DNA of 41,568 nt, from IMG/VR virus record IMGVR_UViG_3300031687_000034, positions 1-41,568 of that record; one strand, written 5' to 3'. The notes below the pieces were generated by a model that ran no database searches, was not told the DNA's origin, and worked only from the letters and a program-made list of their open reading frames with translations. This document shows positions 1 to 41,568 of this stretch, piece after piece (the stretch's first letter is position 1; each line of letters begins with the position of its first letter). The position numbers were made by a program, and so were the translations under genes. This stretch comes from a virus.

Positions 1-36
1 GTTAGCAAGATTGTTAAACCGAAGACGGATAATTAA
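1..36 (+). CDS. C-terminal end of upstream gene (partial; possibly neck protein gp14)
   Basis: An open frame enters the window from the left in frame 1 and ends with a TAA at 34-36, giving the tail VSKIVKPKTDN. Only two bases separate its stop from the ATG of the gp15 gene, as expected for co-transcribed neck/tail genes. In T4 the gene before 15 is 14 (neck), so this could be the gp14 C-terminus. Eleven residues are too few to prove identity, so the name is position-based inference only. Confidence 0.45.
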   Translation, partial: VSKIVKPKTDN

Positions 37-38
37 AA

Positions 39-1397
39 ATGCAGTATTGGTATGATGAGCAAGTAAGACGATATATTCTACAGTTTATTAGAATATTTCA
101 TGCTTTCAAGGTAGCAGAAGGCGGGAGAGACGGTGAAGATATAAGATACAACACCGTACCTGTTAGATATTCCGATCCAAGCAGAATGGTTTCGCATTTA
201 CTTAGAGAAAATTCAGAAAACGTTATTAACAGCACCCCATTTATCGGTGTTAGCATTGCTAGTTTACAGTTAGCAAGAGACAGAACGCAAGATCCGTTCT
301 TTACAGATACAAAAAGTGTAACAGAAAGAAAGTACGATAGTAACACAGGAAACTATAGTGCTGAACAAGGCAATCAATATACGATAAACAGATATATGCC
401 TGTTCCTTATAACCTGAGTATGCAAGTTGACATTTGGACACCGAACACAGATACCAAATTACAACTTATGGAACAAATTTTAGTACTGTTTAATCCTACA
501 ATACAACTACAGCAAAATACAAATCCGTTTGACTGGACACAAATTGTTGAAGTAGAATTAACAGACATACAGTTTAATAATAGAACATTACCGGCCGGTG
601 TCGATGAGCAAATAGATGTAGCAACGTTAACGTTTCAATTACCTATTTGGATTAATCCGCCTGCTAAAGTTAAAAGACAAAGCATTATACACGAAATACA
701 AACTAATGTATATGCTGATTTTAACGGTCAAGACCTAACAGACTTAGGTTATGACGAAGACATATACGACTTCTTCAGAAACTTTGATTTAACTTCTAGA
801 GTAATTGTTACTCCGAGTAATTATAAAATACAAGTGGTAGGAGGAGTAGCAACATTGTACGACTCAGCCGGCGTTACCCCTCAAAAATGGGCACCGCTAT
901 TAGAGATGTATGATAAAACTGTGCAAGATAGTGTCAGTTTACTTAAATTAAAAATTATCGATGATCTAGATGACGACACACAAGATATAGCAGGAACTAT
1001 TGCTATTAATCCGTCTGATGCTACTCAACTAGTATTTAATTTAGATACAGATACCTTGCCAGCCTCGACCCTCGATAACGTAAGTAAAATAATAGATCCT
1101 ACAGCGAACTATCCAGGGGACGGCACTCTGCCTGCTCTGGCTTTCGGACAACGATATCTAATCACTGAAGATTTAGGCGACGGTTACACAAACTGGGGAG
1201 TTACGGCTTCAGCAGACGATATTATAGAATATGGCTCTACTGGCTGGACCGTAAGTTTCGATGCTAGTACCAAAAGAGAAGTTATTGCTACCACAAAGAA
1301 CTTAAATACAAGTAAAGTATATAGGTGGACAGGTACATTATGGATGAGCATTTACGAGGGGGAATTCAACCCGGGGTATTGGACACTAGTCCTGTAA
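39..1397 (+). CDS. 15: gp15-like proximal tail sheath stabilization protein
   Basis: The N-terminal half resembles T4 gp15, which caps the contracted or extended tail sheath and tube and joins the tail to the neck. The gp15-like pattern is an opening YDEQVRRYILQF, then VPVRYSDPSRM, a stretch like 'INSTPFIGVSIASLQLARDR', then MPVPYNLSMQVDIWT and LMEQILVLFNP. T4 gp15 is about 270 residues and this protein is 452. The extra 180 C-terminal residues (from about 270) are Asp/Thr/Gly-rich, have no motif I recognise, and end in a Trp/Tyr-rich segment. The gene follows a 2-base gap after the upstream stop and its 3' end is overlapped by the Nudix gene. The ATG at 39 is the only reasonable start. Confidence 0.82.
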   Translation: MQYWYDEQVRRYILQFIRIFHAFKVAEGGRDGEDIRYNTVPVRYSDPSRMVSHLLRENSENVINSTPFIGVSIASLQLARDRTQDPFFTDTKSVTERKYDSNTGNYSAEQGNQYTINRYMPVPYNLSMQVDIWTPNTDTKLQLMEQILVLFNPTIQLQQNTNPFDWTQIVEVELTDIQFNNRTLPAGVDEQIDVATLTFQLPIWINPPAKVKRQSIIHEIQTNVYADFNGQDLTDLGYDEDIYDFFRNFDLTSRVIVTPSNYKIQVVGGVATLYDSAGVTPQKWAPLLEMYDKTVQDSVSLLKLKIIDDLDDDTQDIAGTIAINPSDATQLVFNLDTDTLPASTLDNVSKIIDPTANYPGDGTLPALAFGQRYLITEDLGDGYTNWGVTASADDIIEYGSTGWTVSFDASTKREVIATTKNLNTSKVYRWTGTLWMSIYEGEFNPGYWTLVL

Positions 1398-1849
1398 CTC
1401 CATTCACCGGCATTGTCGGTGTAGGCGCATTATTCTTATCTACAAACACTAACAGAGTATTACTTCAATTCAGAAACAGTGACAAACGACAAAAACACAC
1501 TTGGGGATTTTGGGGAGGCATCGTGGAAAGCGGTGAATCGCCATACGAAGCACTAATAAGAGAAGTTGAGGAAGAGTTAGGCATAGTACCAGACATCAGC
1601 AAACTTAATCCGATTGATGTGTATCAAAGCAAAGACAGAAATTTTATGTATTATAGTTTTGTAGCAGTTATCGAAGATGAGTTCCTACCGACACTGAATG
1701 GTGAAAGTTGTGGGTATGCGTGGGTAAATATAGGTAACTGGCCAAAGCCACTTCATGAAGGTGCGAGGGCAACTTTGCTCTACAATAAAGGTAGAGACAA
1801 ATTACAAACCATATTGGATATACATAAAAAAGATGTCGGACATAATTGA
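1340..1849 (+). CDS. Nudix hydrolase
   Basis: A complete Nudix box is visible: G-x5-E-x7-REV-x-EE-x-GI, reading GGIVESGE ... REVEEELGI, at roughly residues 60-82. This motif binds Mg2+ and places a nucleophilic water for cleavage of nucleoside diphosphates linked to another moiety X; the substrate cannot be told from sequence. Phage Nudix enzymes (e.g. T4 NudE) act on ADP-ribose, Ap3A or NADH-type compounds, or on damaged dNTPs. The start is uncertain. The frame is open from a GTG at 1325, the ATG at 1340 lies inside the gp15 gene (58-base overlap), and a TTG at 1379 has a GAGGGGG tract upstream. I chose the ATG. It is translationally coupled to the next gene by a 17-base overlap. Confidence 0.85.
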   Translation: MDEHLRGGIQPGVLDTSPVTPFTGIVGVGALFLSTNTNRVLLQFRNSDKRQKHTWGFWGGIVESGESPYEALIREVEEELGIVPDISKLNPIDVYQSKDRNFMYYSFVAVIEDEFLPTLNGESCGYAWVNIGNWPKPLHEGARATLLYNKGRDKLQTILDIHKKDVGHN

Positions 1850-2456
1850 TTTTAGACTTGTTAGATTTGAATCATTAATATTAAAATTTGCCAAAACAAA
1901 TGAAATACCAAACCAGTTTATCGATGGGCAAATGGATCTTGAGTATTTGGCCGAAGCATATAAATCAGACTTATCAGAATACCATTTAAAAATTGTTACT
2001 AAGTTAAAACGTTTGCTTACTAGCAAGATTAAAAAAAGCAGTGACAATATATTAGAAACATTTATGGAAGAATATTTCGCATTCTATACCAATCAATGTA
2101 CTAAAGAACAACAATGGCACCATAGCATTGTAATGTCTAAATATAGAAAAAATCTTAATCCTATACGAGCGTTATATTACGAACTATTAAACATAATGAA
2201 TGCGTATAATCCAGTTAATGAAATACATCAATTTGTTGTAGATCTATTTGTAGACGCCGAGTGGCGTAATAAAATTGTTAACTGTATTAATAAAGATATC
2301 AAAACCATAGACAACATTATTTCAACATATCATTATCCATTAGAAAAGATTGGCGAAAAGCCTTTTGAATTTTTATATCTTGTAGAACTAAAGAAAGATC
2401 TTGTTTCTTCTAGAAGTGTATTCCGTTCTATGGAACACTGGTCGCCTGATGAATAA
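1833..2456 (+). CDS. unknown protein, 207 aa
   Basis: I do not recognise this protein. It is Lys/Ile/Asn-rich and predicted mostly alpha-helical, without signal peptide or membrane segment. It has a YHYPLEK-containing tail and ends in ...SMEHWSPDE. The frame opens at 1755, but the internal ATG at 1833 (MSDIIDFRLV...) is the more natural start because the upstream 26 codons lie inside the Nudix gene. Its TAA (2454-2456) directly abuts the stop of the convergent cyclase gene at 2457, so there is no room for an intrinsic terminator between them. The context (after gp15 and Nudix on the same strand) suggests an accessory gene carried with the neck module. Confidence 0.7.
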   Translation: MSDIIDFRLVRFESLILKFAKTNEIPNQFIDGQMDLEYLAEAYKSDLSEYHLKIVTKLKRLLTSKIKKSSDNILETFMEEYFAFYTNQCTKEQQWHHSIVMSKYRKNLNPIRALYYELLNIMNAYNPVNEIHQFVVDLFVDAEWRNKIVNCINKDIKTIDNIISTYHYPLEKIGEKPFEFLYLVELKKDLVSSRSVFRSMEHWSPDE

Positions 2457-4361
2457 TTATTTGTATAATTTACGAGTTTTGCCGTCGAACAATGGCGCAT
2501 AAATTTTAACTGGTTCTTCTTTACCTTTTACAGTAACTTCGCCCATTTTACCAAACGCAATATCTGGACATAGCATGTAAGTATATTCTGATACTAAGAT
2601 TGGCGTGTCTTCTTGTCTTGTTTGTGCTTCTAATCTAGCACCTAAGTTTACAGCATCGCCTACAACACTATAATCTAATCTAGTTTCAGCACCCATGTTA
2701 CCGACAATACATGTACCTGTGTTTACACCAGTACCAAACTTAACTCTAGGCAAGCCACGTTCTTCCATTTCTTTTTCTAGTTCGTCACCTAGCAGTTCAA
2801 TTTCTATTGCTGTTTTAACTGCCATCTCAGCATGATTTTCACAGGGTAGTGGAGCATTCCAGAACGCCATTATACAGTCGCCCATGAACTTATCTATTGT
2901 GCCACCGTTGGCTAGAACGATCTTAGTCATTTTATCTAGGAAGCCGTTTATAAGTTCTACTAGTCCTTCTGGATCATCGTTTTTCATATACTGCTCTGAT
3001 ATAGGAGTAAATCCGACTATGTCAGCAAACATGAAACTCATTTCTTTTCTTTCGCCACCTAGTTTCATTAGACTTGGATCTTTAACTAGCATGTCAACAT
3101 AGTCAGGCGATATGTAAGTACCAAACTGTCCTTTAATTTGCTGACGTAATTTATATTGTTTATAGAAGTTATTAAATGCTGATTGTGTAAAGATTAGAAA
3201 GCCACTTACTACAGGGTATGTAGCATCAAGTAATTGTAAATTATTTTGGTATAACCACACACTACCATATGCTTCACCACCTAAAATTAGCATGGAAATA
3301 GGTGCGGTCCATAGCAACGGTAGTTTATATACTGCTAAGGCTATTAAAATCATAGTCAACAACGCACACAGAAGCTCTGTAACAGCACTTAACTGGCTAC
3401 GGGTTATATTGGTACCATCGAGCATGTTTTGTAGCATGTGTGCGTGTATGTGCTGTGGATAGAGGTTGCCTCTTGCTGTTGGTACAGGGTTAGCAATACC
3501 TTCTGCTGTAACACCTACTATAACAAGTTTGCCTTCAAGGTCTGGAATACTATCTGCTCCAGTATATTCTATCTCAGTAAATTTGTTATTAAAGCGAATA
3601 TATGCTGTTCCGTTTGGTTGCGTTACAAAAGGATCAAAGCCTTTTACCATAAACTCTTGTATACCGATTTCGCTTGTTTTAATTTTATAACTTTTTTGTC
3701 CGTTTTTAACTCGTAACATTTCAATAGCAAAACTAGGATATATTTTTCCTTCTACGCCTATTGCCAATGGATACGTTCTTGTAACAAAATCAGGCTGTGG
3801 TGCTGATGCGTTAACACCTTTACCATTAACAGCACTTTCTAATGTAGATACGTTTGTAACAAGATTACGCCATGTTAGTAAATAGTCTGTTGCTGGAACT
3901 GGACCTATTGTGCCAGTGCCTATATGTGGGCCTGAGGTTTTAGTACCTCTAGCACTAGGTGTTTGGCTTAGCACATTGTAGTTTATTGGATTACGCCTAG
4001 CACCCGGTACATTAACAACATTCTGTGATAGCATATCGGCAAATGATTCATCGCCTGAGAACCTATCTGCTTCTGGAAACATCACTGTCCAGCCGAGGAC
4101 ACCTGAATTTTTAGTTGCTACGTCAACAACAAGTTGAGCATAGTATTGTCGTGGGAAAGGATACTGGCCGTATTTTGCTAAAGTGTTTTCGCCAAAGTTT
4201 AATAAAACAATGTCGTTGCTTTGTTTAACTTCGTCAAATTGCTGATACGCATCGAACGTTTGATTTCTTAAATTCTCAACCGGCGTAGGATCAGCAATTT
4301 TTAATATCGTCAAAAGTACGATAGATATTGCTACAGCATATCCACTGTATAACCATTTCAT
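2457..4361 (-). CDS. CHASE2-sensor class III adenylate cyclase
   Basis: This is a membrane sensor enzyme predicted to make cAMP. Residues 1-20 form an N-terminal TM anchor. Residues about 24-320 match the CHASE2 extracytoplasmic sensor, with the typical opening DPTPVENLRNQTFD and the end 'GKLVIVGVTAEGI'. Three TM helices follow (about 327-345, 348-370, 380-398), then a linker and a class III cyclase domain (about 441-600). Metal-binding Asp447 (FADIVGFT) and Asp495 (FMGD) are present. Lys491 and Asp563 sit where adenine specificity is set, where guanylate cyclases carry Glu/Cys. Asn572 and Arg576 (VNLGARLE) are the transition-state residues. All catalytic positions are intact, so an active adenylate cyclase is expected. 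It is last in an operon with secreted proteins. CHASE2 cyclases are typical of proteobacteria, and one in a phage is very unusual, suggesting acquisition from a bacterium. Confidence 0.93.
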   Translation of the reverse strand: MKWLYSGYAVAISIVLLTILKIADPTPVENLRNQTFDAYQQFDEVKQSNDIVLLNFGENTLAKYGQYPFPRQYYAQLVVDVATKNSGVLGWTVMFPEADRFSGDESFADMLSQNVVNVPGARRNPINYNVLSQTPSARGTKTSGPHIGTGTIGPVPATDYLLTWRNLVTNVSTLESAVNGKGVNASAPQPDFVTRTYPLAIGVEGKIYPSFAIEMLRVKNGQKSYKIKTSEIGIQEFMVKGFDPFVTQPNGTAYIRFNNKFTEIEYTGADSIPDLEGKLVIVGVTAEGIANPVPTARGNLYPQHIHAHMLQNMLDGTNITRSQLSAVTELLCALLTMILIALAVYKLPLLWTAPISMLILGGEAYGSVWLYQNNLQLLDATYPVVSGFLIFTQSAFNNFYKQYKLRQQIKGQFGTYISPDYVDMLVKDPSLMKLGGERKEMSFMFADIVGFTPISEQYMKNDDPEGLVELINGFLDKMTKIVLANGGTIDKFMGDCIMAFWNAPLPCENHAEMAVKTAIEIELLGDELEKEMEERGLPRVKFGTGVNTGTCIVGNMGAETRLDYSVVGDAVNLGARLEAQTRQEDTPILVSEYTYMLCPDIAFGKMGEVTVKGKEEPVKIYAPLFDGKTRKLYK

Positions 4362-4376
4362 AACTGTATTTAGTTA

Positions 4377-4808
4377 CTACTCTGTATCATTAAGTGGATT
4401 TTCTAGTATAGTCGTAATTTTTTCTTCTAGGTCTTTTCTTAATTCTCTAGCATCAGAATCGATTTCTTTAAAACGAGCATTCATGTCACGTTCCATAGCA
4501 TACACATCATTTCTAATTTCTCGTTGTGTTTCTGCTGATGATTTATCTGTTGATCTTGCTAAATCCATTGCAATAGTAATATCTGCTCTTAGATCTGTTT
4601 TAATGATTTCAGTAAGTTCGCGAACATTATCTAACTCTTGCTGAATTGCGTCAGGCTGTAAACCTGCTAACTTTTCTTCTGCGTCAAGTAGTCTACTGTA
4701 GAGTTCAAAGCCTCCCCAAAGTCCACCAATTATTGTACCTAATAATGGAAGTATAATAAGCAGTTTGGAACCACTCATTTTAACACCAGCCATTTCTATT
4801 TCTGCCAT
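4377..4808 (-). CDS. single-TM coiled-coil protein
   Basis: A 143-residue protein with one strong membrane helix near the N-terminus (about residues 14-36, KLLIILPLLGTIIGGLWGGF). A long, highly charged helix follows (about 40-140) with heptad-like spacing and many Glu/Asp/Arg/Lys, predicted as a coiled coil. It resembles many small phage and bacterial membrane-anchored coiled-coil proteins without a specific family I can name. It sits 1 base downstream of the large acidic secreted protein and 15 bases upstream of the adenylate cyclase, so it is in the same operon. An accessory or scaffold role at the inner membrane is possible but is inference. Confidence 0.8.
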   Translation of the reverse strand: MAEIEMAGVKMSGSKLLIILPLLGTIIGGLWGGFELYSRLLDAEEKLAGLQPDAIQQELDNVRELTEIIKTDLRADITIAMDLARSTDKSSAETQREIRNDVYAMERDMNARFKEIDSDARELRKDLEEKITTILENPLNDTE

Positions 4809-4809
4809 C

Positions 4810-7800
4810 TTATTTCTCCGTTTCTGTTTCTAATAATTTATATTGACTATAAATCATTTCTTTTAGTTTTTCTTGAGTCTTACCAGCCATCATGTAAAAA
4901 CTCGCTTTATTATCAACCGGCTTATTGCCTTTATACACTTGCGAACTACCATACCATGCTTGTTGATCTGCTAATTGCATTTGCGATGTATATTCGCTAA
5001 AGCCTGCTGTATAACCAATGTATGCTACTGCTACAGTTTGGTCACCGTATTCGTTACCTTGCTTTCCGTCAGTTTGTATGCTTTCTAATTCTGCTGTTAA
5101 ATTTGCTTGGGCAACTTCGGCTCCCATTGTGTCTGCCAAACTTGCTACTGCTTCAAACTGATTAACTTCTAGTTGCGTAGGTGCTTCTATTTCATACTTG
5201 TTATAATCGGGTGTTTGCTGACTTAAGAATTCTGTTAAGCCTGTTCCACTTGCTAGTGCTTCAGTTAATTCATCTTCAAACTGTACATCTGTGCTACTGA
5301 TTCCGCCGCCGGTTCCATCATCAAAACTTTCTACAAATTGTAATGATTCATCTTGTTGTTCTGTTTGTGCTTCAGCAAAACTATCAGCAACTTCAAATGC
5401 GCCGGTATCAACTGTGTCTGTAACACTTACAGTAGCATCAAAACTTTGTTGACCCATATTTTGTTCTGATTGTTCTTGGAAGAACGTATCACCTGTTGTA
5501 CTTTCTTGTGTTAGTATACCCATGTTGCCTTGGCTACTTCCGTCGTTAAAAGTTGTACTGCTTTGACTACTACCGTCATTGCCTTGAGCAAAACTTCCGC
5601 TACCGTCATTACCACTTGAACTACCATCGTCAACACTACTGCTACCGTCATCAATACTAACACTACTGGAACCATCGTCTATGATGTCAGCAATAATTGT
5701 TTCTAACTGTTGCTGTGTTTCGTTTGAAGCAAAACTGTTATCATTGCTGTTACCAAAGTCAATATTAAACTCTGCTACACTTAAACTCATAACACCTGAA
5801 CCTACGTTACCTACAAATTGTTTATCTTGTTTCTCTTGTTTTTGTTCACGTTCACTATTTGTATCTGGTGTACTGGCATCCGCATAATGTGTAGGGGAAT
5901 TTTCTTCATGATGTTCTTCCATCATAGGACCCTCTTCATAATACTCATCCATTTCTGCAAATGCTTCATTTTTAAATTCTGCTAATTCGTCTTCACTTAA
6001 TAAATCTTCAAGTCCTTCTTCTTGTATAAAACGCTCTATGTCTGATGCTACATCTAAGTCAAAGTACGCCTCTTCATCAAATTCTCTTATTTCATCAAAT
6101 GCTAGTTGTTCTTCATCTGATAAATCAAAAAATGCTTCTACGTCACATGTTGGACATTCTTTTTGTATGTCTATATTATCACTTAAAAATACTTCATACT
6201 CCATATCGGTCATCATATCTTCTTCGTAGTATAATTCCATAAGGTATTCATCTTCTAGAGCATAGTCATATGTTTCCCATTCAAAATTACCACTCTCGTC
6301 AAATTCTACTTCTTTACCATACCACTCGTCTACTTGGTCTTGTCCAAACTCTTTTACATCATACTCATACCATTCTTTACTGGTCCAGCCGTATGCGTCT
6401 TCGCCATACTGATCTTCAAACTGTTGTTCATACATTGCTTCTTGTAGCATGTATTCTTCTGTTGCCCAAATATCACTTGTTGTAAAGCCATCTTCAAAAC
6501 CATTTTCTATTGCCTGTTCTAACATATACTCGTCATGCATTTCTAAATCGTAGTTCTCTAAACCAATTGTGTCCATGACTAAATCGCCTGGATTGTTACC
6601 TTGGAATTGTATGCTAGGATCATGTCCTAGTTCTATTATGTCTTGCGTACCCATAGTAATTAATACTGCTTCTTGTAAACTTAATCCTTGGTCAACTAAC
6701 ATTTTTTGTTCACCACTTAGATATTCGTATTCTATGTTCTCGTCTTCCATTGGGTCATATTGATTAGGAACATAAACACCGTATTCGTCCATTTGGAATT
6801 CGCTACCTGCAGTATCATTCATACTGTCGTAATCGACATTAGGATCGTATCCATCGGAATAGTAGGAGCCATCTATACTAATTTGTGAGCCATCGTCTTG
6901 TGTAACTAATCCTGTGTTAGGATCATAACCGTCCATGTTACCCCAATCGTTTGGATTAAAATAGTTACTGTCGCCATATCCGTTTGCCATCATGTCAAGA
7001 TCCAAGTCGCTGTAATTGGCAAAAATACCTAACCCAGCACAGAAAGATAAACTAGCATCTTGATAGCATTGTTCCTCTTGGTCCAGCAGTTCGTCAACTT
7101 TATTAAAATATCCAGCACAATTTGTACTAAAATTAGGATCAATAGAACATTGTGAATTTAAGTACGATATAGAATATAAACTACATTGTGTACTAAAAAG
7201 AGGATCGTTTTCACATTGTGCTGGCTCTACACCATTACCATCATAGTATAATGCTCCGCCTTCTACGTTTCCTTGGTCATAGTCGTCCCATATATAAGTA
7301 TAGCGACCTAGAGTGCCGTCTTGTGGATTGACACAATCTGCACACCAACTGTTATCACTAAAGAAATACTTTTCATTAAAGGTGTCTGAGTCTTTCTTTT
7401 CTCCAATTAACACATTACTGTGACTAATTTCTAAGTTACCGTATATGTAAGCATAGTCATCGTTTTCGTCATCTGCGTTGCCCGGGCATTCTGAACAGTT
7501 TTGGTCTAGCAGTACTATTTCAAAAGTATTATGTGCGTTTGGATATTGTGGATCATATTGATCCGTATCTGCTGTTACGCCATACTCACGCATGTAGTAC
7601 CAACCAAATATAGCAACACCAGGCCCTGTGTCAAAAAGCATTGTGCTATCATGTGGTGCTTGGGTTTGTAAAGCAGTACCTAAGTCTAAGTCACTCCAGA
7701 AAGGATATAGTGTATCGTTCATTCCATATGAAGGACCAAGATGATTTACCTCATATGAACAGTAATCAGTAGCAGAGTTAAAAGAACTGCTGGTTAATAG

Positions 7801-8070
7801 TTTAAGACAACCATTAGTACTCATTAATCCATGAGTATATGTTGTTCCATGCCAGTCAAAATTAAAGCCAATAGCAAATGCGGCATTACAACCTGTTTCA
7901 TCTGCGGCGCCTTGACATAGTATTGAACCGTTGCTGTTGCCACCCATATAATAGTCGCCAACAAGATTTACTAAAGGATTTGACCCACTTGGGTCACTAT
8001 AACTATTAGCCTCTAGGGTAACTGGTAGCAAACAAAGTGCTAAGCCTATTAAGTGTTTAAAGAATCCCAT
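4810..8070 (-). CDS. large acidic secreted protein with nidogen-like N-terminal region
   Basis: Residues 1-21 are a signal peptide ending at LEANS. Residues about 45-185 look like a NIDO-type (nidogen) extracellular domain: a Gly/Asn core, 'STNGCLKL', 'LYPFWSDLDL', then 'NTFEIVLLDQN'. A Cys-rich part follows (about 190-350) with two similar units of the form CxxDPLFSTQC / CSIDPNFSTNC. Residues about 410-770 are extremely acidic (Asp/Glu/Tyr/Met). A Ser/Gly/Asp tract with repeated DDGSSS/NDGSS units follows (about 830-880), then a Gln/Thr/Ser-rich part and a 90-residue C-terminal segment. The start overlaps the end of the upstream Asn/Thr-rich gene by 22 bases and has an AAGG Shine-Dalgarno, so the two are coupled. 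A cell-surface or matrix protein is likely; the function is unknown. The family call is from motif appearance only. Confidence 0.8.
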   Translation of the reverse strand: MGFFKHLIGLALCLLPVTLEANSYSDPSGSNPLVNLVGDYYMGGNSNGSILCQGAADETGCNAAFAIGFNFDWHGTTYTHGLMSTNGCLKLLTSSSFNSATDYCSYEVNHLGPSYGMNDTLYPFWSDLDLGTALQTQAPHDSTMLFDTGPGVAIFGWYYMREYGVTADTDQYDPQYPNAHNTFEIVLLDQNCSECPGNADDENDDYAYIYGNLEISHSNVLIGEKKDSDTFNEKYFFSDNSWCADCVNPQDGTLGRYTYIWDDYDQGNVEGGALYYDGNGVEPAQCENDPLFSTQCSLYSISYLNSQCSIDPNFSTNCAGYFNKVDELLDQEEQCYQDASLSFCAGLGIFANYSDLDLDMMANGYGDSNYFNPNDWGNMDGYDPNTGLVTQDDGSQISIDGSYYSDGYDPNVDYDSMNDTAGSEFQMDEYGVYVPNQYDPMEDENIEYEYLSGEQKMLVDQGLSLQEAVLITMGTQDIIELGHDPSIQFQGNNPGDLVMDTIGLENYDLEMHDEYMLEQAIENGFEDGFTTSDIWATEEYMLQEAMYEQQFEDQYGEDAYGWTSKEWYEYDVKEFGQDQVDEWYGKEVEFDESGNFEWETYDYALEDEYLMELYYEEDMMTDMEYEVFLSDNIDIQKECPTCDVEAFFDLSDEEQLAFDEIREFDEEAYFDLDVASDIERFIQEEGLEDLLSEDELAEFKNEAFAEMDEYYEEGPMMEEHHEENSPTHYADASTPDTNSEREQKQEKQDKQFVGNVGSGVMSLSVAEFNIDFGNSNDNSFASNETQQQLETIIADIIDDGSSSVSIDDGSSSVDDGSSSGNDGSGSFAQGNDGSSQSSTTFNDGSSQGNMGILTQESTTGDTFFQEQSEQNMGQQSFDATVSVTDTVDTGAFEVADSFAEAQTEQQDESLQFVESFDDGTGGGISSTDVQFEDELTEALASGTGLTEFLSQQTPDYNKYEIEAPTQLEVNQFEAVASLADTMGAEVAQANLTAELESIQTDGKQGNEYGDQTVAVAYIGYTAGFSEYTSQMQLADQQAWYGSSQVYKGNKPVDNKASFYMMAGKTQEKLKEMIYSQYKLLETETEK

Positions 8071-9482
8071 TCGCCTTCACATTGTGATTTTGATTTCTTC
8101 TTGCCTTTACCTGATTTCTTATTACATTTTTTCATGAACTTGTCAAAATCGTCTCCTTGGTTAAGCACTTCAGAATCTACTGATGGGCGGTTTTTACTTT
8201 TCTTTTTACCAAATCCTAAGAAACCACGTTTAGCATCAGCACGTTCGTCGCTGTTTTCTGCCCATTTTTGAGTTGCTTTGTCTCCAATAGCACCCATGTA
8301 AGGACAAGGTGTTCCTGCCATTTCCATTGCTTTAAATACACGTTCGTCTTGACACATTAAACTAACTGCCGCAACCTTCATGCCCATATCGTATATAGTT
8401 TTACTTAACTTTATACGTTCACAGTTCATGTCTCTAACTGACTTACCGCCACTTAGTCCAAATACTTGTCCTTGGAAAGCACCTGATATACCAGTTGTAC
8501 ATAAATCCTGAGAGTAACTTGATCCAATGCTTGGTGCTATAGCACTAGCCGGAGGAGCCTTTGTTGTTATCTCTTGTTTAATAGTTTGGTTAGTTTCATT
8601 TTTATTAATGTTTTCGTTCTTGTTATTGTTGGTGTTGGTATTGTTACTTTCTGATTTGTTATTAGTGTTCACATTACTATCACTTTCACTTTTAGACGTA
8701 CTGTTATTGGTGTTGGTGTTATTGCTCGTAGTATCATTGGTGTTGTTATTCGTGTTGTTTGAGGTACTGTTTGAATTAACATTTTGGTCAATATTACTAT
8801 TATTGGTATTGGTATTATTCGAAGTACTGTTCACCGTGCTATCGCTAGTGTTATTGTTGGTGTTGGTATTGTTCGATGTAGTATTGTTGGTATTGCTGTT
8901 GTTATTCGTGTTCGTAGAAGTTGAAGTATTATTATTATTATTGTTGTTCGTGTTCGTAGAAGTTGAAGTATTATTATTGGTATTATTATTGGTGTTGGTG
9001 TTGGCGTTGGTATTATTATTGGTATTGGTTGCCGTACTGGTATTATTATTGGTATTGGTGTTCGCGTTATTATTCGTGTTATTATTGGTCGATGTATTAT
9101 TATTGGTATTCGTCGACGTATTATTATTGGTATTGGTGTTCGCGTTCGTGTTGGTATTGGTGTTGGTATTGGTGTTCGCGTTGGTATTAGTATTGGTGTT
9201 CGCGTTGGTGTTCGTATTTGTTGAATTATTCGTATTGGTCGACGTATTATTATTCGTGTTGTTATTGGTATTGGCGTTGGTGTTCGTGTTGGTCGACGTG
9301 TTGGTATTCGTGTTATTATTGGTGTTGGTACCGGTCGTTGTCGTGGTATTGGTAGTAGTAGTTGCACTTTCTTCACAATACTGCGTACCTGCGGTACAAG
9401 TACCTGTTTGGTCAGCATACACAACATTTGGTGTAGCGAATGCGCCAATCAAGGCTATCGCAGACAATATTCTTATCTTCAT
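8049..9482 (-). CDS. secreted Asn/Thr-rich low-complexity protein with Cys-containing C-terminal domain
   Basis: The signal peptide spans residues 1-23 (cut near VYA-DQ). Residues about 41-299 are almost only Asn, Thr and Ser with occasional Ala, in short units such as NTNTNANTNT and NNNTSTNT. The composition is prion-like. Residues about 300-400 form a folded-looking domain with conserved-type Cys and the pattern 'FGLSGGKSVRDMNCERIK' then MGMKVAAVSLMCQDE. I have the impression this pattern recurs in proteobacterial and phage proteins, but I cannot name the family. The tail is Lys-rich (KKSKNR..., KKSGKGKKKSK) and ends in a Cys-containing segment. An AGGGAG Shine-Dalgarno lies just upstream of the ATG. 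It is first in the operon leading to the acidic secreted protein, the coiled coil and the cyclase, and a late-type promoter lies 87 bases upstream. An extended surface stalk or amyloid-prone fibre is plausible. Confidence 0.85.
   Translation of the reverse strand: MKIRILSAIALIGAFATPNVVYADQTGTCTAGTQYCEESATTTTNTTTTTGTNTNNNTNTNTSTNTNTNANTNNNTNNNTSTNTNNSTNTNTNANTNTNTNANTNTNTNTNTNANTNTNNNTSTNTNNNTSTNNNTNNNANTNTNNNTSTATNTNNNTNANTNTNNNTNNNTSTSTNTNNNNNNNTSTSTNTNNNSNTNNTTSNNTNTNNNTSDSTVNSTSNNTNTNNSNIDQNVNSNSTSNNTNNNTNDTTSNNTNTNNSTSKSESDSNVNTNNKSESNNTNTNNNKNENINKNETNQTIKQEITTKAPPASAIAPSIGSSYSQDLCTTGISGAFQGQVFGLSGGKSVRDMNCERIKLSKTIYDMGMKVAAVSLMCQDERVFKAMEMAGTPCPYMGAIGDKATQKWAENSDERADAKRGFLGFGKKKSKNRPSVDSEVLNQGDDFDKFMKKCNKKSGKGKKKSKSQCEGEWDSLNT
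8586..9362 (-). repeat. degenerate short tandem repeat encoding Asn/Thr runs
   Basis: About 780 bases are built from interchangeable 6-base units (AAT/AAC plus ACC/ACT/ACG or GCG on the coding strand). On the plus strand they read as runs like ATTATTGGTGTT. The units vary in the third codon base, so the amino acid pattern is kept while the DNA repeat is imperfect. This argues for selection on the peptide. The composition makes long spurious open frames on the opposite strand (8527-9510), which should not be called as genes. Confidence 0.85.
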
Positions 9483-9568
9483 TATAACTCCCTATGGGCA
9501 TACTGTATAGTTGTTTGTTTACTTGTCTAGTTTGTGTATGTAAGTAACCCTTTATATATATGTGCTGT

Positions 9569-9576
9569 TATTTATC
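9569..9576 (-). promoter_or_regulatory. late-type promoter octamer GATAAATA for the Asn/Thr-rich-to-cyclase operon
   Basis: The minus strand reads GATAAATA here, matching the T4 late promoter core TATAAATA except for the first base. It lies about 87 bases before the ATG at 9482 in a 124-base intergenic gap. The same octamer precedes the other late operons of the window. It is embedded in a perfect 7-base inverted repeat (CTGTTAT at 9565-9571, ATAACAG at 9594-9600), which could be a weak transcript end for the SH3-like gene or a regulatory fold. Confidence 0.55.
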
Positions 9577-9606
9577 AGGTCAGCCGGGCAGAGATAACAG
9601 CGTGTT

Positions 9607-9861
9607 TTACTTAATATCAGTAGGATAGCCGACATACCAGTTAGTAATAGTATTGGCTCTTACATCTCGCCATGCTTGGACATCTAAGCCATACGCAATA
9701 ATATTATCTGTGCTTGAATATCGTTTGATGGTCATGGATTGCTTGTGAATATCTTGATTTAATGTACATGGCATGATTCTGTGTTCACCTGTGTCTATCT
9801 TAGTAAACTCGATGGTACATACACCTTTGTGTAACTGGTCAATTAATGCTTGAGCATTCAT
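9607..9861 (-). CDS. small SH3-barrel-like protein (DUF2693-type)
   Basis: An 84-residue protein opening MNAQALIDQLHKGVCTIEFTKIDTG, then 'HRIMPCTLNQDI', and ending with an 'AYGLDVQAWRDVRANTI' segment. This arrangement, 'L..G...V.FTK.DG..R.M.CTL' followed by a 'V.D....WR..R...I' strand, is what I know from the DUF2693/SH3-fold small proteins common in T4-like phages. Their function is not established. Its start overlaps the stop of the ferredoxin reductase gene by 4 bases (ATGA type), so the two are translated together. Confidence 0.65.
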   Translation of the reverse strand: MNAQALIDQLHKGVCTIEFTKIDTGEHRIMPCTLNQDIHKQSMTIKRYSSTDNIIAYGLDVQAWRDVRANTITNWYVGYPTDIK

Positions 9862-10598
9862 CCAGCAAATGCTCTCTCGAGCATGAAGTCGCCCATTTCA
9901 CCTGTGTTGCCTTCTGACCAGTTTAGTGTTTTAAACATAGTACGGCATTCTTTATTCATCTCAGGAGAACCGCAAACCATAACAGCATCTCTTTCTTTGA
10001 GAAAGCCACCCGGTAAGTCATCTTCAATGTACTGCCAAAAACGACCAGTTCTGCCATAGTCTTCTCTAGTAACTGTAGGCACATATTTAAATCTCATTAC
10101 TTCTTGTAACTCATTAAGAGACTTTATGTAAGTTAGTTCATTCACATTTCTTACAGTATGAAACAAATATACTTTTTTAAATCTATCGTAAGTGTCTGGG
10201 TCGTTTGCTATGCTCATAAAAGGAGCAATGCCTGTGCCTGTTGCTAACATTACTAAGTTTTGTTTTGGGTATAGATAATCACATACTAAACTGCCTGTTA
10301 CTTTGGGATTAACTATTATTTCATCTCCAACTTGTAAATGCTGTAACTTGCTAGTAAGTGGACCATCGGGTACTTTAATACTGAGAAACTCTAAATGGTC
10401 ATCGTAGTTGGTACTTACAATGCTGTATGCTCTCATTATCTTTTTGGGTAGTGGACTGCCTTTTACTTTGGTATTTACATCTAGGCCTATCATTGCGAAT
10501 TCGCCATTTTTAAATCTAAAGGTTTTGGTCCTTGTAGTTTTAAAACTAAAAAGTCTATCCGAGTAATGTTTGATTTCTGTAACTGTTTCTGTGAGCAC
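9858..10598 (-). CDS. ferredoxin/flavodoxin-NADP+ reductase
   Basis: FAD enzyme that moves electrons between NADPH and ferredoxin or flavodoxin. The FAD motif RxYS is RAYS at residues 56-59. A flavin/phosphate motif GPLTS lies at 79-83. The NADP-binding loop ATGTGIAP is at 119-126, with a second NADP motif VCGSPEMN near 210. The C-terminal end GDFMLERAFAG matches the bacterial subclass I Fpr signature that packs on the flavin. At 246 residues it is normal for bacterial Fpr. The start codon is GTG (10596-10598). No Shine-Dalgarno is visible; a sigma70-like promoter would start the mRNA only about 20 bases upstream, and a TATAAATA at 10603-10610 nearly touches the start. As a phage gene it is an auxiliary metabolic gene, possibly supplying reducing power for nucleotide reduction; the partner ferredoxin is not in this window. 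Confidence 0.92.
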   Translation of the reverse strand: MLTETVTEIKHYSDRLFSFKTTRTKTFRFKNGEFAMIGLDVNTKVKGSPLPKKIMRAYSIVSTNYDDHLEFLSIKVPDGPLTSKLQHLQVGDEIIVNPKVTGSLVCDYLYPKQNLVMLATGTGIAPFMSIANDPDTYDRFKKVYLFHTVRNVNELTYIKSLNELQEVMRFKYVPTVTREDYGRTGRFWQYIEDDLPGGFLKERDAVMVCGSPEMNKECRTMFKTLNWSEGNTGEMGDFMLERAFAG

Positions 10599-10624
10599 GT
10601 TGTATTTATATTTTATAAAAAATT

Positions 10625-10653
10625 AGTATACATTACCGTGGTATATATGTCAA
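10625..10653 (-). promoter_or_regulatory. sigma70-type promoter for the ferredoxin reductase gene
   Basis: On the minus strand TTGACA (10648-10653) is followed by a 17-base spacer and TATACT (10625-10630). That is a consensus -35 with a 5/6 -10 box at ideal spacing. Transcription would begin near 10618, about 20 bases before the GTG. A late-type TATAAATA (10603-10610) also lies between this promoter and the gene, so dual early/late control is possible. Confidence 0.7.
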
Positions 10654-10656
10654 GAA

Positions 10657-10682
10657 AAACCCCCAAATTTCTTTGAGGGTTT
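10657..10682 (-). terminator. intrinsic terminator after the small-lipoprotein unit
   Basis: On the minus strand the sequence AAACCCTC, a loop of about 10 bases, then GGGGGTTTTT forms an A/G-C stem ending in a T run. It directly follows the lipoprotein and small-ORF unit (10693-11126) and lies just before the FNR promoter, so it separates the two transcription units. Confidence 0.75.
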
Positions 10683-10692
10683 CCTTATTGTT

Positions 10693-10797
10693 CTACTCGC
10701 ACTCGTCTGGATTCTTTTTACAGTATGCTAATATTTTATCCATATTAGCCTGAAGTAACTCAACCAACTCTCTAGTAGTTAGATCCTCCTTACTCCT
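10693..10797 (-). CDS. possible small protein (about 24-34 aa) with doubtful start codon
   Basis: Downstream of the lipoprotein gene a frame reads SKEDLTTRELVELLQANMDK and continues ILAYCKKNPDECE, ending at a TAG (10693-10695). The composition looks like a real amphipathic helix with two Cys. No ATG fits. The codon before SKED is AGG (10795-10797), one base from ATG, and the first standard alternative is a TTG at 10765-10767, 17 bases after an AAGGAGG tract. It may be a short gene with a TTG start, a gene whose ATG was lost, or a sequencing error. It lies between the lipoprotein gene and the terminator. Confidence 0.35.
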   Translation of the reverse strand, partial: RSKEDLTTRELVELLQANMDKILAYCKKNPDECE

Positions 10798-10808
10798 ACT
10801 GAAGAAGG

Positions 10809-11126
10809 TTAATCCTTTTTTGGTGCATCTTCTTTTTGTATTTCGTCCGTTTGTCTGTCAACTTCGGTAGCGACTGTATTCACAACACCTTGTGCTGTTT
10901 CGACAGTAGTAACGACCACTGTTTTACCTGTGTCTACTACTAACGTGCCTACAGTAATGACGTCGTCTGTGACTGCTGTTGCAACTGTGGCAACTCCGCC
11001 AACAACTGCGTCAACTGTTCCGCCAACTATTTCTACACCAGCGTCATAGATACCTCCAACTGAGGCACAACCCATAAAACTGAATGAACAAATTACTACT
11101 ATGAAGTAAGATTTTAAATTTTCCAT
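10809..11126 (-). CDS. small Val/Thr-rich outer-envelope lipoprotein
   Basis: A 105-residue protein with a type II signal peptide. The hydrophobic stretch 7-17 is followed by the lipobox SFMGC, giving a lipid-modified Cys at about residue 19. The mature part alternates Val/Ala/Thr/Gly (GGTVDAVVGGVATVATAVTD ...), like a long amphipathic strand or helix, and ends in a charged Lys/Asp tail. An AAGGAG Shine-Dalgarno stands 5 bases before the ATG and a GATAAATA octamer lies 52 bases upstream. I do not recognise the family. Its place between the curli operon and the secreted-protein operon suggests an envelope role in the same system; this is inference. Confidence 0.75.
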   Translation of the reverse strand: MENLKSYFIVVICSFSFMGCASVGGIYDAGVEIVGGTVDAVVGGVATVATAVTDDVITVGTLVVDTGKTVVVTTVETAQGVVNTVATEVDRQTDEIQKEDAPKKD

Positions 11127-11177
11127 TTCTACTCCTTATATATAAGATAATAAAGCCATCTGCTATTATTACCTATA

Positions 11178-11185
11178 TATTTATC
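11178..11185 (-). promoter_or_regulatory. late-type promoter octamer for the lipoprotein gene
   Basis: The minus strand reads GATAAATA about 52 bases before the lipoprotein ATG at 11126, within the 84-base gap after the two-TM protein gene. The start-proximal Shine-Dalgarno would be included in the resulting leader of roughly 45 bases. Confidence 0.55.
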
Positions 11186-11210
11186 TATCTAACGAGTAGG
11201 ATTAGTGTTA

Positions 11211-11504
11211 TTAAAGTCTATTTGGATCTCCGAATACACTATTTTTATCATGTAAAAAAAGTTGATAAGCCAGAGCATCTTTGGTTTTGTCGTTAGTACA
11301 TGTATGTAGTAGGCCTAATATTTCATTTCTGTTTGCTTGTTCTATATGGTGAACTAAATCACACCACGCCCAAGAAGCCACAAATACTGAAAATATAAAG
11401 ATGGTATAAAATACTATCATTGGAAAAAAGAAAACAATTAATAAAACATGTAAAGAAATAACTGTAAGTGAATAAGTTTTTAGGCTATTACTGTACTTCT
11501 TCAT
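11211..11504 (-). CDS. small membrane protein, 97 aa
   Basis: A hydrophobic segment (about residues 12-48, strongly Ile/Val/Phe-rich) can span the membrane twice. A soluble C-terminal half follows with a Cys-Thr-Asn-rich centre (GLLHTCTNDKTKDAL). There is no signal-peptidase site and no recognised family. Its start overlaps the end of the upstream small TM gene by 17 bases, so both are likely translated from the mRNA started at the 11662-11690 promoter. A membrane partner or a superinfection-exclusion protein are possible roles; neither is shown. Confidence 0.6.
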   Translation of the reverse strand: MKKYSNSLKTYSLTVISLHVLLIVFFFPMIVFYTIFIFSVFVASWAWCDLVHHIEQANRNEILGLLHTCTNDKTKDALAYQLFLHDKNSVFGDPNRL

Positions 11505-11655
11505 TAGGTGTAAAGTTGTTTAAGAAATCATCTCTATGCCAAGACGCATCTAGTGTAATGTCCACAACTAGGGCGATCAGTACAAACGTAAGGATGATAG
11601 ACAAGTATATGTTGATAGCCGCTGATATCTTCAGCCACTTAATCATATGTTTCAT
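11488..11655 (-). CDS. single-TM small protein, 55 aa
   Basis: The frame is open from 11739, but the upstream part would run through the promoter and the end of the curlin gene. The likely start is the ATG at 11653-11655 (MKHMIKWLKI). One long TM helix (about residues 10-33) is followed by an acidic C-terminus (ASWHRDDFLNNFTPNEEVQ). The consensus promoter at 11662-11690 would start RNA at about 11655, so translation may be leaderless or use the ATG at 11646. Family unknown. Confidence 0.6.
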   Translation of the reverse strand: MKHMIKWLKISAAINIYLSIILTFVLIALVVDITLDASWHRDDFLNNFTPNEEVQ

Positions 11656-11661
11656 ATGCAT

Positions 11662-11690
11662 ATTATATATGAAAGTTGATGTTTTGTCAA
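11662..11690 (-). promoter_or_regulatory. perfect sigma70 consensus promoter
   Basis: On the minus strand TTGACA (11685-11690), a 17-base spacer and TATAAT (11662-11667) give a 12/12 consensus match with ideal spacing. The -35 box lies 4 bases from the stop of the upstream curlin gene. The predicted start of transcription coincides with the ATG of the 55-residue TM protein. Such a strong host-type promoter suggests early expression of this small membrane-protein unit, separate from the curli operon upstream. Confidence 0.8.
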
Positions 11691-11693
11691 GTA

Positions 11694-12635
11694 TTAATTT
11701 TGAGTAACTGAAACAGAACAGCCGCCAACTGTGTGGCACGTCTGAGTAAGTGAGTATGACTTTGCTGAATTCGAGCTTTGTAATAGCGTCAAATTACTAG
11801 GTTGTGTTCCGTTCAACACTATTGTGGCTGTGTGAGCACCATTACTTTGTTGAGTTATATAACCAACGGTACCATCAACGTAAGAGGAATAATTTAATGT
11901 CTTTGCTCCATCTGTTTGTTGATTGACATAAAGTGTGTTGTCATCTGCATACAAGTATAAATTTGCAGTATGACCATCATAAGTATCAAGACTACCGTTT
12001 CTTTGGAATCCAGCAAGAGTATTATTGTTACCGTGAATGTCTATAGTTGCTGTATGGTTTCCGCCCTCGTCGCCATCATCGTAAAATGTGGTACTCGATA
12101 TACTGCCGCCAGAACCAAACCAAACTCCTTGACCATATCGAACTGTATTAGAATTTCCTTTGATATGAAATCCTATATCTGATTTGCCACAACTTGCGCC
12201 ACGAGTACAATTTTGATGGAAGTATATCTGATTACTATTTCCGTCTAAGTCGCCGCCAAACCCAATACCAGTGCCCCAGGCATTAGTCCAGCCAACTTCG
12301 TTATTACTGCCATGCTGTTCTATTTGCATAGTGTTGTGGGTGCCATCAACACTAAAAAACACGTTGTTACTTTCGGCGCCCTCGGAGTGTCCTTGGCCTA
12401 TTTTAAGTGTATTGTTAGTATTATTATTCAATCCTAGTACTATATCTATTTTATTAATAGCGCCGGCTTGCATTATATCTACAACCACATTATCACCTTC
12501 CTGATCTAGCACCACTTCATTGTCTGCTTTTGCTGTTGCTGGTAATAATAGCATCATACCCAATAAGATATATCCTAATACTAACAGAGGAGTATCTTTT
12601 GGCTTCATGTCATTTAATTTTTTTTCTATATTCAT
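11694..12635 (-). CDS. curlin-repeat protein 2 (CsgA/CsgB-like amyloid subunit candidate)
   Basis: The signal peptide is at about residues 13-37 (ending ATAKA-DN). The mature protein opens NEVVLDQEGDN, shared with the other curlin-like protein in this operon. It then repeats beta-strand/turn units of the curlin type (hydrophobic strand, then QxGxxN): DIMQAGAINKI, QIEQHGSNNEV, FHIKGNSNTV, IDIHGNNNTL and others. The repeats are more divergent and more widely spaced than in E. coli CsgA. The C-terminus carries a two-Cys motif TCHTVGGC and ends SVTQN. The ATG overlaps the stop of the FecR-domain gene (ATGA). The presumed role is an export substrate of CsgG, polymerising outside the cell. The start could also be the internal Met at residue 10. 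Confidence 0.82.
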   Translation of the reverse strand: MNIEKKLNDMKPKDTPLLVLGYILLGMMLLLPATAKADNEVVLDQEGDNVVVDIMQAGAINKIDIVLGLNNNTNNTLKIGQGHSEGAESNNVFFSVDGTHNTMQIEQHGSNNEVGWTNAWGTGIGFGGDLDGNSNQIYFHQNCTRGASCGKSDIGFHIKGNSNTVRYGQGVWFGSGGSISSTTFYDDGDEGGNHTATIDIHGNNNTLAGFQRNGSLDTYDGHTANLYLYADDNTLYVNQQTDGAKTLNYSSYVDGTVGYITQQSNGAHTATIVLNGTQPSNLTLLQSSNSAKSYSLTQTCHTVGGCSVSVTQN

Positions 12636-13804
12636 TCTTGTGTTATACTTATTAATATGTTTTCACAACTACTTAAACATATAATAGTGTCTCCTAAATC
12701 TCCGTCTTTTATATCTAGCTGTGCGACAGAACCTTTTCGTAATTTAATACTAATTTTATTGCTTACTTGCCTGAGAAAAAATACTTTGCCATCTAAGTCT
12801 GGAATAATATTAAATTGATTTCCAGGATTGGTTCCGTATACAGCACCTATTAATTTATTATCGCCACTGCCTGAGTCTCCGCCTTTTTCATCTAATCCAC
12901 TAGTAGTTTTTTCTACAATGTCTAATAAGTCTACTAGGAAGTCTACATTTAATAAATCTATATCCAATTCCGTGTAGTCTAAATCTTCTGTTGTATCTGC
13001 TAAAACATCTTGCTCAATTGCATTTGCATCTAAGCCATCAAAGTCTAATAATCCGTTGTCGCCTTTTAATTCTTGTACTTGTTCTTCTTTTGCTTCTGTA
13101 ATCTGTTTTGGTTCTGCTACAATAAACATATTATCTATCATATTTAAATCTAAATCAACCAACACAACAGGCTGTGTAGGGCTTGTTTCAAATGTGCTTA
13201 CCATTACTGCCTGGTAGGCTTCATCTAATATTACTGTGCCGCCTTGATTTGTTACCGTTATGCTACCACTTGGAGCACACCCTTCTTCTAATGCTACTGT
13301 ATTAGTACAGTCTTCGTCCGGTAATAATATCACTAGACTCCTACCCAGTTCATCGACTGTGGTAGTAAAATCGGTTCCTCTAATCCCTATACTTGCGGTA
13401 GGGGTCAGGATTGTTATATTTTCTTTTGCTACGAGACCTAAACTGCCCGTGGCAAACCTAGCTGTTCCTTGTACAAAATTTAATGCCATCTTGCTTTTAC
13501 TTGGATCTGGGTCGAATACATATTCGTCTATTTCCATGTAAGTGTGTTCTGTTAGACTAACCTGGGTTTTGTCGAGAAACTCAATTTTTAGTCTCCCATT
13601 TGTTGTTTCTACTTCATCATAACTTACAATATTGGCTAAAATATTAGCCGCCAGTTCTTCGCCTGACAACCTTACAATACTTCCAGTTGCTCCACTTTGT
13701 TCAATAATGCCGCCGATGCTCTCAGCGGCACTCAGATTTGGTGTAAGCAACAGTACTAATACTGCTGTTATGTTAATCAGTCTGTTTAATAAGAACTGAT
13801 GCAT
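12632..13804 (-). CDS. secreted FecR-domain protein
   Basis: The signal peptide (about 1-27, ending LSAAES) is followed by a FecR domain at about residues 35-165: 'GSIVRLSGEEL', NGRLKIEFLDKTQVSL, MEIDEYVFDP and 'TASIGIRGTDFTT'. FecR domains occur in periplasmic regulators and in large surface proteins. Here there is no TM anchor and no sigma-factor partner in the window. The C-terminal 150 residues are Asp/Glu/Leu-rich with a Gly/Asp linker and end in a small domain containing CLSSC. The gene overlaps the upstream curlin gene by 32 bases and the downstream one by 4, so it is co-translated with both. I recall FecR-domain genes lying near CHASE2 cyclases in bacterial genomes, and both are present in this block. 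Confidence 0.88.
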   Translation of the reverse strand: MHQFLLNRLINITAVLVLLLTPNLSAAESIGGIIEQSGATGSIVRLSGEELAANILANIVSYDEVETTNGRLKIEFLDKTQVSLTEHTYMEIDEYVFDPDPSKSKMALNFVQGTARFATGSLGLVAKENITILTPTASIGIRGTDFTTTVDELGRSLVILLPDEDCTNTVALEEGCAPSGSITVTNQGGTVILDEAYQAVMVSTFETSPTQPVVLVDLDLNMIDNMFIVAEPKQITEAKEEQVQELKGDNGLLDFDGLDANAIEQDVLADTTEDLDYTELDIDLLNVDFLVDLLDIVEKTTSGLDEKGGDSGSGDNKLIGAVYGTNPGNQFNIIPDLDGKVFFLRQVSNKISIKLRKGSVAQLDIKDGDLGDTIICLSSCENILISITQE

Positions 13805-14603
13805 TTTCGCTATTTAGATTTATGTTAATTATACCTTCACACGTTGGACTACATGTTGCTGTCATGTCCTGTATGAATTGAAAATCACCATCACTGCCGT
13901 CTAAGACTACTGTTAAGGAATGACCACCGTTACCACTTTGTTTAGTAGCAAATTTGTTGTCGTCTCCTATAATTTCCATATTCCATACAACGTTACTAGT
14001 ATCAATTGTAATACCTGCTAAAGCAGATGTGCCAGTTCCAGTACTTTTAATTCCGCCAACAGCGTTATTGCCTGATGCTGATGCCCAAGCTGTAGTATTG
14101 TTGAAACTTGCAGTAAAATTGTTCCTAGAACCAAGTATATCTAAATCAAAGTTAGTGCTTTCCGCCGCGGCACTGTGAGCTATGCCAACATCAAATGTGT
14201 TGCCGTCGCCCTGAATGTCTACTAGCATGTCTGTATTATCTGCACTATTAGAGTTAGCACCGATCTGTAAATCCCAGACGTTACTATCACCTAATTGATA
14301 AAAGTCCATTACTGAACTTCCGGATCCATCAAATATTAAGTCTCCAAAAAACTTATTTGTGTTACCGTCTTGTATGATATCAATTATCAAACTGTTACCA
14401 GTTACAACTAAATCTCCTGACCCTGAGGCCACTCCAGAAACTCTGTTACTGTTACCAGCTTGTAATATTGTTAATATTAAGTTGTCACCTTCTTGGTCTA
14501 GTAGTACTTCGTTATCCGTTGCACCTAGAGCCTGACTTCCTATTATTACACTTACTATAGCGAAGACTTGTAGTGTAAATTTCTTTATTACGTTTGTCTT
14601 CAT
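13773..14603 (-). CDS. curlin-repeat protein 1 (CsgA/CsgB-like amyloid subunit candidate)
   Basis: The signal peptide spans about residues 1-28 (SQALGA-TD). The mature protein opens NEVLLDQEGDN like its neighbour and has repeated strand-turn units: LTILQAGNSNRV, IDIIQDGNTNKF, MDFYQLGDSNVW, VDIQGDGNTFDV and MEIIGDDNKFAT. Gln and Asn ladders of this kind stabilise the curli cross-beta fold. Spacing is irregular (about 25-40 residues), and the core Gln is missing in some units. A C-terminal two-Cys motif (ATCSPTCEG) matches that of curlin 2. The ATG overlaps the CsgG stop by 4 bases (ATGA). The two curlin genes look like diverged duplicates, possibly a nucleator/subunit pair like CsgB/CsgA. Confidence 0.82.
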   Translation of the reverse strand: MKTNVIKKFTLQVFAIVSVIIGSQALGATDNEVLLDQEGDNLILTILQAGNSNRVSGVASGSGDLVVTGNSLIIDIIQDGNTNKFFGDLIFDGSGSSVMDFYQLGDSNVWDLQIGANSNSADNTDMLVDIQGDGNTFDVGIAHSAAAESTNFDLDILGSRNNFTASFNNTTAWASASGNNAVGGIKSTGTGTSALAGITIDTSNVVWNMEIIGDDNKFATKQSGNGGHSLTVVLDGSDGDFQFIQDMTATCSPTCEGIININLNSENASVLIKQTD

Positions 14604-15610
14604 TTTTCTTCTCCATTAATGGGTTCACTTTTTAGTAATATTTTTTTCCAAAAAGTATTCTGTGATGACGTAGGCTTCTCGTCTACATCTGTATCCAAAA
14701 TTTCTTGATTATTGACTTTCATCCAGTAAGCTCGTTCTTGCTGATCTACTTCTTCTTGCCAATTCTCCGGATACACAATTTTCCAATATCCTCTTTCATC
14801 ACCTTGTTGTATCAATGCCAATACTGCGGCTTCAATCGCCGACCGGACTGCATAAGTTACGCTCTCGTTCTGTGTCATGCCACTTTCCAATTCAAGCAAT
14901 CGTGTATCCATGTCTAAAAATTTGAATACGTCTCCTGCCATTCCTGTACTAAGGATAGTTTTGTATGTCTGTACATTCAGTATTACTTCACCGGTGAGCG
15001 TACTTACTGCTCTAAGTGATATAGTAACACTATCTCTTCTATATTGGTTTGTAGTACCAATACCTAAGTACCTTGCACCATTACCGCCAGTCTCTACATT
15101 AGTGTCATAACCTACAACACCTCCTTCGAGTATCATACCAGCAAATAACAATGGCTGTACTGCTTGTTGAGGTTTTTCTTCAGTCTGATATTGTTCGCGT
15201 GTACTACGAACTATCTGCCTTTCCCTCACTAAGTTATCTAAGCCAAGACCCCGTTCAACTACCCGGAACCATGTTCCTTTTGGGTTTTCGTGAGCACCTG
15301 CCGCCTTCAAGGCGTCAATCAATATGCTCTTCGGATCCTGTGTGACCGCTGTACTAAAACTAGCGACACCATCTTGACTTTTTCTTTGTCCTGTTTGGTC
15401 AGTAAACTGATAAACAGCTACCACTGGCATTGTTTCGCTAGGTGGTAAATATCGTAATTTTCGATATGTGGGTAATTCTACTTGCTTCGGCTCTTCTACG
15501 CATTCGAGAAAGTCCGTATTACATGCTGTATCACCGGGTATAGATATACTAGCACACCCAGTTAAGTACATTGCGCCGACAAAGAACAGTATGTAATTAG
15601 ACAGTTTCAT
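14600..15610 (-). CDS. csgG: CsgG-like curli secretion channel lipoprotein
   Basis: CsgG forms a nonameric beta-barrel channel in the outer membrane that exports curlins. The type II signal peptide has lipobox LTGC, giving a lipidated Cys at residue 19. Hallmarks seen in order: VAVYQFTDQTGQRK, FSTAVTQDPKSILIDALK, 'WFRVVERGLGLDNLVRERQI', ILEGGVVGYDTNVETGG, GARYLGIGTTNQY, 'ISLRAVSTLTGEVILNVQTY', KTILS and 'SAIEAAVLALIQQGDERGYW'. The constriction-loop and transmembrane hairpin regions are therefore present. At 336 residues it is longer than E. coli CsgG (277), mostly by a charged C-terminal tail. The start and the CsgF stop share a base (TAATG). There is no sign of decay. Confidence 0.95.
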   Translation of the reverse strand: MKLSNYILFFVGAMYLTGCASISIPGDTACNTDFLECVEEPKQVELPTYRKLRYLPPSETMPVVAVYQFTDQTGQRKSQDGVASFSTAVTQDPKSILIDALKAAGAHENPKGTWFRVVERGLGLDNLVRERQIVRSTREQYQTEEKPQQAVQPLLFAGMILEGGVVGYDTNVETGGNGARYLGIGTTNQYRRDSVTISLRAVSTLTGEVILNVQTYKTILSTGMAGDVFKFLDMDTRLLELESGMTQNESVTYAVRSAIEAAVLALIQQGDERGYWKIVYPENWQEEVDQQERAYWMKVNNQEILDTDVDEKPTSSQNTFWKKILLKSEPINGEEK

Positions 15611-16125
15611 TAACCGCCGCCAATGTTGCCGATTCCAATTGGAATCTCAATAGTTGTTATTGTTCCGTCAGGGTCAACAATAGTCATTCTAATAATAGAT
15701 AGCCCATCTTCATTAACTGTTTTAATGTATGTAACAGTATTTCCTTCAATTTCAAAACTACCTGAATCTGAATTTGTACATGCAATAACTACTGCTGGAT
15801 CACAAAACATGCTGTCGACTAATCCTTTAGAAATTTGTGAATAAATTCTACTCTCCAAATTTCTAATAAATTTATTAATTGTCGAATTATCATTGTCACG
15901 TTCTGCTCGTTTTAACGCAGATTCTATGTCTTCTTTAATCTTATCTTTTCGTGACTTCTCCTGGTTCTCAATTGTTAAATAATGTGCTCCTGTCCCGTTA
16001 CCAGAAAATGACGGAGACTTGAACTTAAACTTTAGTTCATCGGCATAAAGGTCACTATTAGCCAAAGACATTATAAAATATCCGACCATAACCAACATAC
16101 CTAAGTGTGTACCTGTAATTTTCAT
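15610..16125 (-). CDS. csgF: CsgF-like curli assembly factor
   Basis: CsgF sits at the outer mouth of CsgG and couples secretion to nucleation. A signal peptide (about residues 1-28) is followed by 'LKFKFKSPSFSGNGTGAHYL', the counterpart of the E. coli start TMTFQFRNPNFGGNP that inserts into the CsgG lumen. A helical middle (RLxSxIxxQI-like 'ESRIYSQISKGLVDSM') and a C-terminal beta region with VTYIKTVN and 'MTIVDPDGTITTIEIPIG' also match the family layout. The protein (171 residues) has an inserted charged segment around 45-75 not found in E. coli CsgF (138 residues). It lies directly upstream of csgG with a TAATG junction. Confidence 0.9.
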   Translation of the reverse strand: MKITGTHLGMLVMVGYFIMSLANSDLYADELKFKFKSPSFSGNGTGAHYLTIENQEKSRKDKIKEDIESALKRAERDNDNSTINKFIRNLESRIYSQISKGLVDSMFCDPAVVIACTNSDSGSFEIEGNTVTYIKTVNEDGLSIIRMTIVDPDGTITTIEIPIGIGNIGGG

Positions 16126-16126
16126 T

Positions 16127-16426
16127 TTACTTTCCTGTTTGCTTTTGTTTTAATGTTTTTAATGCAGTTTCTTGTTCTGCATTGTCTAGCACTTGTTGTC
16201 TAGCTCTGTATTCTAACACAACATCAACTTTCTGTTGTAGCCTAATTAAATCTTGGTCTAATCTACGCATTTTATCTATTACTCTGATTAGTGCTATATG
16301 CATGTCGCCAAGAGCGGGATCTATCTTTTCTCCAATAAACCACCATATATAATATATAAAGTAACCGAGTCCAACGCATAACACGATTGGAAATCCAAAG
16401 TCATTAATCGCCTGTGCAATATCCAT
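16127..16426 (-). CDS. small TM protein with cytoplasmic coiled coil (b)
   Basis: A 99-residue protein with a short N-terminus (MDIAQAINDFGFP), one or two closely spaced TM segments (about 13-33) and a long charged helix (about 40-95, RVIDKMRRLDQDLIRLQQKV). The layout resembles BhlA/UviB-type holin-like proteins and the neighbouring protein at 16426-16722. Its stop lies one base before the csgF ATG and its start overlaps the stop of the upstream gene (TAATG type). It is thus an obligate part of the curli operon. A holin-like pore or a membrane partner of the secretion apparatus are both possible; neither can be decided from sequence. Confidence 0.72.
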   Translation of the reverse strand: MDIAQAINDFGFPIVLCVGLGYFIYYIWWFIGEKIDPALGDMHIALIRVIDKMRRLDQDLIRLQQKVDVVLEYRARQQVLDNAEQETALKTLKQKQTGK

Positions 16427-16722
16427 TAGTCTCTCCTAGCATCCACTTTGCCATCTTCGACAAAATTATCTGCTCTCGAAACTCGATCTATGTCAGGTCT
16501 GAGGTCTAAGGCACTGCTAACTAGCAAGTCTATTTTTAACATTTCGTTACTCATAGTACTTGCTCTCGCTTCTAGTGATGTGCAAAACATAGTCAAAGTT
16601 TTGACCTGGTCTACAACACCCTCGAGAATTTGTTTTATTACCATAAAGATAAAGAATCCCATTACTAGACTTCCGGCGATGGGGGCTCCTACTTCAGCGA
16701 TCAATCCAAATATTTCTTCCAT
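16426..16722 (-). CDS. small TM protein, first gene of the curli operon (a)
   Basis: A 98-residue protein with a short periplasmic or cytoplasmic start (MEEIFGLIAEVGAP), a TM helix (about residues 15-35, IAGSLVMGFFIFMVIKQILEG) and a charged tail (VDQVKTLTMFCTSLEARA ... DARRD). It shares topology with the next gene and may be its partner. An AAAGGTG Shine-Dalgarno stands before the ATG and a GATAAATA late-type octamer lies 63 bases upstream, so this gene opens the operon. I do not recognise a family with certainty. Confidence 0.72.
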   Translation of the reverse strand: MEEIFGLIAEVGAPIAGSLVMGFFIFMVIKQILEGVVDQVKTLTMFCTSLEARASTMSNEMLKIDLLVSSALDLRPDIDRVSRADNFVEDGKVDARRD

Positions 16723-16784
16723 ATTATATACACACCTTTTAAGGGTTGCTACTTTAAGTGTGTGTGTTACTGTCTACTCGTTAC

Positions 16785-16792
16785 TATTTATC
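16785..16792 (-). promoter_or_regulatory. late-type promoter octamer for the curli operon
   Basis: The minus strand reads GATAAATA in the 260-base gap 16723-16982, about 63 bases before the first ATG of the operon (16722). No -35-like TTGACA is placed ahead of it, as expected for a T4-type late promoter recognised through a phage sigma factor. This implies late transcription of the curli genes; this is inference from motif and position. Confidence 0.6.
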
Positions 16793-16862
16793 GTTTGGGT
16801 TTAGTTTCTATGTAACAACTGTTATGCAATATCACATATTTCCTGGTAAAAATACTCGTTTG

Positions 16863-16870
16863 TATAAATA
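16863..16870 (+). promoter_or_regulatory. late-type promoter octamer TATAAATA for the 44-aa peptide gene
   Basis: The plus strand reads TATAAATA, an exact match to the T4 late promoter core, 113 bases before the ATG at 16983. With the octamer at 16785 on the other strand it makes a divergent late promoter pair. The leader also holds a TACTATAG (16920-16927) that could be a separate -10 box. Confidence 0.5.
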
Positions 16871-16982
16871 CATTCTGTAACACAATTGTAACATACTTGT
16901 AGATTGATTGTAACAGTTCCTACTATAGGATGAAGTTACGACAAGTAAGTTAAAGTTTGTTATCACATTTTAGGAGAAAAGT

Positions 16983-17117
16983 ATGGCGAATCCAACAGGA
17001 ATAGTAGCCATGTTATCCAAGTTCGGAACATCGGTTACCAATCTTTCTAAAGAATTTGACAAATACATGAAGTCAGGAAATATCTGGCATGTCATGAATC
17101 AAAGTCAGAAGCTTTAA
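16983..17117 (+). CDS. 44-residue peptide in its own transcription unit
   Basis: The ATG at 16983 is preceded by AGGAGAAAAGT (strong Shine-Dalgarno), and the frame reads MANPTGIVAMLSKFGTSVTN ... SGNIWHVMNQSQKL, ending TAA at 17115-17117. The peptide is soluble, amphipathic and basic-neutral, with no TM segment. It is flanked by a late-type octamer upstream and a strong terminator 6 bases after the stop. It stands alone on the plus strand between two long minus-strand operons, which argues that it is a real and strongly expressed gene. I do not recognise it. Confidence 0.75.
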   Translation: MANPTGIVAMLSKFGTSVTNLSKEFDKYMKSGNIWHVMNQSQKL

Positions 17118-17122
17118 TCACA

Positions 17123-17152
17123 AAAAAAGGGAGTTAAAAAACTCCCTTTTTT
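17123..17152. terminator. bidirectional intrinsic terminator
   Basis: A7GGGAGTT, loop AAAA, then AACTCCCTTTTTT: a perfect 7-base G/C-containing stem flanked by an A run on one side and a T run on the other. It therefore works on both strands, ending the 44-residue peptide transcript (+) and the fibre gene at 17168-20569 (-). Confidence 0.9.
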
Positions 17153-17167
17153 ATTGTTTGTAAACTC

Positions 17168-20100
17168 TTACATCAAGTTAACAAGTACTTCTATAACAGC
17201 TTCTCCGCCTTCTGAAGAACCAACTGCTTTACCAATCATTCTTCCTGCCTGTGCATCGTTATTAGCCTTAGCCATACCGTTACCTGCGGAAACCATTAAG
17301 TCACCTTTAGCAACTGGACCAGTAACCTTAGTAGGTACTCTTCCTGTTAATGCTACAAATTGACCTTCTGCTCCTGCGTTCATCATATAAGCTGGATCAG
17401 TACTGATAACACCTGCTACTGCATGACAGTTTTCACTATCACATGCTGTAACTTCTTTATCACCACCAAACATAACAACTGTGCCTGCTTCTAGTTCTGC
17501 ATCACTTTCGTATTTCTCAGCCAAATCCGCATACTGCGCCGAAGTTGCATTACCTTGGAATGTAGTTGCGTAAACATTTGCATATTTAAGTCCACTTGAT
17601 CCTAAGTTTAATGCATTGTTTGAAGAAGGAGTAATTGTTCCACTGTGTGAATCATTAGCATCGCTTCTTAAGAACTGAGAACTAGTTAAGTCATCTAGTG
17701 TATCAGCATCAACATTCAATGCATCAACAAACGCATTGGTTACTACTGCACTAACTCTAGCATCTGCTCTAGCACTTGTATAGTAAAGGTTCGTGCCTTC
17801 TGATAAATCACTTGTACTAAATGGTGTTAATGTAACTGCAATATCATTTGCATTTACAGTAATACCAGTACCTGCTCCAACAGCCAAGTCAGCTGATCCG
17901 CTTGTTGCGCCACCAGTTAAACCTGCACCTGCTGTAACACCTGTAATGTCACCTGTTGTTGTTGAATATCCATATGCTTCAATTTTATCTTGAATTGCCG
18001 CTGATGTCATCAACGTAGTATTATTATCAGCAAATGATTCTGAACTTATCTGAACTGCTCCGCCGTCTAGTTCTGCAACTGTAATGCCTGAAACGTTTAG
18101 TGTAACAGTACCTGAAGTACCGCCTCCACTTAAACCAGTTCCTGCTGTAACACCTGTTACATAACCAGTGTCTGTTAAACTAATAGCACCAGTAGAAGCA
18201 TTATAAGTAATACCTGTTCCACCGTTAATACTTGCTCTAGCTCTTGCAGTTGTGTGGTAAAGGTTTGAACCTTCGCTTAAATTACTTGTACTAAATCCTG
18301 CAATACTTGTTGTTAAGTCAATTGTACCGTCAGCATCATCATATGTTACTGTAATTCCACTTTCTGTATTTGCAGTAAACATTGCGCCTGCAATATCTTG
18401 TACTCTTTCAGTTGTGTGGTAAAGGTTTGTGCCTTCACTTAAATTACTTGTACTTGCGTTGGCAATTCTTGCATCTGCTCTAGCATCTGTGTAGTAAAGG
18501 TTGGAACCTTCTGATACACCTGAAGTACTACCTTGTGTAAATGTTAACACACCAGTTGTACTGTTATATGCTAATTCAGTTGATCCTTCACTAATACTTG
18601 CTCTTGCTCTAGCAGTAGTAAAGTATTCGTTGCTACCTTCTGATAAATCACCAGTGTCAGCCGCCGCTATTCTGGCATCTGCTCTAGCATCTGTATAGTA
18701 TAAGTTACCTGATTCTGATAAGTCACCAGTATCTTTGCTACTTAAATCTAAGTTAGCACCGGTTGCCGCCGCCACTCGAGCATTTGCTCTAGCATCTGTG
18801 TAGTATAAGTTACCTGATTCTGTTAAATCTGCTGTAGTTCTAGCAAGTGGATAAGTGCTTGAACCATCAAACATTTCCCATCTGTCACTAGCTTCTTTCC
18901 ACTGTAGTTTAACGTTAGTTGATGTTCCACGTTCTATTTCAATACCTGAATCTTCACTTGGAGTGCCAGCTTCATTATTGTTAAGAACAATCATGTTATC
19001 ATCAATAGTTAATGTTTCAGTATTAACAATAGTCTGTGTACCGTTAACTGTTAAGTTACCACTGATAATCATGTTATCACTGAATGTCTTAGCACCTGCA
19101 ACAGTTTGAGTACCACTTGTTGATACTACTGTAGCATCTACACTAATAGCACCGTCTGTATAAGTAATACCTGTTCCACCACTTAAATGTGCATTAATTT
19201 GTGCTTCGGCTTCAGCCGCACTAGGTCCAGTATAAGTAATTACACCGTTGCTAATTGCTAAACTTCCGTCTCCGCCTGCATCATTAACAGTAATAGATGC
19301 TTTAGCTAGTGCATCAGTATACTGTGTAATTGTTGTAGCGAATGCTCCACCACTAAATGACATGCCTGTTCCAGCACTTAAATGTGCTCTAACGTTTGCC
19401 GCAGTTGGGCCAGTATATGTATACGCACCTGTTGAACTGTTATATGAAAGACTTCCGTCTCCGCTAGTAACAGCACTAAAGTCTGCATGTCCAACAAGAC
19501 CTTGGTAAGCTGAACCGTCATTTGTGAATGACCACTCATCTGCCGCTTCAATCCATTTGAACTGAACGTTAGTTGAATCGCCCCTTTCAACAATAAGACC
19601 AACATCTTCACTTGGAGTGCCAGTTGCGTCTGAATTTAATGTTATAAGGTTATCAGCAATATTTAATTGAGCGCCTGAGGAGTTCAAAGTACCGCTTACG
19701 GTAGTTGTTCCTGAGAACGTCTTGTTGCCTGAGATTGTTTGAGTGCCAGTAGTTGTAATTACTGTGGCATCAATTGCAAAGGTTCCTGAACTATTTGTAA
19801 TACCAGTTCCACCTGTTAAGTAAGTTGCACCATCAACGTATGTTTTGTTAGTGGCGTCACCTGCATGTCCAGGAGCTGGTAAGTTGTTAACTGAATTACT
19901 GTTTAAGTTAATGTTGGAAGCCATTGTTAAGCCGCCAGTACCAGTAAGTGTTTGTCCTGCATCAACTGTAATTGCTGATTGGATATTAATTACACCTGTT
20001 CCAGATGCGTTAAGTTCTACGTCACCTGATCCTGATGTTACTATTCCAACGTTTTGGTTTGCATCAGCACTAATTTGGATTGTACCTGAATTGTCTTGAA

Positions 20101-20569
20101 GTACTTGTTGTCCGTTAATGTAAAGTGATCCTGGACCAACATATACATCACGCCATTGCTTACTGCTTGTACCTAAATCGTAAGTAACGTCTGCTGATGG
20201 TATAATGTGTCCTGCAAGTGTTCCACCTGCTAAGAATGTTTGCACACCTGTTGTAAATGTTCCTGAAGAAGCATTAAGTGATACTGCATCAGCTGAAACA
20301 GTAATACCGCCTCCAGCAATAACATTAATTGTTGCATCACCAGTAGTTGCTCCACCAGTTAAACCTGCTCCAGCTACAACCGAACTAATGTCGCCTGCCG
20401 CCGCTGATGTTACTTCTGTATATTTTGCTATTCTGTGTCCGCCTGCTGTACTTCCGTCGTGGACTATAACGGTGTTTAAATCTGTATCGACTGTGATCTC
20501 ACCTGCCAAACCAGTAAAGCTACTGTGTTGGGTAGTGGTGCCTCGTCTCCATTGAATTGCTGTGGCCAT
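17168..20569 (-). CDS. large repeat-rich tail fibre / receptor-binding protein 1
   Basis: The 1133-residue protein opens MATAIQWRRGTTTQHSSFTG ... VHDGSTAGG, the N-terminal fold seen in major tropism determinant-like and other phage fibres. The middle consists of degenerate repeats: GDITSVVAGAGLTGG-type units, NKTFSGTTTVSGTL-type units and many copies of 'LSEGTNLYYTDARADARI' typical of marine T4-like phage fibres. The C-terminal 150 residues (ADLAEKYESDAELEAGTVVM ... GRVPTKVTGPVAKGDLMVS ... VIEVLVNL) resemble the autoprocessing or trimerisation end domain (Peptidase_G2-like) of such fibres. It has an AGGAA Shine-Dalgarno and a late octamer at 20647. Its likely role is a trimeric virion fibre; host specificity probably lies in the repeats or tip. 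Confidence 0.88.
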   Translation of the reverse strand: MATAIQWRRGTTTQHSSFTGLAGEITVDTDLNTVIVHDGSTAGGHRIAKYTEVTSAAAGDISSVVAGAGLTGGATTGDATINVIAGGGITVSADAVSLNASSGTFTTGVQTFLAGGTLAGHIIPSADVTYDLGTSSKQWRDVYVGPGSLYINGQQVLQDNSGTIQISADANQNVGIVTSGSGDVELNASGTGVINIQSAITVDAGQTLTGTGGLTMASNINLNSNSVNNLPAPGHAGDATNKTYVDGATYLTGGTGITNSSGTFAIDATVITTTGTQTISGNKTFSGTTTVSGTLNSSGAQLNIADNLITLNSDATGTPSEDVGLIVERGDSTNVQFKWIEAADEWSFTNDGSAYQGLVGHADFSAVTSGDGSLSYNSSTGAYTYTGPTAANVRAHLSAGTGMSFSGGAFATTITQYTDALAKASITVNDAGGDGSLAISNGVITYTGPSAAEAEAQINAHLSGGTGITYTDGAISVDATVVSTSGTQTVAGAKTFSDNMIISGNLTVNGTQTIVNTETLTIDDNMIVLNNNEAGTPSEDSGIEIERGTSTNVKLQWKEASDRWEMFDGSSTYPLARTTADLTESGNLYYTDARANARVAAATGANLDLSSKDTGDLSESGNLYYTDARADARIAAADTGDLSEGSNEYFTTARARASISEGSTELAYNSTTGVLTFTQGSTSGVSEGSNLYYTDARADARIANASTSNLSEGTNLYHTTERVQDIAGAMFTANTESGITVTYDDADGTIDLTTSIAGFSTSNLSEGSNLYHTTARARASINGGTGITYNASTGAISLTDTGYVTGVTAGTGLSGGGTSGTVTLNVSGITVAELDGGAVQISSESFADNNTTLMTSAAIQDKIEAYGYSTTTGDITGVTAGAGLTGGATSGSADLAVGAGTGITVNANDIAVTLTPFSTSDLSEGTNLYYTSARADARVSAVVTNAFVDALNVDADTLDDLTSSQFLRSDANDSHSGTITPSSNNALNLGSSGLKYANVYATTFQGNATSAQYADLAEKYESDAELEAGTVVMFGGDKEVTACDSENCHAVAGVISTDPAYMMNAGAEGQFVALTGRVPTKVTGPVAKGDLMVSAGNGMAKANNDAQAGRMIGKAVGSSEGGEAVIEVLVNLM

Positions 20570-20604
20570 TTTATTATTCCTATGTTGTCTATATGTTATA
20601 TAGT

Positions 20605-20621
20605 CTGACTCGCGTAGTCAG
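20605..20621. repeat. hairpin in the leader of fibre gene 1
   Basis: CTGACT (20605-20610), loop CGCGT, AGTCAG (20616-20621): a perfect 6-base stem in the 118-base gap between the two fibre genes, between the late octamer and the ATG at 20569. It lacks a T run, so it is a weak terminator for fibre gene 2 or a leader structure or protein-binding site. Confidence 0.5.
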
Positions 20622-20646
20622 TCAATAAGGTTTTCCCTATTGCACA

Positions 20647-20654
20647 TATTTATC
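20647..20654 (-). promoter_or_regulatory. late-type promoter octamer for fibre gene 1
   Basis: The minus strand reads GATAAATA (context CGATAAATATG), 78 bases before the ATG at 20569. The context CGATAAATA is shared with the curli operon promoter at 16785. Confidence 0.6.
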
Positions 20655-20687
20655 GTTTTGTTGGAGTTTGGACTGGTTTACGAGTTA

Positions 20688-23600
20688 TTAAACTAGTACT
20701 TCTACAATGCCTTCGCCAGCATGTTCTTTATTGGATATTGCTTTACCAATAATGCATGCCGCACCTGCAAAGTGTGGATCGGAACTGACCATTGCCACGC
20801 CTGGGGTAGAACTAGTTATTAGCACATCACCTTTGCTAACTATACCAACTACTCTTACAGGAACTCGTCCTCTAAGTGCAACTGCTTTAACAAATTGCCC
20901 GGAAAGTGCGGAATTCATTAAGTGTGCTGGGTCTGTACTTACAACACCTGCTACTTTAGAATTATTGAATTCAGATGTCACTGTTACTTCTTGTTCTCCG
21001 CCTAGTACTAATACTGTGCCTGGTGGATAGTCTGCATCTGCTAGATAGTTTTCTGCCAAATCCGCATACTGGGCTGTGGTTGCAACACCATTAAATGTCG
21101 TTGCATAAACATTTGCATACTTATTAGAAGCAGAACCTAAGTTAATTGTATTGTTTGTGCTAGGGGTAATGTCGGCACTATGCGTATCTGCCGCATCGCT
21201 TCTTAAGAAACTTGCACTACTAATACTATCTAATGTATCTGCATCTACATTAAGAGCATCAATTGCCGCTTTGGTAATTCTTGCATCTGCTCTTGCATTT
21301 GTAAAGTATAAGTTTGTGCCTTCACTTAAAGCACTTGTACTTGATGCTGTAATTCTTGCATCAGCTCTAGCATTTGTAAAGTATAAGTTAGTTGAACCTT
21401 CTGTTATTTCGTCTGTATTATCTTTACTTGCTACTTGTGAATCAACGTATGCTTTTACTGATTGCTGACTTGGAAGTTTAGTAGCACTATTTGATGCCAT
21501 ATTATCTTCGTCAACTAATACGTTAGTAATTCTTGCATCTGCTCTAGCATTCGTGTAATATAAATTTGTTCCTTCTGATAAACCAGTTGTGGTTTGTGCC
21601 GCAAATTTAGTATCAAAGGCACTATTTGCTCTTGTGTCTGCTCTAGCATTTGTAAAGTAAAGGTTCGTGCCTTCTGATAAATCACTTGTACTAGCCGCTG
21701 TTATTCTAGCGTCTGCTCTTGCATTTGTAAAGTATAAATTAGTCGAACCTTCTGTTATTTCGTCTGTATTATCTTTACTTGCTACCTGTGAATCAACGTA
21801 TGCTTTAACACTTTGCTGACTTGGAAGTTTAGTAGCACTATTTGATGCCATATTATCTTCGTCAACTAATGCATTTGTAATTCTAGCATCTGCTCTTGCA
21901 TTTGTGTAATACAAGTTAGTGCCTTCACTTAAAGCACTTGTACTTGATGCTGTAATTCTAGCATCTGCTCTTGCATTTGTATAATATAAATTTGTGCCTT
22001 CGCTTAAATTTGTTGTGGACTTAGCAGTAAAACCTGCGTCTACTCTAGCGTCTGCTCTAGCATTTGTATAATATAAATTTGAACTACCTTCGCTTAAATC
22101 ATCTGTATCTTTGCTACTTAAATCTAACGATCCGCCAATGATAGACGCCACTTTCGTGTCAACGTATGATTTAACAGATTGCTGTGAAGGTAATTTAGTA
22201 GCACTATTAGTTACCATAGTATCTTCATCTATAAGTGCATTTGTAATTCTTGCATCTGCTCTAGCATTTGTGTAATATAAATTTGTTCCTTCACTTAAAG
22301 CACTTGTACTTGATGCTGTAATTCTTGCATCTGCTCTCGCATCTGTGTAATATAAGTTTGTATTTTCTGTAATATTACTTGTATTAAAATCTGTAAAGTC
22401 TAATGCAATTTCATTTGCACTAGCAGTAATGCCTTTTCCACCTATAACGTTTAGTGTAGGAGAACCAGTTGTTCCGCCTCCGGTCATACCTGAGCCAGCA
22501 ATTATACCTGTTATATCTGCAAGTGTTGAAATTGTAATTGTGCTACCACTGTGGGTAACATCCATGTTTGTTCCGCCTAGTATACTAACTAAGCCGGCGC
22601 TACTAACTGCTTGGTTGCCTGCTGTATCTGTTGTAAAACTCCAAGCATTATAATTATCTGCGGTACTTGTAAATATACCGTTAGTGTAACTTAATTGAGA
22701 ACCAGATGCATTGAATAAGTTTTTTATGTAAGTATCGTCTGTTATTACTGCATCAGCTGAAACGGTAATACCATTTCCGCCTATAACGTTTAGTGTTGCA
22801 TCACCTGTAGTTGCTCCGCCGGTCATACCTGCTCCAGCTACTACACTTGTAATATCGCCAAGTAAATCTGCATCAACTGTTAATGTGCCTGCGGCATCAT
22901 TGTAAGTTAAAGTTACGTTTGCTCCGCCAACTAGTAAAGAACTAACTCTGTCATCTACTCTTTCATCTGTAAAGTATAAATTTGAACCTTCTGCAACATT
23001 AGTTGTTGTCAATGCTCCTACAGTACTTGTAAATGCTCCTGCGCCATCGTAACTAATGTTAGCACCTGTGGCACTCAAAGAACTTTTTGCTGTATTAACA
23101 ATGCTTGATGTATTTGAACTAATAGTAATAACGTTTGCCGCAACATTACTTGCTTTAGTTATTGATATGTCTGTACCTTGTGCAAGAGCGGCAAGATAGT
23201 TTTCACCACCTTGATAATCATTTATTGCTATTCTGCCTGTGCCTGTTGTATAATTAACCGTATCAACTGTTGCTGTTGTTACGTTTTTAATAATACCGCC
23301 TTCTACAGTTTTAAGTCTGTCATTGTCAAAGAAAACAGTACCGTTAACTAAAATAGAGTCGTCTGCTTGTCTGGCTCCAAGTACTATACCGCCGTCAATT
23401 GTTAATCTTTCTAATGGTCTATTGCCAGTTGTATAAGAACTTCCACCATATTGAACTGTTGTATATGTTGCTACATTTCCAATATCACCAATATACATTG
23501 TGCTGTTACCGAATGTTTGGAAATGTGCTTGGTCAACGCCAAGTTTCTTAGTAGTGTCGATGCCACTAGCTGTTGATATTGATCCTGCACCACTAGTATC

Positions 23601-25952
23601 GCTTACTAAGTAAGGTGTAATTTCAGATGATTTAGTACTGTAATAAATGTTACCACCTAAGATGGATAACGCACTTTCACCGGCGGCAATTGTGTGCTTA
23701 AAGAATGAATGGTTTACGTTTGTTAGCCATTGATTGTTATGATGTGTTGCTCTACCTGTGCCTGCACCAACACCTGTTGCAATAAAGAATGTGCCTACAG
23801 TGTTATTTGCGGCACCAACTAATGTATAATTAGTTGTTCCTACAACTGCAATTGTGTACTTGTTGCCTACTACAAAGCTACCTGCGGTTACAAGTGTTGT
23901 ACTGCTGTTAACCACATTGCCGTTAATTGTTAAAACACCGCTACCCTGGTTATCGACATTTGCGGCATTATTAACATCTATACCTGGTGCAATCCTTAGT
24001 GATCCTGATATGACCTTGTTACCTTGTATTTGCTGAGTTATTCCGCCTTGTTTGCCTATAGTTATTAGACCGTGTTCAGTTCCAGTCAATACTGGTGTAA
24101 AACTTACTCCTGGTGTGCCGCCATCTAACCCGTCAACTTCTGTTTCTAAATTAATATTGTTATTTGCTGTATATGATGCGTCAGATAAGTTTTTCCAATT
24201 CATGGAAGGAGAATCTACTCTAATTGCTCTATTAACTTTCAATGCCGTAGTAGTATTAGTATGGCCTCGTTCTATTGATTGTTTTAGCAATACATACGCT
24301 TCCATCTGTGTATTTGCAGTATCAACGTATGCCTTAGTTGTAGCATCTGTTGTTGCACTAGGAGTGCCTAATCCAGTAATTTTATTTGTACTCATAGCAA
24401 TAGCACCGGACATTGTTCCGCCTGCTAATGGAAGTTTTGTTGCTATAGAGTTTACTAATGTTGTATTAAGAGCGGCATCATTGCCTAATGCTGTTGCAAT
24501 TTCGCCTAGCGTATCTAATGTTGCTCCGGCTGTACCAACAATAGTTGCAATTTCGTCATCTACATATTTTTTCGTTGACACATGTGCATCAGCTGAAGGT
24601 GTTGCTACCGTTGTAGTTGCTCCTGTTAAGTCCACAGAGCCTGTAAATGTCTTAGTGCCTGCTAAACTTTGGTTACCAGTTGTTAATATAACTGTTGATC
24701 CAGTATCCAACGTTAATGTATTTGCCGCATCATCGTAAACTTTGGTTAAGTTTGTGCCCGCAACTAATAGTGTATTAACTTGGTCGTCAACTGATTCTGC
24801 AAAATCTGTAATCTGTGAGCTTGGTACTGCAATGTTTAAATCTGCCGCCGCTGTTAGTCTGCCTTCTGCATCTACAGTGAATGTAGGTATTGCTGTTGCA
24901 CTACCATAACTTGCACCTGTTACTGCTGTAGTATCTAGTACAAATTCACCGTTAGTAACTGTTAAGCCTGTTCCAGCTGTTAAGTGTGCTCTTACTTCTG
25001 AAGCACTTGGGCCAGTGTATGTAAATACACCTGTTGTATTGTTGTATGCTAAACTTCCGTCTCCGCCTGCATCACTGATACTTAAAAGTAGTTCTGCGGC
25101 TGTTGTAAAGTCAGAAACTTGTGATGCTGTAATTACTATAGGTGTTGTTACACCGCTTGTTATTCTGCCTTGTTGGTCAACTGTAAATGTTCCTGTTGAT
25201 CCTGCTGTTCCGTAAGTTGCTGGAGTAACTGCCGTGTTATCTAAGTTAATAGTTGGAGTTACGCTTTCACCTGTAACTACAGTAGACGTTAAACCTGTGC
25301 CGCCTGTAATTGTTGCAACATAGTTACCCGTTGTATCTGTTCCTAATGCAACTGAATTTGCTTGTATTGTTACACTCATGCTTGGTGCTGAACTTGTAGC
25401 ATTAAGTCCTAGTGCAATACTACCTGCAACATCACCTGTGAGTGTTAATGTTCTGTCATTTGTAAATTTGTCTGCAATTGTGGCTGTACCAGTTACTGGT
25501 CCTGTTAAGTGTCCAACAAATTCTGTTGAAGTAACACTTGTAAAACCGGTGCCTACGCCGCCCGTAATAGTCGCTGTGCCGTCTGTAAATGTAGCACCAG
25601 TAATTGTAGCACTTGCTGTGACATCACCTGTTACGCCCAGTGTAGTAACTGTGCCATCATCATTTTTAACTAGCAAGGTGTTAGTTGCGCCAGCGTATTC
25701 AAGTCTCACATTAGCGTCTGCTACGTTAGTACGCATGTCTAAGAATGCTGTGCCTGAATCAGCGTCAGCGTTAATTACATAACCATTTGCATTGTTAAGT
25801 GTTACTGTGTCTGAAAGATAAGTTGTATCGCCTGTAACTTGTAACGTTCCTGTTATTACAGTATTACCTGTGACCGCCAAATGGGTGTCTACGGATAAAC
25901 TACCTTTTACTTTCAGATCCGATTCTGGGTTAAAATTCGATTGTTTTGTCAT
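20688..25952 (-). CDS. very large repeat-rich tail fibre / receptor-binding protein 2
   Basis: A 1754-residue protein. The N-terminus (residues 1-130) has short beta-helix-like units (SLSVDTHLAVTGNTVITGTL). The middle has strand-turn repeats, a central non-repetitive part (about 560-890, with 'TIAVVGTTNYTLVGAANNTV' and MYIGDIGN) that may be an inserted domain, and then a long array of TNLYYTNARADARI units. The C-terminal 150 residues (YADLAENYLADADYPPGTVL ... RGRVPVRVVGIVSKGDVLIT ... EGIVEVLV) are clearly related to fibre 1. The gene lies directly downstream of the capsid gene with its own late octamer at 25994. In gene order and build it corresponds to the huge fibre genes of marine T4-like phages and is probably a major determinant of adsorption. 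Confidence 0.88.
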   Translation of the reverse strand: MTKQSNFNPESDLKVKGSLSVDTHLAVTGNTVITGTLQVTGDTTYLSDTVTLNNANGYVINADADSGTAFLDMRTNVADANVRLEYAGATNTLLVKNDDGTVTTLGVTGDVTASATITGATFTDGTATITGGVGTGFTSVTSTEFVGHLTGPVTGTATIADKFTNDRTLTLTGDVAGSIALGLNATSSAPSMSVTIQANSVALGTDTTGNYVATITGGTGLTSTVVTGESVTPTINLDNTAVTPATYGTAGSTGTFTVDQQGRITSGVTTPIVITASQVSDFTTAAELLLSISDAGGDGSLAYNNTTGVFTYTGPSASEVRAHLTAGTGLTVTNGEFVLDTTAVTGASYGSATAIPTFTVDAEGRLTAAADLNIAVPSSQITDFAESVDDQVNTLLVAGTNLTKVYDDAANTLTLDTGSTVILTTGNQSLAGTKTFTGSVDLTGATTTVATPSADAHVSTKKYVDDEIATIVGTAGATLDTLGEIATALGNDAALNTTLVNSIATKLPLAGGTMSGAIAMSTNKITGLGTPSATTDATTKAYVDTANTQMEAYVLLKQSIERGHTNTTTALKVNRAIRVDSPSMNWKNLSDASYTANNNINLETEVDGLDGGTPGVSFTPVLTGTEHGLITIGKQGGITQQIQGNKVISGSLRIAPGIDVNNAANVDNQGSGVLTINGNVVNSSTTLVTAGSFVVGNKYTIAVVGTTNYTLVGAANNTVGTFFIATGVGAGTGRATHHNNQWLTNVNHSFFKHTIAAGESALSILGGNIYYSTKSSEITPYLVSDTSGAGSISTASGIDTTKKLGVDQAHFQTFGNSTMYIGDIGNVATYTTVQYGGSSYTTGNRPLERLTIDGGIVLGARQADDSILVNGTVFFDNDRLKTVEGGIIKNVTTATVDTVNYTTGTGRIAINDYQGGENYLAALAQGTDISITKASNVAANVITISSNTSSIVNTAKSSLSATGANISYDGAGAFTSTVGALTTTNVAEGSNLYFTDERVDDRVSSLLVGGANVTLTYNDAAGTLTVDADLLGDITSVVAGAGMTGGATTGDATLNVIGGNGITVSADAVITDDTYIKNLFNASGSQLSYTNGIFTSTADNYNAWSFTTDTAGNQAVSSAGLVSILGGTNMDVTHSGSTITISTLADITGIIAGSGMTGGGTTGSPTLNVIGGKGITASANEIALDFTDFNTSNITENTNLYYTDARADARITASSTSALSEGTNLYYTNARADARITNALIDEDTMVTNSATKLPSQQSVKSYVDTKVASIIGGSLDLSSKDTDDLSEGSSNLYYTNARADARVDAGFTAKSTTNLSEGTNLYYTNARADARITASSTSALSEGTNLYYTNARADARITNALVDEDNMASNSATKLPSQQSVKAYVDSQVASKDNTDEITEGSTNLYFTNARADARITAASTSDLSEGTNLYFTNARADTRANSAFDTKFAAQTTTGLSEGTNLYYTNARADARITNVLVDEDNMASNSATKLPSQQSVKAYVDSQVASKDNTDEITEGSTNLYFTNARADARITASSTSALSEGTNLYFTNARADARITKAAIDALNVDADTLDSISSASFLRSDAADTHSADITPSTNNTINLGSASNKYANVYATTFNGVATTAQYADLAENYLADADYPPGTVLVLGGEQEVTVTSEFNNSKVAGVVSTDPAHLMNSALSGQFVKAVALRGRVPVRVVGIVSKGDVLITSSTPGVAMVSSDPHFAGAACIIGKAISNKEHAGEGIVEVLV
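21401..22102 (-). repeat. 351-base tandem repeat inside fibre gene 2
   Basis: Two copies of a 351-base (117-codon) unit start at 21401 and 21752. The landmark CTGTTATTTCGTCTGTATTA and the VDEDNMASNS coding segment recur exactly 351 bases apart. A third, more diverged copy follows near 22215. Each unit encodes a KLPSQQSVKAYVDSQVAS segment plus two or three NARADARI repeats. The high DNA identity suggests recent duplication or slippage, and the region is prone to assembly collapse. Confidence 0.8.
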
Positions 25953-25993
25953 TATATTCTAAATCCTACAAATTTAAATAATTGCTTTAGTTG

Positions 25994-26001
25994 TATTTAT
26001 C
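25994..26001 (-). promoter_or_regulatory. late-type promoter octamer for fibre gene 2
   Basis: The minus strand reads GATAAATA (context AAGATAAATACAAC), 42 bases before the ATG at 25952 and just downstream of the capsid gene terminator. This makes the fibre gene a separate late unit. Confidence 0.6.
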
Positions 26002-26030
26002 TTTCTTGCGGGATTTTTTTCAAGTCAAAA

Positions 26031-26054
26031 AAAAGCACACCTAAGTGTGCTTTT
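26031..26054. terminator. intrinsic terminator of the capsid gene
   Basis: AAAAGCACAC, loop CTAA, GTGTGCTTTT: a perfect 10-base stem. On the minus strand it is followed by a T8 run. It lies 32 bases past the gp23 stop and ends the head-gene operon. Confidence 0.9.
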
Positions 26055-26085
26055 AATTTGTTTCTTTAGACCTTTAAGATAAATC

Positions 26086-27225
26086 TTATTGGAATGCAAC
26101 GTTTGACAATGTTATTGCGTCAACGTAGTCTGCCGCGTTACCCAAAGATGAAGCAGTGTTAGTAAGTTCAATGTAACCATATCTGGTCATGAACGAAACT
26201 ACTGGTTCAAATGTACTTGGATCCATTACTGGACCTGTTGACATTAATGGGATGTAAGGACAATAGAACGCAGGAGCATCAGTTTCTGATGAACCTTTGT
26301 ATCCAACAAGTACTTTAGTTCCATCAGCCGCATAACTATCAACAAAAACTTTGATAGAGCCATTAAGGACTCCAGCTAGTTTAGTGTTAGTAGGTGCTTC
26401 GAATGAACCTTCAGTAGTTCTTGCGAACGTTGAAGTAGATGCTGATTGTAATATTGTAAGTGCTTCAGGTGAAACAACAATATAGTTACCAGCGCCACGT
26501 CTAGTTCTAGCCGCGATTCTATTCGCCGCTCTATTGATCTCAATAGCCAATACCGCATGTCTGTCACCGACGTAAGTCTGTGTGCCAGTTACTGCGTTAA
26601 AGTCTAGGGTAGTACCTGCGCCAGCTAGAGATCTTAGTGAACCAATAATTTCTTGGTCAATTTCTACTACGATTTCTTGTGCCAATGCCTGCATAATTTC
26701 AGCTTCAACATCAAGACCATGCATTGATTCAGCATCTTGTGCCGCTTCAAATGTCCATCTTGCAGATAGACGTCTTGTTTTTGCTTCAACTGTTTGTTTT
26801 AAGATTTGGATGCTTAATTTCTTACCAGCAGTTCCTTCACTACTTGCAGTAGCGTCTGGATTTCCTGAGTAAGCGTTAGCAATCTTAAATGGGCTAAGAG
26901 CCTCATCACCTGGGTTCACGCCAGTTGCCGCTTCGGCATAACGTGTTCTTAGTGTGTGGATTTGCCCAACTGGGCCACTCATAGGCTGTACGCCCACAAG
27001 TTCGTTAGCTATAACTGAAGGCATAACCCTTCTGATTAGAGGTAACATTACTTTGTTTAATGTAGCAACGTTGCCAGCCTGTGTAGCACCACTTGATGCT
27101 GATTCCTGAATATATCTTTTAGTGTTTTCCAGGACTACGTCCAAAGTACTCTTTCTAGAACCGTTAAGTCCTTCTAAAAGTGCGTCTTTGGTAGCTGACC
27201 AATTGCTCTCAAATAATTCTGCCAT
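26086..27225 (-). CDS. 23: gp23-like major capsid protein
   Basis: Builds the head hexamers. Typical T4-family segments include MLPLIRRVMPSVIANELVGV near residue 60, VGQIHTLRTRY, the strongly conserved RWTFEAAQDAESMHGLDVEA followed by 'QEIVVEIDQEI', and YIVVSPEALTIL. The length is 379 residues, shorter than T4 gp23 (521), as in marine T4-like phages that lack the insertion domain. A possible gp21 cleavage site of the (I/L)xE type is IQE at residue 41, just before SASSGATQAG. An AGGAGA Shine-Dalgarno precedes the ATG. It follows scaffold gp22 with a 10-base gap and is ended by a strong terminator. Confidence 0.95.
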   Translation of the reverse strand: MAELFESNWSATKDALLEGLNGSRKSTLDVVLENTKRYIQESASSGATQAGNVATLNKVMLPLIRRVMPSVIANELVGVQPMSGPVGQIHTLRTRYAEAATGVNPGDEALSPFKIANAYSGNPDATASSEGTAGKKLSIQILKQTVEAKTRRLSARWTFEAAQDAESMHGLDVEAEIMQALAQEIVVEIDQEIIGSLRSLAGAGTTLDFNAVTGTQTYVGDRHAVLAIEINRAANRIAARTRRGAGNYIVVSPEALTILQSASTSTFARTTEGSFEAPTNTKLAGVLNGSIKVFVDSYAADGTKVLVGYKGSSETDAPAFYCPYIPLMSTGPVMDPSTFEPVVSFMTRYGYIELTNTASSLGNAADYVDAITLSNVAFQ

Positions 27226-27235
27226 TTCTTATCTC

Positions 27236-28345
27236 CTAATTTGAAAGTCCGGCTAATTTACGGATTTGGTTAATTTCAACCACGTCCTGTTCATCTTCCG
27301 ATGAAGGCTGAACGTTTTTATTACCAGTGTGTGTTGACACAACTGATTCATTAATTGCTTTCCTACTCTCTACTGCTGGAACTTCTCCATCTAAAACAGA
27401 TGGGAGATACTTATTGAATTGCTTCTCTAAGTTCTCAGTCTTTACACTTTCGAGTAAATCTACCATTAATTCTTTTTTGCTTTTGCTAAGAGGTTTAAGT
27501 AGCTCACTTAATGCATCTTTACGATTCATTAAATCATTAGCTACGTTCAACTTAGATTCAACTAGTGATTTTGCTTCAGCAGTGGCTACCGCTTGGGCTT
27601 TAGTTTCTTCTAATGTTTTCTTAACGTCTGCGATTTCTTTCTGTAAGTCTTTTACATCAGAGGTTTCATTCAAGTAACTTGAACGATACTCATTTGCAAA
27701 TGATTCAAATATTCTACGACCAAAATCGTTTTCTCTTGCGGCGGTAATATCGTCTTTAAAACTGGAAACGTTCTCTTTTACAATAGCGTTTACTGTTTTT
27801 TCAACTGTATCAGCGGCACGTTTAATGAAGTCTGATTTTGATTCAGCAAGTTGTTTTTTGCCTTCTCTCATCATTTTCACTTTTTGCTCTACTAGTTCCT
27901 GCTTGTCTGAATGGAATTCTTTAAGCTCTCCAGCCAGCTGTTCAACAACAAAATCGTCGAGTTTAGTTACATGTTCTGCAACGTTAGAACGTTCAGCTCT
28001 TAACTCTTTAATCTCTTTTGCTAGTTGTTCAGACACAAACTTGTTTAGCTTTGTGCTATGTTCACTGATAGCCTTTTTATAAGCAACTCTTTCACCAGCA
28101 ACAGCTTTTTTATCTTCAGCAATCTCGGCAACTTCTGCTTCGATACGCTGATGAATAAAACCGTCAACTGCTTCAACAATAAGACCTTTGTCATGCTCAT
28201 ATCTCTGAGCAAACTCTTCTCTTAATTCTGCTGTAAGTTGTTCTTTGGCTTCGGCAAGACGACTTTCCCATGCCTCAACGATACTTGTACGAACTTCTTC
28301 GTTAATATCACTAGACTCGATCAGGTCCTCAAAATTTACTGCCAT
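27236..28345 (-). CDS. 22: gp22-like prohead core scaffold protein
   Basis: A 369-residue, almost wholly alpha-helical protein rich in Lys/Glu/Ala with long heptad stretches (about 30-300), sitting between protease gp21 and capsid gp23, the T4 position of scaffold gp22. The N-terminus (MAVNFEDLIESSDINEEVRT) and the C-terminal 'INQIRKLAGLSN' are typical of marine T4-like gp22, where the tail segment is thought to contact the capsid protein. Several LxE/IxE sites suit degradation by gp21 during maturation. It is larger than T4 gp22 (269). Confidence 0.88.
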   Translation of the reverse strand: MAVNFEDLIESSDINEEVRTSIVEAWESRLAEAKEQLTAELREEFAQRYEHDKGLIVEAVDGFIHQRIEAEVAEIAEDKKAVAGERVAYKKAISEHSTKLNKFVSEQLAKEIKELRAERSNVAEHVTKLDDFVVEQLAGELKEFHSDKQELVEQKVKMMREGKKQLAESKSDFIKRAADTVEKTVNAIVKENVSSFKDDITAARENDFGRRIFESFANEYRSSYLNETSDVKDLQKEIADVKKTLEETKAQAVATAEAKSLVESKLNVANDLMNRKDALSELLKPLSKSKKELMVDLLESVKTENLEKQFNKYLPSVLDGEVPAVESRKAINESVVSTHTGNKNVQPSSEDEQDVVEINQIRKLAGLSN

Positions 28346-28354
28346 AGTAGTCTC

Positions 28355-28981
28355 CTACCTCAATTTTAATTCATTAATAAAATTAATGATTTGTTTAGTT
28401 AGATGCTTCTCAGCACCAATGTTTCCGTGTGTATAGTCTTTAGCGATCTCATGTAACATGCTACCGCCTTCCATATTAAACAAAGACTCATAAATTGTCT
28501 TTGGATAAGCATCGGGCGCCGAAGGTTGAGCAACAATATCAACAGTAATGATATCAAAATCAGACACACGACCTGACTCATTAACATTACCACTTCCTCT
28601 ACTACTTACTCCTAACTTTGCACCAGCTTTTAATAAAGCTCTTGCAATGTTTCCCATCGGTGTATCGATAATTTTCAATTTACCCATTCCATCACTGCCA
28701 TCACATTGCATTTCTGTAATGATATGACTAACTCTGTCTAGGTTAATTTGTAACTCTTCTGGGTGATCTAACTCACCCATCACAGTCTCACCAGTTGATA
28801 ATCTTGCTGTAACGTTCTCAACAGCACGTTGGATTTCATCTTTTGGATAAACCCTGCCATTCTGATTTTTAACATCGCCTTGGATGAATAAACCAGCCAT
28901 AAATAAATCCTTTCCGTCATTAGATTCAAGTAATTGAATCTTACTGGCTTCTGGACTCATATATTCGTATAACTTACGCAC
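28355..28981 (-). CDS. 21: gp21-like prohead maturation protease
   Basis: Serine protease that cleaves scaffold and the capsid N-terminus. Characteristic segments are AGLFIQGDVKNQNGRVYP, GELDHPEELQINLDRVSH (catalytic His73), LGVSSRGSGNVNE (nucleophile Ser in VSSRGSG at 126-129) and 'FDIITVDIVAQPSAPDAY' (third catalytic position nearby). At 208 residues it is typical of the family. It is in an operon between the acidic core protein and gp22. Confidence 0.95.
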   Translation of the reverse strand: MRKLYEYMSPEASKIQLLESNDGKDLFMAGLFIQGDVKNQNGRVYPKDEIQRAVENVTARLSTGETVMGELDHPEELQINLDRVSHIITEMQCDGSDGMGKLKIIDTPMGNIARALLKAGAKLGVSSRGSGNVNESGRVSDFDIITVDIVAQPSAPDAYPKTIYESLFNMEGGSMLHEIAKDYTHGNIGAEKHLTKQIINFINELKLR

Positions 28982-29004
28982 TATTAATATACCTTAAAGT
29001 TCAG

Positions 29005-29757
29005 TTATGCCTTTTTAGGCAAAACCTTGATGTTATCAGTTGGTGTATGGTCTTTAGCTGATTCGCCTTTTTTGCCTTCGCCGCCGTCGTTAGCTTTAAC
29101 AGGTGTTCCTGCTCCAGTTACTACAGTTGCTTTTGGCTTTTTAGTTAAAGGGGATTCTTTGCTGTCTGCTTCGCCACCTTTTGGTGCCGCTACAGTGTCA
29201 GACAATTTAGTAGCTTCTTCAACTACTTCTTCGTCTTCTTCAACTTCCTCGTCTAAATCATATTCAATTGACTCTTCTTCTGGCTGTTCCATGTCCATTT
29301 CCATGTCCATGTCTACTGGCAATTCTTCGCCTTCGCCTTCTTCTTCGCCTGAAAGTAATTTTTCAAATTCAGCTCTTAAATCTTCAAGTTCGTCTTCTAA
29401 ACTGTCGACTTTGTCTTCTAAATCTTCTTCTTCACCAGCTTCTTCTTCGCTTCCGAATCCGCCAATCTCATCGTCATCAATTCCAGCGTCTGTATCTGCT
29501 ACATCGCTAACAAAATCTGCTTCTGGATCGCTATCATCAATAGCTTCTTCAACTGCTTCTTCTTCTGATTCCTCAGACTCTTCAACTGCTTCTTCTTCAG
29601 TTTCTTCAGTTTCGACTACTTCATCTTCGTCTAAGATACGCTCGTACTCGGCTCGAGCAGTTTCAACGACATATTCGTGAAGTAGCTCTTCGGCACGCTC
29701 GTTATCTTCTGCAAGTAGTAGTTCGAGAACTTGTTCTAATTTATTGCGTTCTGACAT
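29005..29757 (-). CDS. acidic prohead core protein (gp67/gp68 position)
   Basis: A 250-residue protein. The N-terminus (EQVLELLLAEDNERAEELLH then EYVVETARAEYERIL) matches the short helical start of the small prohead core proteins of marine T4-like phages. Residues about 40-185 are Glu/Asp-rich with repeated (E/D)n blocks, and the C-terminal 60 residues are basic (KKPKATVV, KVLPKKA). In T4, genes 67 and 68 lie between 20 and 21 and encode core proteins that set head shape. Position and composition agree, so this is a fused or enlarged equivalent. The acidic DNA makes a long false frame on the other strand (29027-29680). Confidence 0.75.
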   Translation of the reverse strand: MSERNKLEQVLELLLAEDNERAEELLHEYVVETARAEYERILDEDEVVETEETEEEAVEESEESEEEAVEEAIDDSDPEADFVSDVADTDAGIDDDEIGGFGSEEEAGEEEDLEDKVDSLEDELEDLRAEFEKLLSGEEEGEGEELPVDMDMEMDMEQPEEESIEYDLDEEVEEDEEVVEEATKLSDTVAAPKGGEADSKESPLTKKPKATVVTGAGTPVKANDGGEGKKGESAKDHTPTDNIKVLPKKA

Positions 29758-29935
29758 TATTGAGCTCCTATAATTATAGTATAAAATGAATGTTTTTTAT
29801 GCCGTTATACAGCAAAAATTGTATTTACATCTTAATATGTGTAATACTTATACGGTGGTGGGGTTTTTGAATAGTTATAGGCTAAAACAAGCCCATTTGG
29901 AATGAAATGTGTGATTATAGTGTATATGTAAAGAA

Positions 29936-29943
29936 TATTTATA
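29936..29943 (-). promoter_or_regulatory. late-type promoter octamer TATAAATA before the head-core operon
   Basis: The minus strand reads TATAAATA in the 206-base gap 29758-29963, about 180 bases before the ATG at 29757. The rest of this gap is AT-rich and holds only a weak inverted repeat (GGCT...AGCC around 29880-29892); I see no further gene. The promoter would drive the core protein, gp21, gp22 and gp23. Confidence 0.5.
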
Positions 29944-29963
29944 CTTTGCTACGTTTAAGAAAA

Positions 29964-30791
29964 CTACGTTGTTAAATACGGTTTTAGTGTTTCAACATAG
30001 GCTTGGTGTGCTTCTAACGGCAAGTGGTGGTCATATTGTGTGCCTGGACTATTTTCCCATCCGCCCCATAAGTCATCGCACACTGACAAATAATCTGCTA
30101 TGCCTTTCTGCTGTAGCATGGTATTGGGTATATCCCATTTAGTGCATACCTTAGCATAAGGATCCCTAGACACCATATCATATCCTTCTGCCCAGTCAAA
30201 TGTGTTGGGTGAGAATATAACTTTTTTGCCTTTTAATTGCAATTTTTGTAAGGCATAGGTTAATATCATTTGCTGTTTGTGTCTCTGTACATCAGCATCA
30301 TATATGTACAAAAAATGCTTTTTTAGTGCTTCAAAACTATTGTTAGTAAATGCTCTTTCGTATCGTTGTACTATGTTATTGTCTGCTAAAGTCTTATCTA
30401 TATCTTCATTAAAGATACTGCCGTAACTGTCTATCATTATCGTAGGAGCATATCCTTTGCCATAGCCGGGAGCATGTTCGTCCCTATACTTCTCTATCAG
30501 CACATGGTTAAAATCTACGTTATCCCAGCCTTTTTCAGGATCGTAACGTGGCGAGTCTTTAAGTTTGATTTCTTCTCTAGTAACTGTTGTAGCATTTATA
30601 ATAAACACGTCTGGATCGTAGTGTTTTAATGCATAGTCTACTTGTAGTGCAATGCCAAAGTTACTACAACCAGGTTTAGCTAAGTTGTAATATTCTGCAT
30701 TTATGTGTGAGGATATTAAAGAACCGAATTCGATTCCTTTATGCTGTGGATCTACTGAGGACCATGAGCAACCGCAAACGGCTAGCTTCAT
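29964..30791 (-). CDS. SGNH/GDSL hydrolase-like protein
   Basis: A 275-residue protein with the layout of SGNH hydrolases. Block I is LAVCGCSWS (nucleophile Ser9, with Cys in place of the usual Asp before it). Block II is NLAKPGCSNFGI with Gly/Asn. Block III is VFIINATT, and block V is YDHHLPLEAHQ with an Asp-His pair near the C-terminus. Such enzymes hydrolyse ester bonds, often acetyl groups on polysaccharides. The substrate is unknown, and it may lack activity. There is no signal peptide. The ATG directly follows the stop of the 67-residue gene (TAAATG), so it is in the portal operon. Confidence 0.7.
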   Translation of the reverse strand: MKLAVCGCSWSSVDPQHKGIEFGSLISSHINAEYYNLAKPGCSNFGIALQVDYALKHYDPDVFIINATTVTREEIKLKDSPRYDPEKGWDNVDFNHVLIEKYRDEHAPGYGKGYAPTIMIDSYGSIFNEDIDKTLADNNIVQRYERAFTNNSFEALKKHFLYIYDADVQRHKQQMILTYALQKLQLKGKKVIFSPNTFDWAEGYDMVSRDPYAKVCTKWDIPNTMLQQKGIADYLSVCDDLWGGWENSPGTQYDHHLPLEAHQAYVETLKPYLTT

Positions 30792-30995
30792 TTAAAATTC
30801 CGGAGTTGCTTCAGCGGCTTTGGCATACATAAGTGATGCAAATTCACGCTGTTCTAAATTCTCTGACTTTTTAATTTCTCTATATTTTCTTAACTTGTTC
30901 AGTGTTTTTAAAGTAAGTTTAGTTTTTCTAGTATCGTCAAGAGATCTGCCAACTGACCTGTCATTTTCTGGATTGTAAAATTCTGTTAATCTCAT
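30792..30995 (-). CDS. small conserved protein after portal, 67 aa
   Basis: A short, highly charged protein (MRLTEFYNPENDRSVGRSLD, then DTRKTKLTLKTLNKLRKYRE). It matches my recollection of the small unnamed protein encoded next to the portal gene in cyanophage-type genomes; its function is unknown. It shares a base with the portal stop (TAATG) and is immediately followed by the SGNH gene, so it is translated with both. It has a predicted helix-turn-helix-like basic middle but no evidence of DNA binding. Confidence 0.75.
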   Translation of the reverse strand: MRLTEFYNPENDRSVGRSLDDTRKTKLTLKTLNKLRKYREIKKSENLEQREFASLMYAKAAEATPEF

Positions 30996-32689
30996 TATAA
31001 GTTTCCATCTGGTATTTCTGAACCAGGTTCCATTCCGCTAACATCTGGACTCATTACATCATCCATTGGTGCTGGTATGTCTTCTACCGGTGCCATTATG
31101 TCTAACGGAGCACTTGGGCCAGGTCTAACGCCTACATTTCGTAAGCCTACATCTTCTGCGCCGTCTGTATTGTATTTATTCTCCATCTTCCAATAATGCT
31201 CGTTATCCTTCATCTCTTCTTGCGTTAAGCCTAAGTACTTCTTAAGTTTAAATTGCTGACTTAAATACGGTACTGCTTCTAAACTGCCGAATAGCTGTGC
31301 TCTTTGAAGGTTCATGTCCAAGTCTCTGTATGAACTGAAGTTTTGAGGTACTGTTAATTCTAATTTAAATGTACTTGAATCAAGCTCAATGCCTTTATAG
31401 TTTAAGAACATTTTAAATTCTCTATCTAATGTTCGTATAATTTGCTTTTGTAGTCTTTGACAAAACTTAGCAAATTGAAATTCTTGTATGTATGCAACGC
31501 CTACTTTACCGTCAGTTGTTGCCGCTGTTCCATCATCTGGGCCAGTAGGCAAATATGAACTTGGTACTCTCAATCCTCTTAGCAGTTTGTTGTTAAAGTA
31601 TTTTAAGTCGTCAATTTGACCTAAGTTCTCACCGCCAGGCAATGTATCAACTTTACTACCACGACCGTCTGCCGTTTGAGCAAAGAAGTAATCTTCTAAC
31701 ATACTCATTGGATTGTAAGCCGCATCTGCAACATTGTTGCCGTCTTTGTTTTTGTTAGGTACACGTTTTTGCTGTACTTCATACTTAACACGTTCTAAGT
31801 ACTGTTGTGCTTTATGAGGAGGCATATTACCAACGTCAATCATAAACACTCTTCTTTCAGGTGCTCTATGAACTCTGTAAATAATAATACTATCTTCTAA
31901 TAATTCTTTTTGTTTAAAAACTTTAAATACTGGCTCTAATACGCTAATGCCAAAGGGCCATGAATGATCCATGCCTTCTGTTAAACTAATATGTACTACA
32001 TGCTGTGCATCAACTGGACTACCTGTTGTAGCACCTTGGTCTCCGCCCATAGGCGAATAGTTACTAACACTAGTTCCAACATTGCCACCTGCCATCATGC
32101 CGCCACCTGCGCCATATGGTCTGGCATGTAATGCCGCGGCACTTGTTGCCGACATTTGTTCAAAGTTAACGTCTAAGTTTTTAATAAAGTAAGTTTCAAT
32201 CTTCTTACCTTCACTTTCGTTAACAACAACCTTTTCAATGTTTGCTGGGTCAACCCAAAATAGTTTATAAGTTTCTGGATCTCTAATAAAGAACTGGTCT
32301 CCGTATTTAAGAGTGTTCCTTACCATTTTAAAAGCTCGTCTTCTTAGCTCGTTGTTGTTACACCATTGATCAAGTGTTTTGCTAAGAATTTTCATTTCTG
32401 TTTCGCTAGGATCTTCTGTAAACTCGAATATGAATGGTAGTTTAGTGTACTCGTCATCTTGTGAGCAAAATTCTGCAATAATATCTAGTGCCGCATTGAT
32501 CTCCAAGTCGTTGTCCATTTGGTCATACTGAATATAACGCATAAGTCTGTTAGGACTGCCTGCATATACTTCAGGTAACCAACTGCTAAACCGAGCCGCA
32601 CCAAATTGTCCAGCTGACTGCCCATCAACGTTCGAAGGCATTCCTCCGTTTGATGATGTTGCATTAAAATATTTTCGCCAAGTTGCCAT
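30995..32689 (-). CDS. 20: gp20-like portal vertex protein
   Basis: Dodecameric head portal through which DNA is packed. Family-typical segments are NRLMRYIQYDQMDNDLEINA, ALDIIAEFCSQDDE, 'KYGDQFFIRDPETYKLFWVD', 'HVVHISLTEGMDHSWPFGIS', EDSIIIYRVHRAPERRVFMI and LPGGENLGQIDDLKYFNNKL followed by LRVPSSYL. The length of 564 is near that of T4 gp20 (524), with an extra Gly/Met-rich loop at about 195-225 and a Pro/Asp/Met-rich tail. It is first in its operon, with a late octamer 22 bases upstream and a TTGACA 17 bases further up. Confidence 0.96.
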   Translation of the reverse strand: MATWRKYFNATSSNGGMPSNVDGQSAGQFGAARFSSWLPEVYAGSPNRLMRYIQYDQMDNDLEINAALDIIAEFCSQDDEYTKLPFIFEFTEDPSETEMKILSKTLDQWCNNNELRRRAFKMVRNTLKYGDQFFIRDPETYKLFWVDPANIEKVVVNESEGKKIETYFIKNLDVNFEQMSATSAAALHARPYGAGGGMMAGGNVGTSVSNYSPMGGDQGATTGSPVDAQHVVHISLTEGMDHSWPFGISVLEPVFKVFKQKELLEDSIIIYRVHRAPERRVFMIDVGNMPPHKAQQYLERVKYEVQQKRVPNKNKDGNNVADAAYNPMSMLEDYFFAQTADGRGSKVDTLPGGENLGQIDDLKYFNNKLLRGLRVPSSYLPTGPDDGTAATTDGKVGVAYIQEFQFAKFCQRLQKQIIRTLDREFKMFLNYKGIELDSSTFKLELTVPQNFSSYRDLDMNLQRAQLFGSLEAVPYLSQQFKLKKYLGLTQEEMKDNEHYWKMENKYNTDGAEDVGLRNVGVRPGPSAPLDIMAPVEDIPAPMDDVMSPDVSGMEPGSEIPDGNL

Positions 32690-32710
32690 AAAAGTTCCTT
32701 TATATGCGTA

Positions 32711-32739
32711 TATTTATCACTTTAATGAAATAATGTCAA
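32711..32739 (-). promoter_or_regulatory. promoter region of the portal operon (late octamer plus TTGACA)
   Basis: The minus strand has GATAAATA at 32711-32718 and TTGACA at 32734-32739, with 17 bases between TTGACA and TAAATA. The octamer is the late-type motif. The -35-like box makes a hybrid promoter possible, though TAAATA is a poor sigma70 -10. The leader to the ATG at 32689 is short. Confidence 0.5.
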
Positions 32740-32751
32740 GTCTTTTTGAAA

Positions 32752-35700
32752 TTAGTCGTTTAGAACTTTAGTAGCTTTGATTTGAGCCTTTAATAGCTTG
32801 TTATTTTCGGTCTGTAATGATATTAGTTCGCCTATCCTATCTTCGTTAGGAGTTGGGGTTGTTGAGGTTGGTTTTGAATTGAAGTCGTCCATAGTAGTAT
32901 CTACTTTGGGCTTGGTATCTTTTTGCTTTTTAGTTTCTGGGAATTGTGCGTCTGTGTCAACATCTGTTCCAGTGTTGCCATTAAATCCAGTTAAGTCGCC
33001 ACCCTTTCTCTTCTCTAACTGTTCTCTTCTTCGTTTGGCTCTGCCAGCCGGTGACCTATCTATTGCCGTAGGTATCGGCACAGAGTCGAAGATGTCTTCA
33101 TCGTCGGCGCCTGTATCCTCACCAATTGGCAAAGCTTCTGGTCTTCCTATGCCCGTTGTTGTTGTCTCTGCAAAACTGCCAGTTCCGCCAGCCATCTGAT
33201 CTTTCTTACTTCTAATGTCCATCTTTGCAAACATCACATCGTTCTTAAGCCCTTGTTCGTCATCCATATAACTCATCGTATCAATGTCGGGGCCTTGTTT
33301 TAGAAGCTTTTCAGCCGTTTGTAGTCGTTCTGTTAACTCTTTTAACGATGTACTAGCAATATATAAGTCCTCATCGCTCATGATATCTGTGGTATCTGTT
33401 GGTGTTTTAGTTACACCTTTTTCTACTAATGGCGCACTAGTTTTTTGTAGTGCTTTCTGTCCTGCTTTACTAGTAGGAACGTTTGACATGTCTGTGTTTA
33501 CTTGCTTGGCTCCTGCTGAACTACTACCGCCTATTAATCCTAATGCCGCTATTTTTAATAAATCTGCGAAGTTTATATCGGCTATTTGCTGTGCTAGATA
33601 GGCTATGCCATCGCCCATTATGTAGAACCCTTGACCAATACCGGCACCGTCGAAATTACCTAATGCTTCATTAAGTTGTGCTGTACTTGTGGCAAACATT
33701 CCCATGTGTTTAGATTGGCTTTCTAAATTGTCGAATATAACAAATGGGTCGTCGCCCATTTTCTCAAACGAGTCTCCAACATGTTTCATATTAACAGCGA
33801 ACTTAGTTATGTTACTTCCAAATATCATTATGAATCTAGATTCTTCTGCTAACAGTAGGAACATGTCGCTCATTTCATTCATTCGTGCCATTGTGTTAAG
33901 TAATGTTACAGGTAGTTTTATTATTGCCTGTTGTAATAATACAAACCCTTTAGCTATAATTAATAACGGCTTTACACTAATGCCAGCAAGTCCGTCGATA
34001 AACTTTTTCATTTTTTCTATAGGACTGTCTGCTCCAAACAATGCTCCGATGCCGTCTTTGATACCGCTCATTAATGTACCGCCGCTCATAGCACTCATGC
34101 CGCCACCAAGTGACTTCATTGCGCCGCCAGCCATACTCAAGTTTTTCATATCCACACGGTTAAATGCATATAATGAATCTGCTAGTCTCTCCATAACAGG
34201 TCCTGCCATAGAGCCAATAAGCATAAATGGTAACATAGGGGCCATTAGCGTCATAGCGGCTCCTACTGCCAATAATCCGCCTGCTGTATTCATTAGTCCA
34301 CCACCGTCAACGTCTGCCAGTGCTGATAAGCTAGGGCCGAAGTTTTTAAGAGGCTCATTAATTAACTGCATAGCAAGACCTAATGGTATTAATGCAAGAC
34401 CCAATGCTCCAATGGCTATTGCGCCTGTTATAATAAATGGTGATATAAAACTAAGTCCTGCCGCCGCTATACCTAATACTACAAGTCCTGCCGCCAACAC
34501 GCCAATTGTTTTAAGACCAACATCTTTCATTAATTGGAGTCCTTTGCCTAATGGAAGAATTGATAATCCTAATAGTGCTATCGCCGCCGCTCCTGTGAGC
34601 ATCGATCCTGATGCTTTACCTAGCACCGTGGCTAGTGCCGCCAATCCGCCTAGTGCAATTGTGCCTTTTACAATTGAAGTCCACTCTACATCATTGAACT
34701 GTTTAAGTCCTACAGCCGCTAATCCAACTGATGCACCTAATAATGCAATTGCCGCCGCGCCTTTAAGTACTTTAGTGTCGCCAAATTTCTTAACGCCATC
34801 TGCTATTCTTTGTAGGAAGCCGCCTGTTTTGCCGCCTCCGGATAATGCTGATTCGGTCATACCAGTGGCTTTACTGCCTGCCGCTTCCAGTCCGCTTCCA
34901 ACTGCTGTGGCACCGCTACTTGATACTCTATTCTTTATCGTGTCTGCAAGTGCTCCACCAACTCCGGCTTGTACTTTTCCGGTAACTGCCTGCATTGCAA
35001 GGGCTTTCGCCGTCGACAATGCAATTATCACAGGAACTGCCGCGGCTAGCAACTTTAATAGGCCAGAAGTTATTGCTGAGCCTATGTCTCCTAACAGTGT
35101 CTGAATCACTCCAGCGAAGCCGTCTTTATCGAAAGCTGTTTTGATATATTGGGCAAAGTCTGCTAATTGATCTGCCGCTACTTTAATCCATTTAGCTAAA
35201 GTTGTCGCCATTTTGCCTACTCTGTCGCCCATACTCATTGCGGCTCCACTCATATCGTCTACGCCAAAGCCAAAGATGTCTAGTATTTCTTTGAAGCCGT
35301 CTGATATTGCTCCTGTTACTTCTGGATCTGAGAATAAACTGTAGAATGCATTCTGGGCTCCGCCTGATATCTGTGCCATTACTTTATTAAATTGGTTAGT
35401 ACCCTTTTGTACTAAGTCCATTTGAAAGCCTGTGCCTAATGATTTATTAATATCTTTCATTTTGCTTTCGGACTGTTCAAACTGTGCTATAGCGTTTGCC
35501 ATAGTTTTTGCTGATTCGTCGCCAATGTTAGCCATTGCTCTGATACGTTGTTTTTCACTGTGGCTAAGATTGCCTAGTGTCGACGTTAGACCTTCTACCA
35601 TTCCTTGTGCTTGGTCTTGGCTTAATGTGCCGTTTTGTACTGCTGTTATATATTCGTTCATCGGGCCTTGAAGATTAGGTAATGCTGTTACCATACCAAT

Positions 35701-36789
35701 AGCCGCTTGGCTCATTCCAATAGCACTTGTATTCGCCGCTTCCTGGAATGCTGTTGCAAGATCGGCTCCTGCTTTTCCGCCCATAGCCGCCATGCCAGAA
35801 GCAAATACTTCTATGCCGCCAATAACATCACTTCGTACTGCATCGTTAAATTGCAGAAGTGTTGCTGTTAATTGACCTTCGTCTAATAGCTGACTTACAA
35901 AGTTTTGTAATTCTGCTGTACTCACACCAATTGCTGTTGAGTATGCTTGTTGTAATCTTGTTGTTCTTGCTACTTGTTGGTTTAATCTTCCCTGGTCAAC
36001 ATTACCCAAGTTTAACATTGCTTGTCGTCTATCTAATGCTTGTCCAAAACGATCCATGCTGTCCTGGAAACTTAAACCAAGTTCCTCTGACGTGTCTGCC
36101 GCAAATTTCATTGTGTCAGTAAATCTACCAAAGCCCTGAGTTGCTATTACACTAGAAGAATTTGCCATTCTCTGTGCCGCACCTGCAAAACCGTCGCCCA
36201 ATGCACCCAGTTGTCCAATTGCTTGGGTAGTAGTTTTACCCATATCAGTGTAAGTACTGTTAAACCCAATACCAACTGAAGTAAGGTCGTTAATTGCACT
36301 GCCGGCGCCCATCATTGCTTTACTAATAAAGCCTGCGCCTGTTACTGCCGCGCCGCCAAGTAGCATACCTGCTTTAAATACGCCTCCGCCAACAAAGCCT
36401 ACTGCTCCGACAAGTTGTTCGCCTGTGTTTTCAAAGTCGTCTATAACTTTAGTAGCAAAGGATTTATATTCCTTTTTGTCTACTTTATTGCCGTCTCTGA
36501 TAGCATCTTCGTTACCTTTGATGCCCCTAATCATTTCTTGTAAGAACCCGCCGGCTTCTTTAGCCTCTTCCTGTCTAGCTTTGTCAGAACTTTTTTCGTC
36601 TTTTGCATTGTTAGTTATTGCTAAATGCATCTTCTTATTGTTCTCTACTAGTGCTTTAAGGTCTTTGTCTGACACACCGTTATTTTTTGCAATCTCTTGA
36701 AGTACTTTGGATACTTCTTCCATGGTGGATTCTGTTGCCCAATCTGGGAAACGAAAATTCTGTCCTTCTATGTTAAATTCAACTGCCAC
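32752..36789 (-). CDS. probable tail tape measure protein, 1345 aa
   Basis: The largest helical protein of the window. Residues 1-130 are a charged helical head. Residues about 130-175 are Gly/Ala-rich hydrophobic. A long helical region follows (about 180-560, with 'AAQRMANSSSVIATQGFGRF' and 'FQEAANTSAIGMSQAAIGMV'), then several hydrophobic Gly/Ala/Leu segments (about 570-890) of the kind that insert into host membranes on ejection. The C-terminal 350 residues are polar and Lys/Thr/Asp-rich. Size, composition and the divergent neighbouring gp26-like gene with frameshift signal fit a tape measure (T4 gp29 role, though T4 gp29 is only 590 residues). It has its own late octamer at 36871. Other membrane-active internal virion proteins cannot be excluded. 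Confidence 0.72.
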   Translation of the reverse strand: MAVEFNIEGQNFRFPDWATESTMEEVSKVLQEIAKNNGVSDKDLKALVENNKKMHLAITNNAKDEKSSDKARQEEAKEAGGFLQEMIRGIKGNEDAIRDGNKVDKKEYKSFATKVIDDFENTGEQLVGAVGFVGGGVFKAGMLLGGAAVTGAGFISKAMMGAGSAINDLTSVGIGFNSTYTDMGKTTTQAIGQLGALGDGFAGAAQRMANSSSVIATQGFGRFTDTMKFAADTSEELGLSFQDSMDRFGQALDRRQAMLNLGNVDQGRLNQQVARTTRLQQAYSTAIGVSTAELQNFVSQLLDEGQLTATLLQFNDAVRSDVIGGIEVFASGMAAMGGKAGADLATAFQEAANTSAIGMSQAAIGMVTALPNLQGPMNEYITAVQNGTLSQDQAQGMVEGLTSTLGNLSHSEKQRIRAMANIGDESAKTMANAIAQFEQSESKMKDINKSLGTGFQMDLVQKGTNQFNKVMAQISGGAQNAFYSLFSDPEVTGAISDGFKEILDIFGFGVDDMSGAAMSMGDRVGKMATTLAKWIKVAADQLADFAQYIKTAFDKDGFAGVIQTLLGDIGSAITSGLLKLLAAAVPVIIALSTAKALAMQAVTGKVQAGVGGALADTIKNRVSSSGATAVGSGLEAAGSKATGMTESALSGGGKTGGFLQRIADGVKKFGDTKVLKGAAAIALLGASVGLAAVGLKQFNDVEWTSIVKGTIALGGLAALATVLGKASGSMLTGAAAIALLGLSILPLGKGLQLMKDVGLKTIGVLAAGLVVLGIAAAGLSFISPFIITGAIAIGALGLALIPLGLAMQLINEPLKNFGPSLSALADVDGGGLMNTAGGLLAVGAAMTLMAPMLPFMLIGSMAGPVMERLADSLYAFNRVDMKNLSMAGGAMKSLGGGMSAMSGGTLMSGIKDGIGALFGADSPIEKMKKFIDGLAGISVKPLLIIAKGFVLLQQAIIKLPVTLLNTMARMNEMSDMFLLLAEESRFIMIFGSNITKFAVNMKHVGDSFEKMGDDPFVIFDNLESQSKHMGMFATSTAQLNEALGNFDGAGIGQGFYIMGDGIAYLAQQIADINFADLLKIAALGLIGGSSSAGAKQVNTDMSNVPTSKAGQKALQKTSAPLVEKGVTKTPTDTTDIMSDEDLYIASTSLKELTERLQTAEKLLKQGPDIDTMSYMDDEQGLKNDVMFAKMDIRSKKDQMAGGTGSFAETTTTGIGRPEALPIGEDTGADDEDIFDSVPIPTAIDRSPAGRAKRRREQLEKRKGGDLTGFNGNTGTDVDTDAQFPETKKQKDTKPKVDTTMDDFNSKPTSTTPTPNEDRIGELISLQTENNKLLKAQIKATKVLND

Positions 36790-36821
36790 TCAGTATTTCC
36801 TTTAAAACTAGTTTTAATGTA

Positions 36822-36829
36822 GATAAATA
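36822..36829 (+). promoter_or_regulatory. late-type octamer for the gp26-like gene
   Basis: The plus strand reads GATAAATA in the 112-base divergent gap, 73 bases before the ATG at 36902. AGGAGTTTT precedes that ATG as Shine-Dalgarno. Confidence 0.55.
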
Positions 36830-36870
36830 AGTACTAAGTTAATCATTAGATAAAAATTTAACTACAAACG

Positions 36871-36878
36871 TATTTATC
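36871..36878 (-). promoter_or_regulatory. late-type octamer for the tape measure gene
   Basis: The minus strand reads GATAAATA (context AAGATAAATACG), 82 bases before the ATG at 36789. The two octamers in this gap point toward each other's start, so the divergent transcripts would overlap by about 50 bases. Confidence 0.55.
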
Positions 36879-36901
36879 TTAAAGAATTAACAGGAGTTTT
36901 A

Positions 36902-37780
36902 ATGAGCAAAAATATGAACAAAACGCAGAATCCGTTAAGTGCCTACTTCAGAGCACCAAAGATATTCACAAAAATCCCTAGTGGTGGTAAATTTTATGAC
37001 GAAGGTATTGTCGTATTCAATGATGATAGTACCCAAGAATTAGCAATTTATCCAATGACTACTAAAGATGAGTTGTTATTAAAAAATCCAGATGCTTTAT
37101 TAAACGGTGAGGCAGTTGCTTCATTGATCCATTCATGTGTACCAGAAATTAAAAATGCAAGAGATTTATATAGTGCTGACGTAGATGCATTACTAATTGC
37201 AATTAGAGGTGCAAGTGGTGGTGATGATGTTGATGTTGCCGCTAAGTGTCCAAAGTGCGAAACTACTACTGACGTAACTGTAAGTGTTGCACAAAGTTTG
37301 CAGACAATGGAAGAACTAGACGATGTCTACGAAGTTACTCTTGCAAACGGACTTGTTATTTCAGGTATGCCATTTAGTTATAAGAACACTATTAAGGCAG
37401 GTGTTGCCAGTTTCCAAAGTACAAGAAGTATGCAAAGTATTTCTGCATTAGACGACGACATGGAAAGGCTAAAAGCATTTAATACTAGTTTTGTTAAACT
37501 AGCAGACTTAAACTTCGAGTTATTGATTGATGCTATTTATAGTGTTAGTTTTCAAGATGAGAAGGGCGAAGATGCTGTTATTAAAGACAAAAAAGTTATT
37601 AGAGAGTTTTTAGAGAATACTGATAACAACGTTGGAAAAGAAATTGAAGCATTTATCAATAGCATTAATGCTAAGGGTGTTAATAACGAGGTGCAAGTTG
37701 AATGTAGCAATGAAGAATGTGATAACACATTTAATTCTACTATTAACTTTGATCCTGTAAATTTTTTCACGGGTTCCTAG
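36902..37780 (+). CDS. 26: gp26-like baseplate hub / tail assembly protein (short frame)
   Basis: A 292-residue protein with the T4_baseplate (gp26) type N-terminus: PLSAYFRAPKIFTKIPSGGK then 'FYDEGI', MTTKDELLLKNPDALLNGEA and 'VPEIKNARDLYSADVDALLI'. A zinc-ribbon-like set of four Cys is visible: CPKC at 116-119 and CSNEEC at 268-273. The last residues NFFTGS run into a TAG at 37778-37780. In T4, gene 26 is followed by 51 and the tape-measure region. Here the frame ends on a slippery run, and a start-less extension follows, so this may be the short form of a tail assembly chaperone pair. It has a late octamer and a good Shine-Dalgarno. Confidence 0.82.
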   Translation: MSKNMNKTQNPLSAYFRAPKIFTKIPSGGKFYDEGIVVFNDDSTQELAIYPMTTKDELLLKNPDALLNGEAVASLIHSCVPEIKNARDLYSADVDALLIAIRGASGGDDVDVAAKCPKCETTTDVTVSVAQSLQTMEELDDVYEVTLANGLVISGMPFSYKNTIKAGVASFQSTRSMQSISALDDDMERLKAFNTSFVKLADLNFELLIDAIYSVSFQDEKGEDAVIKDKKVIREFLENTDNNVGKEIEAFINSINAKGVNNEVQVECSNEECDNTFNSTINFDPVNFFTGS

Positions 37781-38004
37781 GGTCAGCCGAGCCTGAAGAA
37801 ATTTCAGCCTACTTAGGTAAACTCGAGAAAGAAGGTCAAGCAATTTCTAAACAAGTAGCCGAGCTGGCTATTTTTAGTGAGGGTGCCGTTTCGTATACTG
37901 AGGGTTGGCACCTGAGTCCATCTGAGCGTGAAGAACTTATAAAGACCTTAAACCGCTACAACAAAATGAAGAGCGGTGACAAGAGTCAAGACTGGATGGA
38001 TTAA
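37759..38004 (+). CDS. -1 frameshift extension of the gp26-like protein (gp51/GT-type)
   Basis: The codons GTA AAT TTT TTC carry two overlapping canonical slippery heptamers, A AAT TTT (37759-37765) and T TTT TTC (37762-37768), 10-13 bases before the TAG. In the -1 frame the reading continues through FHGFLGSAEPEEISAYLGKL and ends DKSQDWMD at the TAA 38002-38004. That is 79 codons with no ATG, GTG or TTG in the first 67, so it cannot be a stand-alone gene. The fused product would be about 367 residues. A 6-base stem (GGGTTC 37771-37776 with GAGCCT 37789-37794) could stimulate slippage. The segment WHLSPSEREELIKTLNRYNK has the look of the C-terminal part of tail assembly chaperones. Confidence 0.8.
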   Translation, partial: KFFHGFLGSAEPEEISAYLGKLEKEGQAISKQVAELAIFSEGAVSYTEGWHLSPSEREELIKTLNRYNKMKSGDKSQDWMD

Positions 38005-40355
38005 AACTGTAAGTTAAATCCTATTTCAAATGTGTCGCCATCAACTGAACTAGTAGTTGCTTTAGCATAGAACATTTTATATGTGTGCATTAGTGTAGTT
38101 CTAAATGCAACATCATTGTTACTAAATTCAGATACCAATCCACCGTCCCACACAATGCTTGTATTACTCAAGCTCTGGTGCATACTAGTACCTAATGTTA
38201 AGTATGTATTTCCGTACACTGATGTGTGCATACCTGTTACATCTACATATAATTCTGCATCGTTTAAAGTAAAGTCTTTTACTGTGATGTTGTACTGACT
38301 GTTTTCTTCTGTAAAGCCTTGTACTGACGTCTTATACATTGCTAGGCCCGTTGTAACATGTAGGTTAGGTAGTATAGGAGTAGTATATTCTGCAAATGCA
38401 TTTAGTGTAGAAACATCTAATTCAGCAGTACCGTTGCCATACCATTTGCCGTTACTGTTAGCACCGATCTTGTCTGTCATATAACCTAAACCGTAATGGA
38501 ATTGTCCTGTTTGTTTGTCCAAGTATACTAATGCACCGTTAGATGTGTTGCCTACTGTAACACCTATGTTATCAAAATTGTGCGAGTAACCTTGAATACC
38601 TGTAACACTATTTCTTGCCATAAACACATTGTCGCTAAGTGTTGCATTTTTAATATTATGGAACAATGTTTTATTATCAGCAATAGTCTGTGCGTACTGC
38701 AATGGCTTATTAAGTAGTTCTGATCTCATTTCTTGTAACTGCGACGGTGGATCTAAACTAATAAAGAAACTAGTAATTGTTTGTGTGTCTGATGGTTGCA
38801 TAATATTTGCGCCAATAAAGTCGTAATCATATTTGCCATCTACTTCAACAGGGAATAACATATTAAATACAGGATTATTATCTGGTACAGCAAACTGGCT
38901 AGTTTCTGTGTAAGTGCCATCGCCATTGTTAATCATAGCATACGCTCGGTCTTGTGAAGTAACTAGTATATCGTCAATGCCATCATGATTGAAGTCTAGT
39001 ATATAAATGTGGTTCACGCCGTTGTTAATTCCTTCTATTAACTCTTCGGCCCTAAATGCCGCATGGTCAAATGTTCTGTCGCCGTTGTTAGTTAAGAACT
39101 GTAACACATGCCCTTGATAATAATTTTCGCCGTCTGTGTTTGCTATAACTAAGTCTAGTAAGCCGTCTGCATTAACATCCGTTGCCTGCATATCGAATGC
39201 AATATTATATTCATAATACCCAGGAGGTAATGCGGTGTAGTCTGTTGTGTAATCTGATTCAGTGTTGCCCCAATAAATGCCACCTACACTATCTCCACCT
39301 AAGGAAACATAGGCGCCTTGACTCCAGCCTAGTGCAATATCTCCAAAACCGTCACCATCAAAATCTGCTATTGTTGTAGATGTCGCAAAGTGAGTATCAT
39401 GACCTACTTTGAACCTAGTGTCTTTAAAGTTACCTGATCCGTCATTTAGCATAAAGAACTTGTATCCGTTCCCACCGTTCGTACCCATATCAGCAACGGG
39501 TATTGTGTTAGGCATAAAGATGTCATTAAAGCCGTCTCCATTTAAATCACCTACAGCATGGTCATGAACCATCAATCCAACTTCGACCCCATCTTTATTT
39601 TTGTTTGAAAGCATAAAGTCTGGCAAGTTATCATGCGACTTTATAAATTTGCCATTATCAGTTAACCACAAGTTACCTGTGTTAAACAAGTCTTTATTAC
39701 CGTCGCCGTTTAAATCGTATTGGTGTGCAATACCCATGTTGTATTCTTGTACAGGCGCATCTTCTCCGTTATACCAACCCATGTTAGTCATAGTCGAATC
39801 TTGTCCATACACTAACGGACATACTCCGTTATCAAACACACTACAATCTAATGCAAAGTGTCCTTCGCCGTCATTAATAAATTGTAATGCTCGTGTGCCA
39901 GGTATCGTATTTCGGTCACCGAATGTTTGTACCCACACAACAAAGTCGTTATGTCCATCTTGGTTGATATCATTTTCTATAACATAACTTGCATTGGTCA
40001 TCCAAGCACCTGGACCTGTATATTCGTCTGAGTCTGGATTGTTTAAGTCTTTGCCGCCGTGACTACCATTAATAGTAACTTGCAAAAATGCAAAGTCTTC
40101 AACAGTGTATTTGCCGTTAACCCAAGTTGTATCATTATAATCGCCTACACCATAAGACACATTGTTATAACCTAACGCACTATTAGTATTTTCAAAGTTA
40201 TCTGAAAAAGTCTCAAACTGTATTCGCTTGTCAGGTGATGTAGTAACCGTTGTTGGAGGTGTTACTACAGTTGGGGTGGGTGCAGTTGTACTGCCGCCGC
40301 CACTTGCACATGCACCTAAGCCTAATGATAAAAGTATTGCACAGAAATTAATCAT
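38001..40355 (-). CDS. outer-membrane lipoprotein with FG-GAP/VCBS repeats and beta-barrel-like C-terminus
   Basis: The frame is open from 40484, but the ATG at 40353-40355 (MINFCAILLS) has a GGGGAA Shine-Dalgarno and yields a lipoprotein signal with lipobox LGAC (Cys16). After a Gly/Ser/Thr/Pro linker come at least six calcium-binding-type DxNxDGxxD repeats (DLNGDGNKDL, DLNGDGFNDI, DFDGDGFGDI, DVNADGLLDL, DFNHDGIDDI), forming a beta-propeller-like region (about 90-540). The last roughly 200 residues show alternating hydrophobic strands and end EIGFNLQF, a terminal Phe as in outer-membrane barrels. The stop shares bases with the convergent frameshift product (38001-38004). It is 784 residues. 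A surface protein on the infected cell is likely; the function is unknown. Confidence 0.82.
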   Translation of the reverse strand: MINFCAILLSLGLGACASGGGSTTAPTPTVVTPPTTVTTSPDKRIQFETFSDNFENTNSALGYNNVSYGVGDYNDTTWVNGKYTVEDFAFLQVTINGSHGGKDLNNPDSDEYTGPGAWMTNASYVIENDINQDGHNDFVVWVQTFGDRNTIPGTRALQFINDGEGHFALDCSVFDNGVCPLVYGQDSTMTNMGWYNGEDAPVQEYNMGIAHQYDLNGDGNKDLFNTGNLWLTDNGKFIKSHDNLPDFMLSNKNKDGVEVGLMVHDHAVGDLNGDGFNDIFMPNTIPVADMGTNGGNGYKFFMLNDGSGNFKDTRFKVGHDTHFATSTTIADFDGDGFGDIALGWSQGAYVSLGGDSVGGIYWGNTESDYTTDYTALPPGYYEYNIAFDMQATDVNADGLLDLVIANTDGENYYQGHVLQFLTNNGDRTFDHAAFRAEELIEGINNGVNHIYILDFNHDGIDDILVTSQDRAYAMINNGDGTYTETSQFAVPDNNPVFNMLFPVEVDGKYDYDFIGANIMQPSDTQTITSFFISLDPPSQLQEMRSELLNKPLQYAQTIADNKTLFHNIKNATLSDNVFMARNSVTGIQGYSHNFDNIGVTVGNTSNGALVYLDKQTGQFHYGLGYMTDKIGANSNGKWYGNGTAELDVSTLNAFAEYTTPILPNLHVTTGLAMYKTSVQGFTEENSQYNITVKDFTLNDAELYVDVTGMHTSVYGNTYLTLGTSMHQSLSNTSIVWDGGLVSEFSNNDVAFRTTLMHTYKMFYAKATTSSVDGDTFEIGFNLQF

Positions 40356-40371
40356 TTGCGTATTCCCCTTT

Positions 40372-40689
40372 TTATTTGTTAACATGTTTACAATTTCCCC
40401 TATATGTGTAGCCAGGACAACTACATTTACCGTCCTGTATCGTGTAAGTCTTACCGTTACTGCCTTGAACAACAACAACATCATCTGCTAATTGCTCGTC
40501 TGCCTCACCTAACTTAACAAACTTACGTCTGCTTTTGCTAAACTGCTTTAACGGATTATTAAACGTTTTAAGTTCAGCAGTTTCGGATGGCTTGTATGCA
40601 ACTAGTTGCCCAGCACCATTAACATGGTAAATCCCATTGTTAACGGAGTACTTGCCCCAGTCAGTTACTTCTTGCAGTATCTCTATCAT
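40372..40689 (-). CDS. SWIM-type zinc finger protein, 105 aa
   Basis: The C-terminus holds a SWIM finger CxCx8CxH: CSCPGYTYRGNCKH, with Cys89, Cys91, Cys100 and His102. These small zinc folds bind DNA or protein. The N-terminal 85 residues are a beta-rich part with GKYSVNNGIYHV and a basic SKSRRKFVK stretch. An AAGGAT Shine-Dalgarno precedes the ATG, and a perfect sigma70 promoter starts RNA about 25 bases upstream, so the gene is probably early. It lies 16 bases before the VCBS lipoprotein gene and likely forms an operon with it. I recall similar small SWIM proteins in cyanomyophages. Confidence 0.8.
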   Translation of the reverse strand: MIEILQEVTDWGKYSVNNGIYHVNGAGQLVAYKPSETAELKTFNNPLKQFSKSRRKFVKLGEADEQLADDVVVVQGSNGKTYTIQDGKCSCPGYTYRGNCKHVNK

Positions 40690-40720
40690 AGTGTTATCCT
40701 TTTTGCTAAACTAAGTGTAT

Positions 40721-40749
40721 ATTATACTAGGAAACTGCTTCTATGTCAA
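40721..40749 (-). promoter_or_regulatory. perfect sigma70 consensus promoter for SWIM/VCBS unit
   Basis: On the minus strand TTGACA (40744-40749), a 17-base spacer and TATAAT (40721-40726) match consensus at all 12 positions. The start of transcription is expected near 40714, with a short leader to the ATG at 40689. Confidence 0.8.
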
Positions 40750-40754
40750 GTTTT

Positions 40755-40773
40755 TTACCAGTTTTTCTGGTAA
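40755..40773. repeat. inverted repeat in the divergent promoter region
   Basis: TTACCAG (40755-40761), loop TTTTT, CTGGTAA (40767-40773): a perfect 7-base palindromic arm pair. It stands 6 bases upstream of the -35 box of the SWIM promoter and about 50 bases before the plus-strand oxygenase gene. It may be an operator for either gene; it lacks a proper T run for a terminator. Confidence 0.45.
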
Positions 40774-40825
40774 CTTTTACTAAAATAATGGTTATAGGAG
40801 GTATCAAAGCATATAAATACAGTTA

Positions 40826-41272
40826 ATGTACACAGAACCACAAATATATGCCAATCTAAGTACCTTACAAGGCTATGATAGGCAGGAATTCACATATAAC
40901 AACATTATTCAATGTGTGTTTCCGTATGCCAAACTAAAGCATTTAGATTGGATAACAGATGATTTTGTGGGCAAATACGCCATCACAGAAGATACTATAA
41001 TAGGTGCAGAATCCATACTAGCAAACAGTTATTTAAAAGCACACACCGATATTATACGCAGAAGTAACTTGCTTATTAATGTAGGGGACAATGTTGCATA
41101 CGTGGAACATTCTAACGATGGTGTGTTGGTCGAGGTTGCTATACAGCCGGGCGAAAGTTTATTAATCAACACTAACCTATTACACGGATCCAATAACAAA
41201 ACAGATGAGGACTTCAAGTTCCTCACAATTAACACTAGACAAGCATACCAAAAGAGAGTTGAACATGAGTAA
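40826..41272 (+). CDS. 2-oxoglutarate/Fe(II) oxygenase-like protein
   Basis: A 148-residue protein with the Fe(II) facial triad and co-substrate residue of the 2OG oxygenase fold. His73 and Asp75 lie in KAHTDI, the distal His120 in NLLHGSNN, and an Arg138 in TINTRQ could bind 2-oxoglutarate. The surrounding strands LLINVGD and GESLLINTNLLHGS fit the jelly-roll core. The substrate is unknown; such genes are common in marine T4-like phages. A TATAAATA (40812-40819) ends only 6 bases before the ATG, so a transcript from it would be leaderless; a GGAGG (40797-40801) is too far upstream to serve as Shine-Dalgarno. The stop overlaps the next gene. Confidence 0.75.
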   Translation: MYTEPQIYANLSTLQGYDRQEFTYNNIIQCVFPYAKLKHLDWITDDFVGKYAITEDTIIGAESILANSYLKAHTDIIRRSNLLINVGDNVAYVEHSNDGVLVEVAIQPGESLLINTNLLHGSNNKTDEDFKFLTINTRQAYQKRVEHE

Positions 41273-41568
41273 ATTTAGTACCGTATACGATTTTAAATTA
41301 GACATACCTGCAATACTAGAACTAGAGCAGGAAGTTGTTAACACTATACCCGAAAGCAAATACTACATGCACAAGGATCCAGATCGTACAGACATAGTAC
41401 AAGACATACTAATGCTTTCAGATTTATCGTGTTTGGAAAAAGTTAAAGAACTGTTAAGTCCTATACAAGTGTTAGCGGAGCATAGTATTGGATTTGAAAC
41501 TGTTCCTGCAAACGAACATGTTATAAATCATAATGACTATCTGTTAGGTTGGGGCAATCCATTTACTC
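41265..41568 (+). CDS. unknown protein, truncated by the window end
   Basis: The ATG at 41265-41267 overlaps the oxygenase stop by 8 bases, and the frame runs open to the window end: MSKFSTVYDFKLDIPAILEL ... ETVPANEHVINHNDYLLGWG. At least 101 residues are visible. The coupling to an oxygenase gene and the His/Asn/Asp-rich HVINHNDY segment make a second oxygenase-like protein possible, but there is too little sequence to decide. Confidence 0.6.
   Translation, partial: MSKFSTVYDFKLDIPAILELEQEVVNTIPESKYYMHKDPDRTDIVQDILMLSDLSCLEKVKELLSPIQVLAEHSIGFETVPANEHVINHNDYLLGWGNPFT

Follow-up and report, generated by a model that had tools for sequence, protein, structure and literature searches.

A curli-type (type VIII) secretion module in a phage of a jumbo-type lineage related to PA5oct and Phosso

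The window, a stretch of 41,568 nucleotides (positions 1 to 41,568 of IMG/VR record IMGVR_UViG_3300031687_000034), comes from a marine jumbo-type phage of the T4 superfamily and includes an operon for curli-type (type VIII) secretion. At the level of sequence, the operon recognised in a preliminary description of this DNA was confirmed, with corrections. Based on its gene content, setting and upstream sequence, the operon is proposed, with a probability of roughly 0.55, to be part of a horizontally acquired, phage-maintained late module that would make fibres on the infected cell, probably for aggregation or contact or against superinfection. Phage curli modules are already in print for SAR11 myo- and podophages; what appears to be new is their occurrence in a jumbo lineage, together with a late-promoter-like octamer, a membrane pair met only in phage-type loci among those compared and devoid of kinase domains, and a FecR protein without the anti-sigma part. 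No report that places a curli module in a jumbo phage was found among the matches listed from the open-licence PMC literature, and the word "curli" does not occur in the accessible part of a jumbo phage review (PMC13282480).

Composition of the module

The operon lies on the minus strand (16722-11694); in order of transcription its genes specify a pair of small membrane proteins, CsgF, CsgG, curlin 1, a FecR-domain protein and curlin 2 (Table 1). All seven open reading frames were found, and the tight coupling claimed earlier holds, with neighbours separated by a 1-bp gap or overlapping by 1-32 bp. The Pfam matches of CsgF, CsgG and the FecR-domain protein all exceed the curated cut-offs; the profile check suggested in the preliminary description thus upheld CsgG and CsgF, with Curlin_rpt below cut-off for curlin 1 and silent for curlin 2.

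Table 1. Positions of the module and associated features in the window, with the evidence for each (E-values unless stated)
Feature	Position	Strand	Evidence or remark
GATAAATA late-promoter-like octamer	16785..16792	-	70 bp 5' of first module gene
Membrane protein A, 98 aa	16426..16722	-	phrog_18771 3.3e-23; family alignment
Membrane protein B, 99 aa, paralogue of A	16127..16426	-	phrog_18771 7.9e-21
CsgF, 171 aa, export-type N-terminus	15610..16125	-	PF10614 3.3e-11; FxxPxFxG segment
CsgG outer-membrane channel, 336 aa, lipobox	14600..15610	-	PF03783 3.4e-48; solved CsgG 5.3e-45
Curlin 1, 276 aa, export-type N-terminus	13773..14603	-	Curlin_rpt 0.0034 (below cut-off); family profile vs 8c50 1.7e-4
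Exported FecR-domain protein, 390 aa	12632..13804	-	PF04773 1.3e-9; model matches PupR, BDI_1681
Curlin 2, 313 aa	11694..12635	-	Family profile vs 8c50 1.5e-14, vs 8enq 7.3e-4; mostly-beta model
Cargo (exported Asn/Thr-rich 477 aa; 1086 aa; 143 aa membrane protein)	4377..9482	-	Between curlin 2 and cyclase
CHASE2-adenylate/guanylate cyclase, last module gene	2457..4361	-	CHASE2 5.9e-30, Guanylate_cyc 3.6e-19

The channel belongs to the CsgG family of type VIII secretion, and its lipobox is intact as described, with Cys19 unchanged across all 17 aligned CsgG sequences. The CsgG-inserting FxxPxFxG segment of CsgF, likewise noted before, aligns with the N-terminus of solved CsgF (E 0.0044). In the channel-constriction segment, the F of E. 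coli CsgG is retained and Y and N are not, these being the residues that act in the constriction. CsgG, CsgF and curlin repeats are common to the E. coli csg system and the phage module, which additionally has the FecR-domain protein, the cyclase and the membrane pair. A search that detected E. coli CsgE matched none of 13 records, which included three CsgG-bearing bacteria and virus records that are mostly fragments. The CsgE periplasmic cap is a trait of enterobacterial systems rather than a general one. The earlier word "complete" therefore stands only if CsgE is disregarded, and the description had overlooked the cyclase at 2457-4361.

Since Pfam was below cut-off or silent, both curlins were settled by matching their family profiles to solved curlins (8c50, a curlin-repeat protein, and 8enq, the major curlin subunit). 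Together with the repeat motifs and an export signal read by eye, as were the export-type N-termini of CsgF and the FecR-domain protein, these profiles identify exported curlin-repeat substrates. Five motifs were compared with 5000 shuffles, the figure being the number of shuffles that reached the observed count. For curlin 1 the figures were 1 (QxGxxN), 5 (hxQxG), 47 (NxxxxxQxG) and 611 (GxxNxxxxxQ), whereas [G/N]xx[N/T]xhxhxQ, an alternating motif, did not occur; for curlin 2 they were 141, 97, 122 and 2 in the same order, and 0 for the alternating motif. The claim of two QxGxxN curlins thus holds as to both being curlins and as to the motif of curlin 1; the motif is weak in curlin 2, which carries the repeat in a different form. 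The predicted structure of curlin 2 is mostly beta (pTM 0.74). Foldseek returned nothing for this model at E up to 0.001, and the best 50 matches listed by a VIA fold search (Z 11.8-15.7) were beta-helix proteins with no curlin among them, which speaks to fold class only.

The FecR-protein model (pTM 0.48) matches the periplasmic proteins PupR and BDI_1681 at Z 13.7-14.8, the highest value being to PupR, consistent with a periplasmic FecR domain. It also matches 5ix9 at Z 7.0, a range that may mean a common arrangement only. No N-terminal cytoplasmic anti-sigma domain is present in the protein, which begins with an export-type hydrophobic segment and enters the FecR fold at about residue 31. 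The cyclase, a membrane protein, has both a CHASE2 sensor and a class III catalytic domain, with presumably intact cyclase motifs in its translation. In the window it lies 7.3 kb downstream of the operon, pushed away by cargo that is preceded at 94 bp by GATAAATA and is a sub-lineage trait, homologues of the 477- and 1086-aa proteins occurring in 7 of 83 records, the window counted. Of the 29 jumbo-type loci that extend 9.5 kb or more beyond CsgG, 28 have the cyclase downstream; the exception (L029) ends within the cargo.

Virus lineage, distribution and known phage systems

On its capsid, portal and sheath-type proteins, which are closest to those of PA5oct and Phosso, the virus belongs to a jumbo-phage lineage related to these two and is not a pelagimyophage. 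Its major capsid protein (MCP) is 70% identical to that of PA5oct, versus 37% for HTVC008M and 39% for Melnitz; the capsid was thus not closest to the HTVC008M group, as that of a pelagimyophage-type virus would be. The window itself is a 41.6-kb fragment; a related contig of 339,794 bp shares the locus and has an MCP that is 90% identical, and the nearest cultured phages have genomes of 284-469 kb (jumbo, >200 kb). The portal-to-capsid and NUDIX-sheath blocks of PA5oct-type jumbo phages (Arenbergviridae) are collinear with the window, and on the synteny provided by these two blocks the module site is empty in PA5oct, where no module gene was matched in the syntenic region. Window protein o233 is unmatched in PA5oct, and the fibre is matched over 92 residues only, at 29%. 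A CsgG search of the whole phage collection matched no PA5oct-type jumbo phage. A chimeric or bacterial contig, named earlier as a possible refutation, was ruled out by phage genes on both sides and by the fibre-module junction, a fibre gene standing immediately ahead of the module in all 28 jumbo-type loci that reach far enough upstream.

Fifty viral records contain both flanks, taken as 2.5 kb upstream and 6 kb downstream of CsgG. All 50 have the order CsgF-CsgG-curlin1-FecR and two pair members, 49 have the cyclase and 34 have curlin 2, which was not found in the other 16 and is the fastest-evolving of the module genes tested. The FecR-domain protein and the membrane pair had been placed at fixed positions; both are steady parts, and the position of the pair is constant in jumbo-type loci, whereas elsewhere 8 records have the pair on the other strand and 4 have CsgF between its two members. 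Rough dN/dS values of 0.06-0.33 from five pairwise comparisons, with dS >1 in most except those with L007 and some values not computable, indicate purifying selection on CsgF, CsgG, both curlins, FecR and the cyclase.

The CsgG tree was reduced from 163 rows to 142 by dropping identical or short ones, the window CsgG being identical to that of L004, and to 111 by dropping every second bacterial row. The jumbo group sits on a single branch (100/95), and a 100/99 branch separates 31 bacterial rows from the other 80, which comprise phage-type rows together with L104, L112 and L153. L104 is a chromosomal locus of Hyphomonas sp. TMED17 with CsgF-CsgG-curlin-FecR-CHASE2 cyclase and metabolic genes on either side; no membrane pair was found in that genome. 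The core could therefore have arrived as one unit. The L104 CsgG branches within the phage rows and its branch is very long (1.79, support 85/78), so that transfer may have run either way. The pair was found in 0 of 249 bacterial genomes searched. Pair matches did occur in 15 of 80 "bacterial" loci (L097-L103, L105-L110, L113 and L138; a single member in L108 and L138), and the CsgG of all 15 is on the phage side of the tree. L098 and L100, where phage replication genes lie close to the module, are most plausibly contigs of phages that were binned into MAGs. At L153, whose locus stops at curlin 1, CsgG is on the phage side and no pair member was matched; one flank protein each of L097 and L153 was tested and had no PHROG match.

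The earlier mention of curli clusters in pelagimyophages agrees with HTVC008M and the literature. HTVC008M and other pelagimyophages (PMC7029224, PMC9599517) have the order of the window (pair, CsgF, CsgG, curlin, FecR, second curlin, cyclase), the FecR and second curlin of HTVC008M being recognised by profile, and GATAAATA lies 96 bp upstream of the HTVC008M module. HTVC008M differs in lineage, in a CsgG that is 48.5% identical and in genome site. The OM43 phage Melnitz (PMC9004378), also differing in its MCP, has the same gene order with GATAAATA 68 bp upstream; csgA and csgB are stated there to be missing, unlike the GenBank record, which names two curlin-repeat proteins. The HTVC023P-type podophages, compared by published description, have a T8SS of HK, CsgF, CsgG, CsgA/B, FecR, second CsgA/B and AC (PMC9599517). 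By position, this HK probably corresponds to the membrane pair, which shows no kinase domain and whose ORFs span 82-132 aa. A 180-kb T4-like marine virus with curli genes and a predicted Bacteroidetes host, for which aggregation was proposed (PMC7198788), is by description closest to Pelagibacter and cyanobacterial T4-like viruses and falls below 200 kb.

Timing, membrane pair and possible functions

In the window, GATAAATA occurs eight times, always intergenic and 29-94 bp ahead of a same-strand gene. This form was chosen after viewing the window's list of TATAAATA-like sites, before its test at other loci. When up to one mismatch is allowed, TATAAATA shows no enrichment in the window (103 sites against 110.6 expected), and 2 of its 5 exact copies lie within 20 bp before a gene. 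Against an expectation of 0.03 per 150 bp, all 33 jumbo-type loci having 150 bp upstream show NATAAATA ahead of the module (23 of 23 once 90%-alike upstreams are collapsed), as do 33 of 46 non-jumbo loci. The octamer also precedes fibre, portal and tape-measure genes; it was absent within 120 bp before sheath (0/14) and capsid (0/1) genes in jumbo-type loci and hence does not mark all virion genes. The PA5oct region holds three GATAAATA, 32 bp before the fibre, 27 bp before a virion-protein gene and inside a protease gene. The module is thus probably transcribed late, alongside virion genes. According to PMC9599517, ocean metatranscriptomes contain transcripts of curli genes from pelagiphages.

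In the fibre-forming module favoured here, CsgG and CsgF would occupy the outer membrane of the host at a late stage of infection, and curlins 1 and 2 would exit through them to form amyloid-type fibres, first on the infected cell and, once it has lysed, on the debris of its envelope. Instead of being an anti-sigma factor, the FecR-domain protein could be an anchor, in the periplasm or at the surface, or could work with the CHASE2 sensor. The paired membrane proteins may act as a gate or timer for export or for the opening of the membrane, perhaps replacing CsgE. Sticky cells and debris would let progeny meet new hosts, or the altered surface would act against superinfection. Counted against this explanation are the 13 of 46 non-jumbo loci without the octamer, the missing octamer before sheath and capsid genes, the unmatched CsgE, the gaps in curlin 2 and its fast evolution, the fold searches with the curlin-2 model, which retrieved no curlin, the weak holin similarity of the pair, which would allow a role in lysis, and the report that cells infected with Melnitz showed no clumping by cytogram or TEM (PMC9004378). 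An extended version is tentative: jumbo phages might run a self-contained late extracellular-amyloid programme, in which the pair gates a captured exporter, FecR and the CHASE2 cyclase report assembly via cAMP, and the fibres make traps of infected cells and debris where progeny and fresh hosts meet, as a matrix of viral origin.

The preliminary description had seen no obvious use for such a system in a phage, yet sibling capture (proposed in PMC7029224), a lysis pore, uptake and superinfection are discussed in print; its functional options are narrowed by the octamer and the export signals. The membrane pair bears on lysis. Its family has exactly two members in 78 of the 79 records having any, and the best hydropathy window exceeds 1.3 in 157 of 157 pair ORFs; both window proteins combine an N-terminal hydrophobic segment with a charged tail, that of protein A ending in DARRD. 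The hydrophobic segments and charged tails, with the late-promoter-like octamer, would fit a lysis or membrane-permeability device in which a holin-like pair and the CsgG pore time depolarisation or release, the curlins being secondary; a pinholin-like role has been proposed for CsgG (PMC9004378). Ten of 20 pair members show a match, though a weak one, to the holin family phrog_4898 at E up to 0.5 (best 1.1e-4; 0.028 for membrane protein B), and the 21 Pfam families matched by these 20 members at E up to 1 include neither a holin nor a HisKA/HATPase domain. Such a device is unlikely, as a pore-only role leaves the retention of curlin 1 and FecR (50/50) and of the cyclase (49/50) unexplained.

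Superinfection exclusion usually acts earlier in infection, and this counts against the idea that late fibres serve mainly to mask receptors of the infected cell. That idea, discussed in PMC9599517, would draw on exported-type curlins under late-promoter-like control and is judged quite unlikely. Adjacency to fibre genes in all 28 jumbo-type loci, with the octamer common to both, could indicate a virion accessory whose curlins coat or extend the tail fibres. This is improbable: the export-type N-termini of curlins, CsgF and FecR should take them out of the cytoplasm where virions form, which disfavours incorporation inside the cell, and in HTVC008M and Melnitz the module adjoins baseplate/tail genes of the opposite strand, not fibres. 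Least probable is an outer-membrane pore for nutrient or cofactor uptake during infection (raised in PMC7029224 and PMC9599517); a CsgG without the CsgE cap could be open, but the octamer argues for late expression, disfavouring early uptake, and the curlins and FecR are left unexplained.

Phage curli modules have been annotated in HTVC008M and described in print, yet without a settled function. The presence of the module, the pair and the octamer in a distant jumbo-type lineage argues for a selected late-infection device over stray metabolic cargo. If the fibres form, these would be viruses that make an extracellular amyloid matrix in marine infections.

Architecture and viral setting of the curli module

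The curli operon comprises seven ORFs arranged head to tail, with neighbouring ORFs separated by a 1-bp gap or overlapping by 1–32 bp. The assignment of CsgG and CsgF in the preliminary description was borne out, as both exceeded the Pfam cut-offs (3.4e-48 and 3.3e-11, respectively), CsgG matched the solved CsgG at 5.3e-45, and the N-terminus of the solved CsgF aligned with the CsgF family (E 0.0044). FecR was also above its cut-off (1.3e-9). Export-type N-termini were judged by eye.

Features of the module and of other parts of the window
Feature	Position	Strand	Description
CHASE2-cyclase	2457-4361		634 aa; CHASE2 sensor and class III cyclase domain; overlooked in the preliminary description
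477-aa protein	8049-9482	-	mostly Asn/Thr repeats, giving a prion-like composition; the 1086-aa protein comes next
NAD-/FAD-binding oxidoreductase protein	9858-10598	-	ferredoxin-reductase-like; inside the cargo
Sigma-70 consensus	11690-11662	-	TTGACA-17-TATAAT, 12/12; immediately 3' of curlin 2, ahead of o83/o97
Curli operon	16722-11694	-	seven ORFs
44-aa ORF	16983-17117	+	between the fibre gene and the module
Terminator-like hairpin	17123-17152	+	strong; separates the fibre gene from the module; Ts follow on the minus strand too
827-aa protein	38001-40484	-	FG-GAP repeats, lipobox-like start inside the ORF; adjoins the baseplate hub gene

The window holds portal, protease, major capsid, hub, and sheath-type genes, together with a tape-measure gene (weak match, 4.4e-5). 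Its capsid protein is 70% identical to those of the PA5oct-type Pseudomonas phages (284–288 kb) and 63% identical to that of Sinorhizobium phage Phosso (469 kb), and these groups also rank first by portal (52%) and sheath-type protein (37–38%). A capsid search of 20 module-carrying records matched 12, nine of them at 85–100% identity (the window counted; one has 339,794 bp) and the Pelagibacter phage HTVC008M, the OM43 phage Melnitz, and one 149-kb record at 36–39%; the other eight, mostly fragments, gave no match. PA5oct is collinear with the window over two blocks, portal to capsid and NUDIX to sheath. At the place of the module in the window, PA5oct has its fibre genes immediately next to its convergent genes. 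The module genes had no match in the PA5oct and Phosso regions, and none of the seven CsgG matches among 50,697 phage records belongs to these groups. The module is thus inserted cargo in a jumbo-type myophage lineage, with the fibre genes on one side and the convergent NUDIX-sheath block on the other. By its motifs, the 827-aa FG-GAP protein is a putative integrin-like surface lipoprotein in a phage. In OR851715.1, an unannotated 1.5-kb record bearing the name Salmonella phage, there is a CsgG relative with 39% identity.

Conservation of the module genes

From 108 viral stretches, 80 loci were kept, which together with HTVC008M, Melnitz, and the window gave 83 records mapped by profile. CsgG and CsgF were found in all 83, curlin 1 in 82, the family of two small membrane proteins (hereafter the pair) in 79, FecR in 77, the cyclase in 68, and curlin 2 in 45, many records being truncated by contig ends. 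The four records without a pair match are cut: three begin in CsgF (L011, L021, L023) and one ends in curlin 1 (L068). Where both flanks are available (50 records), two pair members and the order CsgF-CsgG-curlin 1-FecR are always present; of these 50, 49 have the cyclase and 34 have curlin 2. Exactly two pair members occur in 78 of the 79 records, and each time one ends in RRD or RKD and the other does not. The earlier proposal that FecR and two membrane proteins hold fixed positions stands for FecR and, within the jumbo-type loci, for the pair, which precedes CsgF wherever present; it fails for the pair outside these loci, with eight records having the pair on the opposite strand and four having its members on either side of CsgF. 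A fibre gene lies directly ahead of the module in 28/28 jumbo-type loci with enough upstream sequence. The cyclase directly follows the second curlin in HTVC008M and Melnitz. Across 31 jumbo-type loci, 21–7,333 bp separate curlin 2 from the cyclase, and the maximum is that of the window. The 477-aa and 1086-aa cargo proteins, with export-type N-termini (by eye), are present in 7/83 records, and homologues of the oxidoreductase in 9/83.

Against Pfam, curlin 1 was under the cut-off (0.0034, suggestive at most) and curlin 2 gave no match. Profiles from aligned homologues outperformed Pfam: 8c50, a solved curlin-repeat protein, was matched by curlin 2 at 1.5e-14 and by curlin 1 at 1.7e-4, and 8enq, the major curlin subunit, by curlin 2 at 7.3e-4. 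Five repeat motifs were compared with composition shuffles (n=5000) for each curlin, and some exceeded the shuffles in each. Both had been described as QxGxxN proteins; this motif is clear in curlin 1 only (reached in 1/5000 shuffles), whereas curlin 2 has an alternating repeat form (0/5000). Modelled with AlphaFold2, curlin 2 has a mainly beta structure (mean pLDDT 75, pTM 0.74) with a general likeness to beta-helix proteins.

FecR is treated as an iron-dependent regulator in PMC9599517. The phage FecR protein opens with an export-type signal, and its predicted model (pTM 0.48) has a FecR-domain fold from residue 31 and a separate small beta domain at the end. The model resembles PupR's periplasmic portion (Z 14.8, rmsd 2.8, 137 aligned), with a weaker match to the 5ix9 cell-surface anchoring domain (Z 7.0, rmsd 2.2, 74 aligned); the cytoplasmic anti-sigma part is absent. 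FecR may serve as an anchor or partner of the CHASE2 sensor.

Five rough pairwise comparisons, in which dS was often saturated and some values were not computable, gave dN/dS of 0.07–0.10 for CsgG, 0.14–0.22 for curlin 1, 0.06–0.21 for FecR, and 0.22–0.33 for curlin 2. Between one locus (L007) and the window, CsgF to FecR are 90–98% identical and curlin 2, the lipoprotein-like gene, and the cyclase only 60–73%, a drop that likely marks a recombination boundary inside the module.

A late-promoter-like octamer

The octamer GATAAATA, one base off the T4 late consensus TATAAAT (given in PMC9004378), occurs eight times in the window, always intergenic and 29–94 bp ahead of a same-strand gene; strand positions 20–100 bp before a gene make up about 3% of all. 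The genes that follow are the module, both fibres, portal, tape measure, hub, the 105-aa lipoprotein-like gene, and the 477-aa gene (at 94 bp). The octamer was noticed after the scan, and therefore other loci served as the test. Within 150 bp before the module, NATAAATA was present in 33/33 jumbo-type loci (28 as GATAAATA; background 0.029) and in 33/46 other loci (24 as TATAAATA; background 0.026). Since related loci are non-independent, upstreams 90% alike were collapsed, and the octamer was kept in 23/23 jumbo-type cases. For other jumbo-type genes, [GT]ATAAATA lay within 120 bp of the main fibre in 21/25, cyclase in 12/31, FecR in 3/35, curlin 2 in 1/34, and CsgF, CsgG, curlin 1, sheath, and capsid in 0/33, 0/36, 0/35, 0/14, and 0/1, respectively. 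PA5oct also has GATAAATA, 32 bp ahead of a fibre and 27 bp ahead of a virion protein gene. From this distribution, we read the module as probably transcribed late, at the same time as a subset of virion genes. The sigma-70 site after curlin 2 suggests a separate, possibly early unit for the small genes o83/o97; overall, promoter-like sites were no more frequent than in shuffles (62 observed, 56.3 expected).

Origin of the pair and possible function

From a genome-contig scan, 80 of 305 relatives were kept. The phage-built profiles gave no pair, FecR, or cyclase match in 63 of these loci (Sphingomonas, Roseovarius, Pseudovibrio, Balneolaceae, and others), of which 57 had a curlin match and one (L153) a phage-side CsgG. 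On the chromosome of Hyphomonas sp. TMED17, a single CsgF-CsgG-curlin-FecR-CHASE2 cyclase locus flanked by metabolic genes lacks the pair. The pair family occurred in two copies in 9/9 phage records searched and in none of 249 genomes of the taxonomic order to which this Hyphomonas belongs, and all 15 genome-contig loci with pair matches have a phage-side CsgG; therefore, by its distribution, the pair looks like a phage addition. Two of the 15 (L098, L100) have phage replication genes nearby; these 142- and 121-kb contigs with the curli module, binned as a Sphingobacteriales MAG, are likely misbinned phage genomes. At the pair's place, PMC9599517 names a "histidine kinase, sometimes two". The pair proteins are 82–132 aa long, and the window's two have a hydrophobic segment at the N-terminus. 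No kinase domain was present among the Pfam matches obtained with 20 members; the best holin match was weak (1.1e-4). From their position, the podophage "histidine kinase" genes may belong to the pair family.

Phage curli modules are already known. Searches of open-licence PMC literature found, among the matches listed, no earlier report of a jumbo-type lineage with one; by the same searches and within the same matches, it is also new that a cultured relative has an empty site, that a shared late-promoter-like octamer precedes the module, and that the pair is ubiquitous, as is the revised view of the kinase label and of FecR.

The sequence itself shows the gene content, the order, the octamer, and selection on those genes that were tested. 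A role of the module in uptake is counted against by the late timing, and decoration of virions during assembly by the export signals. Aggregation helping progeny was proposed as "sibling capture" (PMC7029224) and also for a Bacteroidetes-type virus (PMC7198788); PMC9004378 reports no clumping in Melnitz cultures. In the proposed mechanism, CsgG and CsgF would assemble late in the host outer membrane, the curlins would be exported, and fibres could form on the cell and debris.
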